This document shows, in pieces, positions 1 to 57,972 of a stretch of 57,972 bases of DNA. The translations under genes and the position numbers were made by a program. Location: positions 1-57,972 of the forward strand of contig PLOR01000049.1 of assembly GCA_003142185.1 (NCBI GenBank). The letters are read 5' to 3'. The notes under the pieces were generated by a model. It was given only the letters and a program-made list of their open reading frames with translations. It was not told the DNA's origin and searched no databases. Each line of letters starts with the position of its first letter. Position 1 is the first letter of the stretch. The DNA comes from Bryobacterales bacterium (GTDB lineage Bacteria; Acidobacteriota; Terriglobia; Bryobacterales; Bryobacteraceae).

Positions 1-90
1 GCTCCGAACACTCGTGCGAATAGTGTGGATCCCGGGGGTCCACATGCACCTCAAGCATGCGCGTCTGCCAATTCCGCCCACGACCGCGAA
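1..90 (-). pseudogene. Degenerate tRNA-Leu-like sequence
   Basis: Read on the minus strand, about 88-41 closely match the 5' half of the intact tRNA-Leu at 46419-46333. They include the D-arm region and an anticodon loop with GAG. The anticodon stem differs but still pairs (CATGC with GCATG), and a variable-arm stem (GTGGA with TCCAC) can form. The T-arm is abnormal, an extra G sits before the D-stem, and no complementary acceptor stem is seen. It may be a decayed tRNA or an att remnant from an earlier insertion at the same locus. Confidence 0.5.
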
Positions 91-310
91 CTCCAAAAAG
101 CATTTGAACGACTTAGCTTTTTAGGCTAGTTTTAGCGATGTTCAGATGGAGGCGGAGGCGACGTTATCTTCCAAAGCGCCTTTGTTATCTTTAACCGGTG
201 CCCGATGAAGCGTGCCGGTCTCGAGCGGCCTGAAGTCACGATAAGGTCCAAAATGGATTTCGCTAGCCGGATAAGGTCCAACCAAAAAACCGTAAGCCTT
301 TTAAAATGTG
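91..310. other. Non-coding flank left of the element
   Basis: No convincing gene is seen. A short direct repeat beginning GATAAGGTCCAA occurs near 239 and 269. Under the integration model this is chromosome that originally lay downstream of tRNA-Leu, or the end of another element at the same site. Confidence 0.4.
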
Positions 311-367
311 GTGCGGAGAGGGGGACTTGAACCCCCACGAGATTGCTCCCGCTAGCACCTCAAGCCA
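311..367. repeat. Left attachment repeat (tRNA-Leu 3' part)
   Basis: These 57 bp are identical to 46333-46389 and correspond to CCA, the acceptor 3' strand, T-arm, variable arm and the anticodon arm up to the loop of tRNA-Leu(GAG). Identity stops right after the anticodon loop. That places the recombination core in the anticodon arm, a common target for tyrosine recombinases. The 5' half of the tRNA is missing here, so this copy is the displaced end. Confidence 0.9.
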
Positions 368-456
368 ATAAACGCTGTTTTGCCGAGTATCATAGAGGCC
401 TAACCGACTGATTCTGCGAAGCGGATGTATTGTCCGGTTTCGCCGCGTTTCCCGAA

Positions 457-465
457 ACCACTACA
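457..465. promoter_or_regulatory. Putative integrase arm-type site
   Basis: ACCACTACA lies at the 3' end of the integrase gene. The same nonamer occurs twice, 12 bp apart, at 46252-46260 and 46264-46272, just inside the opposite end of the element. A related CGCTACAG follows at about 470. The arrangement fits arm-type recombinase binding sites, but no binding data exist. Confidence 0.45.
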
Positions 466-1498
466 ATTCCGCTACAGTCGGACGCCGCTCCAAAAGCTCT
501 CTGGCGTTGGCCAGATCCTCGGCGTCAACAATATTATAACGGCGCTCCATACTGTCGGTCTTGTGGCCGGAGATCTTCATCCTGATGACTTGCGGGATTC
601 CGGCGCGGCGCATGTTGCGGACCGCTGTTCGGCGTAAGTCGTGGAAGTTGAGATCGGGAACTCCGGCGGTTTTGCATGCCTCGTCCCAGGCCCAGCGGAA
701 ATCCTTGATGGGCTCGCCATTTCGGTTAAAGACCCATTCGGATTCTGGGGCGGCGGCCTTCGCAGTGCGCAGTAGGTTTTCCATGTCACCCCCGATGATT
801 GGGACGCTCCGAGCGTCCTGGTTCTTCGTTTCTCCGTGATCCAGCGTGATGGTACGAGCCTCGAAGTCGACTTGGCGCCAGCGGATCGCAAGCAACTCGC
901 CGCGGCGAATACCGGTGATATAGGCCGTGACGAACAGCGCCTTTAGCTCCTGCGGTAGAGCATTTCTCAGTGTCGCGTATTGAAGATCCGTCAGGAAACC
1001 TTTCCGCACGGTGGTTTCCTGGACCATCGGAAAATACGGCACAATCGCCACCTTTGGCGGCGTTCGCCTCCGTGCGTTGTGGTAAGCCGTTCGCAGAATG
1101 GAAAGCTCGCGGTTGACGGTCGCCTCAGAGCGGCCCTCATCCTTGCGCTTTTCACGGTATCGGTCCATGAGGTCTGTCGAGACGCGCCTCGCCTTTAACC
1201 TTCCGAAAAATGGGCGGATGTTCTTTTCGATGACCTTCTCCCAGATGTATCGAGTCGATTCCTTGATGTCGCTTTTGAGAACATCGTCGAGGAGTTCGCT
1301 AACGAGAACTCTGTCGGGGGATCCGCCAGAGATCTCGCCGCGCTCCTTTTTTGCGAGAAGTTGGTTGCGCAGCTTCACGGCATCGGATTTTCTTGATGAC
1401 TTGCTTGATTGAAGGATGGGCTTGCCGTCGATATACACCTGAACCCACCAGATGTTTCCGCGAAGGTAGATTGAGCCTGCGCCGTTGGTTTTGGGCAT
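461..1498 (-). CDS. int: Tyrosine recombinase / site-specific integrase
   Basis: This 345-residue protein should catalyse integration and excision at tRNA-Leu. The N-terminal region starts with the arm-binding-like GSIYLRGNIWWVQVYIDGK, followed by a SAM-like core-binding region at about 65-150. The catalytic domain keeps TGIRRGEL (first Arg), HDLRRTAVRN (His-x-x-Arg), SGHKT (His) and the nucleophilic Tyr in RRYNI near residue 318. It is full length with no frameshift. The stop codon is about 94 bp from the left att repeat and the gene points towards it, the usual layout. The ATG at 1498 begins MPKTNGAGS. Family assignment is secure; exact specificity is inferred from the att repeats. Confidence 0.95.
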   Translation of the reverse strand: MPKTNGAGSIYLRGNIWWVQVYIDGKPILQSSKSSRKSDAVKLRNQLLAKKERGEISGGSPDRVLVSELLDDVLKSDIKESTRYIWEKVIEKNIRPFFGRLKARRVSTDLMDRYREKRKDEGRSEATVNRELSILRTAYHNARRRTPPKVAIVPYFPMVQETTVRKGFLTDLQYATLRNALPQELKALFVTAYITGIRRGELLAIRWRQVDFEARTITLDHGETKNQDARSVPIIGGDMENLLRTAKAAAPESEWVFNRNGEPIKDFRWAWDEACKTAGVPDLNFHDLRRTAVRNMRRAGIPQVIRMKISGHKTDSMERRYNIVDAEDLANARELLERRPTVAEL

Positions 1499-1541
1499 GC
1501 TCTAGTGTAGCGGAACACGCTAGTGCGTGTCGACGATCTCG

Positions 1542-1832
1542 TCAATATTTGTTCTTTTCGATCCAGGCATCGAGGTCACGGCGGTCGAGATGCACGCGGC
1601 GGCCTATCCTCACGACGGGCAATTCGCGCTGAAAAATGAGATGCTGCACGGACTGTTCGCTGCGGCCAAGGTAGACAGCCGCGTCCTTGACGTTGAGCAG
1701 CGCGGGCTGGATGCGGGGAGATGGTCCACCCCCGGATAGCTCCGGCCTGATCTTCGCCATCACCCTTTCAGCAATGGCCTCCACGAGACTGTCAAGCAGC
1801 GGTTCTTGCATGGTTTTCGGACTTGGCGCCAA
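1542..1832 (-). CDS. Excisionase-like HTH DNA-binding protein
   Basis: This is a 96-residue protein. The C-terminal half (about 45-95) has the MerR-like winged-helix pattern of the excisionase/DNA-binding family: LLNVKDAAVYLGRSEQSVQ, then RELPVVRIGRRVHL and a final Asp-Leu-Asp-Ala-Trp-Ile helix. The N-terminal half is probably helical (SLVEAIAERVMAKIRPEL). It lies 43 bp upstream of the integrase on the same strand, so the two are likely co-transcribed. The expected role is recombination directionality or transcriptional control of int. The start at 1832 gives MAPSPKTMQE; an internal Met eight residues in is possible. Confidence 0.8.
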   Translation of the reverse strand: MAPSPKTMQEPLLDSLVEAIAERVMAKIRPELSGGGPSPRIQPALLNVKDAAVYLGRSEQSVQHLIFQRELPVVRIGRRVHLDRRDLDAWIEKNKY

Positions 1833-1883
1833 GCGTTCGGGCCGGAGGTTGACACCGGGGTCGTTGCTGTTTACTACTCCCGG

Positions 1884-2264
1884 AAAAAGTCCCCCCTATA
1901 TTTAAGGCAATGGGAAGGGCACTGTGAGACAGCAAGTTTACAAGTTTTCGCAAAAAAGCAGACCCCAATCGACCGATCCAACGTCGTTCCAGAGTCGCCA
2001 GGCGCTTCGAGCGACCCAGCGCCGAAAAAAGTTGTTAATTGGCTGTCCCAAGGTGCCTCTCCCATGCCCTTACATAATTAAAGGCAATGGGAAGGGCACT
2101 GCGAGACAGCATGTTTACAAGTTTTTGCAAAGGCAGACCCCAATCGACCGATCCAACGTCGTTCCAGAGTCGCCAGGCGCTTCGAGCGACCCAGCTCCCG
2201 AAAAAAGTTGTTAATTAACTGTCCCAAGGTGCCTCTCCCATGCCCTTAAATATAGGGGGACTTT
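1884..2264. repeat. Inverted-repeat-bounded pair of tandem 175-bp units
   Basis: The outer ends (about 1884-1923 and 2226-2264) are imperfect inverted repeats of about 40 bp containing TCCCCCTATATTTAAGG. Inside are two direct copies offset by 175 bp; positions 1958-2020 and 2133-2195 are identical over 63 bp. Each unit opens with GGCAATGGGAAGGGCACTG and closes with a near-complementary GTGCCTCTCCCATGCCCTTA, so each is itself inverted-repeat bounded. The central part contains GTCGC...GCGAC dyads. It could be a MITE-like repeat, a replication or transfer origin, or a partition site. No gene lies within it. Confidence 0.75.
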
Positions 2265-2336
2265 TGTCCGCCCACTGCGCGACACCCGCTAATGCAAGCA
2301 TCGCGGCGGATCGCGGCTCACCCTAGGAGGCGTGAA

Positions 2337-3101
2337 ATGAGCAGTGCGAAGAGTATTCCGGAGTCACCTGCGGCGGCGTCTGCCGGCGAAAAACGGGTGA
2401 TTCTTTCCATAGGCGGCAAAGGCGGCGTGGGCAAGACGAGCGTGGTGACCGGTTTGGCCGAATGGTTTCAAGAGAACGGCATTCCGGTCAAGCTGCTCGA
2501 CCTCGATACCGAAAACAAAGCTCGCGGATCGCTAACTCACTTCTTTGGTGGTCAGGTGCCCAAAGTCAATATCCACACACCGGCCGGGCTTGACGCGTTT
2601 GTCGACGAGCTCGCCGATGGGCCACCAGTGATCCTCGCTGATATGGGCGCGGGAGCCGGCGAGGTCACCTACGAGTGGTTCGACAAGATGTATGCCGACG
2701 TGACTGAGGCCGGCATCGCATTCACGGCCGTCGGCGTTGTCACGGCCGATCCGGCCAGCGTTGAGAGCGTTCTGGCCTGGGCATCGCGCTTGGGCGATCG
2801 AGCGGCTTACCTGATCGTCGAGAACTCGACGGCGGAGCACACCGACTTCCGGTATTGGCGGGAGAGCGAGCAGGCGTTGTGGTTCCAGCGGAAGTACGCA
2901 CCAGCGGTGATACGGATGGACTACCGGTTGCCCGTCCTCGAAAACGCCACGAGGAACCACGGCGTGACGCTGGGTGCGGTGGCTGGTAGATCGACCGATG
3001 CGCCGGAGTTGCAGAAGGCATCGCTGGTGATGCGCGCGCAGAGCTATCGGCGACGCATGTTCGCGGAGTTCGACAGGGTTAAGGAGTTGCTACTGCCGTG
3101 A
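2337..3101 (+). CDS. ParA/TraL-like P-loop ATPase
   Basis: This 254-residue protein belongs to the ParA/MinD class. The deviant Walker A is GGKGGVGKTSVV near residue 30, followed by LLDLDTENKARGSL; a Walker B-like segment is PPVILADMGAG. It resembles the TraL-type ATPases found beside relaxase genes more than chromosomal ParA; no ParB is adjacent. The ATG at 2337 is preceded by AGGAGG with good spacing, so the upstream in-frame ATG at 2292 is less likely. The GTG start of the next gene overlaps its stop. A 72-bp stretch (2905-2976) recurs with one mismatch at 44839-44910. Roles could be element partition or assisting mobilization. Confidence 0.8.
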   Translation: MSSAKSIPESPAAASAGEKRVILSIGGKGGVGKTSVVTGLAEWFQENGIPVKLLDLDTENKARGSLTHFFGGQVPKVNIHTPAGLDAFVDELADGPPVILADMGAGAGEVTYEWFDKMYADVTEAGIAFTAVGVVTADPASVESVLAWASRLGDRAAYLIVENSTAEHTDFRYWRESEQALWFQRKYAPAVIRMDYRLPVLENATRNHGVTLGAVAGRSTDAPELQKASLVMRAQSYRRRMFAEFDRVKELLLP

Positions 3102-3880
3102 GTGAGTCCAGCCAATCCTCGGCGGCTCAGGAATCGGATCTGATCGACCGCATCGCGAGCGCGCTGCCGGTCGAGGTGAGGGCCGACTATTACCGCGAAA
3201 TGCGCCACTGCCGTTCGCTGCCAGAGAACGATGAGATGCTGCGGATTCTGCGGGCCATGGGCTTTTTGGTTCTACTCATGGTGCAGGCTCCGGAGCGCAT
3301 GGCGACGGAGAGGCTACGGCTCGAAGAGGCCATGGCTGATGCGCTGAGAACCCTTCAGGAGATCTGCGAATCCAGTGACTCACATCGGGCGCAACTCGAT
3401 CAGCATTTGGTGCAACTACCGGCCGACATCGCGGAAGGGATCAACCCGGAAGCCATTGCTGCCACGATCAACGAGAGTTTGCGTCAACAGTTCGTTCAAT
3501 CGACGATCCCTGCCACGGCGGAAGCGCTGGCGGTGGCCGCCGCGCAAATCAAGAAGGCCACGGCGGAATTTGGGCGCAGCGCGAACGCACTTGGCGACTC
3601 TTACCAAGGCGCGGCGGAAGGCGCGCGCAAAGCGATCGCCAATCTGGAATCGACGAGTTCTCAGGCGGTCAGCAGCACGAGGCGTGCGGCGGAGGAGCTC
3701 GTAAGTGTTTTCCGCGAAGAGTATCGATGGTCGGTCTACACGTTAACCGGCCTCGCTCTCTTGATTGGAATTGGGTTCGGCATGTGGTATCAGCGGTGGA
3801 TCGATCCACCGTCGCAGCCAGTCGAGCGCGCGCCCGCTGTCCAGCGCGTTCAGCCCAGCAGTCCAAAGATCAAGCCGTAG
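3098..3880 (+). CDS. Coiled-coil protein with C-terminal membrane anchor
   Basis: This 260-residue protein is not recognised. Residues 1-60 are helical, and 65-200 are rich in Ala, Glu and Gln with heptad character. One membrane segment, SVYTLTGLALLIGIGFGMWY, sits near 215-235, followed by a short Pro-rich tail. The GTG start overlaps the ParA-like stop (GTGA), so translation is probably coupled. Its place between the ATPase and the relaxase suggests a mobilization or partition accessory that anchors the ATPase to the membrane. That role is inference. Confidence 0.75.
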   Translation: MSESSQSSAAQESDLIDRIASALPVEVRADYYREMRHCRSLPENDEMLRILRAMGFLVLLMVQAPERMATERLRLEEAMADALRTLQEICESSDSHRAQLDQHLVQLPADIAEGINPEAIAATINESLRQQFVQSTIPATAEALAVAAAQIKKATAEFGRSANALGDSYQGAAEGARKAIANLESTSSQAVSSTRRAAEELVSVFREEYRWSVYTLTGLALLIGIGFGMWYQRWIDPPSQPVERAPAVQRVQPSSPKIKP

Positions 3881-3889
3881 GTTCACGCG

Positions 3890-6646
3890 ATGCTGACGAT
3901 ACGCGCCATGGCAGACGGCAAAGGGTACTCGTCGAGGCACCTCGAACACAGCGACTACTATGCAGAGGGCGAGCGTGTGGTGGGCGAATGGCACGGGCGC
4001 GGCGCAGAGCTACTGGGGTTGAGCGGCCCGGTGGACACCGGGGACTTCGAAGCTCTGCGGCAAGGTCTCAACCCTGGGGCCAGAGAGTTTCTGCGAGTTC
4101 GCCGCAGCGCGGACCGCATGAGCGCCGACGGAACCAAAGTCGCACAAGGGCGGAGCCTGTACGACTTCACGATCTCCGCCCCTAAATCGGTTTCGGTGCT
4201 TGCCATTGTCGGAGGCGACCACCGGCTAGTCGACGCGCACCGCGCCGCCGTCGCGGAAGCCCTGAAAGAGACCGAGGCATGCGCCGCGAGCCGCGTACGG
4301 CGAGGCGGCGCGAATGAGGACAGGGCGACCGCCAACATGGTGCTGGCGGTCTACCATCACGACAGCAGCCGCGAACTCGACCCGCAACTGCACACGCACG
4401 CCGTTGCAGCAAACCTGACGTTCGACGGCACTGAAGGCCGCTGGAAGGCGCTGCAAGCATCGGATATCTACGAACGACGGGCCTACCTATCGGAGGTCTA
4501 CCGCAATGCGCTGGCGCGCGAGGTGAGGACCATCGGCTACGAAATCGAGACCCAGCGTGACGCACGGGGGCGTGATGCGGGCTTCGAGATCAGAGGCCTC
4601 CCTGCGGAACTGCTGGCGAAGTTCAGCCAGCGGAGCCGTCAGCGCGATTCGGCTATCGCGGCATTCGTGGAGCAGCACGGGCGGCGACCTACCGACAACG
4701 AGATCGCGGTTCTGGTTCGAGAATCGCGCGCCGACAAACTGACAGAAATTTCGACGCACGAACTCCGGGAGAAACAGCAGAAGCGGCTCACTCTGGACGA
4801 AACACAGGCACTGAGGGCCGCGAGAGGCGCCGCGTGGTTCACATCAGTGGATGTGGATTCGAGTGCGCCTTCGCTGGAGTATGCTGCAGAGCACATCTTC
4901 GAGCGCGTATCGGTTGCACCGGACCACGAACTGCTCACGGAGGCTCTACGGCATGGCCGGGGACGAATCCGGCTTGCCGACCTGAAGGGCGAACTGCATT
5001 TGCAGGAATCCGCGGGCAAGGTCCTGCGTTCGGGCCGCGAGGTCGCAACGGCGGAGACTCTGGAGCGCGAACGAAACATGATTGCCGCCGTCAACCGCGG
5101 ACTCGGCACATTCGAACCGCTCGGCGGCACCGGCTCGTTTCTCGTCTCCGACCGTTTGCGCCCGGAGCAGAAGCACGCCGTGGAGTTCGTGCTTCAATCG
5201 CGCGACCGTGCGGTGAGCATCAGCGGCGCAGCCGGTACTGGCAAGACCGCGACTCTCAGCGAGCTGCGGCGCGGACTGATGGAGGCGGGGCGCGATGTAC
5301 TGGCAGTAGCGCCGACGATGAGCGCCGTCGAAGAATTGCAGAAGGTCGGCTTCGCTGACGCCATCACCGTCGAACGCCTCCTGCAAGACCCGCGCACCCG
5401 TGGCGACGTTCATGGCAAGGTGATCATCCTCGATGAGGCTGGTATGGTGTCGGCGCGCCAGATGGCAGACGTGCTCAGGCTTGCAGAAGACTGTTCGGTT
5501 CGCGTGGTGTTTAGCGGGGACACCAAGCAAATCCGAAGCGTGGAAGCGGGCGATGCTCTGCGGATATTAGAAAAGGAATCCCGGTTGAAGACGGTCGCGC
5601 TGGTTCAGGTCCAGCGGCAAACCAGGAAGGACTACCGGGACGCCATCGAAGAGCTCCGCCGGAGCCCGGAACGCGGATTCGCGAAGCTCGATGCGATGGG
5701 TGCCGTTCGTGAAGTGGCGGTTTCCGAACGAGCCGTGGCCGTCGCCGACGCATATGACGCCGCCGCCGGGCAAAGCCGTCTGGTTGTCTGCGCGACGCAC
5801 GACGAGATTGACCGCGTGACCGATGCGATTCGCGAGCGCCGGAAGACACGCGGGGAGGTCTGCGAGGGTGTAGCCCTGACGCGCCACGTTTCACTCAACT
5901 GGACTGCGGCACAGAAAACCGACTTCCGGAACTATCGCGCAGGGCAGATCCTCGGCTTTCACAGGGCTGTCAAGTCAATCGCGAGAAACGACACGGTGGA
6001 GATCGTGCGTGTCGCATCCAGCGGTCTGGTGGTCCGATGTGCGGACGGCACCGAACGCACCATTTCAAAAAGGCAAGCCGCGAGTTTTGACGTCGTTGAG
6101 GCGCGGCCGATTGAGGTATCCTTCGGAGATCGACTGCTGCTGACTGCCAACCGCCGCGAGCCTGGGCTGAGGATCACAAACGGCGAACTGGTTACGGTGT
6201 CCGCCGTGGACGCCATCGGCCGAATTCAACTTGACGATGGCCGGACGCTGCCCTCCAACTATCGCAGCTTCGCTCACGGTTACGCGGTCACCGCTCATCG
6301 CAGCCAAGGCAAGACCGTCAATTCGGTGATCATATCCGGTGACGGCATGACAAAGGAGCTGTTCTACGTCGCCGCCTCGCGTGGCCGCCAAAGCGTCACC
6401 GTGATTACGAACGACAAGGAGCGACTTCGGGAGACCGTAGCGCGGTCGATGACGCGAACGTCGGCGTCCGAGCTTATGCGCGGTACGGGGGCACACTCGC
6501 ATCGAGGCGCTCATCGAGGTTTGACAGCGGCGCGAGACATGGTTCGTAGAGCGGCCCGGTTGCTCACGTCCATTCCGAAGCAAATCCAGCAAGCAGTCAT
6601 TCAACCTCGAAAGGAGCGCCCTCGTGAATACGGCCTCAGTCGATAG
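3890..6646 (+). CDS. MobF-family conjugative relaxase with helicase domain (TrwC/TraI-like)
   Basis: A 918-residue protein. The N-terminal relaxase domain (about 1-300) has candidate nucleophile tyrosines (Tyr23-Tyr24 in SDYYAEG) and the metal-binding three-His motif in LDPQLHTHAVAANL near 165. The C-terminal RecD-like helicase (about 420-860) has Walker A GAAGTGKTATL, Walker B VIILDEAGMV, GDTKQIRSVEAGD and the late motif AVTAHRSQGKTVNSVII. It would nick oriT, stay covalently attached and unwind the plasmid form. The ATG at 3890 lies 9 bp after the preceding stop with only a weak ribosome site. A 27-bp part of this gene (5184-5210) recurs in the scar at 44912-44938. Length suits MobF proteins, although the C-terminal tail is short. 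Confidence 0.93.
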   Translation: MLTIRAMADGKGYSSRHLEHSDYYAEGERVVGEWHGRGAELLGLSGPVDTGDFEALRQGLNPGAREFLRVRRSADRMSADGTKVAQGRSLYDFTISAPKSVSVLAIVGGDHRLVDAHRAAVAEALKETEACAASRVRRGGANEDRATANMVLAVYHHDSSRELDPQLHTHAVAANLTFDGTEGRWKALQASDIYERRAYLSEVYRNALAREVRTIGYEIETQRDARGRDAGFEIRGLPAELLAKFSQRSRQRDSAIAAFVEQHGRRPTDNEIAVLVRESRADKLTEISTHELREKQQKRLTLDETQALRAARGAAWFTSVDVDSSAPSLEYAAEHIFERVSVAPDHELLTEALRHGRGRIRLADLKGELHLQESAGKVLRSGREVATAETLERERNMIAAVNRGLGTFEPLGGTGSFLVSDRLRPEQKHAVEFVLQSRDRAVSISGAAGTGKTATLSELRRGLMEAGRDVLAVAPTMSAVEELQKVGFADAITVERLLQDPRTRGDVHGKVIILDEAGMVSARQMADVLRLAEDCSVRVVFSGDTKQIRSVEAGDALRILEKESRLKTVALVQVQRQTRKDYRDAIEELRRSPERGFAKLDAMGAVREVAVSERAVAVADAYDAAAGQSRLVVCATHDEIDRVTDAIRERRKTRGEVCEGVALTRHVSLNWTAAQKTDFRNYRAGQILGFHRAVKSIARNDTVEIVRVASSGLVVRCADGTERTISKRQAASFDVVEARPIEVSFGDRLLLTANRREPGLRITNGELVTVSAVDAIGRIQLDDGRTLPSNYRSFAHGYAVTAHRSQGKTVNSVIISGDGMTKELFYVAASRGRQSVTVITNDKERLRETVARSMTRTSASELMRGTGAHSHRGAHRGLTAARDMVRRAARLLTSIPKQIQQAVIQPRKERPREYGLSR

Positions 6647-6947
6647 AGCGCCATGGGTCATCAGAGCGGCCGACCAACCGCCGGCACTGGAGATTGTGCT
6701 GCTGCGCCAGACGGTGATTCTGTCGTGGAATCAGTTCGTCTTCGCCGAAGGCGGCGACGACGAGGTGCGGATTGCCTTTGCCAGCCACGACGTGGTGGTG
6801 AAGGGCGCTGGACTCGGTCCATTGCTGCACGCAATCGCGGCTCATCGAGTCGCGCGCATTCAGGAGAGTGGACGGTCCGAGCATTTTCCCGGCCAGGCGG
6901 GGCGGTTTATTTGTAAGATCGTGGTTCGGAAGATGGAAGCCGAGTGA
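6624..6947 (+). CDS. Small hypothetical protein overlapping the relaxase
   Basis: A 107-residue protein with no recognised domain. It starts at GTG 6624, with AAGGAG about 8 bp upstream, and overlaps the relaxase 3' end by 23 bp, which implies coupled translation. The sequence is beta-rich in the middle (EVRIAFASHDVVVKGAG) and ends with FICKIVVRKMEAE. Genes of this kind sit directly behind relaxases in mobilizable elements, but no function can be given. Confidence 0.7.
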   Translation: MNTASVDRAPWVIRAADQPPALEIVLLRQTVILSWNQFVFAEGGDDEVRIAFASHDVVVKGAGLGPLLHAIAAHRVARIQESGRSEHFPGQAGRFICKIVVRKMEAE

Positions 6948-6998
6948 TGGAGCGAGCACGTGTTTTCGAGAAGCTGAAGTTAAGAGAGAGACACCATC

Positions 6999-7018
6999 CC
7001 TAAGCCTGTCGGCTTAGG
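6999..7018. promoter_or_regulatory. Inverted repeat, candidate part of oriT
   Basis: CCTAAGCC and GGCTTAGG form a perfect 8-bp stem with a 4-base loop. The hairpin lies between the relaxase block and the 11-bp iteron array. Relaxase target regions commonly combine a hairpin with accessory-protein sites, so this is the best oriT candidate in the window. It could instead be a terminator for the relaxase operon, although no T-run follows. Confidence 0.5.
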
Positions 7019-7042
7019 TTCACGGGGCCCGCTAAGCGGATC

Positions 7043-7141
7043 ATTTGTTCGGCATTTGATCGGCTTGTGTTCGGTGTCTGTCCGGGTTTCATTCGGTTCT
7101 TGTTCGGCCGATGTTCGGAGAATATTCGGCATTCGTTCGGT
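7043..7141. repeat. Nine tandem 11-bp iterons (core TTCGG)
   Basis: Nine contiguous 11-bp units have the loose consensus NNNTGTTCGGN, for example ATTTGTTCGGC, TTGTGTTCGGT and TCTTGTTCGGC. The TTCGG core begins at 7048, 7070, 7092, 7103, 7114, 7125 and 7136, with ATCGG at 7059 and TCCGG at 7081, so phase is kept exactly. Weaker phased matches continue at 7146, 7157 and 7168. The period is close to one helical turn and is not a multiple of three, so the repeats are not coding. The array ends about 70 bp before an HTH gene. Confidence 0.9.
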
Positions 7142-7212
7142 GTTTTTAGGTGGTCGTTCGTTAGCCGCTCGGCCGACACTGAATTGAGATCCGGTCGGGA
7201 AGGTCGCACAAC

Positions 7213-7653
7213 GTGAAGGACGAGCTTCAAGACATTCTGAACACCCTGCCCGAGAAACCGCCGCGCTCCCGATTGGAAACGTACCGTGAGTTGATTGACG
7301 AGTTGCGACAACGTGGGTGGACGTATCGGGATCTCGTGGGAGTTCTCGCCGACAGGTGCCAGCTAAGTGTCTCGATCAGCACGCTCCACGATTTCGTCCG
7401 ATTACGATCCTTGGGGAAGCGAACTTCAGCCAAGCGAGCTACCACTGATGAAGTGAAAGCAACCACGATTGAGCCTAAAGGTGGAGTTGTGGGTTCTGAC
7501 CGGAAGGCCGCTGACGACGACGAGGTCCGCCGTCGAATTGCCGCCCTCAAGGCTCGCAAGGCCGCGACGCCATCATCGATAGGCGAGTTCGATTTCGACC
7601 CAACCCAACCGCTCCGGCTAATTACGCTCGGAAAACCGACATCGGACAAGTGA
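7213..7653 (+). CDS. Small HTH protein, putative iteron-binding accessory factor
   Basis: A 146-residue protein from GTG 7213. Residues about 18-60 contain the pattern SRLETYRELIDELRQRGWTY, then RDLVGVLADRCQLSVSISTL and HDFVRLR, which reads as a helix-turn-helix. The rest is basic and probably disordered, ending in FDFDPTQPLRLITLGKP. Similar HTH proteins occur beside relaxases in mobilizable elements. It sits directly downstream of nine phased 11-bp repeats, so it is a good candidate to bind them, either for autoregulation or as an oriT or centromere accessory protein. The binding is inference. Confidence 0.75.
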   Translation: MKDELQDILNTLPEKPPRSRLETYRELIDELRQRGWTYRDLVGVLADRCQLSVSISTLHDFVRLRSLGKRTSAKRATTDEVKATTIEPKGGVVGSDRKAADDDEVRRRIAALKARKAATPSSIGEFDFDPTQPLRLITLGKPTSDK

Positions 7654-7710
7654 ACCTGTGCCGAGGCCTGGTTTATCGTTCAGGCCGACAGTCACAGTCC
7701 ACGCGCAGAA

Positions 7711-7731
7711 TCCCGCGAGCAACTCGCGGGA
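7711..7731. terminator. Hairpin between converging genes
   Basis: TCCCGCGAG and CTCGCGGGA form a perfect 9-bp stem with a 3-base loop. It lies between the stop of the plus-strand HTH gene and the stop of the minus-strand kinase gene. No T-run is visible, so it may work as a weak bidirectional terminator. Confidence 0.5.
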
Positions 7732-7773
7732 CGTGCCAGCGTCGGCGGGTTGAGCGACCTTTGCCCAACTCGA

Positions 7774-10700
7774 CTAATCCACGGGGACCACGGCGCCGGG
7801 AGCGGCTAAGATCCCTTCACTGACCATCAATTCACTGATCGTGATCTCCACCGTATTCCCGGTGACGAGGTCGAGCTTGAATAGTCTTGGTCGTGACGGC
7901 GGTAACGATGAATAGGGTACCGCGGCGGTAGCGTACCAGGCCTCGCGCTCCGAAGCGACCGCTACGGCGGTCACGCGTGACAGTTCGGGCGCCTGGCAAA
8001 CGATCGTTTGAGCGCCATCGTGGCCGGGACTACCGCGGCCGATACGGAGGATTTCTCCAAACCAGCCATTGCCGCTCCATTCACGGTCTCCCACGATCAA
8101 GTCCCCGCGCAGCGTAATGCCGAGCGCTACGGGATCCTCAAGATGGCCGTAGCGGGCTGCGGACGCGAAGGTTCGGGTTTTGGCGTCGAACCGGACAATT
8201 TCGGCGGGTCCGCCCTCGCCTGGCCAAGACAACGAGAGATAATAATCGCCGGCCGCGGAGTGGACGATTTTCCCGGGCCGGGCAAACGACTCGGTTCGGG
8301 CCAGCAAGGTCTGCCGGCCAGTCTCCCGATCGACGCCGATGAGCCGGGAGGAGAATTCATCCGCGTCCACCAGGATCAGGTGTCCGTCATGATAGGCGAG
8401 CGCGGCGGGATGGCGCAGGAGTCCCCCGCAGGTGACCGGTTTTTGCAGCCAACGTCCCGCGTCGTGCCGCAGCCGCACAATTCCTCCGGAGCCGGAAAAG
8501 CTGCGGTCGACCACGTAGATTTCGGTTCGCGATGCGAGAGCCACATCGACCATGTCAGTCAGATAGCCGCCGGAAGCCAGAACGTTCATCTCCAGCGAAC
8601 CCTGCGAAAATGCCAACAACTTCCCCGGGACGGCGCCGGCCTTGCGATTGGCGATGAGAAGATCTCCGGCACGCAACCGCGAAGGCGAGGATCCCTCACT
8701 GACGCGTTCGACCGATTCGGTGCAGGCCGGGTCGGCCCATTCGTCCGGCATGCCGGCGGGCGGGATGCTCATGGTCAGCCGCAGCGCTTCGGTAGCCTGG
8801 CTACGCAGGGCATTCGATTCCGCGGCGGCGCCGTCCTTGGCCGCTATCAGGGCACGACGGTGCAGAGCGATGGCGAGTTCCCTTCGCGCCTGGAGGTTTT
8901 CGGGGTCGCGAGCAATGGCCTCTTCCGCCAGTTCGGCGGCGCTCGAGAACTCCCGTTCCGCGTCCGGCATTCGCGCCAACTGCAGGTCGGCCAAACCCAG
9001 GGAGAGGCGCGCGCCGGTAACCGCGCGCCAGATCCGGATGTTCCGGTTGCCGGTCCGCGCCAGCCGGTCGAGCGCTGCTACAGCCTCCGAATATGTGACT
9101 ACCCCAACCGCGGGAGGTTCCATACCGGCACGGAGAACGAGGCCGAGCGCCGAATCGAGCGGCCGCTTCGCTTCCTTCTCTGGCGGCAACAAGCGGAGTG
9201 CCTCGCGATATTGGGCGCTCGAATCCCCGGCATCGCCCAGCAGTTCGTATATCATGCCCATCCGGCTGTGGGCAAGGGCCGCGGTAATCGGGTATTCTCC
9301 GATCCACGGGGAGATCTCTCCGAGCGCCCCGTGGTACCACTCCGCAGCCTCCTCCGGATCTCGGCTGAGAGCCGGATGGCTGTAGGTGTCGCCCAGTCCC
9401 AAGCAAACTCTGGCGCGGATATCAGCGCATCGCGCATTGGATCGGCCGCGTACGAGATCGAACGCGCGGTGGTAATCCGCGCGCGCCTCCTCCACGCGCC
9501 CGAGACTCGCTCCGTATGGGTTGCCGAGCAGATCGGCAATTGTCAGCAGAGCGTCTGCCAGGTCTGGAACCAGTTCGGGGTGTTGCGACACCTTGGGAGA
9601 AACGCTCTCAATGGTGTTGGATACCTGATCGGCCAGAGTGGCGCGGGCGCGGGCCGATTCCGGGAGCTCCTCGGGAAGCGTCAAAATGAGCGGGTTGATG
9701 ATGGCCCTCAGCTCATCCACGTACTCTGCTTCCCGAATGCGCATGACACGCCGGCCGTACCATGACGAAAAGCCGAGAACCAACATTACGATCAGGCACA
9801 CCACCGCCAGCTCGGCCGCTGCCCGCCGATGACGCCTAAACAATTTGCCGGCCCGCTCAGCCCGCGTGGAACGCCTGGCCTTGACCACTTCGCCCGCCAG
9901 GTACCGATGTAGATCGTCGCTGAGTTCGTCCACGGACTTATAGCGGTCCTTGGGATCGTGCGCCAGCGTCTTCAATACGATGCTGTCGAGGTCGCCGCGA
10001 AGGTACTGCGCGAAGAGCACGTCGTCGCGAGTCGCCCCGCTTTTCAAACGGGCCTTGCTGGGAGGCGTGGGGGGTTGTTCGGCGATTCTCTGGCTAAGCT
10101 GCGCCCAGGGATAGTCGGGGTTGTCGAACGGCAGAGTCCCGGTCAAAGATTCGTAGAGGACCACGCCGAGAGAGTAAATGTCGGTAGAGGTTGTCAGAGG
10201 AGCACCCGCCAACTGCTCAGGGCTGGCGTAATTAGGACTGAGCGGCCGGATGCCGCGGGTGGTACGCCCGGTGCGCGTCTTGCGGTCCGGCTCGATCAGC
10301 CGCGCGATCCCGAAATCCAGAATTCGCGGCGAGCCGCCGGCGTCCACCAGAATGTTGGTGGGCTTCAGATCGCAGTGAACCACCAGGTTGCGATGAATAT
10401 ACTGGACAGCCCGGCAACACTCGAGAATCAGCCGCACGATCTCGGGCGACGCCAGTTTCTTGTCGAAGCAGTAGTTGTGAATCGGGGTGCCGTCGACATA
10501 ATCCATCACCAGGTACGGCCAGCCGGTCGCGGTGACGCCCTTGTCGATGATTCGCGCAATGTTGGGGTGTTCAAAGGTCGCCAGGATGTCACACTCACGG
10601 TCGAACCTTTCCTGCTGGCCGGCGATGAAAGCCGAAGCGATCACTTTGATGGCGAAGCGCCGGGGACTATGCAAGCCGGCGTGCTCTGCCAGGTACACCA

Positions 10701-10986
10701 GGCTGGTTCCGCCTTGCCCGATATGCCGCAGCACCCGATACCGGCCTACGATGTCGCCGGCGATCAAGGGTGCGGCAAGTTGTGGGCTTCCCGCCAACTG
10801 TTCCGCCGCGCTGACATCCAGCAGCGAATCGTCGTCCGCGGCCGCGTCGAGCATCTTGAGGATCTGATCGCGCAGTTCTGAATTTCCGCCGCACTCGCGT
10901 TCCAGCAGCACGATCCGCTCTTCCGGACCCAGTTCCAGCGCGTCGGAGAAGATCCCTTTGCACCGGTCCCACTCGATCGAGTTCAT
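7774..10986 (-). CDS. Ser/Thr kinase with TPR region and C-terminal beta-propeller-like domain
   Basis: The 1070-residue protein starts at ATG 10986, which overlaps the sigma-factor TGA. The N-terminal segment (MNSIEWDRCKGIFSDALEL) is typical of acidobacterial sigma-linked kinases. The kinase domain (about 85-360) keeps the glycine loop GQGGTSLVY, Lys in FAIKVI, the catalytic Asp in VVHCDLKPTNIL, DFGIAR and YASPEQ. The Arg of HRD is Cys, so regulation by activation-loop phosphorylation may differ. A membrane segment (LAVVCLIVMLVLGFSSWY) lies at about 392-412. A helical TPR-like region (about 430-770) and repeated beta blades resembling NHL/SMP-30 propellers (about 800-1060) follow and should be periplasmic. 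It may phosphorylate or regulate the partner sigma factor. Confidence 0.88.
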   Translation of the reverse strand: MNSIEWDRCKGIFSDALELGPEERIVLLERECGGNSELRDQILKMLDAAADDDSLLDVSAAEQLAGSPQLAAPLIAGDIVGRYRVLRHIGQGGTSLVYLAEHAGLHSPRRFAIKVIASAFIAGQQERFDRECDILATFEHPNIARIIDKGVTATGWPYLVMDYVDGTPIHNYCFDKKLASPEIVRLILECCRAVQYIHRNLVVHCDLKPTNILVDAGGSPRILDFGIARLIEPDRKTRTGRTTRGIRPLSPNYASPEQLAGAPLTTSTDIYSLGVVLYESLTGTLPFDNPDYPWAQLSQRIAEQPPTPPSKARLKSGATRDDVLFAQYLRGDLDSIVLKTLAHDPKDRYKSVDELSDDLHRYLAGEVVKARRSTRAERAGKLFRRHRRAAAELAVVCLIVMLVLGFSSWYGRRVMRIREAEYVDELRAIINPLILTLPEELPESARARATLADQVSNTIESVSPKVSQHPELVPDLADALLTIADLLGNPYGASLGRVEEARADYHRAFDLVRGRSNARCADIRARVCLGLGDTYSHPALSRDPEEAAEWYHGALGEISPWIGEYPITAALAHSRMGMIYELLGDAGDSSAQYREALRLLPPEKEAKRPLDSALGLVLRAGMEPPAVGVVTYSEAVAALDRLARTGNRNIRIWRAVTGARLSLGLADLQLARMPDAEREFSSAAELAEEAIARDPENLQARRELAIALHRRALIAAKDGAAAESNALRSQATEALRLTMSIPPAGMPDEWADPACTESVERVSEGSSPSRLRAGDLLIANRKAGAVPGKLLAFSQGSLEMNVLASGGYLTDMVDVALASRTEIYVVDRSFSGSGGIVRLRHDAGRWLQKPVTCGGLLRHPAALAYHDGHLILVDADEFSSRLIGVDRETGRQTLLARTESFARPGKIVHSAAGDYYLSLSWPGEGGPAEIVRFDAKTRTFASAARYGHLEDPVALGITLRGDLIVGDREWSGNGWFGEILRIGRGSPGHDGAQTIVCQAPELSRVTAVAVASEREAWYATAAVPYSSLPPSRPRLFKLDLVTGNTVEITISELMVSEGILAAPGAVVPVD

Positions 10987-11549
10987 TCGGGCATGCGCAT
11001 TTCGGTGCGGAACCAAACCCGCGCGACCGTCCAGTCGCGCCGCGCCTGGTCGTAGGAAATGCCCAGCACGACCGCTGCTTCCTCCGTCGTGAGACCGCCG
11101 AAATAACGCAATTCGACGAGCTTCGCCAAGCGGCCATCCCAACCGGACAGCCTAGTGAGAAGCTCGTCCACCGCGATGATATTCTCAATTCGCTGCGCTT
11201 GAAACCCGGGCTCGGGTATCGAATCCAGCGTCAGCACATGCACCGGGTTTCCCCGTTTCAGCGCGCTGCGCCGCCGGGCATGATCCACCAGGATGCGGCG
11301 CATGCTTTGGCAGGCTACCGCCATAAAGTGATTCTTATCGGTCCAGTTAGCGCCATCCTGCTGACACAGCTTTAAGTAAACTTCGTGAATCAGAGCCGTG
11401 GGCTGCAGCGTGCCCCCTCGTTCGCGGCTCATGAGGCGACCGGCTAGCCGCCTCAGTTCCGTATATAACTCAACGATGAGTTGCTGCGACTCTAAAGGAG
11501 CCGCCTGCTCGGGCTGTGAAGACTCGGACTGACCCGCGGGCTCATCCAT
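10983..11549 (-). CDS. ECF-family RNA polymerase sigma factor
   Basis: A 188-residue sigma-70-like protein of the acidobacterial/planctomycete ECF type. Region 2 is visible in LIVELYTELRRLAGRLMSRE and MAVACQSMRRILVDHARRR, and region 4 in VELRYFGGLTTEEAAVVLG with its recognition helix. No anti-sigma gene is adjacent; instead the downstream kinase start overlaps the stop, an arrangement repeatedly seen in this phylum. Kinase control of the sigma is therefore likely but not shown. The ATG at 11549 has only a weak ribosome site. The roughly 250 bp upstream hold the terminator of the preceding gene and presumably the promoter. Confidence 0.92.
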   Translation of the reverse strand: MDEPAGQSESSQPEQAAPLESQQLIVELYTELRRLAGRLMSRERGGTLQPTALIHEVYLKLCQQDGANWTDKNHFMAVACQSMRRILVDHARRRSALKRGNPVHVLTLDSIPEPGFQAQRIENIIAVDELLTRLSGWDGRLAKLVELRYFGGLTTEEAAVVLGISYDQARRDWTVARVWFRTEMRMPE

Positions 11550-11755
11550 GTCCGAATAATAATATCACGTAAGTAATCATCCGACATAGATATCTGGGAC
11601 GTACTGAATTGCGAGCAAACCGGTTACAGACGCTCAACCAATCGGCAGGATGTTTTTCTTAAGGTTTTTTCTTATGTTGCAAAGAACAACAGAGGCAGGA
11701 GCCGAAAGGGAAACGTTACCCGTAGGTGCCTGGGGGCGACGCCCGCGAAAAGAGC

Positions 11756-11788
11756 GGGGCAGCCGGCACAAAACCCGCCGTCTGCCCC
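11756..11788 (-). terminator. Hairpin downstream of the exported repeat protein gene
   Basis: GGGGCAG and CTGCCCC, extended inward by a GCCGGC/GCCG pairing, form a long GC-rich hairpin just past the stop at 11803. On the minus strand CTCTTTTCG follows. It probably separates transcription of this gene from the sigma-kinase operon. Confidence 0.55.
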
Positions 11789-11802
11789 ATCGGGATTAGC
11801 TG

Positions 11803-13965
11803 CTACTGCACTTCGCTGACGTCACCGTCGGTGAAGATAACCTTGCAATCGGAGTACACATACATCTTCTTCAATCCGCCCAGGAACGACACTTGGAGCG
11901 GTTGTCCCAAAGCCGCCACAACCTGGCTTTCGGTCATGCCGGCGGAGACGGCTGCCTGGGTCCTGACCGGCGCCGCAGCCCGCACGATGGGTGCAGTGGG
12001 TGCTCCGGACACTTCTACCTCGCTCACTTCGCCATCGGTAAACGTTATCTTCCCGGACGGGTATTCGTAGACCTTCTTCAAGCCACCCATGAAGGCAGCG
12101 CTCAGCGGCTGCCCTAAAATGTCGATCACCCGGCGTTCCGTCTGGCCTGTCTGTATGGATGCCAGACGTGAATCGGCTGCTGGCGCAGGCGGTTCCGGTA
12201 GCGGGCTGGGGGACGGCTCGGCGCGGTATTCGGCGATGACTGCTTTTTCCATCTGGTCCGCCTGGCGGGACGTCTCAGCGATCACGTTGGCCGCGTCGGG
12301 GTCGGGCTGGATCGATGAGGCAAAGGCCGTGAGCGTGGGCGCGCCGGCGGCTTCAGCAGGCAAACTCGGCAGGTTGTTCGATCCTTGGCCCGCGCGCAAG
12401 GCTTCCAGACCTCGGTCGATAGTTTCCCTCATGTTGTTGTGCATCTCGACCAAGTCGGCGAGGGAAAGAGAGACGGTGCTGTTCACCGGGCAGTCCGAGG
12501 TCTTGCTGGCTCGAACCAGGACGTGGACTTCGCTCCCGCTCTGCGGCAGACCTCCGTTGATCTGAATGGCGTCTCCCGCGCCGATGACGCAGGATTCCTG
12601 AGTGCCGAGGTTCTGCACTTCCAGGTTGTCGCCGGCCAGGAAGAGGTGCGCGCCGTTTTCGGCGAGCGACTGAGGCAGCGCTTGAGCGCTCTGCTGCGGC
12701 GACTGTGCTTCGCTCTGGGCTTCCGCGAGTTGCCGCCTGACTTCAGCCTCAATCATGTTCTTGACGTCGTCCGGCATCGCTTGAGCAGCCTGCCCAGCCT
12801 GCGGAGCGTCGGCGTCCGCGGGATTCGAGTCGATTGCGGAGTCGGCATCGTGGGTTTCTTCCTTATCCTGAAACGCCGCTTGCAGGCTGTTGGCAAGCAT
12901 GAAATCAGTCAGCCAGAACGAGGGCGCGGGATAGCTATTCCAGGGCCGGAAATAAGGGCCGTAGGCGGCGAACCACGGCGAGCCGCCCCAACCCCACGGA
13001 TAATTCACCGAAACGCCCCACGGACCGAGGGCCCAGCCATAGAAGCCAACCGGGTAGTACCCCAGCGGGGCATAGAAATTCAGCATGACGCCGTTGTAGA
13101 GAAACGGCCGGTAGGCGTGCACATAGGCGACGCCATTCACATAATAGGTACGCTGAACGAAGCTCCGGCCACCCACCCGGACGCTCCGCTGAACGTAGCC
13201 ATGCCCGGCGCCGCGAGCCACCACAGTCCTGTCTCCCCGGCGCGCTACGACGGTGCGCGTACCACCGCCCGGGCGGCGGATCACGGTGCCGCCCCGCTGC
13301 ACTTGGGTCACATGCCCGTCCTGGATATGCGCCACGGTTTGCTTGTCGCGCGTTTGATAGGTTGCTGGGCCACGGCCGCCCTTAGCCTGGGAGCCGGCGC
13401 CGGTATTCGGCTTCGAACCCGCTGTAGTCGCAGGTTTTGGGGCGCGAGTTGCACCGGAGCCAGCCGGTGCAGGCTTACCGGACCCCGTCGGGCCCGCCGT
13501 ACTGGGGTTCTTCGGTGTGCCCTTGCCGGAGCCCCCGGAGCCCTTGGGAGAGGGAGTTTTCGAAGTAGCCTGGCTAGGCGTCTTCGTTGGTGGGGCCGTC
13601 GAAGGCTTGGGGGAGGCCGGCGTATGGCTGGCGCGAGGAGCCGGCGCGGCAGTCTTTGGGGTAACCGCCTTCGGCGTAGCCGTTTTCGGAGTAGCCGTCC
13701 TTGGGGTTGCCGTTTTCGGAGTAGCTGTCTTTGGCGTGGACACCCTTGGCGTGGACACCCTCGGCGTGGACACTCTCGGCACGGAAGGCACTCGCGGAAC
13801 CACGACCGGCGGTGACGAGTAGGCCAACGTCAGACCAGAGACGACGCTGCCAGGCAGCGCGGATTGCCACCCGGCAGGATTGGATTGAGCATGCAAAGCG
13901 GATGCAGCCGCGAAGACGAACAAACCGGCGCTAAGGCACCCGCTGAAAACAGTTGATCGGCACAT
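11803..13965 (-). CDS. Exported Pro/Thr-rich repeat protein with two BamE/SmpA-like domains
   Basis: This 720-residue protein starts at ATG 13965 with a GGAGG ribosome site. A signal peptide (LSAGLFVFAAASALHAQ) leads to a low-complexity stretch at about 40-160 made of TPKTA and TPRVS-type pentapeptides, then Pro, Gly and Ser-rich linkers. A Tyr/Trp/Gly-rich block at about 280-350 (NYPWGWGGSPWFAAYGP) resembles surface or wall-associated segments. The C-terminus carries two tandem copies of a BamE/SmpA-like fold, one beginning TGQTERRVIDILGQPL and the other GMTESQVVAALGQPL, each ending in a TFTDG or IFTDG turn. It is divergent from the FHA-protease operon and may share its regulation. The function is unknown, probably envelope structure. 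Confidence 0.8.
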   Translation of the reverse strand: MCRSTVFSGCLSAGLFVFAAASALHAQSNPAGWQSALPGSVVSGLTLAYSSPPVVVPRVPSVPRVSTPRVSTPRVSTPKTATPKTATPRTATPKTATPKAVTPKTAAPAPRASHTPASPKPSTAPPTKTPSQATSKTPSPKGSGGSGKGTPKNPSTAGPTGSGKPAPAGSGATRAPKPATTAGSKPNTGAGSQAKGGRGPATYQTRDKQTVAHIQDGHVTQVQRGGTVIRRPGGGTRTVVARRGDRTVVARGAGHGYVQRSVRVGGRSFVQRTYYVNGVAYVHAYRPFLYNGVMLNFYAPLGYYPVGFYGWALGPWGVSVNYPWGWGGSPWFAAYGPYFRPWNSYPAPSFWLTDFMLANSLQAAFQDKEETHDADSAIDSNPADADAPQAGQAAQAMPDDVKNMIEAEVRRQLAEAQSEAQSPQQSAQALPQSLAENGAHLFLAGDNLEVQNLGTQESCVIGAGDAIQINGGLPQSGSEVHVLVRASKTSDCPVNSTVSLSLADLVEMHNNMRETIDRGLEALRAGQGSNNLPSLPAEAAGAPTLTAFASSIQPDPDAANVIAETSRQADQMEKAVIAEYRAEPSPSPLPEPPAPAADSRLASIQTGQTERRVIDILGQPLSAAFMGGLKKVYEYPSGKITFTDGEVSEVEVSGAPTAPIVRAAAPVRTQAAVSAGMTESQVVAALGQPLQVSFLGGLKKMYVYSDCKVIFTDGDVSEVQ

Positions 13966-14240
13966 TGCAATTTCCTCCAGCAATCGATTCTTTGTAAGGC
14001 GAACTGCTTACGCGGCCCCGCCTGACACCAACGGACGTACGGCTGAAAGCGCGAACCGGCAAGCCGATCCGCTTCCTTTGCTCGCTTTCATACCCCTAAT
14101 GGCGCAATTCGAATCGAAGTTGCGCAAAATAGCTCAAGAAAAAAACTGCAAGAAAAGTTGCGCAGCACCTGCCTTGTAACGCGCGTATATCGACGTGACA
14201 GGGGAGCGACGAGTTCCACCTGGCAAATCAAGGAGGCTAC
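13966..14240. promoter_or_regulatory. Divergent intergenic region of the kinase island
   Basis: These 275 bp separate the divergent genes at 13965 and 14241. AGTTGCGCA occurs twice, at 14118-14126 and 14156-14164, 38 bp apart in the same orientation; the first is part of the palindrome TTGCGCAA. An A-rich tract lies between them. This is a plausible regulator site for both directions. No clear -35/-10 pair could be fixed. Confidence 0.45.
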
Positions 14241-16268
14241 ATGCCGAGTATCGTCATTCGTCATTTAAGTGGGACGAAAGCCAATCAGGTGGAGGAAATC
14301 CCCCTCCAGGGTTTCCGCGAAGTTCTGATCGGGAGAGAGTCGAACGCTCAAATCCGGTTCGATGCGGATCGGGAAGACCTGGTCAGCCGCAATCACGCCC
14401 GGATCGTTCGTGATCCGGCGGATCCTAACGGGTTCCTGATAACGGACCTGGACAGCCGGAATGGGACGTTCATCAACCGCCATCGTATTTATGGTGCGTC
14501 TCGCTTGCAGCACGGCGACCGTGTACAACTGGGACCATCGGGTCCTGAATTCGTGTTTGAAGTTTCTCCCCCTCCCGCCGCGCCTCCCACGCGGCTCGCG
14601 GAGACCGTGCCTCCGACCCGACTGGCGGAGCCCGCGCCAACCCGGCCGACGGCCGACGCCGTTGGGGGCGGGGCGATGGGCGGAGGCGCTGTGCCTCCGG
14701 GTATGATGCCTGACGCTCCCCGGCCGGTGGGCCGCGCGACGGTCGAGCGGCTGGTCGGCGAAGCAGCTTCTCAGATGAAGGGCGAATCCCGCAAGACCAT
14801 GTGGATCGCCCTCATCGGCATTCTGGTGGTGCTGGGCGCAGGCGCAGGCTATTTCGTTTGGAATCGCAACCAACAGGCGGCGCGGGACTTAGCAGCCAAG
14901 GAGGAGCGGCAGCGGTTGGAACAGTCCTTCCAGCAAAGCGACGCTGCCGCGCGCGACGCCCGGGATCGCCTGGATAAGCTTGCCTACCTGATTGCGAGCG
15001 CTCGTGTCAGCAAGTCGTGGGAGGTCAAAAAGGCCCTTCCGGATCTGCTGGCACAGCAGAATCAGACCGAAAAAGAAGCTCGGGCCGCCGAAGTCATCAG
15101 ATCCGCGGCGGCGATCAGAATCGCCGGGTATGACATTCCGAAGCCGGCCCCCACTGTCGCTTCGGCAGAAATGACGCCCGAGGCGATTGATGCCGCGAAC
15201 GCCAAATCCGTCATCCTGATCGAGGCCACCTGGAAGATCACCGATACGGACACCGGCGGGCAGATCTACCTCTACCATCACCCGAACGACCTGGGAGCCT
15301 GTCCGCAGGTTTCGAAGTCCGAATACCTGCCCATGTTCGTCGAGGACGGTGGCAACCTGAGCCCGGTCCTCTCCACGCTGCCTAACGGAGGCAACAATAC
15401 GCCCATCGTCGGAACCCACTCCGGCACCGGCTTCCTGGTCAGCGGTGATGGCTTTTTCATCACCAACCGGCACGTGCTGGCGCCCTGGCGTGCTACCTGG
15501 AATGTGGCCAGCTTCACCAGGAAAAGCGCCGGGCTCAAGATCAAGAACAACAGCATCGTAGGGTGCCTTTCGGCTGCCGAATTCCCCTCCGAGTGGGTGC
15601 CTTCGGAAGGATCCAAAATGGTGGTGGATAAGATGGAGACCATGGCTGCCGCCGACACCGGCGTCGCCACCACCAGCACCTTCAGCGACCGGCTGCAGTT
15701 CAACCCGCTCAAAACTAGCGTTCAGGGCGAGGCCATCTTCAACGTGACGTTTGCCAAGACCGCGCAGCGGTATCGCGCCACCAGCGTGACGCTGTCGGAA
15801 AAGCACGATGTTGCGCTGGGCAAGGTGGACGTTCCCTCCGCTCAAAGGCCGGTCATCATGTTCAACGACGAGAATCCCATCAACCCAGGCCAGTCAGTGG
15901 TGGTGCTTGGATACCCGGCGGTTTCGGCCGACGTGTTCGCCCTCGACGTTACCCACGACATGTTCACCAACCGGGCGCATCTTTCGGTGATCGCCGACCC
16001 GACCTTGACCGACGGTCCGATCAGCAAAGTGCTGCCCTCCGGCAATGCCATACGCGGCGTGGATGGCTATATCAGCAGCGGCGAAGTCTATCAATTGGGC
16101 ATCAACACCACGGGCGCGGGCAACAGCGGCGGACCGGTGTTCGATTCCAAAGGCCGCGTGATCGCGATCTTTTACGCCGGCCGCACAGCCGGCGGCGCCA
16201 GTGCGACCTTCGCCGTACCCATTAAGTTTGCCAGGGAGTTGATCGATAACAAGCCTGTAATGCAATAG
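14241..16268 (+). CDS. FHA domain - transmembrane - trypsin-like serine protease
   Basis: A 675-residue protein. Residues about 1-105 are an FHA domain with GRESN, the phosphothreonine-binding SRNHARIV and DSRNGTFIN. A Pro-rich linker and one membrane helix (MWIALIGILVVLGAGAGYFV, about 187-207) follow, then a coiled coil (about 210-290). The C-terminal trypsin/HtrA-like protease has the triad His near 411 (FFITNRHVL), Asp523 (KHDVALGKV) and Ser629 (GAGNSGGPV). There is no PDZ domain. The topology puts the FHA domain in the cytoplasm and the protease in the periplasm. The gene heads the plus-strand block, 8 bp before a kinase gene, so it probably reads phosphothreonine made by those kinases. 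AAGGAGG precedes the start. Confidence 0.92.
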   Translation: MPSIVIRHLSGTKANQVEEIPLQGFREVLIGRESNAQIRFDADREDLVSRNHARIVRDPADPNGFLITDLDSRNGTFINRHRIYGASRLQHGDRVQLGPSGPEFVFEVSPPPAAPPTRLAETVPPTRLAEPAPTRPTADAVGGGAMGGGAVPPGMMPDAPRPVGRATVERLVGEAASQMKGESRKTMWIALIGILVVLGAGAGYFVWNRNQQAARDLAAKEERQRLEQSFQQSDAAARDARDRLDKLAYLIASARVSKSWEVKKALPDLLAQQNQTEKEARAAEVIRSAAAIRIAGYDIPKPAPTVASAEMTPEAIDAANAKSVILIEATWKITDTDTGGQIYLYHHPNDLGACPQVSKSEYLPMFVEDGGNLSPVLSTLPNGGNNTPIVGTHSGTGFLVSGDGFFITNRHVLAPWRATWNVASFTRKSAGLKIKNNSIVGCLSAAEFPSEWVPSEGSKMVVDKMETMAAADTGVATTSTFSDRLQFNPLKTSVQGEAIFNVTFAKTAQRYRATSVTLSEKHDVALGKVDVPSAQRPVIMFNDENPINPGQSVVVLGYPAVSADVFALDVTHDMFTNRAHLSVIADPTLTDGPISKVLPSGNAIRGVDGYISSGEVYQLGINTTGAGNSGGPVFDSKGRVIAIFYAGRTAGGASATFAVPIKFARELIDNKPVMQ

Positions 16269-16276
16269 GTCGTTCG

Positions 16277-17686
16277 ATGCCGGGCCTCCCCTTGAACGCC
16301 GTGGTCGGCGGTAAGTACCGGATCGAGAAGCTCGTCGGCGCCGGCGGGATGGGGGAGGTTTATCGCGCGACGGATCTGCAAAAGAGAAGGCCAGTCGCGG
16401 TGAAGGCTCTCACGCTTGCGGGGGAGTCCGGATCCGCGCTGGCCCGTTTCAGGAACGAAGCGGTTATTCAGTGGAGCCTGCACCACCCCAATGTGGCCGA
16501 GCTTTACGAGTATTTCGAATATCAGGGCCGGCCGTGCATCGCGATGGAGTTCGTCGAGGGGCGCGCTCTAAACGAATGGATCCGGGACGCCGGAGCGCTG
16601 GAACCCGCCGATGCCCTCAGGATCCTGGCCGAAATCTGCGATGCGGTTTCTTACATGCATTCGAAAAGCACCATCCATCGCGATATCAAGTCCGAGAATA
16701 TCCGGGTGACCGCCCAAGGCAAAGCCAAGCTGCTCGATTTCGGTATTTCGGTGGCGAAGAACACGCCAGTGCTGACGACCGAGGGCCACACCATCGGAAC
16801 ACCGGGGAAAATGGCGCCGGAGCAGCACGCGGGTTCGCGCGGCGACGCCAGAAGCGACGTCTGGGCGCTGGGCGTGCTGCTCTATGAAATGGTCACGGGA
16901 GCGGCGCCGTTCCCGAACAGCGATCCGACGGGGGTGCGGGACGACGTAACGGCGGCCCGTTACATTCCGGCCGTCAAGCGCAAGCCGAGCCTGCCCAAGC
17001 CGGTGATCAAAATGATCTCCACCTGCCTGCGGCTCAAGCCGGACGAGCGCTACGCTTCGGGCGGGGTGATGCTGCGGGAAGTGCAGCAACTGCGCCGCCG
17101 TCTGACAGGCAACGGGTGGAAGCAGACGCTCTCCTCCAATCCGGCATACGTCGCCGGGGGACTGGCAGTGGCGGTGCTGCTGCTTTTCGCTTACGCGTTC
17201 AGGCCGGCGACGGAAGTCAAGAGTCCGGGCGGGCAAGAGGATCCGAAATCCCAGTCCGTTCCCGCGGAGCCTTCGAGCGGCGCCCCAACCCGGGCTGCCG
17301 ACCCTGCTGATGACGCGTCGGTTCGAACATCGAGCGAGTCGCCGCCGGCGCGTCCCAACCGGGCCTCGGCTGCTCCGCCGATGGCATCCGCTCCGGCGCC
17401 GGCACAGAGCCCAACCAACTCCACCGTGGAGCCGGGCGGAGCGGACCAGAAGACCGTCCGGGTGACCACCTACGACGGGCCGGCCGAAGTAACCAACAGC
17501 GACGGACAAGTACTCGGGCGTACGCCTTATTCTTTGACGGGCCCCTTCGGAAAGAGCTATGAGCTGTGGCTCCGCCGAGAAGGGTTTCAACCGCGAGAGG
17601 TTGACGTGGAGATCAACAACAAGAACGAATATCTTTTTGGCCTGGAAAAGATCGAGGGCCGTCCGGATTTTGGGAAGAAAGAATAA
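16277..17686 (+). CDS. Transmembrane Ser/Thr kinase with PEGA-like periplasmic tail
   Basis: A 469-residue Hanks-type kinase. The catalytic domain (about 8-275) is complete: GAGGMGEVY, Lys in PVAVKAL, HRDIKSENI near 134, DFGIS, GTPGKMAPEQ and the Asp of SDVWALGVLLYEM. A membrane helix (AYVAGGLAVAVLLLFAYAF) lies near 290-310, then a disordered Pro/Ala/Ser linker. The C-terminal domain of about 65 residues (AEVTNSDGQVLGRTPYSLTG) resembles a PEGA domain. The gene is 8 bp after the FHA-protease and 7 bp before the PP2C gene, forming a kinase-reader-phosphatase operon. The canonical active site suggests it is the main writer for the FHA domain, by inference. Confidence 0.92.
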   Translation: MPGLPLNAVVGGKYRIEKLVGAGGMGEVYRATDLQKRRPVAVKALTLAGESGSALARFRNEAVIQWSLHHPNVAELYEYFEYQGRPCIAMEFVEGRALNEWIRDAGALEPADALRILAEICDAVSYMHSKSTIHRDIKSENIRVTAQGKAKLLDFGISVAKNTPVLTTEGHTIGTPGKMAPEQHAGSRGDARSDVWALGVLLYEMVTGAAPFPNSDPTGVRDDVTAARYIPAVKRKPSLPKPVIKMISTCLRLKPDERYASGGVMLREVQQLRRRLTGNGWKQTLSSNPAYVAGGLAVAVLLLFAYAFRPATEVKSPGGQEDPKSQSVPAEPSSGAPTRAADPADDASVRTSSESPPARPNRASAAPPMASAPAPAQSPTNSTVEPGGADQKTVRVTTYDGPAEVTNSDGQVLGRTPYSLTGPFGKSYELWLRREGFQPREVDVEINNKNEYLFGLEKIEGRPDFGKKE

Positions 17687-17693
17687 GGGTCGT

Positions 17694-18683
17694 ATGCCAT
17701 TCTGGGAGAAACTCGTCAGGTTCATGTTCCCGCAAGGGGAAGAAGCGCCAAAGGAAGAGCCCGGAAACGGTCTCGAGGAGACCGGGGACGCGCCGCCGGT
17801 TATCGCCGAGGCGGCGGCCGCCACTCCGGCAGAGAGCGACGAGGCTCCTGCACCCGCTCTGGAATTGGAAATCTGTCTCCAATCCGACCTTGGCTCGGTG
17901 CGCGCCAACAATGAGGACCGCGGCGTTTACGAGCGCCCGAGCGATCCGGAAGTGGCCGCCGCCAAGGGAACGCTGGTGATCGTCGCCGACGGGATGGGAG
18001 GTGCTTCGGCGGGTGAGGTCGCCTCAGAGATGGCCGTGCGCAGCATCCCCGATCATTATTACAACTCCAAGAAGGGTCCGGGCTTGGCGCTCAAAGAAGC
18101 GCTCGAAACGGCCAGCGCGGAAATCCACCTCGCCGCTCAGGAGGATCCGGAGCTGCGCGGAATGGGCACCACCTGCGTGGCCCTGGCGATCCGCACGCCC
18201 GAGCTTTACGCGGCCTGGGTGGGCGACACGCGGCTGTACCTGCTGCGCGACGACGGTTTTTACCAGCTCACCGAGGACCATACCGTGGTTGGCGAGATGG
18301 TGCGCAAGGGCATTATCACCCACGAGCAGGCCCGCAACCATGAAGAGCGCAACGTTCTTTCCCTGTCGATGGGCGGGCGTCCGGAGATTACCGCCTCCTA
18401 TTGGGAAAAACCGATGGTTCTGCGCGGCGGCGACCGCCTGTTGGTGTGCTCGGACGGACTCCACGATCTGGTCGGGGATTTCGAAATGCAGGCCATTATC
18501 GCGGTCACGCCGACTCACCCGGCCGTGCAAAACCTGATCGACGCCGCCAAGCGGAACGGCGGCCACGACAACATCACGGTGGCCTTAGTTCACGTTGTCG
18601 TTCCTAAGACAGAGCCGGAAGCCGGGGAACCAGTTATCGAGGAGGTCCGAGCAACCCGCGAAGTCTCGGTGAATCTGCAATGA
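17694..18683 (+). CDS. PP2C-type Ser/Thr protein phosphatase
   Basis: A 329-residue protein from ATG 17694, with AGGG upstream; an earlier in-frame start overlapping the kinase gene is unlikely. After an acidic, Pro-rich N-terminal region (1-60), the PPM/PP2C motifs appear in order: DLGSVRANNEDRG, VIVADGMGGASAGEVAS, GMGTTCVALAI, AWVGDTRLYLLRDD, LTEDHTVVGEMV, LLVCSDGLHDLV and GGHDNITVALV. All metal-binding Asp residues are present. It is cytosolic and should reverse phosphorylation by the neighbouring kinases. Its stop overlaps the next kinase's start (ATGA), indicating coupled synthesis. Confidence 0.95.
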   Translation: MPFWEKLVRFMFPQGEEAPKEEPGNGLEETGDAPPVIAEAAAATPAESDEAPAPALELEICLQSDLGSVRANNEDRGVYERPSDPEVAAAKGTLVIVADGMGGASAGEVASEMAVRSIPDHYYNSKKGPGLALKEALETASAEIHLAAQEDPELRGMGTTCVALAIRTPELYAAWVGDTRLYLLRDDGFYQLTEDHTVVGEMVRKGIITHEQARNHEERNVLSLSMGGRPEITASYWEKPMVLRGGDRLLVCSDGLHDLVGDFEMQAIIAVTPTHPAVQNLIDAAKRNGGHDNITVALVHVVVPKTEPEAGEPVIEEVRATREVSVNLQ

Positions 18684-21600
18684 TTCGCTCCGTCGGCAGC
18701 TACCAGCTCCTGGAACAACTCGGCGAGGGGGGGATGGGGGCGGTTTACCGCGCCATCGACACCCAACTCGACCGCGAAGTGGCCCTGAAAGCCCTTCGCC
18801 CGGAACTGGCGCGCCGTCCGGATATCGTCGCCCGTTTCCGCGAGGAGGCGCGGATTCAGGGGCGCCTCGAGAGCGCCCACATCGTGCGCCTTTACCAGTT
18901 CCTGCGCGAGGGCGACGAATATTTCATGGTGATGGAGTTCGTTCGGGGCGCCACGCTTTCCCGGATGTTGTCGGAAAGGAAGCGGCTGACGATCGATTCC
19001 GCCATCTCCATCATGGTGCAGGCGCTGGACGGGCTGGACTACGCGCACGGACGTAACATTGTGCACCGGGACATCAAGCCCGCCAACATCATCATCAGCC
19101 AGGAGGGCGTGGTCAAGGTCACCGACTTCGGCATCGCCCGGTTACTGGGATCGGCGCGCATGACCAGGGAGGGCAGCCTCATCGGCACCCTGGAATATAT
19201 TTCGCCGGAGGCCGCACAGGGAAAAGACGCCACCGCGCTGTCCGATATCTACTCCAGCGGCGTCGTGCTCTACGAGCTGCTCACCGGCCGCTTGCCCTTC
19301 AGTAGCCAGAACGACTACGAACTGGTGCGGATGCAGATTCAAAGCTCTCCACCGGCTCTACGCGGCTGGGTGCCCGACATTTCACGTGCGCTGGAGAGCG
19401 CCGTATTGCGGGCCCTCGCCAAGAAGCCGCAGGACCGTTACGGGAACGCGGCTGAGATGTCCCGTGCGCTGAGCGAGTGTGTGCAAATGCCCGCCGCCGG
19501 CTCGGCCGGCCCGGAGTCGTTCTGGAGCAAGCTGCGGTCGCTAGCCTCGCCCGCCGCATCCGGCGCCACTCCGCGGCCTGTGTTCGGCAACCTGTCGCCG
19601 CTACCGCTGCCACAGGACACCTCGGATCTAGAGAGGGAGCGCCGGAGCGCGATCTCTTCGCTCAGCCGGCGCGTGGACGAACTTCTGGGCCAGGGGAACT
19701 GGGAGCAGGCGCAGAGCGAGGTGAACCGGTCGAGCGCGCAGTTTCCAGGCGACCCCGCGGTTCTGGAACTGCACAACCGGGTGGTCCGCGAGCAGCGCAC
19801 CCACGCGGAGGGGCTCGCTCTGGCGCTGAACGAAGGGCGGAGCCTGCTGGAACGCGGTCTGCCGGAGCTCGCGCGGACCGCCGTCGAGAGTTCCCTCCGC
19901 CGCTACCCGAACAGCGTCGAACTGGGAGACCTGTTGCGGCAGGTCGAGGAGCAGCTCTCGGCGCTTGCGGCGGGTTCTTCGCAGGTGAAGGTCATCACCC
20001 GCCAAGTAGAGGAATTGAAGCAACAGGAACGATTTCAGGAGGCCATCAACCTGATTATCGAGGCGGTGGCGCAACTGCCGAACCGCCCGGAACTGACTGC
20101 CTTGCTGAGCGGGACCGTGCAGGCGCAAAAGGAGCGTGAGAAGGCGAGAGCAGTCGAGGCCTGCCGGGAGCGGGTGTCGTCGCTACGGCAATCGGCCAAC
20201 TGGACGGCGGCGATGGAGGCCATCGACAGCCTGCTGGCTCAATATCCCGGCGAACTACCCCTGCTGCAACTTCGCGCCGAGGTGGAAAGCGAACGGCAGG
20301 TCCGGCTGCGGGCCGCGGAGGTGGAATCGAGCATCCATCGTGCCCGGGAACTGGAGTCCAACGGACAGATTGAGGCCGCCGAGGGCGTGCTCCAGGAGGC
20401 GCTGCGGCGATTTCCAGACGAAGGCGCCCTGGCAAGGGCATTGACCGGCGTCCGAGCCGTGCGGGAAGCAGGGCGGCGGAGCGTCATCGCCGGTGCGGCC
20501 ATCGAACGGGCCCGGGAGCTACAGGCGGAGCATCAGTGGGATACCGCTCTCGACGTGCTGAACGCGGCCCTCCGCGATGCACCCGGTGAAGAACGGCTCG
20601 AACGTCAGCGGGCCGAGGCGGTGCAGGTGCGGGTGAAATCGATGCTCCGGGAAGCCGACGATCTGGTGACCCGCCAGCGGATCGATCAGGCGTCGTGGCT
20701 GCTGGAATCGGCGGCACGTCTCGATCCGGGCAATCCCGCGGTTCGGGATCGCCTGGCAGGGATCGCCACTGCCGGCCGTCGGGACCGCATTCAACAGATT
20801 CTGCAAAAGGCCTCCGAACAACACACCGCCGGCGACTACGCCGGGGCGATGGCGCTTCTTGAATCTCTTCCGCCGGCGGAGGCCGCGGCGAGCGAAGTTC
20901 TCGCGTTGCGCAACCGCATCGACCGGGATGGCTCGGAGTCTGCGCGCCAGCTCCGCGCGCGGGAACTAGCCGCAGCCGTTGCCGCCGCGCAGTTGCTAAT
21001 CGGCCAAGGCAACTTGCGGTCCGCCCAGTCCTCGCTGGAAGACTTGCACGCGAAGTATCCGGAGGAACCGAAAGTCCGGGAGTTACTGGAGGACGTGAAA
21101 AAATGCATCGGCGCGGCTGATAGTCTGCGTGCCGTGGCTGCTATCCGCGCCGAAGCGGCGGCACTTATACGGGCCGGCCGGACTTCCGATGCCCGGGCGG
21201 CACTGCAACGCGGATTGCTCTCGTATCCCCGCGAGGCCGAACTAATGCGTCTCCTCGAGGGGACTGCGCCGCCGGAACCGAGCCAGATACCGGAGACCAG
21301 AGAAGAGCCCGCCAGCCGGCCTCCACAACCGGAAGGACCCGGCCCGGCCGTGAGCGTGCTCAAGCCGACGCCGCGGAGGCTGTGGTACATCGGCGCAGCA
21401 GCCGCGATAGTGACCCTCATACTCTGCGCTGGCGTAGCTATCCTCCTGCGCCATCCGGCAGCGACCCACCCGGCACTCAAAGCGGCAGATGTAACGCCGG
21501 TGCAGCCCCTTTTGAATCCGGACGGCGAGCAGGCGGCGCTTCCCCCGTCTCAGCCGGAGCCTGTCATCGACAGATTCACTGCCGATTCGCAGCGAATCGA

Positions 21601-23149
21601 ACCGGGACAGGGAGTCTGGCTACGCTGGTCCGTGAGCAACGCAAGTGGGGTCACCATTGAGCCCGGGATTGGTAAGGTCGAGCCGAGCGGCGCCCGGTTC
21701 GTGCATCCGGCTGTAGCGACAACCTACTCGCTCTTGGCCCGAGGGGCCGGCAAACCCAGCGAGCAGCACGTGACTGTGGAGATGACCGGCACCCAGGCTC
21801 AGCCGAAGCCCCTCATCAACAACTTCTATGCCTACCCGACGACAGTGGAAAGAGGGCAGACCGCGACGCTTCACTGGCAGGTGAGTAACGCGACGAGTGT
21901 CACGATTGATCCGGGAATCGGGGAGGTGAGGCCTGAAGGCTCACGCCTGGTTTTCCCGACGGATGCGCAAACCTACGTCCTTTCTGCGTCAGGCCCGGGT
22001 GGCACCAATACGCAGATCCTGATGGTTGACGTGACGGCTCCGCAGGCCGTGACTCATCCGGCCGTTTCGGTTCCGCAGGCTCGGTCCGAGCCCATCATCC
22101 ACGATTTTACCGCCGTACCGTCCCACCTCAATAGCAACGGTGGCACAGCAATGCTCTCCTGGTATGTGGATAACGCTACGGAGGTGACCATTGAACCCGG
22201 GATCGGCACCGTTGAGGATGTCGGACATTGGGACGTCGTTCTGAGGGCGACCACCACTTACACGCTCCTTGCGACTGGACACGGCTACACCCACAAGCGA
22301 GAGGTAACTATTGAAGTAACGCCGCCTGCGGACCTGGCCGCTGTGATGGCCCAGGCTAGAGATAAATACGCCAGCAGAGATTTCACGGCCGCGGCAACTC
22401 TTTTCCGCCAGGCGGCAGAGGGCGGCAACGCGGAGGCCATGCTCTCTCTCGGCTACCTCCTGGATGGGGGACTCGGAGTTCATGCCGACGCCTCTGAAGC
22501 GATGGTGTGGTACCGGAAAGCGGCCGACGCCGGTAACGTAGCTGCCATGTTGGGTCTGGGCAGGTTGGGCGCAAAGGCCCATGACTGGGCCTCGGCACAC
22601 AAGTGGTGGGCCAAGGCCGCCGATGCGGGCAACGGAGTGGCGATGGGTAACCTCGGTTTTCTCTATGAGCAGGGTCTGGGAGTGACCGCTGACAGGGACG
22701 AGGCAATAGCTTGGTACAAGAGGGCTGTGCAAGCGGGACACGTCGGTTCGCAGAGCGACCTGAATCGGGTTGAGGCTAATCAAGCCGATCAATCCAGCCC
22801 TACACTCACGAAGCGCACCGCGACGAAGGCAACGAAGGTCACGAAGGCCACCAAGAGGGTATTGCCAGAGCCGGGTTCTTGGCCCGGTTCGTTCCAGGGC
22901 ACCGTATGGGGCCCTGACGGAAAGCCAGTAGCGGGCGCGACTGTTCGGATCGAACAGCAAGGCACGACAAATCGATGGGACGTAGTAACGGATTCCGCGG
23001 GGCACTATTCTCAAGGTGAATTGCCCAGCGGCATTTACTGGTTCTGGGCATGGTTATGGCAGCCGGGAAAAGTGTCTCATGGAAAAGCGCTAAAAATCCT
23101 CGCACTCAGTCCGGGTCAGACAGTGACCGTTGATTTCAAGGCAAAGTGA
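18680..23149 (+). CDS. Giant transmembrane Ser/Thr kinase with TPR-like, Ig-like and Sel1 regions
   Basis: A 1489-residue protein. The kinase domain (about 5-270) is complete (GEGGMGAVY, VALKAL, HRDIKPANI, DFGIAR, GTLEYISPEA). Residues about 310-880 are degenerate TPR-like helical repeats of about 75 residues. A membrane helix lies at about 899-921. The periplasmic part has three Ig-like repeats (about 955-1215), each with a VTIEPGIG or VTIDPGIG turn, then Sel1 repeats (about 1220-1370, for example AMVWYRKAADAGNVAAM) and a carboxypeptidase-regulatory-like beta domain (about 1405-1489). It starts within the PP2C stop codon. The long cytoplasmic repeats probably recruit substrates, while the periplasmic part senses or binds envelope components. 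These roles are inferred. Confidence 0.9.
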   Translation: MIRSVGSYQLLEQLGEGGMGAVYRAIDTQLDREVALKALRPELARRPDIVARFREEARIQGRLESAHIVRLYQFLREGDEYFMVMEFVRGATLSRMLSERKRLTIDSAISIMVQALDGLDYAHGRNIVHRDIKPANIIISQEGVVKVTDFGIARLLGSARMTREGSLIGTLEYISPEAAQGKDATALSDIYSSGVVLYELLTGRLPFSSQNDYELVRMQIQSSPPALRGWVPDISRALESAVLRALAKKPQDRYGNAAEMSRALSECVQMPAAGSAGPESFWSKLRSLASPAASGATPRPVFGNLSPLPLPQDTSDLERERRSAISSLSRRVDELLGQGNWEQAQSEVNRSSAQFPGDPAVLELHNRVVREQRTHAEGLALALNEGRSLLERGLPELARTAVESSLRRYPNSVELGDLLRQVEEQLSALAAGSSQVKVITRQVEELKQQERFQEAINLIIEAVAQLPNRPELTALLSGTVQAQKEREKARAVEACRERVSSLRQSANWTAAMEAIDSLLAQYPGELPLLQLRAEVESERQVRLRAAEVESSIHRARELESNGQIEAAEGVLQEALRRFPDEGALARALTGVRAVREAGRRSVIAGAAIERARELQAEHQWDTALDVLNAALRDAPGEERLERQRAEAVQVRVKSMLREADDLVTRQRIDQASWLLESAARLDPGNPAVRDRLAGIATAGRRDRIQQILQKASEQHTAGDYAGAMALLESLPPAEAAASEVLALRNRIDRDGSESARQLRARELAAAVAAAQLLIGQGNLRSAQSSLEDLHAKYPEEPKVRELLEDVKKCIGAADSLRAVAAIRAEAAALIRAGRTSDARAALQRGLLSYPREAELMRLLEGTAPPEPSQIPETREEPASRPPQPEGPGPAVSVLKPTPRRLWYIGAAAAIVTLILCAGVAILLRHPAATHPALKAADVTPVQPLLNPDGEQAALPPSQPEPVIDRFTADSQRIEPGQGVWLRWSVSNASGVTIEPGIGKVEPSGARFVHPAVATTYSLLARGAGKPSEQHVTVEMTGTQAQPKPLINNFYAYPTTVERGQTATLHWQVSNATSVTIDPGIGEVRPEGSRLVFPTDAQTYVLSASGPGGTNTQILMVDVTAPQAVTHPAVSVPQARSEPIIHDFTAVPSHLNSNGGTAMLSWYVDNATEVTIEPGIGTVEDVGHWDVVLRATTTYTLLATGHGYTHKREVTIEVTPPADLAAVMAQARDKYASRDFTAAATLFRQAAEGGNAEAMLSLGYLLDGGLGVHADASEAMVWYRKAADAGNVAAMLGLGRLGAKAHDWASAHKWWAKAADAGNGVAMGNLGFLYEQGLGVTADRDEAIAWYKRAVQAGHVGSQSDLNRVEANQADQSSPTLTKRTATKATKVTKATKRVLPEPGSWPGSFQGTVWGPDGKPVAGATVRIEQQGTTNRWDVVTDSAGHYSQGELPSGIYWFWAWLWQPGKVSHGKALKILALSPGQTVTVDFKAK

Positions 23150-23276
23150 CTAACCATATTAGAGGGAACGGGCGGAGGATAAGTACGGCAATTAGCCGGT
23201 ACGATTTGATGAAGTTCAACCGCGCTGTAGCGAAGCCTCCAAGAGGGGCTACGTCAGAGATATCGGTCGCATCGGA

Positions 23277-26200
23277 ATGAGCTGGAACGTCAAAAATTAC
23301 CAGATCCACCATACCCTCGGCAAGGGTGGGATGGGCACGGTGTACTACGCGGTGGACGCGCAGTTGCACCGCGAAGTGGCGCTCAAGTGTCTGCGGCCGG
23401 AGGTGGCCAATAACCCTGGCGTGCTGGAGCGGTTCCGCAAGGAAGCCCAGGCGCAGGCGAAGCTCAATCATCCGAATATCGCCCAGATCTGGGAGTTTTT
23501 CCAGGTAGGAAACGAACACTACCTGGCCATGGAGTTCATCGACGGTCCGACCCTGTCGCGGGTCCTGCGCGAGAAAGGACGCCTGCCTTACGAAGAAGCC
23601 GCCGGCTATGCAATTGAGATGCTGCGGGGCCTGGACCACGCGCACAAACAGGAGATCGTGCACCGCGACATCAAGCCGGCCAATCTGATGATCGACAAAG
23701 GCAATCACGTAAAAGTGACCGACTTCGGGATCGCCCGAGTGCGCGGCGCAAGCCGCGACACCCGCGATGGCATGATCATCGGCACCTACGAATACATCTC
23801 GCCGGAAGCCGCCCAGGGGTTGGAGGCCACCGCCCTCTCCGACGTGTATTCGATGGGGGTGGTGCTGTTCGAGATTCTGACGGGGCGTCTGCCATTCGAG
23901 AGCCGGAACGAATTCGAGTTGTTGCGGCTGCATATCCAGGCCCCCCGGCCGAGCGTGCGGTCGATCGTCAAAGACTTGCCGGCAGCCGTGGACGACATCG
24001 TCGAGCGGGCGATGGACCGGAGGGCGGGGAGAAGGTTTCGCTCGGCCGCGGAGATGGCCGATGCGCTGCAGAGATGTCTGGACAGCGGCCAGCGGCTGAG
24101 CGCGACCGGCAGGTGGCGGCGCCTTTTGTTCGCCGGCGGCGAGACGGCGCGCGAAACCCCCACTCCGCCGCCCGCCATCGAGGAACGTCGGCGCACCGAT
24201 ATTTCCTCCACCTGCCACCGGGTGGAGGATCTGCTCGAGCAGCACCTCTTCAACGAGGCCGGCTCGGTGCTGGATGCCGGCTTCCGCATCCACCCCGACG
24301 AGCCCGACTTCATCGACCTCCGCAACCGGTTGCAGCGCCAGCGCCAGCAATACGAGCAGGCCGTCACACAGCAGACGGAACTGATTCGCGATCTCCTGAA
24401 CCGCGGCCTCTCCGAAGAAGCACTGAAGGTGGCGGGCAACGCCCTCACGATGTATCCTCGGGCCGCCGCTCTCGCCGATTTGCAGCACGAGTGCCGTCGG
24501 CGCGCCGATCTGGCCAATGCCGCGGTGGGCGAGTTGGCCCAGGTTCAAGGCCGGGTGGACGAGATGATTGCGGCCGGCCAGTTTCAGGAGGCCACCGACT
24601 ACGTCCTGGAATTGCTCACCGTCCATGAGAACCAGATCGAGCTGAATAAGCTGCTGGCGCGCATTCTGCAAGCCCGCAAGGATGCCGAGAAGCAAGCCGC
24701 CATCGCGCAGTGCGTGACCGACGCCGGCCGGGCGGCCGACGCCGGGGAATGGGAGCCGGCGCTGGTGATCGTGGACAGCGGCCTGGAGCGTTTTCCGGGC
24801 GATACCAAGCTACAGGCTTTCCGGCAGGCGTTGAGCGGCCGTTGGCAGGCTGAGCGGAGACGCCGTGCGGTGGAGGCGGCAATCGCAGAAGCTCGCGACC
24901 TGGAGGTTTCGACTTCCTTGCGGGCGGCCAGGGACCGGCTGACCAAGGATCTCGACGCGTTGGAGCGAGATCCGACCCTGGTCCGGGAACTGGATCGTAT
25001 TGACGCCGCCCTGGAGGGCGCCCGGCGCGATTCGAGCATCGCGAGCGCGGTTTCGGCGGCGGCGGCGTTGCGAAGCGAGCGGAAATGGCAGGATTCGCTC
25101 GATCTGCTCGACCGGACGGCGGCGCGGGAGGGCCGCGACACGCGTATCGACGCGCTGCGCATCACCGTGGCCGCCGAACTGCGCGCCCACGAAGCGCTGG
25201 TGGCGCGCACCAGCGCCGCCGCGCGCCAGAGCATCCAGAATCTCCAATGGGAAGAGGCGGTGCTGGGCCTGTCGACCGCCATGCGCGACATGCCCGGTGA
25301 GCGGATACTCAACGACCTGATGCAGGAGGCGCAGCGGGGCCTGGCGCAGAAGCGCCGCGGCGAGACCATCGCGCGCATCAAGGCGGAGGCCGAGCAGCGT
25401 GCGGGTGCGCGCAATTATTCGGAGGCGATCCGCTTGCTACTGGACGCCGTATCCCAATACCCGGAGGATGCCACCCTTAGCGCCGCCTTGAGCCAGACCA
25501 TATTCGAACGCGACACCTATATCGAGGGCGAGAAAACCAAAGCCGCACTGGAACGGGCGGCCAGGCTGCGCAGCGAGTCCCGTTTCGAGGAGGCTATCGA
25601 GGCTCTGCTGGAGACCATTTGGGAGTTGCCCGGGAATCGGGAATTGCAGAACGCCCTGTCGAGACTGGAGAGCGAGTGGCGCGAGATTCGCCGGCGCGCC
25701 GCCATCGTGGACATCACCGCCGTGGTGGAAGCGAGCCTTGCGGCGGAGAACTATCAGCCTGCACTGGACAGGCTGGCCCGGGGACTCGCCGAATGGCCCG
25801 GCGAGCCGGAGCTGCTGGAGCTGGAACGCCGTACCCGCACCAGCCAACGCCAGCAGCAGGCGCGCGAAGCTTTGCGCGAAGCGATCGAGAAGGGCAGCAC
25901 GCTGGAAGCCGCGGAACACTGGGACACCGCCGCGCAAGTGTACGAACGGACGCTGGCCGCGTTCCCCGAGACCGCCTCCGAACTGGAACCGCGCATCGCC
26001 GCGGCGCGCGCACGGGCGGTGGAGGCGCAACGCAAAGCCCGCATCGCGGAGCTGGAACACAGCCTTGCCGGATGGTTCGAAGCCGGTCTGATCGAGGAAG
26101 GGGAAAAAGAGCTACGCGGCGGCGAAAACGAGTTCCCCGGCGAAGCCGGCTTTGCGGCTTGGCGGGAGAAGATCGCCGCCGAGCGACAGAGGATCGCCCG

Positions 26201-29200
26201 TGAGGCGGCCATCCGAAACGCCATGGAACGGGCGCGGTGGCTGGCGGAGCGCCAAGCCTTCGACGAAGCCGAGAGCATTCTCACGGACGCGGAACGCGAC
26301 TGTGGACCAGATGCCGCGCTGGGCGATCTGCTGAAGACGGTCCAAGCCGCCAAACGCGAGCGGGTGGCCGCAATCGAGGCGGCGATCGTCCGGATGCAGG
26401 CTCTTTTCGATGCACGCGATTGGGACGGCGCGATTTCGGCCGCGCTGCGAAATACCGAACAGTTTCCAGGCGAAGCCCGTTTTCGAGCGCTTCTGACGGA
26501 GGGGCGGCAGAAGCGCGACCTGGAAAGACGGGCCATCGAGCTCGATCGCCGAATTTCCCGGATCGACGCGCTACTCGGTGAAAACGCCTTTGACGATGCG
26601 GAAACTCTCATCCGCAACTCCCTCCGCGACTACCCGGGCAAAGCCGCCCTGGAGGAACGGAAACAGCGGCTGGAAGAGCGTCGCCGCGCGCAAGCTCTGG
26701 AAGCCGCGTTCCGAAAATCGGTGAGCGAGGTGGAGCGGCTGCGTGGCGAGCGGCAGTGGCAGCAGGCAAAACAACTCGCCACGCCGTACCTGGATCATCC
26801 GCAAACCCGACCGGCGGCCAAGGCATTGCTGGCCGAGATGGCCAAGCAGGAGGCTCAATACCGCGCCCGGGCCAGCAAGTTGATGAAGCGTGCGCGCGGC
26901 CTGATGGATTGCCAGCAGCACACCGAGGCCTTGACTCTGCTGGAGGCGGCAGTAGTGGAGTTCCCCGAGATTGGGATGTTCGCGAATATGTTGGTTGAGA
27001 TCCGCGAAGGCGCGGCGGCGGCGCAGCGAGCGGAACGGCTGAGCTCGGCGGAGCGCACTATTCGGTCGTTGCTGGCCGGCCAGAAGTACGAGGAAGCCCT
27101 GAAGGAAGCCGATGGAGTGCTGGGCGCGTATCCCGACGAAAAAGTATTCCGCGATCTGCGGACCCTGAGCGGAGCCGGCATGCGGGACCAGTCCGCAGTC
27201 GCCGCTTTGACCGGCCGGGTAGAGCAACTGCTCGCGTCGGGCGAAGGGACCAACGCGGACCGGACATTGGTGGAAGCGCTGCGGCAGTATCCGGCCCGGA
27301 TGGAGTTGGAGAAACTGCGTCCGGCGGTAGATGCGGCGCGGAAGGCGGAGTGGGAGCACAAGGCGCGGGAGGCCGGGCTGAAGCGGGCGATTGCCGGAAT
27401 CGAAAAACTGCTCGGGCAGGCGAAACTGGCGGAAGCCGGGGCAGCACTGGCAGCGCTTGAGAAGGAGTATGGCGAGGGTGCGGCACCGGAAGTAGCGAAG
27501 CGCGTCGCTGACACGGTGGCGGAGACCGAGCGGCAGGGCCTGGCGGCGGAGGAGCGGGAGCGGCAGCGGCGGGAAGCCGGGCTGAAGCGTGCGATTGGCG
27601 GGGTCGAGACGCTGCTGGCGCAAGGGAAGCTGGTGGAAGCCGGCGGGGCGTTGGCGGCACTGGAGACCGAGTGCGGCGCGGGAGCGGCGCCGGAAACGGC
27701 GAAGCGCGTTGCCGATGCCGTAGCGGAAGCCGAGCGGCAGCGCGTGGCGGCCGAGGATCGGGAGCGGCGGCGGCGGGAAGCCGGGCTGAAGCGCGGGATT
27801 AGCGGAATCGAAACCTTGCTGGCGCAAGGGCAACTAGCGGAAGCCGGCGCAGCGTTGGCGGCGCTGGACGCGGAGTATGGCGCGGGAGCGGCGCCGGAAA
27901 CGTCGGAACGCGTCGCCGCGGCGATTGCGAAAGCCGAGCGAGAGCGCGTGGCGGCGGAGGAGCGGGAGCGGCAGTGGGAAGCCGAGCGGCAGAAGCAAGC
28001 GCTGGATGCTTTCGATGCGGCGTTTCGCGAATCCGCGGCCGAAGTAGGACGGTTGTGCCGCGAGCGGCAGTTCCAGCAGGCCCGGCAACTGGTCACGCCG
28101 TACCTGGATCACCCGAAAACACGCCCTTCAGCCGAAGTGGTGCTGGCTGAACTGGTCCAGCAGGAAGCCCAGCACGATGAGCGGATCCGCGATCTGGAGA
28201 AGCAAGCGCGCACCCTGATCGGCGCAAAACGACACCAAGAGGCTGCGACGCTGCTCGAAATCGCGGCCAGCGACTTCCCGGAAAGCGCGGAACTGCCTCA
28301 CTTGCTTGCGGAAACACGCGCGGGCCAGTCAGCGGAGCAGAAGGCTCAAAGCTTGGGCGCCGCCGAGCGCAGCATCCGATCGCTGCTGGCCGAACAGCGG
28401 ATCGAGAAGGCGCTCCAAGCGGCCGACGCAGCCCTGGTTGAGTATCCGGCTGAGGCGACGGTCGAGGGTCTACGGGCGCGGATCGTGGCCGCCATCGCGG
28501 AAAAGGCGGCGGTATCCAGCGAAGCCGGAGATGTGCAGCGGTCGCTCGCAAGCGGAAACGCTGCCAGGGCAGACCAGATGCTGGTGGAGGCGCTACGGCG
28601 GCATCCCGGCCGTATGGAGTTGGAGAAACTGCGCGCGGCGGTGGATGCTGCGCGGAAAGCGGAGTGGGAGCACCAGGCGCGGGAAGCCGCTCTGAAGCGT
28701 GCGATTTCCGTCATCGAGAGACTGCTGGTGGAAGGGAAGCCGTCGGAAGCCGGCGCCGCACTGGCGGCGCTGCAGCAGGACTACGGCGATGGGGTGGCGG
28801 CGGAGTTGGCACAACGCGTAGACGTGGCCATAGCGGAAGCCGAAAGGCAGCGTCTGGCGGCTGAGGAACGAACGCGCGAGGCCGAGCGGCGGCGCCTGGC
28901 GGTGGAGGAAGAGCGGAACCGGCAGTTGGAGGCCGAGCGGCAGGCGAAAGCGATGGAGACGGCGTTCCGCCGGTCCGTGGGAGAGGTGGCACGGTTGTGC
29001 CGCGAGCGGCGCTTCGAGCAGGCGCGGCAACTCGTCGAACCGTACCTGGACCATCCGAAAACCCAGCCATCCGCCAAGGCAGTGCTCGCCGAAACCGTCA
29101 AGCAGGAAGCGCAATACCACGCCCGCATCCACGATCTGGAGGAGCAGACGCGCATTCTGATCCGGGACGGACAGAAACCGAAGGCGGCGGCGCTGCTCGA

Positions 29201-29276
29201 TCGGGCAGCCATCGAGTTTCCCGAAGTCGGGGAATTCCGGCGTCTCATGGGGGAACTGCGCGAGGGCGGGATATGA
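23277..29276 (+). CDS. 1999-residue Ser/Thr kinase with very long helical repeat region
   Basis: The kinase domain (about 5-275) is complete: GKGGMGTVYY, VALKCL, HRDIKPANL near 128, DFGIAR, GTYEYISPEA. It is closely similar to the kinase domain of the preceding gene, so the pair arose by duplication. Residues about 300-1999 are helical repeats of about 75 residues with TPR-like spacing. The last third contains long near-identical repeats (see 26706-29273). No membrane segment or signal peptide is visible, so it should be cytosolic, unlike its neighbour. The ATG at 23277 lies 127 bp after the previous stop, with no strong ribosome site seen. It is probably a kinase scaffold. Assembly errors in the repeats should be excluded. 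Confidence 0.88.
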   Translation: MSWNVKNYQIHHTLGKGGMGTVYYAVDAQLHREVALKCLRPEVANNPGVLERFRKEAQAQAKLNHPNIAQIWEFFQVGNEHYLAMEFIDGPTLSRVLREKGRLPYEEAAGYAIEMLRGLDHAHKQEIVHRDIKPANLMIDKGNHVKVTDFGIARVRGASRDTRDGMIIGTYEYISPEAAQGLEATALSDVYSMGVVLFEILTGRLPFESRNEFELLRLHIQAPRPSVRSIVKDLPAAVDDIVERAMDRRAGRRFRSAAEMADALQRCLDSGQRLSATGRWRRLLFAGGETARETPTPPPAIEERRRTDISSTCHRVEDLLEQHLFNEAGSVLDAGFRIHPDEPDFIDLRNRLQRQRQQYEQAVTQQTELIRDLLNRGLSEEALKVAGNALTMYPRAAALADLQHECRRRADLANAAVGELAQVQGRVDEMIAAGQFQEATDYVLELLTVHENQIELNKLLARILQARKDAEKQAAIAQCVTDAGRAADAGEWEPALVIVDSGLERFPGDTKLQAFRQALSGRWQAERRRRAVEAAIAEARDLEVSTSLRAARDRLTKDLDALERDPTLVRELDRIDAALEGARRDSSIASAVSAAAALRSERKWQDSLDLLDRTAAREGRDTRIDALRITVAAELRAHEALVARTSAAARQSIQNLQWEEAVLGLSTAMRDMPGERILNDLMQEAQRGLAQKRRGETIARIKAEAEQRAGARNYSEAIRLLLDAVSQYPEDATLSAALSQTIFERDTYIEGEKTKAALERAARLRSESRFEEAIEALLETIWELPGNRELQNALSRLESEWREIRRRAAIVDITAVVEASLAAENYQPALDRLARGLAEWPGEPELLELERRTRTSQRQQQAREALREAIEKGSTLEAAEHWDTAAQVYERTLAAFPETASELEPRIAAARARAVEAQRKARIAELEHSLAGWFEAGLIEEGEKELRGGENEFPGEAGFAAWREKIAAERQRIAREAAIRNAMERARWLAERQAFDEAESILTDAERDCGPDAALGDLLKTVQAAKRERVAAIEAAIVRMQALFDARDWDGAISAALRNTEQFPGEARFRALLTEGRQKRDLERRAIELDRRISRIDALLGENAFDDAETLIRNSLRDYPGKAALEERKQRLEERRRAQALEAAFRKSVSEVERLRGERQWQQAKQLATPYLDHPQTRPAAKALLAEMAKQEAQYRARASKLMKRARGLMDCQQHTEALTLLEAAVVEFPEIGMFANMLVEIREGAAAAQRAERLSSAERTIRSLLAGQKYEEALKEADGVLGAYPDEKVFRDLRTLSGAGMRDQSAVAALTGRVEQLLASGEGTNADRTLVEALRQYPARMELEKLRPAVDAARKAEWEHKAREAGLKRAIAGIEKLLGQAKLAEAGAALAALEKEYGEGAAPEVAKRVADTVAETERQGLAAEERERQRREAGLKRAIGGVETLLAQGKLVEAGGALAALETECGAGAAPETAKRVADAVAEAERQRVAAEDRERRRREAGLKRGISGIETLLAQGQLAEAGAALAALDAEYGAGAAPETSERVAAAIAKAERERVAAEERERQWEAERQKQALDAFDAAFRESAAEVGRLCRERQFQQARQLVTPYLDHPKTRPSAEVVLAELVQQEAQHDERIRDLEKQARTLIGAKRHQEAATLLEIAASDFPESAELPHLLAETRAGQSAEQKAQSLGAAERSIRSLLAEQRIEKALQAADAALVEYPAEATVEGLRARIVAAIAEKAAVSSEAGDVQRSLASGNAARADQMLVEALRRHPGRMELEKLRAAVDAARKAEWEHQAREAALKRAISVIERLLVEGKPSEAGAALAALQQDYGDGVAAELAQRVDVAIAEAERQRLAAEERTREAERRRLAVEEERNRQLEAERQAKAMETAFRRSVGEVARLCRERRFEQARQLVEPYLDHPKTQPSAKAVLAETVKQEAQYHARIHDLEEQTRILIRDGQKPKAAALLDRAAIEFPEVGEFRRLMGELREGGI
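26706..29273 (+). repeat. Long intragenic repeats in the giant kinase
   Basis: Three successive modules begin with AFRKSVSEVERLRGER (26706), AFRESAAEVGRLCRER (about 28019) and AFRRSVGEVARLCRER (28963). Each continues into an AxQL...PYLDHP segment and a second helical unit; the third stops at the protein end. Between the first and second are three tandem units of about 68 residues starting REAGLKRAI or REAGLKRGI, and a fourth similar unit follows in module two. DNA similarity is high enough to see by eye, which implies recent expansion. Confidence 0.85.
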
Positions 29277-29409
29277 CACAGGTATTCGGACGGCATCTCT
29301 GGTTCCCGCTTTGTGCTGACGGCCACGATTCGTGCTCAAATACTTTGGGGTACGGGTGCGAAGGTGATATCCCTCGATCCCGCTACACCGCTAGAACAGG
29401 TAACCAGCC

Positions 29410-31827
29410 ATGCGATCGCATTTATTTCTAACATCGGTTTTGACTCTGCTCATACTCGGCGTTGCGGCAGCGGTGCCGGTCTCGCACGTAATTCTGATCC
29501 TGCACCAGGCCGACGGCTCGTGGCAGATCCAGGATGCGGATAGGATCATGTTCAACCAGAAGGAGAAACTCCGGGTGGGGGTGGCGAATAAATCGGATGT
29601 TCATCCCGACGAGTACAAGAAGTTCGAGCTTGTGCAGATTCCGCAAGCCGGCGTGATGCGCAGACACGCGGGAGGGTACCTGGTGCGAAAGCATGGAAAT
29701 GCCTGGGACCCGATTCTGCCCGATGGGCTGGGGCTGAAACAAGCCACCTCCGTGGCCGTTGCGTGGTCTTCGGCGGCGGTGGTGGTCCAGACGGATAAGA
29801 AGGCAAAGAATCTGACCGGCATACCAGTGACGGACCTCTTCGCCATATTGCCGGGCACCGACCGGGACCAGGCAGTTGTCGATTTCCTTCTCGACGCGAG
29901 CGACTTTCGGGACGTTGGAGAAAAGGACGAAGCCGAAGCGTTCGAAGAACGCATGTCGCTGCTGGCTGGGGTGGCGCGGAATGTCACCGGGGAGCCGGCG
30001 ACAAAGCTGCGGCTGTGGCTGCTTTCCGAGATGCAGTCCGTGGACCAAAAGCTGAGCGCGGGTAGTGCGCACATCGCCGACTTGAACCGTGGACTGCAGT
30101 ATGCGGCGGTTTCCGATCAGGCGTACCCCAACGACGAGCCGCAGAAGACGGTTCGCGAATCCCTGCGGGCTAAAAAAGCTTGGGTCGATCAGCGGGCCGC
30201 CATTCTAAAGGCGCTCGCTGCCGGCGGGTTGTGGGATCCGCTGATTGAGAAGTATGGCGATTTCGAGCGTTGGGACAGCTCATTCGAGGACCTCCACCAT
30301 CTCTGGCAGACGGCCTACGAGCGAAGCGCCGAGGAACACTTGTCGGCGGCAAACCGCCAACTCGCCAATCTGCCTTGCCAGGCGAAACAGGAACTCGATA
30401 CCGTTCTCAAGTTGAATCCCGGGAACCGGGAGGCCCGCGTGCTTCTCGATGATGCGATTTCCGAATGCGAAAACCTTGGCGGCCGTTCCTGCGGAAAGGC
30501 CGAAGACCCCAAATCCGCGGAGTACCGGACAGTGACTCGATTTCTCGCCGATGCGGACTCCTATGCCAACACCGGAAGATTCGACGAGGCGGAGGCGGCG
30601 CTGAAGTCCGCCGAGTCGCGAGCCAAGGACTCCCCGCGCGTTCTGTTCGCGCGCGCGGCTCTATTCGAGACGCAAAGGAAACCGCTCAAGGCGCTGGACG
30701 TCCTGAACCAATACATGAGCTGCGTTTCCGGCACGGACGCGGAGAAGGGCGAGGCCTCGGTATCGAGAATCAAGGTCAACCTGGAGAACGACAAGAAGAA
30801 CCTCAAACAGGAGGTTGTCCAGTCGGAAACAGCCGGGAATTACGTGGACGCGATGAAGAAGCTTGACCAAGCCCTGGCGCTCGACGAGGGCGATCCGGAT
30901 GTTCTAGTCCACGCGGGCATCGAAAGCGCGATAAACCGCAGGTATTCGGATGCGGTGCGATTGCTGAATCAGTATCTGCGGTTGCCGGCCTCCAGCACCG
31001 GTTCGAAACGCAGCGAAGTCATCAATATGCTGCCGCGGGTGAAACCCGCAGCCGCCGAACCGGACGGCGCGCCGAACTGGTTCAGTGGATACAAGAGCCC
31101 GCCTGGGATATTCTACTGCCCCGTCAGCCTGGCGCCGAATCCGCATATCGCGGACGTGCACGGATCACGCAAGCTGACGGCTACCTGGCAGTGGGCGGAC
31201 AACCGTCTGTCTTCCGTCAAAACCGTCATTCAGCAGCCAAACGAAACCGGATTCACGGCCTATTTCGATTACTTCAAAGATGGGCGTGCCGTCCGCAGGA
31301 TCGACAAGACGCAGTTCGATCCCAAAGAGGATCCGCCGATTCCGTCGTTCACTCCAACCGGGGCAGTGAGCAAAGCGCAGGGGACTTTCGTGGTCTTAGC
31401 CAATTACCCGGCCATCGATCCGCTGATGGTGTCTCGCCTAACGGGCAAGAACATCGCCGTGCTGGTGACCGGGAACCCGTATTTTAATCCATTTGCGTGG
31501 GACGGGATTTTCGCTTTCGTGGCGCAATATGACGATCAGAACCGCGTCGTGTCGGCTGCCGAGATCGAGCCGGAGGGCCATGCTCCGCGCACATTGGACT
31601 TCAAGTGGGACGGCCTTCGGCTGGTTGAAGTCGCCGAACGCGGCGGGGAGTATAAACGCACCATGACTTACCTGGGCGGCAGACTGGTGGAAGAGATCGT
31701 CTCGTACCGCGGCAAGAACATCAAAATCGCATATAAGTACTCAGGGGACCGGCTGGTCTCGGCGCGCTGCGACGACGACCCATCGCTGGGCAATCGCAGC
31801 CGCGAAGTAAAATTCGCTGACCGATGA
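29410..31827 (+). CDS. Exported TPR-containing protein of unknown function
   Basis: An 805-residue protein. The N-terminus is a signal peptide or anchor (LFLTSVLTLLILGVAAAVPV). Residues about 30-170 form a beta-rich domain (SWQIQDADRIMFNQKEKLRV). Residues about 200-540 are helical with TPR-like units (FLADADSYANTGRFDEAEAA and KLDQALALDEGDPDVLVHAG). The C-terminal 250 residues are beta-rich and resemble a YD-repeat-like or lipoprotein-like sheet (DFKWDGLRLVEVAERGGEY). It lies 133 bp after the giant kinase and 10 bp before the next exported TPR protein. It is probably a periplasmic partner of the transmembrane kinases. The ATG at 29410 has a weak ribosome site. Confidence 0.8.
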   Translation: MRSHLFLTSVLTLLILGVAAAVPVSHVILILHQADGSWQIQDADRIMFNQKEKLRVGVANKSDVHPDEYKKFELVQIPQAGVMRRHAGGYLVRKHGNAWDPILPDGLGLKQATSVAVAWSSAAVVVQTDKKAKNLTGIPVTDLFAILPGTDRDQAVVDFLLDASDFRDVGEKDEAEAFEERMSLLAGVARNVTGEPATKLRLWLLSEMQSVDQKLSAGSAHIADLNRGLQYAAVSDQAYPNDEPQKTVRESLRAKKAWVDQRAAILKALAAGGLWDPLIEKYGDFERWDSSFEDLHHLWQTAYERSAEEHLSAANRQLANLPCQAKQELDTVLKLNPGNREARVLLDDAISECENLGGRSCGKAEDPKSAEYRTVTRFLADADSYANTGRFDEAEAALKSAESRAKDSPRVLFARAALFETQRKPLKALDVLNQYMSCVSGTDAEKGEASVSRIKVNLENDKKNLKQEVVQSETAGNYVDAMKKLDQALALDEGDPDVLVHAGIESAINRRYSDAVRLLNQYLRLPASSTGSKRSEVINMLPRVKPAAAEPDGAPNWFSGYKSPPGIFYCPVSLAPNPHIADVHGSRKLTATWQWADNRLSSVKTVIQQPNETGFTAYFDYFKDGRAVRRIDKTQFDPKEDPPIPSFTPTGAVSKAQGTFVVLANYPAIDPLMVSRLTGKNIAVLVTGNPYFNPFAWDGIFAFVAQYDDQNRVVSAAEIEPEGHAPRTLDFKWDGLRLVEVAERGGEYKRTMTYLGGRLVEEIVSYRGKNIKIAYKYSGDRLVSARCDDDPSLGNRSREVKFADR

Positions 31828-31837
31828 CACGGAGATC

Positions 31838-33568
31838 ATGATGATCAGGCGCATTCTATGTTTGGGAGTAGTTGCATCCATGGGTCCGCTGTTTGCGCAA
31901 CCGAGGCTGGGGCCGCTGCCGCCCAGGCCGAATGAAAGGACCCCGGAAAGGCAAGACTCCGCCCTTTTATACGGAGGTCCCCAGGAAGCGGCCCTGGCGG
32001 CGTTTCATCAGGCATATGAGGCGGCCGGAAATCGCAATCGCGACCGCGCCATACGTCTGATGTTGCTCGCGCTAAAGCGCAACCCGCGTCTGGACAAGGC
32101 GCTTTATGACCTTGGCATCCTGTGCGCGCAGGGTGGCCGCTGGGACGACGCGGCGAAGCTCCAGCGCGAGGTACTAAACCGTGCCCCCGGCTCGGGGACG
32201 GCGACGCTGGCATCTCAGGAACTGAAGCGCCTTGAGGTGGTTGCGGTGCTGGAGAGAACCGCGGAGGGTTCCAAGCAGAGGGATTACGACAAACAGCTTC
32301 TAAGAGCTTTGAGTAACAAGGACGAAATCAAAGTGCTGGAGGCGGCCAACGGCCTGATCAAAACGGATGGCACACGATGGGAGGGCTTTGCACTGGCGGG
32401 CATCGAATACGCCGCCACCAAGGACTACCCGAAAGCGCAAGAGGCGCTGACGGCCGCCGTCGGCCTGGCGCCGGGTGCACAGCGCCGGGGGGTTCAGAAT
32501 GCCGCCGGCGTTGCCCAGTCGGAAGCCAGCTTTATCCGGCAGGTGAAGGACGCGGAGGGATATTGGTTCAACCACCAGTACGAGCAGGCCGCCAAGGCGT
32601 ATGCGGACGCTTGGGAAACCAGCCCCGGCCGGTCGGACGTCGGTATGCGAGCCGCGACGGGATTCCTGATGGCGGATAAAGTCGATCTCGCGGTAACCGT
32701 GCTTTCCCGGATGCGGGCAACGGCGCAGCCGGACCTGTCGGCGAAAATCACCGCGATGCTGCGGGAACTGGGCGCCATTTCCGAAGAAGCCAAGAGCGAG
32801 GTCGCTCATGACGTCGCCTCGGAAGGCGTGCTGCCCGAGGACCCGGCCCTGCGCATCCGCCGGGAAATCGGGACGCTCACCACGGAGGAGATCGTCACCG
32901 CCGCCCAACCCGATCCTCAACTCCTTTCCGATACGACGATGGTGGTCGGGGAGACGGCTCTGGTAGTCCAGGATGGCGAAATCAACGGGCGCGAGGCTTT
33001 CTACGATTCCAAGACCAGCATCTTCGGTCTATACCAGTCGAATCTCGCGCCTGCCATAGCGCCGCCGCCGGCACAGGAAGCGCCGCCCCCGCCTCGCCCG
33101 GCGCCGCCGGAAGGTCCGCCACAGCCAGCGGCACTGGCGGCTCCCAAGGGAGTCGAACAGGTTGTCGAAGTACTCACCCGGCCGGCGCAAGCTTCGGTCA
33201 CGCTGGACAAAGATGAGCGGCCCATCGCCTGCGTTGCACCGTGTAAGGTCTCGCTCGCGTCCGGCCGCCACACTCTGTTGGCCAAGCTGGCAGGCTACCG
33301 CGATGCGCACCGGATCTTCGAGGTCTCCAGAAACATGAAACCTGTGGAACTGGAACTGGACGCCAGGCGCGGGACCTTGAATATCGAGAGCACTCCATCG
33401 CAGCTTCCCGTATTCGTGAACGGTTCCAGGACCGGGCAGAGCACTCCGGTGCTGATGACCTTGAACGAAGGCAGCTACAAAATCGGCGTCGAATCCGATG
33501 GCCAACTCATCATCAGGGATGTGCAGGTCACCGATGAGGCCATCCTTACGATCCGGTTCCCGGAGTGA
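31838..33568 (+). CDS. Exported TPR protein with C-terminal PEGA domains
   Basis: A 576-residue protein. A signal peptide (ILCLGVVASMGPLFAQ) is followed by TPR units at about 45-290 (ALYDLGILCAQGGRWDDAAK and AGIEYAATKDYPKAQEALTA). A Pro-rich linker (PPPAQEAPPPPRPAPPEGPP) near 405-430 leads to two PEGA-like domains: one with APCKVSLASGRHTLLAKLAG and one with STPVLMTLNEGSYKIGVESD. PEGA domains are often found attached to surface or kinase-linked proteins, and the upstream kinase at 16277 also ends in a PEGA-like domain. Two adjacent ATGs (31838 and 31841) share a GGAG site. The predicted location is periplasmic. Confidence 0.85.
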   Translation: MMIRRILCLGVVASMGPLFAQPRLGPLPPRPNERTPERQDSALLYGGPQEAALAAFHQAYEAAGNRNRDRAIRLMLLALKRNPRLDKALYDLGILCAQGGRWDDAAKLQREVLNRAPGSGTATLASQELKRLEVVAVLERTAEGSKQRDYDKQLLRALSNKDEIKVLEAANGLIKTDGTRWEGFALAGIEYAATKDYPKAQEALTAAVGLAPGAQRRGVQNAAGVAQSEASFIRQVKDAEGYWFNHQYEQAAKAYADAWETSPGRSDVGMRAATGFLMADKVDLAVTVLSRMRATAQPDLSAKITAMLRELGAISEEAKSEVAHDVASEGVLPEDPALRIRREIGTLTTEEIVTAAQPDPQLLSDTTMVVGETALVVQDGEINGREAFYDSKTSIFGLYQSNLAPAIAPPPAQEAPPPPRPAPPEGPPQPAALAAPKGVEQVVEVLTRPAQASVTLDKDERPIACVAPCKVSLASGRHTLLAKLAGYRDAHRIFEVSRNMKPVELELDARRGTLNIESTPSQLPVFVNGSRTGQSTPVLMTLNEGSYKIGVESDGQLIIRDVQVTDEAILTIRFPE

Positions 33569-33587
33569 GCGCGGGGCGGCTTCGTTG

Positions 33588-34307
33588 ATGCTTTCTCGCG
33601 GCCTGCTTGCCTTATTCGCGTTCAGCCTGCTGCCGGCGGCGGGAAGGGCTCGGCTGCGCATCGAAACCGCTGAGGGAGAAGGCGCCAATAACAACGCCAT
33701 GACAAGCCTGAGCAGCAGGCTTGTCGTCCGGATTCTGGACGATAGGGGCCCGGTCTCCGGCGCCTTGGTTGTGTTTGCGGCTCCCGAAAGCGGGGCGAGC
33801 GTTGAATTCTCCGATTCCGGCCTTTACGGAGAAGCTGCCAGCGACGAGTCTGGTGTGGCTGTCTCGCCGCGTTTCCTGCCGGTGGGGGAAAATGGCCCGT
33901 TCGAAATCCGCGTTATGGCGACCAAGGCCGGAGTGTTCGTCAACAGTGTTATCCATCAAATGAATCTCGGGTTGCACGAGCGCGAATTGCGTGAAGAGGA
34001 ACTGGATATCGTCGACCTTGCCGCGAAGGCCGGCGCGACCGCCCCTGGAGGCCGCTCTCTCCAGTTCAGAGTTCGGGTCGAAACTGGCAAGAATCGTCCG
34101 CTTCCATTTGCCACCGTAGCGGTGACGCTTCGCAGCATTGGAAAATCGGGAAAGAGCGCGGACTTGTGGCGGACGGCCCTGGTTGCCGATGAGCATGGCG
34201 AGGCCCAGTGTACCGTCGCGCGCCCGGGCGGAAACTCACGTCTGGAATTCATGGCCGCGGTCGAAGCCGGCGGGCGCCGCGCGACGCGGTACTTCGAGCG
34301 GCAATAA
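33588..34307 (+). CDS. Exported Ig-like (Big-type) beta protein
   Basis: A 239-residue protein from ATG 33588, with an N-terminal signal peptide (LLALFAFSLLPAAGRA). The rest is predicted beta-sandwich: one domain with SSRLVVRILDDRGPVSGALV and a second with FRVRVETGKNRPLPFATVAV, both resembling bacterial Ig-like invasin-type folds. It lies 19 bp after the PEGA protein gene and ends the plus-strand block. Its TAA abuts directly the TGA of the converging gene. The function is unknown; an envelope structural or ligand-binding role is likely. Confidence 0.78.
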   Translation: MLSRGLLALFAFSLLPAAGRARLRIETAEGEGANNNAMTSLSSRLVVRILDDRGPVSGALVVFAAPESGASVEFSDSGLYGEAASDESGVAVSPRFLPVGENGPFEIRVMATKAGVFVNSVIHQMNLGLHERELREEELDIVDLAAKAGATAPGGRSLQFRVRVETGKNRPLPFATVAVTLRSIGKSGKSADLWRTALVADEHGEAQCTVARPGGNSRLEFMAAVEAGGRRATRYFERQ

Positions 34308-35414
34308 TCAGCGCCGGTGCAGCAACTCGCGGCCGCGCGGGACAGGACTCTTGTCGCCCACCACGCGCACCAGCATCAATTCCGCTCCGCCCGCCTCCGC
34401 ACGTTCGATGACGATCTGCCCTCTCGCTTTCCCATCTTTCGATTGAAAGTCCAGTGTCAGCGAGGCTTTGCCGCTCACGGTCGCTGCGCGCAGGCGCAGG
34501 TCCACCTTGCGGTCGCCGGAGTAATCGGGCAGCAGGGCGCGATACCGGCCCAGCAGTTCCCCATTTTCGATCCAGATTTCCAGCACCACCTGCCGCGGCT
34601 CCGCTACGCCATTGAACTCCTGCGACCCCTCGGCGTAGGTCCAGACGCCAACCAGCGGGTTTTGCCCGGACGCTGCATTGGAATCCGCGCGGGGAGGCAC
34701 GGTGCCGGCTCCCGATGCACGAATTGCGACCAGCGGCACCGGGCCGCCGGGGCGTTGTTCGACACTGTCGATGAGTGTCTGGTAGTACCGAGTCCACAGC
34801 TTCTGGAGAGTGTCGGCCATCTGGCGTTCGGAGTCACGGTAAAGGATAGAGGACATCACCGGCGCGGGCGCGGACGCATCGAACGAAACATCGCCCGAAA
34901 TCCGCGAGCGGCGGAGATCCTGAAGCTTGGATGCCTCGTCCCTTTCCGCTCTCACACTGCGCCGCATCGAAACCCATTCGTCGGAGTCGCGCAGGGCGTC
35001 GAACTTGGCTTGCATCGCGTTCAGATTGACCCCCAGCGTCACCACCTGGTTCGGGTACACCACGGACTCGGCGACGATAGGCTCGGACGGCTTCGCCATG
35101 GCACGCAGTTTCTCGATATGCGCGGCAACCGCCTGGCTGTACGCACGGCGGCTGTCGAGGAAATCCAGGTACGCGCCGAGCGCCTTCTGGATGAGCAGGC
35201 GTGCTTCGGCCATCGGCAGTTGGAAGGCCCGAACTTCCAATCCCGCGACGCTCTGGTTCCAGTTTGCCCAGGCTTTGGCCGTTTCCTGCGCGCGCGCCCG
35301 AATGCTCTCCTGCGAGAAGTCCGGAGGCAAATCGAGCGGAACGTCCTGCGCGCCAAGTCCCCGGCTGCCGGCCAGCAGCAGGAGCACCGGGAAGCAAATC
35401 TCACTTGCTCGCAA
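34308..35414 (-). CDS. Exported coiled-coil protein with C-terminal beta domain (paralogue 1)
   Basis: A 368-residue protein. It probably starts at TTG 35414, preceded by GGAGG at good spacing; the gene overlaps the upstream stop by 14 bp. A signal peptide (ICFPVLLLLAGSRGLGAQ) is followed by helical coiled-coil sequence (about 25-215). A C-terminal beta domain of about 110 residues (GVWTYAEGSQEFNGVAEPRQ, then ELLGRYRALLPDYSGDRKVD) follows. The same layout and C-terminal domain occur in the gene at 36180-37304, so the two are paralogues. It is the last gene of the minus-strand block. The function is unknown. Confidence 0.78.
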   Translation of the reverse strand: MRASEICFPVLLLLAGSRGLGAQDVPLDLPPDFSQESIRARAQETAKAWANWNQSVAGLEVRAFQLPMAEARLLIQKALGAYLDFLDSRRAYSQAVAAHIEKLRAMAKPSEPIVAESVVYPNQVVTLGVNLNAMQAKFDALRDSDEWVSMRRSVRAERDEASKLQDLRRSRISGDVSFDASAPAPVMSSILYRDSERQMADTLQKLWTRYYQTLIDSVEQRPGGPVPLVAIRASGAGTVPPRADSNAASGQNPLVGVWTYAEGSQEFNGVAEPRQVVLEIWIENGELLGRYRALLPDYSGDRKVDLRLRAATVSGKASLTLDFQSKDGKARGQIVIERAEAGGAELMLVRVVGDKSPVPRGRELLHRR

Positions 35415-36159
35415 AAGACACCTCCAGCACCTCGACGCCGCACGGGCGGCCGGCTGAGATCCCCAGTTTCGCCGAAGCCACCCTGCCGGACCGCGTCCGA
35501 TCGGCAGCCCATGCGAGGATGGCGTTTCTTATGCATTGCATAAAGGAAGATCCAAACAGCGCACAGGCCTGGTAACGGCCAAGGTCGATGCCATCCCGCC
35601 GCGAGGCTTCGCGGAAGACCTGCCACTTTTCCGCGGGGACCATGAGGATTGGAAAATACCCAGCCGCATCCCGCAAGGTCGCGCGTGCCCGCCAGTCGGG
35701 AGGTTCGAGCACGTAACGCACCAGGTCGCGATCGTCCTTGTCCAGCAGGGCGAGCATTCCGTGCTGGGCCTGAACCACCTGCGGGAACTCGCCGCGGGTG
35801 TCGGGCGCGAAAGAGAGCGTGATGGTACGGAGATCCACATGCACCTGCTCCGGCGAAAACCCCGGCTCGGGCATGGGCACGGGGGGCGACGGAACCGGCA
35901 CCAGCCGCGCGATCCGCGGGGCCACCACCTGGCCCGGCGCCGGCCGAAAGATCGCCGGGTTGCGCGGTTCGCTCCGCGTCCGGAACGGCAGGCCGGTGGG
36001 AAGCCACGGAAGGAACACCAGCATGTGAACCAGTAGGCTGACGCCGCAAGATCTCCAGGAAATCGGTTTGTCCGCCTCCCATTTGAATGCCCGCTCCAGA
36101 ATTCCGGAGAGGCCTTCAACGGATTGGAGGCGAGCGGGAAGCATGGCAAAAACAGTCAT
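35401..36159 (-). CDS. Single-pass membrane protein with TonB-like layout
   Basis: A 252-residue protein. A short cytoplasmic N-terminus and one membrane helix (SCGVSLLVHMLVFLPWLPTG, about 37-57) are followed by a Pro-rich periplasmic stretch (APRIARLVPVPSPPVPMPEP) and a folded C-terminal part of about 140 residues with two Cys residues. This layout recalls TonB-like energy-transducing or bridging proteins, but no TonB C-terminal motif is clear and no ExbB/ExbD genes are present. Starts at 36159 and 36144 are both possible. It sits 20 bp after the coiled-coil gene and overlaps the next. Confidence 0.7.
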   Translation of the reverse strand: MTVFAMLPARLQSVEGLSGILERAFKWEADKPISWRSCGVSLLVHMLVFLPWLPTGLPFRTRSEPRNPAIFRPAPGQVVAPRIARLVPVPSPPVPMPEPGFSPEQVHVDLRTITLSFAPDTRGEFPQVVQAQHGMLALLDKDDRDLVRYVLEPPDWRARATLRDAAGYFPILMVPAEKWQVFREASRRDGIDLGRYQACALFGSSFMQCIRNAILAWAADRTRSGRVASAKLGISAGRPCGVEVLEVSFASK

Positions 36160-36179
36160 GACCGGTTTCGGGAACCCCG

Positions 36180-37304
36180 TTACTTGCGCGAAAGCACCTC
36201 CGATCCAACCGGAACAAAGCTATCTCCCGACCGCGAGCGTTCGATCAGTAGCCGTCCGTCGGCGCCCAACTTCAGCTGCAGTTCACCCTTGGCGGGCGGC
36301 CTTAGCGACTGCCAGCGGAGCTTGGCGGTGTTGGCGGAAACCAGTGCGCCTTCGAGCGTGAGTTGCACATCGTGCACGCCGCTCGAGACCGGCAGGCGCG
36401 CCGTGTAGGAGCCGCGGAGCACGCCGCCTTCGTCGCGCAAATCGAGCGAAACCGCGGCTGGCTCGCCGTATCCGGTCCACGCGTTGGGTTGGCTGCGGTA
36501 GATCCACACGCCCGCCATGCCCGACGCCTGCGAGGCCTTGGCCGCAGCCGGCGGCGAGCCCGCGTCCTTGTTCGGGGCGCCCTTTGCCGGCTTCGCATTG
36601 GCGATCCTGACGGGCACCGAGCCGCCGCCCGCGTCCACCGAGCGGTGCATTTCCGAATACATGCTGGCATATCCGGCTCGCCGCCGGATCACCGATTCGC
36701 GCTCCTCGCCGTAGTCCTTCAGAATGGCGTCCATGTCGGCCTGCTGCTTGTCCAAGAGACTCCGCAGCGCGCCCGGGCTGCTACTCAGGGTGTTCAGCGA
36801 GCGAATCTGCCGCGCAATATTGTTCTGCAGGTTGACCAGGCGGCTCCGCTCTTCTTCGAGGTGATGCCGGACCAGGACATTATCTTCTCCCGGGAAGTCG
36901 CGAATCAGCGCTTCCACCGAATCTTGTTCGGACAGGATACGAGACTGATCCTGCTCCAGGTCGGACCTCAATTTCTCGGCCGGGAGTTGCCCGGTTTCCA
37001 GTTCGGACAGCCGGTTTCGCAACTGTTGGGTCCGCGAAATCAGAACATCGAGATAAACCTGCCGCTTCTCCATGGCGTCGTTTGCCAGCTCCGCGGCGCG
37101 ATTGATACGCCGGTGTGCCTCCGCGGGGCTGACCTTGTGCAGGTCCCGTTCGAGGGTGGGGTCGGCATGCAGAAAGGCTTCTTCGGCCTCCAGGAACGCT
37201 ACCTCGGCGGTGGCAGTCTCCTGCGGGACAGGGACCAAGGTCTGGCTTGGCAGAAAGGGCGCAGCCAGGGAAAAGACAACCAACGATTTGAGCATGGGAA
37301 CCAT
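36180..37304 (-). CDS. Exported coiled-coil protein with C-terminal beta domain (paralogue 2)
   Basis: A 374-residue protein. A signal peptide (LKSLVVFSLAAPFLPSQ) precedes a long charged coiled coil (about 35-225, for example QVYLDVLISRTQQLRNRLSE). A low-complexity linker and a beta domain (GVWIYRSQPNAWTGYGEPAA, then VLRGSYTARLPVSSGVHDVQ) follow, matching the C-terminus of the product at 34308-35414. The coiled coil suggests oligomeric rods or a periplasmic spacer. It lies 6 bp after the next upstream gene, in a tight operon headed by a degenerate kinase. Confidence 0.78.
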   Translation of the reverse strand: MVPMLKSLVVFSLAAPFLPSQTLVPVPQETATAEVAFLEAEEAFLHADPTLERDLHKVSPAEAHRRINRAAELANDAMEKRQVYLDVLISRTQQLRNRLSELETGQLPAEKLRSDLEQDQSRILSEQDSVEALIRDFPGEDNVLVRHHLEEERSRLVNLQNNIARQIRSLNTLSSSPGALRSLLDKQQADMDAILKDYGEERESVIRRRAGYASMYSEMHRSVDAGGGSVPVRIANAKPAKGAPNKDAGSPPAAAKASQASGMAGVWIYRSQPNAWTGYGEPAAVSLDLRDEGGVLRGSYTARLPVSSGVHDVQLTLEGALVSANTAKLRWQSLRPPAKGELQLKLGADGRLLIERSRSGDSFVPVGSEVLSRK

Positions 37305-37310
37305 CCGCCT

Positions 37311-38096
37311 CTAGTCCGGCATTCCGCCGCTCTTGCCGCCCGGTTTGCCCGGAATCGGACTCGCGCCAGGGCGTTTGCCGTTGCAAATCTCCTGCGCCGC
37401 GTTCCGCTTCTCCTCGTAGGTGGCATGGGCGTCGACGCGATATTCATCCACGGTGGCCTTGTACTTCCGAATTTCGATCAGCCTGACCGCGAGAACAGCC
37501 TTGGTATTGTTGACGGACTGCGTGACCTCGTCAAACTTTTTTTGGTCGGTGGTGAGCTTCGTTTCACTCTCCTGAAGATCCTTGATGATGGAGTCGATTT
37601 GGGAGATGATCCCGGCGGTGTGTTCCTGGTTCTCCAGGTCCGCCTTCCTCCGCAGCAGGTCCTCATGCTCCCGCTTGTCCGCGTCAATCAGGTTTTGGGT
37701 AATTTTCAAGTCCTCCTCGGACACGGCCAGGGATTTTTCCCCGATCTGCACGCGCCTCAGTTCCGCCTCTTCCCAGTTCTTCAGATAAGGCGCCATGGCA
37801 TCAGCCCATGCGTCCAAGGCCTCTTCCGTCCTGTCGATCAGGCCGTTGATGCGATTGATCTGGCAGACCTTCATCTTGAGGAGCCGGTCTACTTCGGCCA
37901 TATTCTCGGTGTTCTTCTTGGCGTACACCGCCTTCAGATCATCCGCCGCTCTCAGCATGCCGTCCCACGGGTCACCGCGGTCGGGGGCTTCGGTCTGCGC
38001 CGCGGCGGGCGCTGGCTGGGCCGGTGCAGTTTGGGCGCGAACCGCCATAGAGAAGACGAGCCAAAGGAGAAGGGCGGATGCGATCGGAACTTTCAT
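37311..38096 (-). CDS. Exported coiled-coil protein
   Basis: A 261-residue protein. A signal peptide (IASALLLWLVFSMAVRAQ) is followed by an Ala/Pro-rich stretch and about 190 residues of strong coiled-coil character (ITQNLIDADKREHEDLLRRK, IISQIDSIIKDLQESETKLT). A Gly/Pro-rich tail contains GKPGGKSGG. It lacks the C-terminal beta domain of its two neighbours. It is 18 bp downstream of the degenerate kinase. The function is unknown, presumably a periplasmic partner of the same system. Confidence 0.75.
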   Translation of the reverse strand: MKVPIASALLLWLVFSMAVRAQTAPAQPAPAAAQTEAPDRGDPWDGMLRAADDLKAVYAKKNTENMAEVDRLLKMKVCQINRINGLIDRTEEALDAWADAMAPYLKNWEEAELRRVQIGEKSLAVSEEDLKITQNLIDADKREHEDLLRRKADLENQEHTAGIISQIDSIIKDLQESETKLTTDQKKFDEVTQSVNNTKAVLAVRLIEIRKYKATVDEYRVDAHATYEEKRNAAQEICNGKRPGASPIPGKPGGKSGGMPD

Positions 38097-38114
38097 AAAG
38101 ACAGCCTCATAGGA

Positions 38115-39632
38115 TCAGGGCGTGATTTGGAATGAAAAACTGCGGACGGGGTGTCGATCCAGCGTCAGTATCACCTCATATATTCCGTGCGCCGGCTGGT
38201 TGCGATAGGTCACGGCTTCGTTCAAGCGAACCGTACAGGAATCGTGTTGCATGCCGCAGGAATCGTGCCGGATGCCGTCGACCGCCCACTCGATGCCAAC
38301 GCGGCCGCGCGCCGCAAGCGAATTGTTCCCGCTAACAATCGCTTTCAGGTCGCCGAATCCCATCTCCCCGTAAGTCGGGTCCAGCAGAGCGAACTGCTGG
38401 CCTTCCGAAAGCGGATTCTCTCGCGAGAAGACCTGAATGGCAAAAGGCGCCCCCGGAGCCTCAATGGGCGTATGGCGCATAGGGGGTGGAGGAGCGGACG
38501 GTTCCTTTGGCGCGGATACCTTTGGCTCAGTGGGAGCCGCGGGTACCGCCTTCGGCCGATCACCGCCCTGACCGAAAGGGTTAGGTCGCGATGTGGTGTT
38601 GAGGCTTGGCCCGGCTGCGGGTCTTTGAGCCGTGGATCTCTTGGTTTCCGTCGGGACAACCGTTCGCTTCAGTTCGGAGAGTGTAGTCTGAGTGGTGCCG
38701 GACACGGTGGGCCGGCCGGATCTGCCCTTCAGGGCGAGATAGCCTAACGCAGCCAGGAGGGCGACCAGTCCGCCAGCCACCCATGCGGCAGCCCGAGACT
38801 GGCGCCTGACAACCACTTCCTGCGGCGGGATTAATCCCGCACCCAGCGATCCGATGAACTTCCGGCAGGAGTCGAAACGCCGCGCCGGGTTTCGATCCAA
38901 AGCCTTAAGAATGGGGCCATCGAAAGATGCTGGCAGCCGTTGGTCCAGCCGAGAGGGCGGAACGGGATCCGCGGCCAGGATGGCGGCAGCCGGATCGGCG
39001 CCAGCTTGGCCATACGGAGATTGGCCGGTAAACATCCAATAGGCGATCACGGCCAGGGAATATTGGTCGGAGCGGCCGTCAACCGAACCGGGGTCGCGGA
39101 CGTGCTCGGGAGAAAGAAACTCGTTCAGCAAGTTGACCGGAACCGGCCGCCGCGTGTCCCAATGCGCCAACGGTGAAATGCCGAAGTCGGCGACCCTTAC
39201 CCCTTGCTTAGGCACCAAATAAATCTCAGAGGGTTTCAAGTCCCCATGAGCCACGCCGCGGCTATGCGCGAAATCGAGCGCCAGGGCGACCTGGCCCAGG
39301 ATGTCGTTGGCTTCCTCGATCGAGAATCGCCGCGACGCCAGCGCCGATTGCAGGGTCTCGCCCTCCACGTACTCCGAGGTGACGAATGCTTCGCCAGCCT
39401 CGTCGATGACCTCCAGAACCGCCAGAATTCGGGGATGGGTCAAGGCCTGCGCCCGGCGGCCCGCTTCCAGGAAACGCTCCCTGTCGGTTTGCCGGAATGG
39501 CGTGCCCGGTTCAAGCGACGACTCGAATTGGCGGACGGCAATCAGTCCCTGCGCGGTCTCCGCGAGGTATACCGTCCCCGCGGAGCTAGAACCAAGAGGC
39601 CTGATTATCCGATATCCATCGTTGGCGCTCAT
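38115..39632 (-). CDS. Transmembrane Ser/Thr pseudokinase
   Basis: A 505-residue protein with a kinase-like N-terminal domain (about 1-265). The loop GSSSAGTVY lacks the usual glycines. The catalytic Lys of the VAVK motif is Arg34 (LIAVRQF). HRD is HGD (129-131), and the Asn of the catalytic loop is Glu136 (DLKPSEIYL), while DFG (149-151) is kept. Loss of Lys and Asn makes catalysis unlikely. A membrane helix (AAWVAGGLVALLAALGYLAL) lies near 285-305, followed by a disordered Pro/Thr linker and a beta-rich periplasmic domain (about 390-505). It heads the minus-strand operon. It may be an allosteric or phosphate-sensing partner of the active kinases. Confidence 0.87.
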   Translation of the reverse strand: MSANDGYRIIRPLGSSSAGTVYLAETAQGLIAVRQFESSLEPGTPFRQTDRERFLEAGRRAQALTHPRILAVLEVIDEAGEAFVTSEYVEGETLQSALASRRFSIEEANDILGQVALALDFAHSRGVAHGDLKPSEIYLVPKQGVRVADFGISPLAHWDTRRPVPVNLLNEFLSPEHVRDPGSVDGRSDQYSLAVIAYWMFTGQSPYGQAGADPAAAILAADPVPPSRLDQRLPASFDGPILKALDRNPARRFDSCRKFIGSLGAGLIPPQEVVVRRQSRAAAWVAGGLVALLAALGYLALKGRSGRPTVSGTTQTTLSELKRTVVPTETKRSTAQRPAAGPSLNTTSRPNPFGQGGDRPKAVPAAPTEPKVSAPKEPSAPPPPMRHTPIEAPGAPFAIQVFSRENPLSEGQQFALLDPTYGEMGFGDLKAIVSGNNSLAARGRVGIEWAVDGIRHDSCGMQHDSCTVRLNEAVTYRNQPAHGIYEVILTLDRHPVRSFSFQITP

Positions 39633-39760
39633 CTGTGCCTCGTTCCGAGAGCCGGCATCTCATATGCCGCGAACCGTTGAACTCGCCGATACCATATGGT
39701 TACAGATATCATCATTCCAAACAAGGGATATCCGGATGATGCAAACACGGTGTTCTTATT

Positions 39761-40315
39761 TCAATGAGCTTTGAAATTCTGCATCTCCAGCGTGAACTCG
39801 CTCCCTGTCGCGAAGGATAGTTGCGACCCCTTCACGCTGAGCCTGAGCGGCGCCGAACCACGCGAAAAAACGCTCGACACCAGCTTCTCAGGGCCCTTCC
39901 GGCTGATCGTCTCTACCGCCGTGCCTTCCTCATCCACCGAGGGTTGATGGCGGCTGTTCGCGACGCTTACCAGACTCATACTCACAGCCAGGACTTTGCC
40001 GGAAATGTGAAGCTTATGGAAATCGAATTCGACCGACGCCGTCTTGCCGCCCGATCCGCCGGCTTTGATCTCGTGGACCTCACCCTCCAGCAGGCCGTTC
40101 TGGTATTCCTTGGGATCGAGAACGCGAGCTGACACAAGATCCCCTTTGCGGCTGAACTTGGTGGTCAAAGGCGCCCGTAGGACCGCCTTGACGGACGTAT
40201 CCGGCGCAATTGTCGGCGCATCCTGCGCTGGCATGCGGATGACGGCCGCAAGCAGGCAGACTGCCAGGACCGGCGCCAAGGCATTTCGACTTTCGAGAAA
40301 CTTGACCAACACCAA
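39761..40315 (-). CDS. Small exported beta-rich protein
   Basis: A 184-residue protein. A signal peptide (ALAPVLAVCLLAAVIRMPAQ) precedes a beta-rich body with VKAVLRAPLTTKFSRKGDLV and a stretch ending in LLEGEVHEI. This vaguely recalls the barrel of VirB10/TrbI-like proteins, but it is far too short and no secretion genes are present. It lies 128 bp upstream of the degenerate kinase on the same strand and is divergent from the kinase at 40513, with about 200 bp between that probably contain promoters. The function is unknown. Confidence 0.7.
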   Translation of the reverse strand: MVLVKFLESRNALAPVLAVCLLAAVIRMPAQDAPTIAPDTSVKAVLRAPLTTKFSRKGDLVSARVLDPKEYQNGLLEGEVHEIKAGGSGGKTASVEFDFHKLHISGKVLAVSMSLVSVANSRHQPSVDEEGTAVETISRKGPEKLVSSVFSRGSAPLRLSVKGSQLSFATGSEFTLEMQNFKAH

Positions 40316-40512
40316 CCCGCCCTTCCGCCTGGATTATAGCCCCATCTTCGCCAAAAGGTGGAGAGAATTAGTCAAGCAAACTCGCCGAAAGTTAAGGTTC
40401 CCGCAACGTTCGGCCCGCGCCGCGCAGTCGTCAACACGAATCGAGCTATCATACGGAAACGAGAGCGGCCCTGCGCGCAGTAAAGGCAGGGCCGAATATC
40501 GGCGCGGCGGGC

Positions 40513-42510
40513 ATGAGCGGACAGTTTGGCAGATATCGCATTGAGGACGAGGAACCCGACCGCGGCCCCGTTGGCCGCGTCTACCGGGCTTACGATTCGA
40601 ACCTCAGTCAGTATGTCGCCATCAAGATGCTGCCTGCGGCGCCGGACCTGCTCCGGCGATTGGAATACGAGGGCCGGGCAGGCGTCGGACTGAAGCACGA
40701 AAACATCGTCCGGGTCTTCGATTTCGGCGAGCAGGATGGCGTGCCATACCTGGTCATGGAACTGCTGCGCGGGGAGACTCTCGATCCCATCCTGAAGAGC
40801 GGCGAGTTCGCCGGGACAACTTTGCAGTTGCCCGACAAAGTCAACATCCTGTTGCAAGTGGCCAAGGGCTTGCAATACGCGCATTCCGTCAACGTGATTC
40901 ACGGGGATATCCGGCCGGGCAACGTCCTCGTGCTGCCCAACAAGACGGTCAAGATCTTGGATTTCGGTATTGCTCGCGCGTTGGACAAAATTGGTGATGC
41001 GGAACGGAAGACGGACGTCTCTGCCTACGCCGGACTTGGCTACCAACTTATCACCGGCACACATCCATTTGCCAGCGGCGGTTCCGGAATCGGGATCGAC
41101 AACACCGCTCCGGCCGCTCCGGCGCCGATCCATTCCATCGTCCCGGAGTGCCCCGAAGCGCTCGATACCCTGATTCTGCGGCTTCTGGCAAAGGACCGCG
41201 AGTTGCCGCCGGACAGCCTGGAAGATGCAATTCAGGATCTGCAAACGATCCTGCAGCGTCTGCGGGTTGAGCGGGCCACTGAAATGGCGGGAAAGATTTC
41301 GTTGCTCGTCGAGGCGGGCGAGACGAAGTCGGCGCGGGAGACGATTGCGGCCGTTCTCGATTTGGACCCGGTCAACGCCGAGGGCCGTATCTGGCGCGAG
41401 TACCTGGCTGCGATCGAAGGCGCCGAAGCAGCGCCTTCGGACGCCGCAGCCGCCATGCGGCGGGATGCGGAAGAGCGCGCGAGGTTGGCCTTGGAACGGT
41501 TCTCGGCTCGCAGGCGGCAAGCCACCGGGGAGCCCTCTTCGCCGCAGGGCGAGGCGGGCGGCCAGCGGGCGCCGGGCGTTTCCGCCGACGCAACGGGCGG
41601 CGACGATCAAGGCGCGAGCGAGGCACAGAAGACTCTCGCCCGTCAGTCCGCCGTCGAGACGGAGACCCGGCTCGATCCAGGACCGTCTCGCGCTGGGTGG
41701 TCCGCTGAGGAGCGGGCCCGAATGGCGCTTGCCCGCCACTCCGCGAAAACGACTGTGGCTCATGCGGGAACTGCGGCAGGCGAGGAGCCGCGCTCCTGGA
41801 GCCCTGCGCCGGACGCTCGCATTCAGCCGATTCCGTCCCGGCGGGAGCGGTCGGTGCTCTGGGCCTGCGCCAGCGGCATCCTGTGTCTCACTCTTCTTTA
41901 CATTGCGTGGTCACTCCGTCCCGTACGAATCGCTCCAGCGCCCCGGCAACTCGAATTCCACCAGATGTACGGCCGTCTGCCGGAAGCGCGACAGGTGGAG
42001 TGGGAGGTTCCTGATCTGGCATTCGATGTGAGTGCGACGCCGGGTTGGCTTCTCGTGTCGCGAACAAGAAGCGGCGTGCGAGTCTCCGTAACCCGAGCTA
42101 ATCTGAGCCCCGGCTTGCACACGGGGGAACTGCGGATCGATTTCCGATCGATCCGGATTGTCAATCCCAGAATCTCTATTCCCGTAAGACTGGCTGTGAC
42201 GATCAGCGCTGATCCGGCACACCTCACATTCGGTTATCGGCGCGGTGGACCTTCCCCCGGCCCTCAATCCGTGACCGTCGCCGGTGCGGGGAATGTGGCG
42301 GCCACAATCGACCCCAACACCAAATGGCTGCGCGCAGATGCCCGTCGAGCACGAGATAATCCTACAGTCCGGATCTGGGTCGAGCCGCGGCCACTGGGGA
42401 TAGGCAACTACGATGGAGAAGTCCGACTGAAGGACGAAAACGGGTCCGAGTGCCGGGTCACGGTCAGCTTGGCGGTAACCGAAGCGACCACAGCGGCGGG
42501 CAACCAGTAG
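40513..42510 (+). CDS. Transmembrane kinase-like protein lacking the activation segment
   Basis: A 665-residue protein. The kinase-like domain (about 1-250) keeps Lys38 (VAIKML), HGDIRPGN (130-137, with HRD changed to HGD and the DLKP Lys to Arg) and DFG (150-152). Only about 30 residues separate DFG from TGTHPF, and no APE or GT-x-x-Y-x-APE is present, so the activation loop and P+1 loop are deleted. The alphaF Asp region (KTDVSAYAGLGYQLITG) is kept. A membrane helix (WACASGILCLTLLYIAW) near 450-470 follows a charged linker. The periplasmic part has two BACON/Ig-like beta domains (LEFHQMYGRLPEARQVEWEV, and PAHLTFGYRRGGPSPGPQSV). It is probably a signalling pseudokinase, and the last gene of the island. 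Confidence 0.85.
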   Translation: MSGQFGRYRIEDEEPDRGPVGRVYRAYDSNLSQYVAIKMLPAAPDLLRRLEYEGRAGVGLKHENIVRVFDFGEQDGVPYLVMELLRGETLDPILKSGEFAGTTLQLPDKVNILLQVAKGLQYAHSVNVIHGDIRPGNVLVLPNKTVKILDFGIARALDKIGDAERKTDVSAYAGLGYQLITGTHPFASGGSGIGIDNTAPAAPAPIHSIVPECPEALDTLILRLLAKDRELPPDSLEDAIQDLQTILQRLRVERATEMAGKISLLVEAGETKSARETIAAVLDLDPVNAEGRIWREYLAAIEGAEAAPSDAAAAMRRDAEERARLALERFSARRRQATGEPSSPQGEAGGQRAPGVSADATGGDDQGASEAQKTLARQSAVETETRLDPGPSRAGWSAEERARMALARHSAKTTVAHAGTAAGEEPRSWSPAPDARIQPIPSRRERSVLWACASGILCLTLLYIAWSLRPVRIAPAPRQLEFHQMYGRLPEARQVEWEVPDLAFDVSATPGWLLVSRTRSGVRVSVTRANLSPGLHTGELRIDFRSIRIVNPRISIPVRLAVTISADPAHLTFGYRRGGPSPGPQSVTVAGAGNVAATIDPNTKWLRADARRARDNPTVRIWVEPRPLGIGNYDGEVRLKDENGSECRVTVSLAVTEATTAAGNQ

Positions 42511-42648
42511 GGCTATTTCAGAAAGGTCAAGGCCGCCCGATAGGCCACCCTCCTCTGCTGCATCAATAGATCCGGTTTCTGCCGATGAAGCTGCGAGGAC
42601 ACGAGAAATGAAGTCGTCTCACACCGTTTGTAGTCATGCGTGCACCGC

Positions 42649-43038
42649 TCAACCTGCTGGCCGCAAAGGCAACAGCGGCTGCGAGCGGTCTAGCGCTCGG
42701 ATTTGGTTCTTCTCATCGCGTAAAGCGCGTGGCAGCGAGATATCGACGCGCGAACACGACGCAATCGTCTTCTCCGAGTGTGGCACGCCGGTTAGTCTCT
42801 CGCCTACCCAGCACTCGGCAAACTGATCACCACAGCTCTTCCAGATTTCCTTGCCTGCTCCGAAAGCAAGTGCTTGGCGAGAGCTGAAAACCAATGGAAA
42901 CTTCACTTTGCAGTCGAAAGAGTCTGACCCTTTATCGAACTCTTCCTCTAGAGACCAGTTTGCCTTCGAATTCGTCCACCGTAACTCATTGATATTGTGA
43001 CTCTGGAGTTTTGCAACGGTCCCCAGGAAACCCGGCAT
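42649..43038 (-). CDS. Possible small protein upstream of the abiE-like operon
   Basis: A possible 129-residue protein from ATG 43038, preceded by GGAGAGG at good spacing. The composition (MPGFLGTVAKLQSHNINELR) looks protein-like and differs from neighbouring frames, but no family is recognised. It diverges from the abiE-like genes. It could be a decayed fragment; bases 42511-42648 hold nothing recognisable. Confidence 0.4.
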   Translation of the reverse strand: MPGFLGTVAKLQSHNINELRWTNSKANWSLEEEFDKGSDSFDCKVKFPLVFSSRQALAFGAGKEIWKSCGDQFAECWVGERLTGVPHSEKTIASCSRVDISLPRALRDEKNQIRALDRSQPLLPLRPAG

Positions 43039-43147
43039 AAAACGACCTCTCCGGTCGCAAGCTACTGAAATTAAAAGACAAATGGATGGTGATAAGAGAG
43101 GTGCCGTTGACGGCGATTCGAGGCTGGGAGCGGACTGTCCGCGAGGC

Positions 43148-43185
43148 TTGCTATTGCAAGAAAAAAGTGGTATTTTTTCTTGCAA
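43148..43185 (+). promoter_or_regulatory. Promoter overlapped by a 13-bp inverted repeat (abiE operator)
   Basis: TTGCTA (43148-43153) and TATTTT (43171-43176), 17 bp apart, can serve as -35 and -10. A perfect inverted repeat, TTGCAAGAAAAAA and TTTTTTCTTGCAA with a 6-bp spacer (43154-43185), overlaps the promoter. AbiEi antitoxins are known to repress their own promoters by binding inverted repeats, so this is the expected operator. Confidence 0.7.
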
Positions 43186-43197
43186 GTGAGGCCTCCC

Positions 43198-43839
43198 GTG
43201 ACGGACCGATCGACTGAAGAAAAGACGCTTCGCCGGATTCACGCCTACGGAAAGGGATGGGCGTTTTCTGCCCGGGACTTGGCAGATCTCGGCAGCCGCC
43301 CCACCATCGACTCTGCACTCCACCGGTTGGAGCGTAAAGGTTCGATTCGGCGGGTTATTCGTGGGATCTATGATCGCCCCCAATTCAGTGAGGTGCTCTC
43401 GACGGAATTGAGCCCCGACCTCGACCAGGTGGCACAGGCGCTCGCGCGCAAATTCGGTTGGAGAATCCAACCGAGCGGAGCTGTCGCACAGAACCTGCTC
43501 CGCCTCTCCACGCAGGTGCCCGCACGTGCAGTCTACCTGTCGGATGGCCCGAACCGCTCGTACAAAGTCGGACGCACTGCCCTTGTTTTCGATCACGCTG
43601 CCCTGAAAGAGGCCGGCTTCAAACTTCCTGAAAGCCGGCTCATCGTCCAGGCGCTCAAGTCTCTGGGACAAAAGCAGGTCACTCCAGAAGTCATTTCGAC
43701 GATCCGCGCATGGTTGGCGCCCAATCTACGGGCGCGGGTGCTAGCCGACACCGAGACCGCGACTGGATGGGTGTACGCCGCACTCAGGCGGATCGCGGGG
43801 AAGGACACCGATGGATCAAGTCGCGAATCTGCCGGCTAA
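43198..43839 (+). CDS. abiEi: AbiEi-family antitoxin / transcriptional regulator
   Basis: A 213-residue protein. GTG 43198, with GTGAGG upstream, is preferred; a TTG at 43180 would fall inside the operator. The N-terminal winged-helix domain has WAFSARDLADLGSRPTIDSA and LERKGSIRRVIRGIYDRP. The C-terminal antitoxin domain (about 75-205) follows (RALARKFG-like WRIQPSGAVAQNLLRLSTQV). AbiEi is the antitoxin of the type IV AbiE system and represses its own operon. It overlaps the toxin gene by 29 bp. The operon is probably a phage-defence or element-stabilising module of the mobile element. Confidence 0.87.
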   Translation: MTDRSTEEKTLRRIHAYGKGWAFSARDLADLGSRPTIDSALHRLERKGSIRRVIRGIYDRPQFSEVLSTELSPDLDQVAQALARKFGWRIQPSGAVAQNLLRLSTQVPARAVYLSDGPNRSYKVGRTALVFDHAALKEAGFKLPESRLIVQALKSLGQKQVTPEVISTIRAWLAPNLRARVLADTETATGWVYAALRRIAGKDTDGSSRESAG

Positions 43840-44809
43840 ACAACGGGCGGAGCTTTTCCAGGAAGCCGGCTCCCGTCGTGGCACCGGTTCGGCCGTGACC
43901 GAGAAGGACTTCTGGGTTTGCTGGGTTTTGAAGAGGCTCTTTGCCGATCCGGCCATCAAGGAGCACATCGTTTTCAAAGGAGGCACAACCCTCTCGAAGG
44001 TGTTCGGCATCATCGAACGCTTCTCGGAGGACGTGGATCTTGTCCTGGACTGGCGACTCTTGGGTTTCGGCGAGGGCTTGGAGAACCCGTACCAGGAGTT
44101 TGGGTCGAACACCAAGCAAGACCAGTTTAATCAGCGTTTCAATGAGAAGGCCGCACAGTATATTGCCGGCGAACTGTTGCCGCGTCTCTGTTCGATCTTC
44201 GAGGTGTGCCCGCAGGTCACCGCTGCTATCGATACCCGCGATGCTCAAGCCATTGAAGTCGCGTACCCGGCGGCCTTCTCAGAAACATACCTTCGGCCCA
44301 ACGTGCGTCTGGAAATTGGCCCGCTGGCTTCTTGGGTTCCCTCCGCGCCACATGTGATCCGGCCCTATGCGGCAGACGTTTTTCCGGAACTCTTCACGGA
44401 ACCAGCCTGTCCTGTGGTGGCGATTGCCGCCGAGCGGACGTTCTGGGAGAAAGCCACAATCCTTCATCAGCAGGCGCACCGCACCGGCGTGATGCCCCCG
44501 CGATACTCGCGTCACTATTACGATCTCCACCGACTCGCGCACAGTCCTGTCAAGGATGCCGCTCTGCACGCATGGGACCTTCTGAGGGATGTCGTCGAAT
44601 TCAAGCAGAGATTTTACCCGTGCGGGTGGGCGAACTATGAACAGGCGCGACCTGGAACGTTTAAGCTGATGCCAGGCGCGCCGCACCGCCGCGATTTAGA
44701 GAAGGACTACGATGCCATGCGGGTGATGATCTTCGGTGAAGTTCCCCAATTCGCCCGCATCATCGAGACTTTGGCAGGGCTGGAAGAGGAGATCAATCAT
44801 CCGCTGTGA
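43811..44809 (+). CDS. abiEii: AbiEii-family nucleotidyltransferase toxin
   Basis: A 332-residue protein with the AbiEii nucleotidyltransferase signature. VFKGGTTLSKVFGIIERFSE followed by DVDLVLD provides the Gly-Gly-Thr and Asp-x-Asp catalytic elements near residues 55-80. Further family segments include AERTFWEKATILHQQAH and SRHYYDLHRLAH. AbiEii proteins are nucleotidyltransferases that cause growth arrest when not countered by AbiEi, and protect cells against phage by abortive infection. The gene appears complete. The downstream sequence immediately becomes an element-derived scar. Confidence 0.9.
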   Translation: MDQVANLPAKQRAELFQEAGSRRGTGSAVTEKDFWVCWVLKRLFADPAIKEHIVFKGGTTLSKVFGIIERFSEDVDLVLDWRLLGFGEGLENPYQEFGSNTKQDQFNQRFNEKAAQYIAGELLPRLCSIFEVCPQVTAAIDTRDAQAIEVAYPAAFSETYLRPNVRLEIGPLASWVPSAPHVIRPYAADVFPELFTEPACPVVAIAAERTFWEKATILHQQAHRTGVMPPRYSRHYYDLHRLAHSPVKDAALHAWDLLRDVVEFKQRFYPCGWANYEQARPGTFKLMPGAPHRRDLEKDYDAMRVMIFGEVPQFARIIETLAGLEEEINHPL

Positions 44810-44838
44810 ACGCCGGTACGCGTTGGCGCAGCGAATCT

Positions 44839-44938
44839 CGGTGATACGGATGGACTACCGGTTGCCCGTCCTCGAAAACGCCACGAGGAATCACGGCGTG
44901 ACGCTGGGTGTAGTTCGTGCTTCAATCGCGCGACCGTG
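44839..44938 (+). pseudogene. Fused fragments of the element's own parA and relaxase genes
   Basis: Bases 44839-44910 match 2905-2976 of the ParA-like gene with one mismatch. Bases 44912-44938 match 5184-5210 of the relaxase gene exactly. The joined order equals a copy of that region with about 2.2 kb deleted. The junction reads through in frame to a stop at 44937. It is a remnant of a second, closely related element module. Confidence 0.88.
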
Positions 44939-44978
44939 AGGACCGAGTACTTGGTTCCGTTCAAAACTTCTTGGGCGA

Positions 44979-45899
44979 TTACGTCTGGCGACGTTCTTAG
45001 ATGTGCCCGCGACGTCCATTGGGCAAATCGGAGGTGGTAAGACGGCGCGGACCGGTGAAATAGACGTTGCGGTAATCCAGAGCCTGCAACGCAAGGGGGA
45101 GGTCCGTGACTTCATTGCCGAGTACGGCCATGTGATAGTCGACGAATGCCACCATCTTTCGGCGTTCACCTTCGAACAGGTTCTGAAACAGGTTAAGGCC
45201 AGATATGTCGTGGGCCTGACCGCAACACCTTACCGCAAGGACGGTCACCAGCCGATCATCTTCATGCAATGCGGCCCCATCCGATTCAACCTAAGTGCCC
45301 GGAAAGCAGCGGAAACCTCCCTGTTCGAGCATTGGGTAGTTCCGCGCCACACAGATTTCAGTCTTCCAGATCCCGGTGCGGAGGTCACCATTCAAGACCT
45401 CTATGCCGCCATGGTCACCGATGCAGTGCGGAATGACCCGATTGTCCGTGATCTGAGGGCGGCACTTCAATCAGGGCGATCGCCTCTTTTGCTTACAGGC
45501 CGAACCGACCATTTGGAGCAGTTGGCCGCCAGACTATCCACAACTACCCAGAACGTCTTTATTCTGCGCGGCGGGATGGGACGGAAGCAGAGGCGCGTGG
45601 CCTTAGCAGCCATCGCTGCCGTGGCGGAGGACGAGCCTCGCGTCATCCTTGCAACCGGCAGCTACATCGGCGAAGGTTTCGACGACGCCCGGCTCGACAC
45701 GCTCCTCCTCGTGATGCCCGTCTCCTGGAAGGGAACGCTCCAGCAGTACGTCGGCCGGTTGCACCGCACCCACCACAACAAGAAGGAGGTGCGGGTATTC
45801 GACTACGTTGATTCCCAGGTTCCGATGCTGGCACGCATGTTCAAGAAGCGGCTCAGCGGTTACGAGGCGATAGGGTATTCTCTGACCGCGCCAGAGTGA
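44979..45899 (+). pseudogene. 5'-truncated SF2 (DEAD/DEAH-like) helicase
   Basis: The reading frame enters family-like sequence at RLATFLDVPATSIGQIGGGK and continues with motif II VIVDECHHLSAFTFEQVL, motif III LTATPYRKDGHQPIIF, the C-terminal RecA-like domain (ILATGSYIGEGFDDARLDTL) and motif VI (QQYVGRLHR). Walker A and everything before it are missing. The sequence directly upstream is the parA/relaxase scar. It is probably non-functional. A GTG at 45003 could still give a 298-residue product without ATP-binding motif I. Full-length relatives are restriction- or repair-type helicases. Confidence 0.82.
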
Positions 45900-46286
45900 C
45901 GCTTCGGCATCGCTGCGCGAATCTTAGGTTGTTCCTGGCCGCCCAAGAAATCCCGCTCAAACCTCGGTTTTGGCGGTTGACAGCTTTCGTTTGTTGACAG
46001 CCTCGTTCAACGTGGGCACCCAAGGCGCGGATGTGCAAATTGCCGAGGAAAAGCTGCTTTTGTGGGTCGATAAGGCCTGGCGGAGCATGACTTGCGAAGT
46101 TCGTGCAATCATCCGGGGCCCAGGCCAGACCGTCCGCTAACCGTCTATGGGTGTTGCGGCTGAGCCGAGGGGCTCGGCCGAGGAGCGCCCAGCGGAAAAG
46201 AGCCGGTCAGGACGCATTGTGAAGGGCCACCAGAGAAAAGATCTCGGAAGAACCACTACAAAAACCACTACAGTTACCAAAAATGA
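45900..46286. other. Non-coding right end of the element
   Basis: No convincing gene is seen. GTTGACAGC occurs twice in the same orientation (45976-45984 and 45993-46001), 17 bp apart. ACCACTACA occurs twice near the end (46252-46260 and 46264-46272), matching the nonamer beside the integrase. These are plausible recombination arm or excisionase sites. Confidence 0.5.
46252..46272. repeat. Two direct ACCACTACA arm-type sites
   Basis: Two copies in the same orientation with a 12-bp period lie about 60 bp from the right att repeat. A single copy lies about 90 bp inside the left att repeat. This end-specific placement fits integrase arm sites. Confidence 0.5.
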
Positions 46287-46312
46287 AGGGCCTTGCTTCT
46301 CGTCAAGGCCCT
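46287..46312 (-). terminator. Rho-independent terminator behind tRNA-Leu
   Basis: AGGGCCTTG and CAAGGCCCT form a 9-bp stem with an 8-base loop. Read on the minus strand, it starts about 20 bp past the tRNA 3' end and is followed by TTCATTTTTGG. Because it lies inside the element, the restored tRNA gene is terminated by element sequence. Confidence 0.75.
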
Positions 46313-46332
46313 ATTAAATTCCTTATAATGTT

Positions 46333-46389
46333 TGGTGCGGAGAGGGGGACTTGAACCCCCACGAGATTGCTCCCGCTAGCACCTCAAGC
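46333..46389. repeat. Right attachment repeat (within tRNA-Leu)
   Basis: These 57 bp are identical to 311-367. They make up the 3' part of the intact tRNA-Leu gene from the anticodon arm to CCA, so the tRNA stays functional after integration. Confidence 0.9.
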
Positions 46390-46419
46390 TAGTGCGTCTG
46401 CCAATTCCGCCACCTCCGC
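46333..46419 (-). tRNA. tRNA-Leu (anticodon GAG)
   Basis: The 87-nt sequence including encoded CCA folds as a class II tRNA. The acceptor GCGGAG pairs with CTCCGC, the D-arm region is GCGGAATTGGCAGACGC, and the anticodon stem-loop is CTAGC-TTGAGGT-GCTAG with GAG at the anticodon. A long variable arm (GCGGGAGCAATCTCGT) and a T-arm with GGGGG/CCCCC and TTCAAGT complete it. It lies 9 bp from the secG stop on the same strand, so co-transcription with secG is possible. It is the integration target of the element. Confidence 0.97.
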
Positions 46420-46428
46420 GTTGCGTGG

Positions 46429-46872
46429 CTATTTCTTATCCGGCGCCGGCTGAGCCGGGATTCGCAGTGGGATCGGCTTCCCGGCGTTCTGCTTGGTCGG
46501 GATCGGGATCTGGATGGTCTGCGATTGCGGCGCCGCCGGAGCCTGCCCGGGAAATCCCGGAGGTGGGATGGCCGGCGCCTGCTTCCTGACCGGAGCGCTC
46601 TTAGTGGAACCGCCCTCCAGAACCGTAGTTCCCAGGCCTGCGTTCCGCGTCGCCAGGATGGAGAGCGAAAGCGAAGTGACCATGAACAGAACCGCCGAAA
46701 TCGTAGTCGCCTTCGACAACAACGTGGCCGAACCACGCGGGCCGAACGCCGTTTGCGAGCCCATACCGCCGAAGGCCCCGGCCAGGTCCGCCGCTTTCCC
46801 GCTCTGCAAGAGGACCACGATGATCAGAAAGACGCAGACCAGGATGTGAATCAGAAGAAAAAGAATATACAT
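46429..46872 (-). CDS. secG: Preprotein translocase subunit SecG
   Basis: A 147-residue protein. The SecG core has a first membrane helix ([18 protein letters not shown]), the conserved loop [20 protein letters not shown] and [14 protein letters not shown], and a second helix ([17 protein letters not shown]). The Pro/Gln-rich C-terminal tail of about 70 residues is longer than in classical SecG but common in this phylum. The ATG at 46872 follows GGAGG. SecG joins SecYE in the inner membrane and assists protein export. tRNA-Leu lies immediately downstream, a frequent gene order. Confidence 0.95.
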
Positions 46873-46909
46873 GCTGATCCTCCAGTATAAAAGACCGCAT
46901 CACGGCGGG

Positions 46910-48133
46910 TCAAACGGGATGTGCGGGCGAACCCGGGTCCGCCCGGAGTTCAAATCGCCTGGCGGCGTTCGCGGGGAGTTCGCCGCGGCTGCGTTTGAGG
47001 GCGTACATGGCGCGGTCGGCTTCATCCAGGGCTTGGCGGAGGGGCCGCTCACGGGCATCGGCAACGCCCCAACTGAAGGAAATCGGCAGTCCGCCGAATC
47101 CGCGAACCTGGAAATCGCTCAGCCGTTGCTCGAGATCGGCCATGCGCTTGGCCGCCCCCTCGGCAGTCTGGTTCAGGAAAAGGATGACAAATTCGTCGCC
47201 GCCCCAGCGATATGCTTCGTCGTCATGGCGGATGGATCGTTCCAGCAGGTTGCCCACGTTGCGCAGGATCTCGTCGCCCACCAGGTGTCCGTAGCGGTCG
47301 TTGACCTCCTTGAAATTATCCATGTCGCACACCACCACCACGCAGTCCAAGGCGTCCGGCTGTTCCACGCGCCGCGCCAGCGCCGCCTGGTTGAGCAGCC
47401 CGGTGAGCGAATCCAGGTCGCTGCGGTTGCTGTTCTCGCGCCGCAGGGTTTCGACTTCGGCGAGCAGGCCCCGCAGCCGGTCCATTTGCGTCTCGCTCCA
47501 CATCGCCATGGCCGAAAAGGCCATCACGCAATGGAGCGCGAAATCGTAATAGGTTTCGTGATGGAGGTAACGGGCCCAATCCGGCGCATTGCCCCGGTTG
47601 TACATCCACAGAAAGATGAAGGCATGCTCGAAGAACGCCGCCGAAAGGACCACCAGCGAGAACCGGAACATACGAAACCCGAGCCCGCCTTGACGCCGGA
47701 GCCGCAGAAAATTGTACAGGTAGATGAAGCCCAGCAGGAGAGCGTGCGACGAATGGTAAGCTTCCAGCCGGGAGACCATGGCCACGGCGTACACCAGAAT
47801 CACGAACACCGGCAGCAGGGGGATCAGGCGCAGCATCCCGCGCCATTCCTGCAAGCCGGAGCCGAAGCCTGCGCGCGCCGCGGCAATCAGCACGATCGCG
47901 AAAGCAAAATCGAAGGTGGCGTAAGGCGCCAGCCAGCCAATCCCGCCGCGGGAGAGTAACTCGAAGCCGAATATCGTGGCAACCCCGCGCAGCCCCCAGG
48001 CCGCCGCCCACAGGCCGAAATAGACCGCGCGCGACTGGCGCCACAAGAACAGGAAGACGATGCCGAACAGGAGCGAGCCGATTACCTGGATAAAAAACGC
48101 GGTGTAGTCGGCTATCGGGTTGGAGGGATCCAT
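46910..48133 (-). CDS. Membrane-bound GGDEF diguanylate cyclase
   Basis: A 407-residue protein from ATG 48133 with GGAGGAG upstream. About six to seven hydrophobic segments (residues 10-220, for example FIQVIGSLLFGIVFLFLW) are followed by a short coiled coil. The GGDEF domain has DSLTGLLNQAALARR, CDMDNFKEVNDRYGHLVGDE and the active-site motif WGGDEFVILF. The A-site is canonical (GGDEF), so it should make cyclic di-GMP. No RxxD inhibitory site is clear. It starts 4 bp after the ymdB-like stop, so the two genes form one operon. Confidence 0.92.
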   Translation of the reverse strand: MDPSNPIADYTAFFIQVIGSLLFGIVFLFLWRQSRAVYFGLWAAAWGLRGVATIFGFELLSRGGIGWLAPYATFDFAFAIVLIAAARAGFGSGLQEWRGMLRLIPLLPVFVILVYAVAMVSRLEAYHSSHALLLGFIYLYNFLRLRRQGGLGFRMFRFSLVVLSAAFFEHAFIFLWMYNRGNAPDWARYLHHETYYDFALHCVMAFSAMAMWSETQMDRLRGLLAEVETLRRENSNRSDLDSLTGLLNQAALARRVEQPDALDCVVVVCDMDNFKEVNDRYGHLVGDEILRNVGNLLERSIRHDDEAYRWGGDEFVILFLNQTAEGAAKRMADLEQRLSDFQVRGFGGLPISFSWGVADARERPLRQALDEADRAMYALKRSRGELPANAARRFELRADPGSPAHPV

Positions 48134-48137
48134 GCGC

Positions 48138-48917
48138 TCAATCTCCTCCGATGGCGTGGCGGCGCGCGCCGCGCGCTTTGCCGGTGGCCTCGTCCACATC
48201 CACGATCACGGCGTGCAACTCCGCGCCGTGGCGCGCCGCTTCCAGGCGCACCGGCAGCGCGGTCAGGAAACGCTGGAGGGCCAGCCCCGCCTCCACTCCA
48301 ATCACCGACGCATACGGCCCCGTCATGCCGCAATCGGTCTGGTAGGCCGTGCCGCCCGGCAGGATGCGCGTATCGGCGGTGGGAATGTGCGTGTGGGTGC
48401 CGATCACCGCCGAAACCTTACCGTCCAGATACCAGCCCATGGCCATCTTCTCGCTGGTCACTTCCGCGTGGAAATCCAAGAAGCGGACGCGAATCGCCGG
48501 ATCCAGAGCCGCCAGCATCTGGCTGGCCTTGCGAAATGGGCAATCCGTGGCCGGCATGTGCGTGCGCCCTTGCAGATTCAACACGGCGCACTCAACGCCA
48601 TTGCGCGCCCGTACGGTTACCATACCGCAACCCGGCCCTTCCGGGTAGTTGCCAGGGCGCAACAGGCGTGGCTGGCGGGCCAGATAGTCGAGAATCTCGC
48701 GTTTATCCCAAATGTGGTTGCCGCTGGTGAGCACGTCCAGCCCCATGCCGAGAAGTTCTTCCGCGATGGACGGCGTGATGCCGAATCCGCCTGCCGCGTT
48801 TTCCGCGTTGGCAATGGCCAGATCGATCGAGTTGGTTCGGATGATGTCATCGAGATGATCCGCCACGATCCGCCTCCCCGGAGAGGCAAAAACATCCCCA
48901 ATGAAAAGGATATTCAT
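48138..48917 (-). CDS. ymdB: YmdB-family metallophosphoesterase
   Basis: A 259-residue protein from ATG 48917. Motifs of the YmdB/TIGR00282 family are present: MNILFIGDVFASPGRR (metal-binding Asp), ANAENAAGGFG, TSGNHIWDKREIL, LDFHAEVTSEKMAMGWYLDG and GTHTHIPTADTRILPGGTAY. Family members are metal-dependent phosphodiesterases, with 2',3'-cAMP and cyclic-nucleotide activity shown for Bacillus YmdB, which affects biofilm and motility. The link to a downstream diguanylate cyclase in the same operon is noteworthy. Identification is strong; the substrate is not proven. Confidence 0.92.
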   Translation of the reverse strand: MNILFIGDVFASPGRRIVADHLDDIIRTNSIDLAIANAENAAGGFGITPSIAEELLGMGLDVLTSGNHIWDKREILDYLARQPRLLRPGNYPEGPGCGMVTVRARNGVECAVLNLQGRTHMPATDCPFRKASQMLAALDPAIRVRFLDFHAEVTSEKMAMGWYLDGKVSAVIGTHTHIPTADTRILPGGTAYQTDCGMTGPYASVIGVEAGLALQRFLTALPVRLEAARHGAELHAVIVDVDEATGKARGARRHAIGGD

Positions 48918-48980
48918 TTGCTGATTTCTCACCTTAGCACGTAGCCGCGGTGGGAGCCGCGGGTCTGGCCGCATCGGCCG

Positions 48981-49247
48981 CTATTGCAGCCGGGGGCGGT
49001 CCTGCTCGTTCAGCACGAGACCGTCGAAGATGGCCAGAACCTGCTTGCGGTAGCCGTAGACGCGGCGCAGGCTCTCGCGGAATGGAATCTCGAAATCTTT
49101 GGCCTGCATCCACTTTTCGATCATCGAGCGAGGCACGTCGATATCCTGGCGCAGTGTTTCCACGTCATGCCCGCGGAGGAACAGGCCGTAGAAAAAGGCG
49201 GCCTCGCGCTGCGGGGCTAATGGATCGAAGTCGTCTCTCGCCGTCAT
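48981..49247 (-). CDS. Small conserved-looking hypothetical protein
   Basis: An 88-residue protein from MTARDDFDPLAPQREAAFFY. It is helical and charged, with GLFLRGHDVETLRQDIDVPR reading like a small HTH, and ESLRRVYGYRKQVLAIFDGL. No family is named with confidence. It lies upstream of the ymdB-like gene on the same strand and may be its operon partner. An in-frame upstream start at 49298 is less likely. Confidence 0.65.
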   Translation of the reverse strand: MTARDDFDPLAPQREAAFFYGLFLRGHDVETLRQDIDVPRSMIEKWMQAKDFEIPFRESLRRVYGYRKQVLAIFDGLVLNEQDRPRLQ

Positions 49248-49348
49248 ACTCAACTCAGCGAAAATGTAAGTATACCTGGGGTCCGAACCGCACGGCAAGT
49301 GCCAGGACGCACACCGGGGATTAGCATGGCGCGGGAGGCGCCGCGGGC

Positions 49349-49954
49349 CTAACGCAATCGTCCGATTTTGTCCGGGGGCCAGTAGATGAACACGGCTTTG
49401 CCGTAAATGCTTTTGCGCTGCACATAGCCCCAGGAGCGGCTGTCGCTCGACTGCGAGCGGTGATCCCCCAGAACGAAATACATGTCCGGCGGCACCACTT
49501 CGTCTCTTGCGTTGGCGCCCGGCGGCCAGGAAATGGTGTCGCGGTATTGCCGGGGGACGTAATCCTCTTCGAGCGGGCGGCCGTTGACGAGAACCGTGCC
49601 AGCATCGATGCGCACGCGGTCCCCGGGCAGGCCGATCACCCGCTTGATGTAGGACTTGTTCTCGTCATAGTGAAAGACCACGGTATCGCCGCGGCCGATT
49701 CCGCCCAGTCCGAAGAGGTAGGTGAATTTGTTGATGAAGATGCGCTCCTGGTCGGTGAGCGCCGGCTCCATGCTGGTTCCTTCCACTTTGACGGGCTGGT
49801 AGATGAAAACGATCAACACCACCGCGATGAGCACGGAAAACGCCAGGTCGCGCAACCAGGCCAGCGCGCTGCCGATGCCGAAGCGCACTGGGCGCGCGTT
49901 CGATTGGTCCGGAGGAAGCGGCGGGATGGCGTCGGGGCTTTGTCCGGCAGGCAT
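49349..49954 (-). CDS. lepB: Signal peptidase I
   Basis: A 201-residue protein from ATG 49954; a longer version to 50017 is possible. One N-terminal membrane anchor (LRDLAFSVLIAVVLIVFIYQ) is followed by box B with the catalytic Ser (VEGTSMEPAL), box D with the catalytic Lys (YIKRVIGLPGDRV) and box E (VLGDHRSQSSDSRSWGYV). It cleaves signal peptides from exported preproteins at the outer face of the inner membrane. Its many likely substrates include the exported proteins of the kinase island. Monocistronic by spacing. Confidence 0.95.
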   Translation of the reverse strand: MPAGQSPDAIPPLPPDQSNARPVRFGIGSALAWLRDLAFSVLIAVVLIVFIYQPVKVEGTSMEPALTDQERIFINKFTYLFGLGGIGRGDTVVFHYDENKSYIKRVIGLPGDRVRIDAGTVLVNGRPLEEDYVPRQYRDTISWPPGANARDEVVPPDMYFVLGDHRSQSSDSRSWGYVQRKSIYGKAVFIYWPPDKIGRLR

Positions 49955-50167
49955 TCCGTATGCATTATAGACGTTCCCGGCCAGGCTGCGGTTGCCCGCA
50001 CGGACGCTCCACAGCACCGAGGCGCGCCGCCTGGAATTAAAACTGCTTCTCTACGCGTCGGCGGACCGAAACGCCGCGTTTTCGGTGATCCAGGTTCCTT
50101 GGTGTGGGGCTTTCGCCGCCACGCCGTGCCAGTCCGGATACAGTTGTAACTCGACGGAGACGACCTC

Positions 50168-51040
50168 ATGTTCGATCGCTCGATGCCTATTCCGCTGGCA
50201 AGTCTGTGCGCACTCGTTTGCATTACCGCGCCGTCCCTGCGCGCCGGCGACGATCCAAAAGAAATACTCCGCCGCGCCCTGAACGTGAATTCCCACAACC
50301 ATGAACTGGCGCTCGCCTACACCTACGTCGAGCGCGACGAGCAGCGCACGCTCGACAAGGCTGGTGCGGTTGCGCAACGCAAGTCCACTACCTGGGATGT
50401 CATCCCCCTGCGGGAGGAATCGCACTATCGGCGCCTGATCCAGCGCGACGACAAGCCGCTCTCGCCCAAGGAGGAGCAGCAGCAGGCGGCCGCTCGTCAG
50501 AAGCAGGAAGCGGAACGCCAGCGAATCAAGGCGTCGCGCGACGCGCAGACACCCGAGCAGCGCAAGAAGCGCCTCGACGCCAAAGAGCACGCCCGCCAGC
50601 GGGAGCAGCGGGAAATCGACGACGTTGTCGACGGGCTCGATCTCCGTCTGGCGGGAGAAGAACGGATCGATGGAGTGCCCGTATGGGTGATCGAGGGTGC
50701 ACCGCAGCCAGGCTACAAGTTCCAGTCCAACGATTTGGCCCGCGTCCTCGGCAAGATGAAGGGCCGCGTCTGGATCGCGAAAGGCGACTGTCAGCCGGTC
50801 AGAATCGACGCGGAAACCATCGACAGCATCTCGTTTGGCGTGGTTCTCGGACGCCTCAACAAAGGCATGCGGGTTCACCTGGAGTACACATATATCAACG
50901 GCGAGGTCTGGCTGCCCAAGCACATGGCCTTCAGCGCCTCAGGCCGCGTCTTATTCAAAGGCCTGCGCATGGAAGGCGATTCCGCCTATAGCGACTACAA
51001 GAAGTTCTCCGTCGATTCCCGCATCGTGAGCAACGAGTAG
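50168..51040 (+). CDS. Exported LolA-like (outer-membrane lipoprotein-sorting fold) protein
   Basis: A 290-residue protein. The signal peptide (IPLASLCALVCITAPSLRAG) is followed by a helical charged section (about 95-150, many Gln, Arg, Glu). A beta-rich part (KMKGRVWIAKGDCQPVRIDA and SFGVVLGRLNKGMRVHLEYT) resembles the half-barrel of LolA/LppX-type proteins. Such proteins bind lipids or lipoproteins in the periplasm. The exact role is unknown. The ATG at 50168 is preceded by a weak GGAGA site. Confidence 0.75.
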   Translation: MFDRSMPIPLASLCALVCITAPSLRAGDDPKEILRRALNVNSHNHELALAYTYVERDEQRTLDKAGAVAQRKSTTWDVIPLREESHYRRLIQRDDKPLSPKEEQQQAAARQKQEAERQRIKASRDAQTPEQRKKRLDAKEHARQREQREIDDVVDGLDLRLAGEERIDGVPVWVIEGAPQPGYKFQSNDLARVLGKMKGRVWIAKGDCQPVRIDAETIDSISFGVVLGRLNKGMRVHLEYTYINGEVWLPKHMAFSASGRVLFKGLRMEGDSAYSDYKKFSVDSRIVSNE

Positions 51041-51342
51041 CCGTGAAGAATCGCCGATCAGCTCGCACGTGCCCTCCACTCGCGGCGTTCGCTGAGCGCT
51101 CACCGCTTGGCGAGGAGAGCGACCAATGCCGCAATCGCCGATAAGCCCTGTCCCGTTATCTTGAACAACGGCATCAGTCGCCCTTCTCACGGTCCAGATT
51201 TGCAATCCATTTACCACCCTCCAACCCCATCTATCGGCGGGAAGTCGCGGGAACATCAGTGTGCGCGATCTGGCACAGCGGGGCGCCGCGGGCACTTGGT
51301 GCCAACCCGTCCGCCGCGATGGCGCACCAGTTTTGGCCCATA
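51041..51342. other. Intergenic region without recognised gene
   Basis: About 300 bp between the LolA-like gene and the HemQ-family gene. No RNA gene or clear hairpin was identified. It probably contains the promoter of the downstream gene. Confidence 0.4.
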
Positions 51343-52191
51343 ATGAAGGGCATGACTCCTGAAACGGTGACCGCGGCCGCGGCGCCCGCTTTGCCGCTGA
51401 CGCTCGAAGGGGCGAGCGTGCTCCACCAGATGATGCGCTTCCGCCGCGCGGCGTGGCGCGCCGTGTCCGCGGACGGCCGCGCGGAGATTCTGGCCGAAGC
51501 CGCCGCGGTCTTGAGCCGCATGGAAACGCACGCCGAGGGACGCGAAAGCGCGCTCTATTCGCTCCTCGGGCACAAAGGCGACCTGCTGGTGGTGCACTTT
51601 CGCCGCAGCTTCGAGGAACTCAACCAGGCGGAGATCGAGCTGGCCCGCCTGCGGTTGGGCGACTACCTGGAGCCGGCCACTTCCTATCTGTCCGTGGTCG
51701 AGCTCGGCTTGTACGAATCCTCCGCGAAAGTGTACGCCGGCCTCGCGTCCAAGGGTATCGATCCGAACTCGGAGGAATGGAAAACGGGCATCGAGGAAGT
51801 GCTGGCGCGGCAGCGTACCGCCATGGCGCCCCGGTTGTGGCCGCGCATTCCCGAATCCAAATACCTCTGCTTCTACCCCATGGACCGCCGGCGCGGCGAA
51901 TCCGTCAACTGGTATCGCGAGTCCATGGCGGACCGCCAGCGCATGATGGCCGAGCACGGCCTGGTCGGCCGGCGCTACGCGGGCGAAGTGCGGCAAATCA
52001 TCAGCGGCTCGATCGGGTTCGACGATTGGGAATGGGGCGTCGACCTGTTCGCGGAAGATCCACTGGTCTTCAAGCGGCTGATCTACGAAATGCGCTTCGA
52101 CCAGGTGAGCGCACTCTACGCGCTGTTCGGATCCTTCTACGTCGGACTCCGCGTGCTGGCGGCCGAACTGGGCGGCCTCTTGAATTTCTGA
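51343..52191 (+). CDS. hemQ: HemQ / chlorite dismutase-family coproheme decarboxylase
   Basis: A 282-residue protein from ATG 51343; ATG 51352 and 51319 are alternatives, since no clear ribosome site decides. Family segments include LLGHKGDLLVVHFRRSFEEL, KYLCFYPMDRRRGESVNWYR and RRYAGEVRQIISGSIGFDDW, followed by EWGVDLFAEDPLVFKRLIYE. These match the non-dismutating HemQ/ChdC branch, which decarboxylates coproheme to heme b in the coproporphyrin-dependent pathway. The dismutase-type distal Arg pattern was not evident. It stands alone; no other heme genes are in the window. Confidence 0.88.
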   Translation: MKGMTPETVTAAAAPALPLTLEGASVLHQMMRFRRAAWRAVSADGRAEILAEAAAVLSRMETHAEGRESALYSLLGHKGDLLVVHFRRSFEELNQAEIELARLRLGDYLEPATSYLSVVELGLYESSAKVYAGLASKGIDPNSEEWKTGIEEVLARQRTAMAPRLWPRIPESKYLCFYPMDRRRGESVNWYRESMADRQRMMAEHGLVGRRYAGEVRQIISGSIGFDDWEWGVDLFAEDPLVFKRLIYEMRFDQVSALYALFGSFYVGLRVLAAELGGLLNF

Positions 52192-52286
52192 CGCGGCGCG
52201 GGTAGGACAGGCCATCGACTTCCGTGGCCTGTCGCGCCGCCGTAACGCACAACGCCTTGACCGACGACAAAAACCGATCGTCTGTC

Positions 52287-52790
52287 CTACTGAGCCTGTT
52301 TGCCGCTCAGATGGCGGTAGAAACCCAGATCGGTGCCCGTCAGCATTTTGGTGGCAAACAGTATCTGCCCCGTGTGCATGGAGAAGTGCTCCACCACGTG
52401 GTAGACGGCCTCCAGCACCGATACGCTGTAGCCCTGCACGACCAGCGGCGCTACCAGCCGCTCGGGCGCGAGCGCCGCGATCACGGCGGTTGCCGCGTCC
52501 ACGGTTTCGCGCAGGTGGGCGCCGAGCTCCGCCGTGGAGGCGCCGCCGCGCGCCGCGAATTCGCTGTCGCGGTCGCGCGTGTCCGCCAGGCCGCCGACGC
52601 CGCAGACGATCCACTGACGCAGGTTGCCGCACAGGTGCAGCACCAGGTTGCCGATGGCATTTTCGTTCTCCCCGCCACGCGCCCACACCTGCTCCGGCGT
52701 GAGCTTGCCAAGGCACGTCTCTATGCGAGGAGTCAGCTCGCTTAGTCTGCGGATGGAGCATTCCAGGAACAAACGACCGGTTTCGGGCAT
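52287..52790 (-). CDS. DinB-like metal-binding protein
   Basis: A 167-residue protein from ATG 52790. It has the DinB/YfiT-like four-helix bundle pattern with metal-ligand His residues in LVLHLCGNLRQWI and in AVYHVVEHFSMHTGQILFAT. The family includes thiol transferases and proteins of unknown function. It ends near the stop of the hemQ gene (convergent). An earlier start at 52817 is possible. Confidence 0.83.
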   Translation of the reverse strand: MPETGRLFLECSIRRLSELTPRIETCLGKLTPEQVWARGGENENAIGNLVLHLCGNLRQWIVCGVGGLADTRDRDSEFAARGGASTAELGAHLRETVDAATAVIAALAPERLVAPLVVQGYSVSVLEAVYHVVEHFSMHTGQILFATKMLTGTDLGFYRHLSGKQAQ

Positions 52791-52938
52791 GATCTCTTGA
52801 GTGTAGCCGCCCGGCACCCTCCGCGGTTCGTCGCCTTCGGACGGTGCCCAGGTTGACCTGCCTATCTATGTGTCCTGTAACGGTTTACCGGAATCTGCGC
52901 CGATTGGGTGTTCTAGCACCGGAATCCGGCGCTGATAG

Positions 52939-52947
52939 TGGTATAAT
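52939..52947 (+). promoter_or_regulatory. Extended -10 promoter
   Basis: GTGGTATAAT contains a perfect TATAAT at 52942-52947 preceded by TG-n. No good -35 is seen, which extended -10 promoters tolerate. It would give a leader of about 130 bases before the gene at 53084; that leader has no recognisable gene. Confidence 0.5.
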
Positions 52948-53083
52948 CGCAGCTTATGTCGGTCTCTTGATTCCAACCCTGGGGACTTTTTGCCTGGTCC
53001 CATCCCGAACCCCTCGCCGGAACTTACCCTCGTACCAATTACGAGCCGCCGGCACAAGTCGTTTCAATATAAGGAGTTCTAAG

Positions 53084-53554
53084 ATGCTTAAGTTGTTATC
53101 CAGTGGTCTGGTAGTGTTTGCCGGCTTGGCCAGCGCCCCGGCTACAGTTTCGCCGTTGCAGTTTAGCCAACCCCCCGAGGCCCGCCAGGACGCGCGCCTG
53201 GATGCAGTTCGCGGGTTTTTCGAGAAAGCGGGTTGCCCGGCCCGCGAGTATTCGCAAGCGTTTCTGGATGCCGCCGATGATTACCAATTGGATTGGCGGC
53301 TGCTGCCGAGCATTTCTTTCGTGGAATCGACTGGCGGCAAGGCTGCGCCGCACAACAACATCTTTGGCTGGGACAACGGACGTAGCAGCTTCTCCAGCCC
53401 GACCGCAGCGATCTGGGGTGTGGCTTATCAACTCGGGTTCTCCAGGTTATACCGGGACAGAAGCCTCAACCAGTTGCTCGCCATCTATAACCCCGATCCC
53501 AGCTATGCCGCCAAAGTGAAAAGCGTCATGCGCCAGATCGCGGTTCTGCAGTAG
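53084..53554 (+). CDS. Small exported glucosaminidase/lysozyme-like protein
   Basis: A 156-residue protein from ATG 53084 with AAGGAG at ideal spacing. A signal peptide (LLSSGLVVFAGLASAPATVS) is followed by a lysozyme-like domain. It has LPSISFVESTGGK, whose Glu near residue 85 fits a catalytic acid, and NNIFGWDNGRSSFSSPTAAI, typical of the endo-beta-N-acetylglucosaminidase/SLT-like family. It would act on peptidoglycan in the periplasm. The domain is short, so it may be a minimal member. Confidence 0.78.
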   Translation: MLKLLSSGLVVFAGLASAPATVSPLQFSQPPEARQDARLDAVRGFFEKAGCPAREYSQAFLDAADDYQLDWRLLPSISFVESTGGKAAPHNNIFGWDNGRSSFSSPTAAIWGVAYQLGFSRLYRDRSLNQLLAIYNPDPSYAAKVKSVMRQIAVLQ

Positions 53555-53654
53555 CATAGCCAACCAAAGAGCGGCCGATGCCCTCGTCCGCCTTCAACCG
53601 CGAACCACGATTGCAGTTCCCGCGCCGGGTGCTCTAAGCGCGCGTCATCTTTTC

Positions 53655-53690
53655 TTGACAAAGACTAGTTTGTGATGCAGACTAGTCCTT
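53655..53690 (+). promoter_or_regulatory. Promoter with two ACTAGT operators
   Basis: A consensus -35 TTGACA (53655-53660) is followed by CAGACT (53678-53683) at 17 bp as a weak -10. GACTAGT occurs at 53663-53669 and 53680-53686, 17 bp apart, overlapping the promoter. The start codon at 53691 would be close to the transcription start, so translation may be leaderless. The wHTH regulator encoded downstream is the natural candidate to bind. Confidence 0.55.
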
Positions 53691-54392
53691 ATGAAGAATT
53701 CCGCAATCCCAATAGCTTCTCCGGGGCGGAGAGCTGCCTCATATTGGTTCGTCGACGGCCTTCCGGATATCCTGCTCGGGATGACGCTGCTCATCTTCGG
53801 CGGAGTGGGACTCTGGTGGGGTATTCATCTGTCCAAGTCCGCGACGCAGCCCGATTTCTTTCTTATAGCGGCCGGCGTGCTGCTCCTCTATTGGAAGGAG
53901 CGCGGGATCCTCGATTTCTTGAAATCGCGCCTGACCTATCCGCGCAGCGGCTATGTGCGACCGCCGGAGGATCTTTCAGAGATCGGACTCCCCAACACCC
54001 TAACCGCCCTGTCCCTGAAGCCATGGCCCCCGTCGGATGAGAACGTAACCCATTTCAGAACGCGGACGGTGTTGGTTGTCTTTTGGTGGTGCCTTCTTTT
54101 GTGCAGAGATTCTCGTTGGAATCGCTGGTTCACGCTGTTAGCGACGCCCGCGCTCGCGGTTGCGCTCTATGCATGGAACCGGAACTCGGAGCATCCTTAC
54201 CGATGGTGGTCTACTCTGATACTGGCGCTCACTGGGCCAACGTTGCTGTTGACGGAAGCTCCGCTGCCCGTCCAGCCGCTGCTCATGCCCTTGCTGGCCG
54301 GCGTATGGCTCGTGGCGCAAGGGGCATGCACGCTGGTTGGCTATCTGCGCGCGAACCCCTATCCGCGGACCCAGGAAGGCGTGAGTGCATGA
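53691..54392 (+). CDS. Integral membrane protein of unknown function
   Basis: A 233-residue protein with about five to six hydrophobic segments: LPDILLGMTLLIFGGVGLWW, FFLIAAGVLLLYW, TVLVVFWWCLLL, WFTLLATPALAVALYAW, WWSTLILALTGPTLLL and LLMPLLAGVWLVAQGACTLV. The gene overlaps the wHTH regulator by 4 bp (ATGA). Such membrane-protein/wHTH pairs are common in this phylum, but the function is unknown. No ribosome site precedes the ATG. Confidence 0.78.
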   Translation: MKNSAIPIASPGRRAASYWFVDGLPDILLGMTLLIFGGVGLWWGIHLSKSATQPDFFLIAAGVLLLYWKERGILDFLKSRLTYPRSGYVRPPEDLSEIGLPNTLTALSLKPWPPSDENVTHFRTRTVLVVFWWCLLLCRDSRWNRWFTLLATPALAVALYAWNRNSEHPYRWWSTLILALTGPTLLLTEAPLPVQPLLMPLLAGVWLVAQGACTLVGYLRANPYPRTQEGVSA

Positions 54393-54718
54393 CCCCGCGC
54401 ATGCAGCAGATCTCCCAACTGGATCGCGTGATCCATGAACCGGCTCGTCTGGCGATCATGCTGATCCTCGGCGGCGCGGGCGATGCGGACTTCCTCTACC
54501 TGCAGCGGGAGGGCGGATTCACGCAAGGCAACCTGTCCGGGCATCTCGCCAAACTGGAGGAAGCCGGTTATGTCGAGATTGAGAAAAAATTTAAGGGCAA
54601 AGTGCCGCTGACTGTCTGCAGTCTCACGGGCAAGGGCAGGACCGCTTTCGCCGAATACTCAAATCGCATGCTGGGGCTCTTGCAATCGAACGGCGCATGC
54701 GGCTCTCCCCGGCCATAA
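54389..54718 (+). CDS. Winged-helix transcriptional regulator
   Basis: A 109-residue protein from ATG 54389. The winged-helix pattern (ISQLDRVIHEPARLAIMLIL, GNLSGHLAKLEEAGYVEIEK and a wing with KVPLTVCSLTGKGRTAF) matches the ArsR/MarR-like wHTH family lacking metal-binding Cys. It is translationally coupled to the membrane protein gene and probably regulates the pair through the ACTAGT sites upstream. Confidence 0.87.
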   Translation: MTPRMQQISQLDRVIHEPARLAIMLILGGAGDADFLYLQREGGFTQGNLSGHLAKLEEAGYVEIEKKFKGKVPLTVCSLTGKGRTAFAEYSNRMLGLLQSNGACGSPRP

Positions 54719-55034
54719 ACCGCGCTCGCCCGAGCCCTTCCGCGATCCCTCCAGCGTCACCCGGCGCTTTCCGAGTGTCCTTGAAATGAGCGTTTGGAAT
54801 GACGCGGCGCGGCAATCGAGTCCAACTGAGTCCTGCCCACATTGACAACCCCATCTTAACCGGCGTATATTTGCTAACATACTGATCTCTCAATGGTTGC
54901 GGTAGCTGACCCATGGTCTTGGTCGATCATGTTTCGGGGGAAAGCGTAGCGCAGTGGCTGCCACGTCGTTTGATCTCGCCGCAGCGGCATCATCCCCGTC
55001 AACTACCAGCGAATCAAACACGGGCGGAGTACTA
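54719..55034 (+). promoter_or_regulatory. rpsA promoter and leader
   Basis: TTGACA (54842-54847) and TATATT (54866-54871), 18 bp apart, form a good sigma-70-type promoter. The leader is about 155 bases long. Long leaders before rpsA are sometimes used for S1 autoregulation. An in-frame GTG at 54954 exists, but the stronger ribosome site lies at 55035. Confidence 0.65.
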
Positions 55035-56747
55035 ATGGCTGACGAGCAGAATGACGCGCAACTGGACCAGGCAATGCCGGACAGCTACGAAGAATTGCTG
55101 GATGACTACAGCCATTTCGCGCCGCCCGCGGCCGACGAAGTATTGCAGGGAACCGTTCTCAGCCTGACCGCCAAGGACGTCATCGTCGATTTCGGATACA
55201 AGTCCGAAGGCATTGTTCCGATCGAGCAATTTCAGGGTCAAGGCGGCGAAATCACCGTCCGGCCCGGCGATGTCGTGGACGTGATGATCGACCATGGCGA
55301 GCAGATTGAAGGATACGTCCTGCTCTCTCATTCGCGAGCCGCGCGGCTGCGCGTTTGGGACAACCTGGAAAAGGCCTACCAGGAGCAACTCGTCATCTCC
55401 GGCCGCGTGCTGGGCCGCGTCAAGGGCGGCCTGGCGGTGGATGTTGGGGTCAAAGCATTCATGCCGGGATCGCAGGCCGATCCGCGTCCGGTGCGCAACC
55501 TGGATGCTTTGGCCGGCCAGGATGTGCCGGTCAAAATCGTCAAGCTGAATCGGCGCCGCGGCAATGTTGTGGTCTCACGCAAGCTCGCCGTGGAAGAAGA
55601 AATCCACGAGCGCAAGAGCGCCACTCTCGACCATATCCAGGAAGGATCGGTGGTCACCGGCGTGGTCAAGAATCTGGCCGAATACGGCGCCTTCGTCGAC
55701 CTGGGCGGCATTGACGGACTGCTCCACGTGACCGATATTTCCTGGGGGCGCATCGCTCACCCCTCTGAAGTACTGCACGTCGGTGACGAGATCGCGGCCA
55801 AGGTGCTCAAATTCGATCGCGCCAAGGAGCGAGTGTCGCTTGGCATGAAGCAACTGGAGCCCGACCCGTGGGAGTCGGTGGCCGAACGCTACCCGGTCAA
55901 CGCCCGCGTGCTGGGCCGGGTGGTCAACGTCACGGACTACGGCGCTTTTGTCGAACTCGAACCCGGCATCGAGGGCCTGATCCACATCAGCGAAATGACC
56001 TGGTCGCGGCGCATGAAACATCCGTCGAAGGTGGTTAAACCCAACGACCAGGTGGAAGCCGTGGTGCTCGAAGTCCATCCCAAGGAGCGGCGCATTTCGC
56101 TCGGTCTCAAGCAACTCGAGCCCAACCCGTGGACCACCATCGACACCCGCTACAGCGTCGGCTCCGTGGTGGAGGGACGCGTGCGCAATATGACCGATTT
56201 CGGCGCGTTCATCGAGATCGAGGAAGGTATCGACGGCCTGGTTCACGTCTCCGATCTCTCCTGGACCAAGCGCATCAAGCATCCTTCCGAGGTGTTGAAG
56301 AAGGGGCAAACCGTGCAGGCCGTCATCCTGGCCATCGATTCCGGGGCGCACCGCCTCTCGCTCGGCGTCAAGCAATTGCAGCCGGATGCCTGGGAGAGCT
56401 TCTTCCAGACCCACCAGGTGGGCGACACGTTGCACGGCAAGGTATGCCGCTTGGCCAGCTTCGGCGCTTTTGTCGAGTTGGCCGAAGGCGTGGAAGGGTT
56501 GTGCCACTTTTCCGAGGTGCCGGGTTACGCCGGCAAGCGCGCCGCCGAATCCCCGCTGGCGGTGGGGCAGGAGTACGATTTCAAGATCGTCAAAATGAGC
56601 GAGGCCGAGAAGAAAATCGGTCTCAGCTTGCGGGCCGCGGCGGTCGACGAAGAAAAGACCCGGCTGGAGGATTACCAACGGCTCGCCGCGGCTGCGACCA
56701 CCACCATCGAGGAGGCAATGGGCCTTAAGGAGCCTGAACCGAAGTAA
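55035..56747 (+). CDS. rpsA: 30S ribosomal protein S1
   Basis: A 570-residue protein from ATG 55035 (GGAG six bases upstream). Six S1 (OB-fold) repeats are present; recognisable repeats include LQGTVLSLTAKDVIVDFGYK, VTGVVKNLAEYGAFVDLGGI, VLGRVVNVTDYGAFVELEPG, VEGRVRNMTDFGAFIEIEEG and LHGKVCRLASFGAFVELAEG. It binds mRNA at the 30S platform and promotes initiation on structured messages. The length is usual for six-domain S1. It is followed by an HU/IHF gene, a widely kept order. Confidence 0.97.
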   Translation: MADEQNDAQLDQAMPDSYEELLDDYSHFAPPAADEVLQGTVLSLTAKDVIVDFGYKSEGIVPIEQFQGQGGEITVRPGDVVDVMIDHGEQIEGYVLLSHSRAARLRVWDNLEKAYQEQLVISGRVLGRVKGGLAVDVGVKAFMPGSQADPRPVRNLDALAGQDVPVKIVKLNRRRGNVVVSRKLAVEEEIHERKSATLDHIQEGSVVTGVVKNLAEYGAFVDLGGIDGLLHVTDISWGRIAHPSEVLHVGDEIAAKVLKFDRAKERVSLGMKQLEPDPWESVAERYPVNARVLGRVVNVTDYGAFVELEPGIEGLIHISEMTWSRRMKHPSKVVKPNDQVEAVVLEVHPKERRISLGLKQLEPNPWTTIDTRYSVGSVVEGRVRNMTDFGAFIEIEEGIDGLVHVSDLSWTKRIKHPSEVLKKGQTVQAVILAIDSGAHRLSLGVKQLQPDAWESFFQTHQVGDTLHGKVCRLASFGAFVELAEGVEGLCHFSEVPGYAGKRAAESPLAVGQEYDFKIVKMSEAEKKIGLSLRAAAVDEEKTRLEDYQRLAAAATTTIEEAMGLKEPEPK

Positions 56748-56830
56748 ACAGAACCTAAAGTAAACTTGCAAATTGACTGGAATCACGCGATACTGCGGTT
56801 TCGTAAACGATTGAGACTCTGGAGCATGGG

Positions 56831-57169
56831 ATGACGAAAGCCGATCTGATTGAAGAGGTCTCCCGCGTCGTGGAAATGACGCGCAAGGAGTCCGAGGTCA
56901 TCGTGGAGGCCATTTTCGATAGCATTGTGCGTTCCTTGCGCGCCGGCGACAAAATTGAGATTCGCGGCTTCGGCAGCTTTCGCACTCGCCAGCGGCAGCC
57001 GCGCATCGGGCGCAATCCGAAGACCGGCGCGCGCGTCGAAGTGCCGGCTAAGAAGATCCCCTATTTCAAGCCGAGCAAGGAACTGAAAGACGTAGTCAAC
57101 CTCTCTGCAACCCCGGTCGCGCCCGTCGAAGGCGCGGGGCCCGCGCCACAACAGGTGCCCAACCCGTAG
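56831..57169 (+). CDS. HU/IHF-family DNA-binding protein
   Basis: A 112-residue protein. The HU/IHF core (1-92) includes MTKADLIEEVSRVVEMTRKE, DKIEIRGFGSFRTRQRQPRI and GRNPKTGARVEVPAKKIPYF, with the DNA-intercalating Pro region kept. It has a Pro/Ala-rich C-terminal tail. Its position directly after rpsA matches ihfB in many bacteria, but HU versus IHF-beta cannot be settled here. IHF/HU proteins assist tyrosine-recombinase integration, so this chromosomal gene may serve the element. Confidence 0.93.
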   Translation: MTKADLIEEVSRVVEMTRKESEVIVEAIFDSIVRSLRAGDKIEIRGFGSFRTRQRQPRIGRNPKTGARVEVPAKKIPYFKPSKELKDVVNLSATPVAPVEGAGPAPQQVPNP

Positions 57170-57190
57170 GCCGGCGCGGCGCGCACCCCA

Positions 57191-57676
57191 ATGGACTATC
57201 TGTGGACTCCCTGGCGCTACCACTACATCACGGCCGCGCCGGCGGAGCCAGGCGTTTGCGTCTTCTGCCGGGCTGCCGCCGCGGATGACCGTCAGGCGCT
57301 GGTGGTCCACCGCGCTATCCACAATTTCGTTATCCTCAACCGCTTCCCTTATACCAGCGGCCATGTCATGGTGGTGCCCTTCGCGCACATCGCCACCATC
57401 GAAAACCTGCCCGAGCCGGCATTGGCCGAGATGATGTGCCTGGCGCGCGACGCGGTGAAGCACCTGCGCACCGTCTATCGCCCCGATGGATGGAACCTCG
57501 GCATGAACCTGGGCCAGAGCGCCGGCGCCGGTATTGCAGCCCACGCGCACATGCACGTCCTGCCGCGCTGGGCTGGCGACACCGGCTTCATCACCACTGC
57601 CGGCGAGACCCGCGTAGTTCCCGAGGAGCTCGAAACCACCTGGGAGAAACTGACGGCCGCCTTCAAGGCGGGTTAG
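57191..57676 (+). CDS. HIT-family hydrolase
   Basis: A 161-residue protein. The N-terminal segment MDYLWTPWRYHYITA with a CVFC pair is typical of the HIT/FHIT-like branch. The histidine triad is HAHMHVL near residue 118, preceded by LGMNLGQSAGAGIAAH. It should hydrolyse nucleoside phosphoramidates or dinucleoside polyphosphates (Ap4A-like). It is 21 bp after the HU/IHF gene and may share its transcript. Confidence 0.92.
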   Translation: MDYLWTPWRYHYITAAPAEPGVCVFCRAAAADDRQALVVHRAIHNFVILNRFPYTSGHVMVVPFAHIATIENLPEPALAEMMCLARDAVKHLRTVYRPDGWNLGMNLGQSAGAGIAAHAHMHVLPRWAGDTGFITTAGETRVVPEELETTWEKLTAAFKAG

Positions 57677-57756
57677 CCTGTGGCGCAGGCCCCCGGCCTG
57701 CGTTTCCGTTCAATAACAGCTCTGGGAGAGGAGCCGGAGTTCCGCCGGCAATAGCC

Positions 57757-57972
57757 CTATTGCAGCCACACCGTAAATAGAGGCGAAACCGCCACTCCCA
57801 CCGTCAACTGCACGGCCACCGGGCCGGAGGGGACGAAGCCGCCGGGGATGACGGCGTCGACTTGCAGCAAGCCGGCGAAATTCGGCGCCTCGCCCGCATA
57901 AAGAAGCTGCGCGGCGATTCCAGCCACGGTCAGCGTCACCGGCAAAGCGGGAATCGGGTAAGGTGCTGCAGC
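57757..57972 (-). CDS. C-terminal end of a TIGR03437-like exported protein (partial)
   Basis: The frame is open to the right window edge and reads APYPIPALPVTLTVAGIAAQ then LLYAGEAPNFAGLLQVDAVI, ending VAVQLTVGVAVSPLFTVWLQ. This is the terminal beta domain characteristic of the TIGR03437 family, common in Acidobacteriota. Only about 71 residues are visible, so the N-terminal part and function are unknown. Confidence 0.8.
   Translation of the reverse strand, partial: AAAPYPIPALPVTLTVAGIAAQLLYAGEAPNFAGLLQVDAVIPGGFVPSGPVAVQLTVGVAVSPLFTVWLQ

Follow-up and report, generated by a model that had tools for sequence, protein, structure and literature searches.

A conserved FHA-protease operon with a common Thr-Arg motif as a candidate module for outward phospho-signalling

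A contig of a Bryobacterales bacterium (PLOR01000049.1, analysed here over all of its 57,972 nucleotides, "the window") encodes a protein that joins an FHA domain to a serine protease, and raises the question of whether such a protein could pass a cytoplasmic phospho-signal outward to proteolysis, as was originally predicted from the DNA alone. The anatomy behind that prediction holds for the window protein. Pfam placed an FHA domain (residues 28-98, E 1.9e-17) and a trypsin-like domain (Trypsin_2, residues 395-643, E 1.1e-18) in one protein, both above their gathering scores. The predicted single membrane helix corresponds to the one strong hydrophobic stretch, residues 187-206, with a mean KD hydropathy of 2.19; the runner-up (1.54) lies within the protease. 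The His-Asp-Ser triad is intact (His411, Asp523 and Ser629), and the claimed lack of a PDZ domain agrees with the absence of any Pfam PDZ match at E<=0.1 and with a C-terminus (residue 675) just past the protease. The model for the YscD cytoplasmic domain (Yop-YscD_cpl) scored 25.9 bits, below its gathering score of 33.2.

An AlphaFold2 model of the protein reached a mean pLDDT of 79.5, with a confident FHA domain, pLDDT below 50 for nearly all of residues 117-188, and a protease part mostly of high pLDDT with a weak loop at 464-484. Relatives L094, L097, L106, L110 and L113 were not in the underlying 39-row alignment, which makes its "invariant" columns look better conserved than they are. 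Helices 186-256 and 260-294 run through the membrane segment into a coiled coil, in line with the coiled coil of the original prediction, but this part does not stand as a family trait: a long coiled coil is missing from the six relatives aligned first, and stalk length varies across the family. In a Foldseek search with the protease model, the best 50 of 692 matches were almost all HtrA/Deg proteases, including DegS without its PDZ domain (3lgi; TM-score by target 0.72), HtrA1 (0.70-0.76) and Deg1. The protein misses the NCBIfam cut-offs for TIGR02037 (42 versus 416.2 bits), DegS (16.6 versus 422.95) and MarP (29.2 versus 250).

Table 1. Features of the FHA-protease operon in the window
Feature	Coordinates	Strand	Basis or remark
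FHA-TM-HtrA-type protease, 675 aa	14241..16268	+	ORF, Pfam FHA and Trypsin_2, AlphaFold2 model
FHA domain, residues 28-98; R32, S49, H52, N74 and G75 all present	14322..14534	+	
Disordered linker with three Thr-Arg motifs (T117-R118, T126-R127, T134-R135)	14589..14645	+	
Juxtamembrane G-R-A-T-V-E-R, residues 164-170, including T167	14730..14750	+	
TM helix (predicted), residues 187-206	14799..14858	+	Hydropathy, AlphaFold2 helix
Helical/coiled-coil stalk, residues 207-294, length lineage-specific	14859..15122	+	AlphaFold2
HtrA-fold serine protease domain, residues 313-668	15177..16244	+	Pfam, AlphaFold2, Foldseek
His411 codon (catalytic)	15471..15473	+	
Asp523 codon (catalytic)	15807..15809	+	
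Ser629 codon (catalytic)	16125..16127	+	
Kinase Kb: Ser/Thr kinase, TM about residues 290-308, PEGA-like part beyond	16277..17686	+	
PP2C phosphatase	17694..18683	+	Start 17694 likely; ORF opens 17559
Thr-Arg motif, PP2C C-terminal tail (VRATREVSVNLQ)	18654..18659	+	
Kinase Kc: Ser/Thr kinase with TPRs, TM at 21380-21448	18680..23149	+	Pfam
Thr-Arg T162-R163, Kc activation loop	19163..19168	+	
Thr-Arg T873-R874, just before Kc TM helix	21296..21301	+	
Possible extra member: a long-repeat Ser/Thr kinase without a clear TM	23277..29276	+	

A single-protein scan of the genome contigs found no relative; an alignment scan of named genomes found 51 loci, mostly in Acidobacteriota, with others in Gemmatimonadota, Accumulibacter, Armatimonadota, a Desulfobacteraceae MAG and one genome labelled Actinomycetota (the last two, L115 and L116, matched in the protease part only). 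The nearest relative, L066 from an uncultured Acidobacteriia bacterium, is 71% identical. Within the window's order, 16 of 257 genomes reach E<=1e-100 (a hand count; G145 matches in two frames), and the one other genome of the same genus that was examined has no match at that level. In a phylum-wide sample, 16 of 396 genomes match at 1e-40, some of them partially. This patchy spread suggests that the module is accessory and has frequently been lost or moved.

For residue counts we took the window and the 51 loci and kept 44 full-length rows (490 aa or longer), leaving out the broken or cut L080, L098, L103, L104, L112 and L114 together with the protease-only L115 and L116. Adding L159, L184, L186, L188-L191 and L193 gave 52 rows. 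The search for FHA-TM-peptidase fusions that had been proposed as a check thus ended in 52 aligned full-length members, with kinase and PP2C neighbourhoods recurring. Near-copies were kept (for example L083/L090, L102/L105/L106 and L074/L084/L088), and the counts given below are not independent because many members are closely related.

The prediction had also placed writer and eraser genes beside the protein, and the adjoining interval 16277-23149 does contain, by Pfam, a kinase (Kb), a PP2C phosphatase and a second kinase (Kc). The phosphatase matches Pfam PP2C_2 at 3.4e-15 and NCBIfam Stp1_PP2C_phos at 4.9e-64, scoring 216 bits where the cut-off is 230. The PEGA-like part of Kb has a Pfam E of 0.0026, under the gathering score; sub-threshold PEGA matches also occur in L068 and L073, and none is listed in L085 or L074. 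In L066, the kinase that occupies the Kc position looks, by eye, more like the possible extra member in Table 1 than like Kc.

The same arrangement recurs across the family, usually in the order FHA-protease, often Kb, then PP2C and Kc. Downstream sequence of 3 kb or more was available for 38 full-length loci, the window not included and L070, L081, L086, L089 and L109 falling short of this length. PP2C lies downstream in 37 of the 38, a kinase in 37 (allowing a 4-base overlap in L107) and both in 36; the exceptions are L107, without PP2C, and L113, without a kinase. A kinase stands before PP2C or is fused to it in 26 loci, with Kb and PP2C sharing one ORF in L072, L095 and L103, and none precedes PP2C in the other 12. 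When 37 neighbourhoods (the window among them, seven near-duplicates removed) were compared all against all, an ECF sigma factor, on either strand, appeared in 11; no other recognisable recurring gene was found in the 14 largest clusters.

Several further features lie around these operons. In the window, an ECF sigma factor (PF07638) sits next to a Ser/Thr kinase with TPRs at 7774-11549 on the minus strand. The interval 461-6646, which carries a phage-type integrase, a ParA-like protein (by eye) and a TrwC-type relaxase, is an integrative or conjugative element a few kilobases from the operon. At 43811-44809 is a protein reminiscent, by eye, of an AbiEii-type nucleotidyltransferase toxin. Elsewhere in the same genome, a second cluster (G000:C86:21466-29764, L151) combines a kinase and PP2C with two FHA domains, and in L034 genes that read like type III secretion or flagellar export components lie divergently upstream of the FHA-protease (L034:2724-8016).

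The residues expected of a phosphothreonine reader and of a working protease are both well conserved. In the FHA pocket, Arg, His and Gly are present in 44/44 rows and Asn in 42/44, so that the family appears to carry the pThr-pocket pattern of FHA readers. Position 49 is Ser in 22 rows, including the window, as it is in Rad53 FHA1 according to an extract of the published account (PMC5549992). The same position is Gly in 21 of the 44 and Ala in one, and phosphopeptide affinity may therefore vary among members. In the protease, the catalytic His, Asp and Ser are present in 41, 41 and 43 of the 44 rows, and the triad is intact in 47 of the 52, suggesting that catalysis is normally kept.

The catalytic His is replaced by Arg in L094 and by Asn in L113, the Asp is replaced by Asn in L109, and all three triad residues are substituted in L110; L097 has an alignment gap at the catalytic Asp. 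The tree pairs L094 with L113 as sisters and places L109 and L110 on long branches of unsure position, giving three lineages with substituted triads. Among the 52 rows, the juxtamembrane Thr167 is missing only in L094, L110 and L113, and the FHA residue Asn74 only in L094 and L113; Thr117 is also missing in L110 and L113. L109 keeps Thr167 despite its Asp-to-Asn change. (A GxxT pattern search also missed L108 and L109, where the alignment shows Thr167 retained.) Thr167 was thus lost in two of the three lineages, and this joint loss of cytoplasmic residues and triad residues suggests, with L109 deviating, a functional link across the membrane.

The linker between FHA domain and membrane proved to hold a conserved motif. 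Within window residues 107-185, the only columns conserved at 70% or above are D107, P110, P112, two Thr-Arg (TR) pairs and GKATVER. T117 is found in 49 of 52 rows and R118 in 51 of 52, the L092 exceptions at these positions looking like a one-residue alignment shift; T167, within the G-K-A-T-V-E-R that adjoins the membrane helix, is likewise found in 49 of 52. Of 51 TR-bearing linkers, 50 have their first TR 10-13 residues past the F106 position. In the smaller set, TR occurs in 43 of 44 linkers, in 82 copies, where 1000 shuffles gave a mean of 12.9 and a maximum of 25. Ser never substitutes for T117 or T167 in the 52 rows, and linkers contain 97 occurrences of TR[LIVMEQDA] against a single SR. 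The near absence of Ser at the motif Thr would fit a reader that discriminates for pThr, such as an FHA domain. In a small control of other FHA proteins, of which only seven were recognised, two contained TR, none the strict form and none GKATVER, numbers too small to carry weight.

The same motif recurs in the phosphatase and in Kc. In the last 25 residues of operon PP2Cs it mostly takes the form TRE followed by a hydrophobic residue, and it is present in 24 of 38 tails (mean 5.2 and maximum 12 in 2000 shuffles; L081 and L086 removed for a contig end or wrong frame, L080 included from outside the 44). A larger PP2C set had TR in 30 of 45 tails and lacked it in 15. Within the window's order, 6 of 15 operon tails have TR and 9 do not, versus 1 of 25 non-operon PP2Cs; these controls came from 31 ORFs in 32 loci, minus one operon PP2C (L217) and five with at least 150 residues after the match.

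In the kinases, TR occupies the activation loop of 43 of 49 Kc proteins, compared with 5 of 29 Kb proteins and 5 of 23 other own-genome kinases. Ser/Thr kinases of this kind usually autophosphorylate on a Thr of the activation loop, and with TR in the Kc loop the motif therefore looks like a Kc phosphorylation target. Between kinase domain and membrane helix, the strict form TR[LIVM][AGV] is present in 19 of 41 Kc proteins, a set that includes ORFs of doubtful start (L072, L100) whose "linker" spans a kinase domain. It is present in 0 of 29 Kb proteins and in 1 of 22 other kinases of the window genome (L130, picked out by eye). In a fixed 180-residue Kc stretch it occurs in 20 of 41 (500 shuffles: mean 1.7, maximum 6). 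Any TR occurs in 31 of 41 Kc linkers (69 in 7206 residues; 10 without), in 10 of the 22 other kinases (19 in 2902 residues) and in none of the 29 Kb linkers, a zero partly helped by their shortness (1294 residues in all). For the Kc linker the loose motif is thus weak evidence; what sets Kc apart from other kinases there is the strict form alone. In the window copy, TR appears three times in the linker, as VRATREV in the tail of PP2C, as MTREG in the activation loop of Kc and as ETREE near the Kc membrane helix; its Kc linker lacks the strict form, its coiled coil is unusually long and its Kc is very large.

Next to the membrane, the window protein is ambiguous by the positive-inside rule, with four Lys/Arg residues on either side of the helix. 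Across the 44 members, Lys/Arg are in excess on the FHA side in 34, equal in 6 and fewer in 4, and net charge is higher on that side in 26, equal in 13 and lower in 5. A hydrophobic stretch (mean KD 1.33-2.94) separates linker and protease in 44/44. Taken over the family, these values point to an N-in/C-out orientation, with the FHA domain cytoplasmic and the protease extracytoplasmic.

We propose that the FHA-protease is the reader and effector of a dedicated Ser/Thr-phosphorylation module, in which Kc would mark TR sites, the FHA domain would dock on them and the protease would be gated outward, and we give this proposal about even chances of being right. Domain order, triad, operon and common TR motif can be read in the sequence; from them we infer phosphorylation, FHA binding, topology, clustering, gating and the direction of signalling. 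The targets of Kc would be the TR motifs of the FHA-protease linker, of the PP2C tail and of the juxtamembrane linker of Kc itself. The resulting phosphothreonines would serve the FHA domain as docking sites in its own linker, in neighbouring copies, in Kc and in PP2C, and this docking would cluster the proteins at the inner membrane. PP2C would strip the marks, its own tail keeping it within the complex. Assembly, or a rearrangement of the juxtamembrane GKATVER, would be relayed through the membrane helix to the HtrA-fold protease outside, with the coiled coil also part of the relay in the window lineage. As the protein has no PDZ domain, we propose that its gating comes from the cytoplasm instead. 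We read the TR sites and T167 as probable Kc phosphosites and probable FHA ligands. The predicted passage of a phospho-signal from inside to outside proteolysis fits the anatomy, the conservation of FHA and active-site residues, the predicted topology and the kinase/PP2C neighbourhood, its direction above all being conjectural; the common TR motif would make the phospho-link more specific than had been proposed.

Signalling could also run the other way. The HtrA-like domain might be a sensor or ectodomain regulator that binds or cleaves either an envelope ligand or the outer part of one of the two kinases, Kb or Kc, with the FHA domain merely keeping phosphorylated kinase beside the protease while the signal travels inward. 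We consider this unlikely, if the most serious of the alternatives. The membrane helix of the window Kb, with its PEGA-like part beyond, would suit such a route, as would the partners that triad-poor members retain (PP2C and kinase in L094 and L110, PP2C in L113), as if binding sufficed, and the different C-terminal part of L164. Yet nine of the twelve loci without a kinase before PP2C have an intact triad, and the general retention of the triad suggests that catalysis, not binding alone, is normally kept.

It is similarly improbable, in our estimate, that the FHA domain only parks a constitutively active protease at envelope phospho-clusters, with no conformational signal through the membrane. 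Tethering would be served well by the long disordered linker and by a stalk whose length is not fixed in the family; however, the near-constant spacing of the first TR and the conserved GKATVER at the membrane suggest more than a tether, and the joint loss of the juxtamembrane Thr and triad residues in two lineages also speaks for coupling.

Membership in a T6SS threonine-phosphorylation pathway (PpkA/PppA/Fha) or in an anti-phage defence module we regard as very unlikely. Kinase, PP2C and FHA do co-occur here, the window genome has a VipA-type T6SS gene, and the PADLOC hits include the protease portion of an RT-protease model (E 1.5e-12) and many kinase models. The VipA matches are on contig C42, outside the window, and a Pfam scan of 15 window proteins found zero T6SS or reverse transcriptase families; we rejected the defence module, and the T6SS pathway as far as the window is concerned, and the ECF sigma factor (11 of 37 neighbourhoods) is the sole other recognised recurring neighbour in the 14 largest clusters. 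Least credible of all is that the trypsin-like domain cleaves at the TR motifs, everything lying on the same side of the membrane, a reading invited by the Arg of the motif and the name Trypsin_2 and rejected because the residue six before Ser629, which we take to be the position of trypsin Asp189 at the base of the S1 pocket, is Ser in 30, Thr in 12 and Ala in 7 of 52 rows (49 of 52) and never the Asp of Arg/Lys-specific trypsins, because the hydrophobic stretch separates linker from protease in all 44 members, and because cleavage leaves the conservation of Thr unexplained.

Relatives with other architectures were also found. L164:486-1865 encodes an FHA domain, TR motifs, GRATVERM and a membrane helix followed by a non-protease end (a weak TPR match, E 0.0089); PP2C and two kinases follow this gene. 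Among relatives of the FHA part, with membrane helices assigned by eye, L198:4878-7073 is FHA-TM-NHL propeller, L197:6993-8111 is FHA-TR-FHA-TM and L196:7261-9060 is kinase-FHA-TR-FHA. The members with substituted triads and L164 would count against a purely proteolytic reading of the family. Returning to phospho-dependent gating, a broader version of it, somewhat short of even chances, is a self-contained inside-out device in which one kinase writes a Thr-Arg code on its own activation loop and tail, on the phosphatase and on the membrane-spanning FHA reader, FHA-pThr assembly switches the protease outside, and the outward effector is exchangeable; this exchangeability draws on the protease here, the other part in L164 and the NHL propeller on a related FHA domain in L198.

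Known regulated proteolysis over bacterial membranes mostly brings envelope signals inward. If our proposal is true, a protease gated by cytoplasmic pThr would let Ser/Thr kinases act directly on the envelope. Moreover, a Thr-Arg motif common to writer, eraser and reader yields single-residue predictions, for T117, T167, the PP2C tail Thr and the Kc linker Thr.

DegS is a single-TM, N-in protease that faces outward. The FHA-protease is like DegS and HtrA in its modelled fold (by Foldseek) and its His-Asp-Ser triad, and differs from them in having no PDZ match and in the FHA domain and phosphosite-like linker that it carries on what is presumably its cytoplasmic side. Overall, known parts (Hanks kinases, PP2C, FHA and the HtrA fold) stand in a conserved arrangement that we did not find described: among the papers listed in our literature search, mostly confined to those outside subscription, none described the FHA-protease module or its Thr-Arg motif. 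The comparisons that follow draw on extracts of the cited papers. In these, conflict-system studies present FHA and trypsin solely as alternative effector domains (PMC7159879, PMC8195603). A 2008 survey gives one Bacteroides thetaiotaomicron protein, NP_811686, the architecture FHA-FHA-trypsin (PMC2605481); its FHA domains are likewise N-terminal to a trypsin-family domain, but there are two of them, and the extract gives the architecture with no operon, motif, topology or mechanism. In Bdellovibrio DgcB, an FHA domain reads the protein's own phosphorylated tail, where the +3 residue Val17 matters, and so controls a fused enzyme (PMC6733907). Recognition of a phosphorylated segment of the same protein would be shared with the FHA-protease; the fused enzyme of DgcB is a diguanylate cyclase (GGDEF), its tail is N-terminal and no TM relay is described in the extract (PMC6733907). 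Mycobacterium tuberculosis Rv1747 forms FHA-linker condensates with kinase PknF and phosphatase PstP (PMC9312465). It too is a membrane protein with FHA, a disordered linker and kinase/phosphatase control, with two FHA domains and an ABC transporter instead of a protease as effector (PMC9312465, PMC5549992). In the T6SS, Fha binds pThr14 of the membrane protein TssL, so that PpkA, PppA and Fha likewise constitute a kinase, a phosphatase and an FHA reader acting on an inner-membrane protein (PMC3953482); the window, where the 15 proteins scanned include no T6SS gene, differs in that its module joins reader and effector in one membrane protease.
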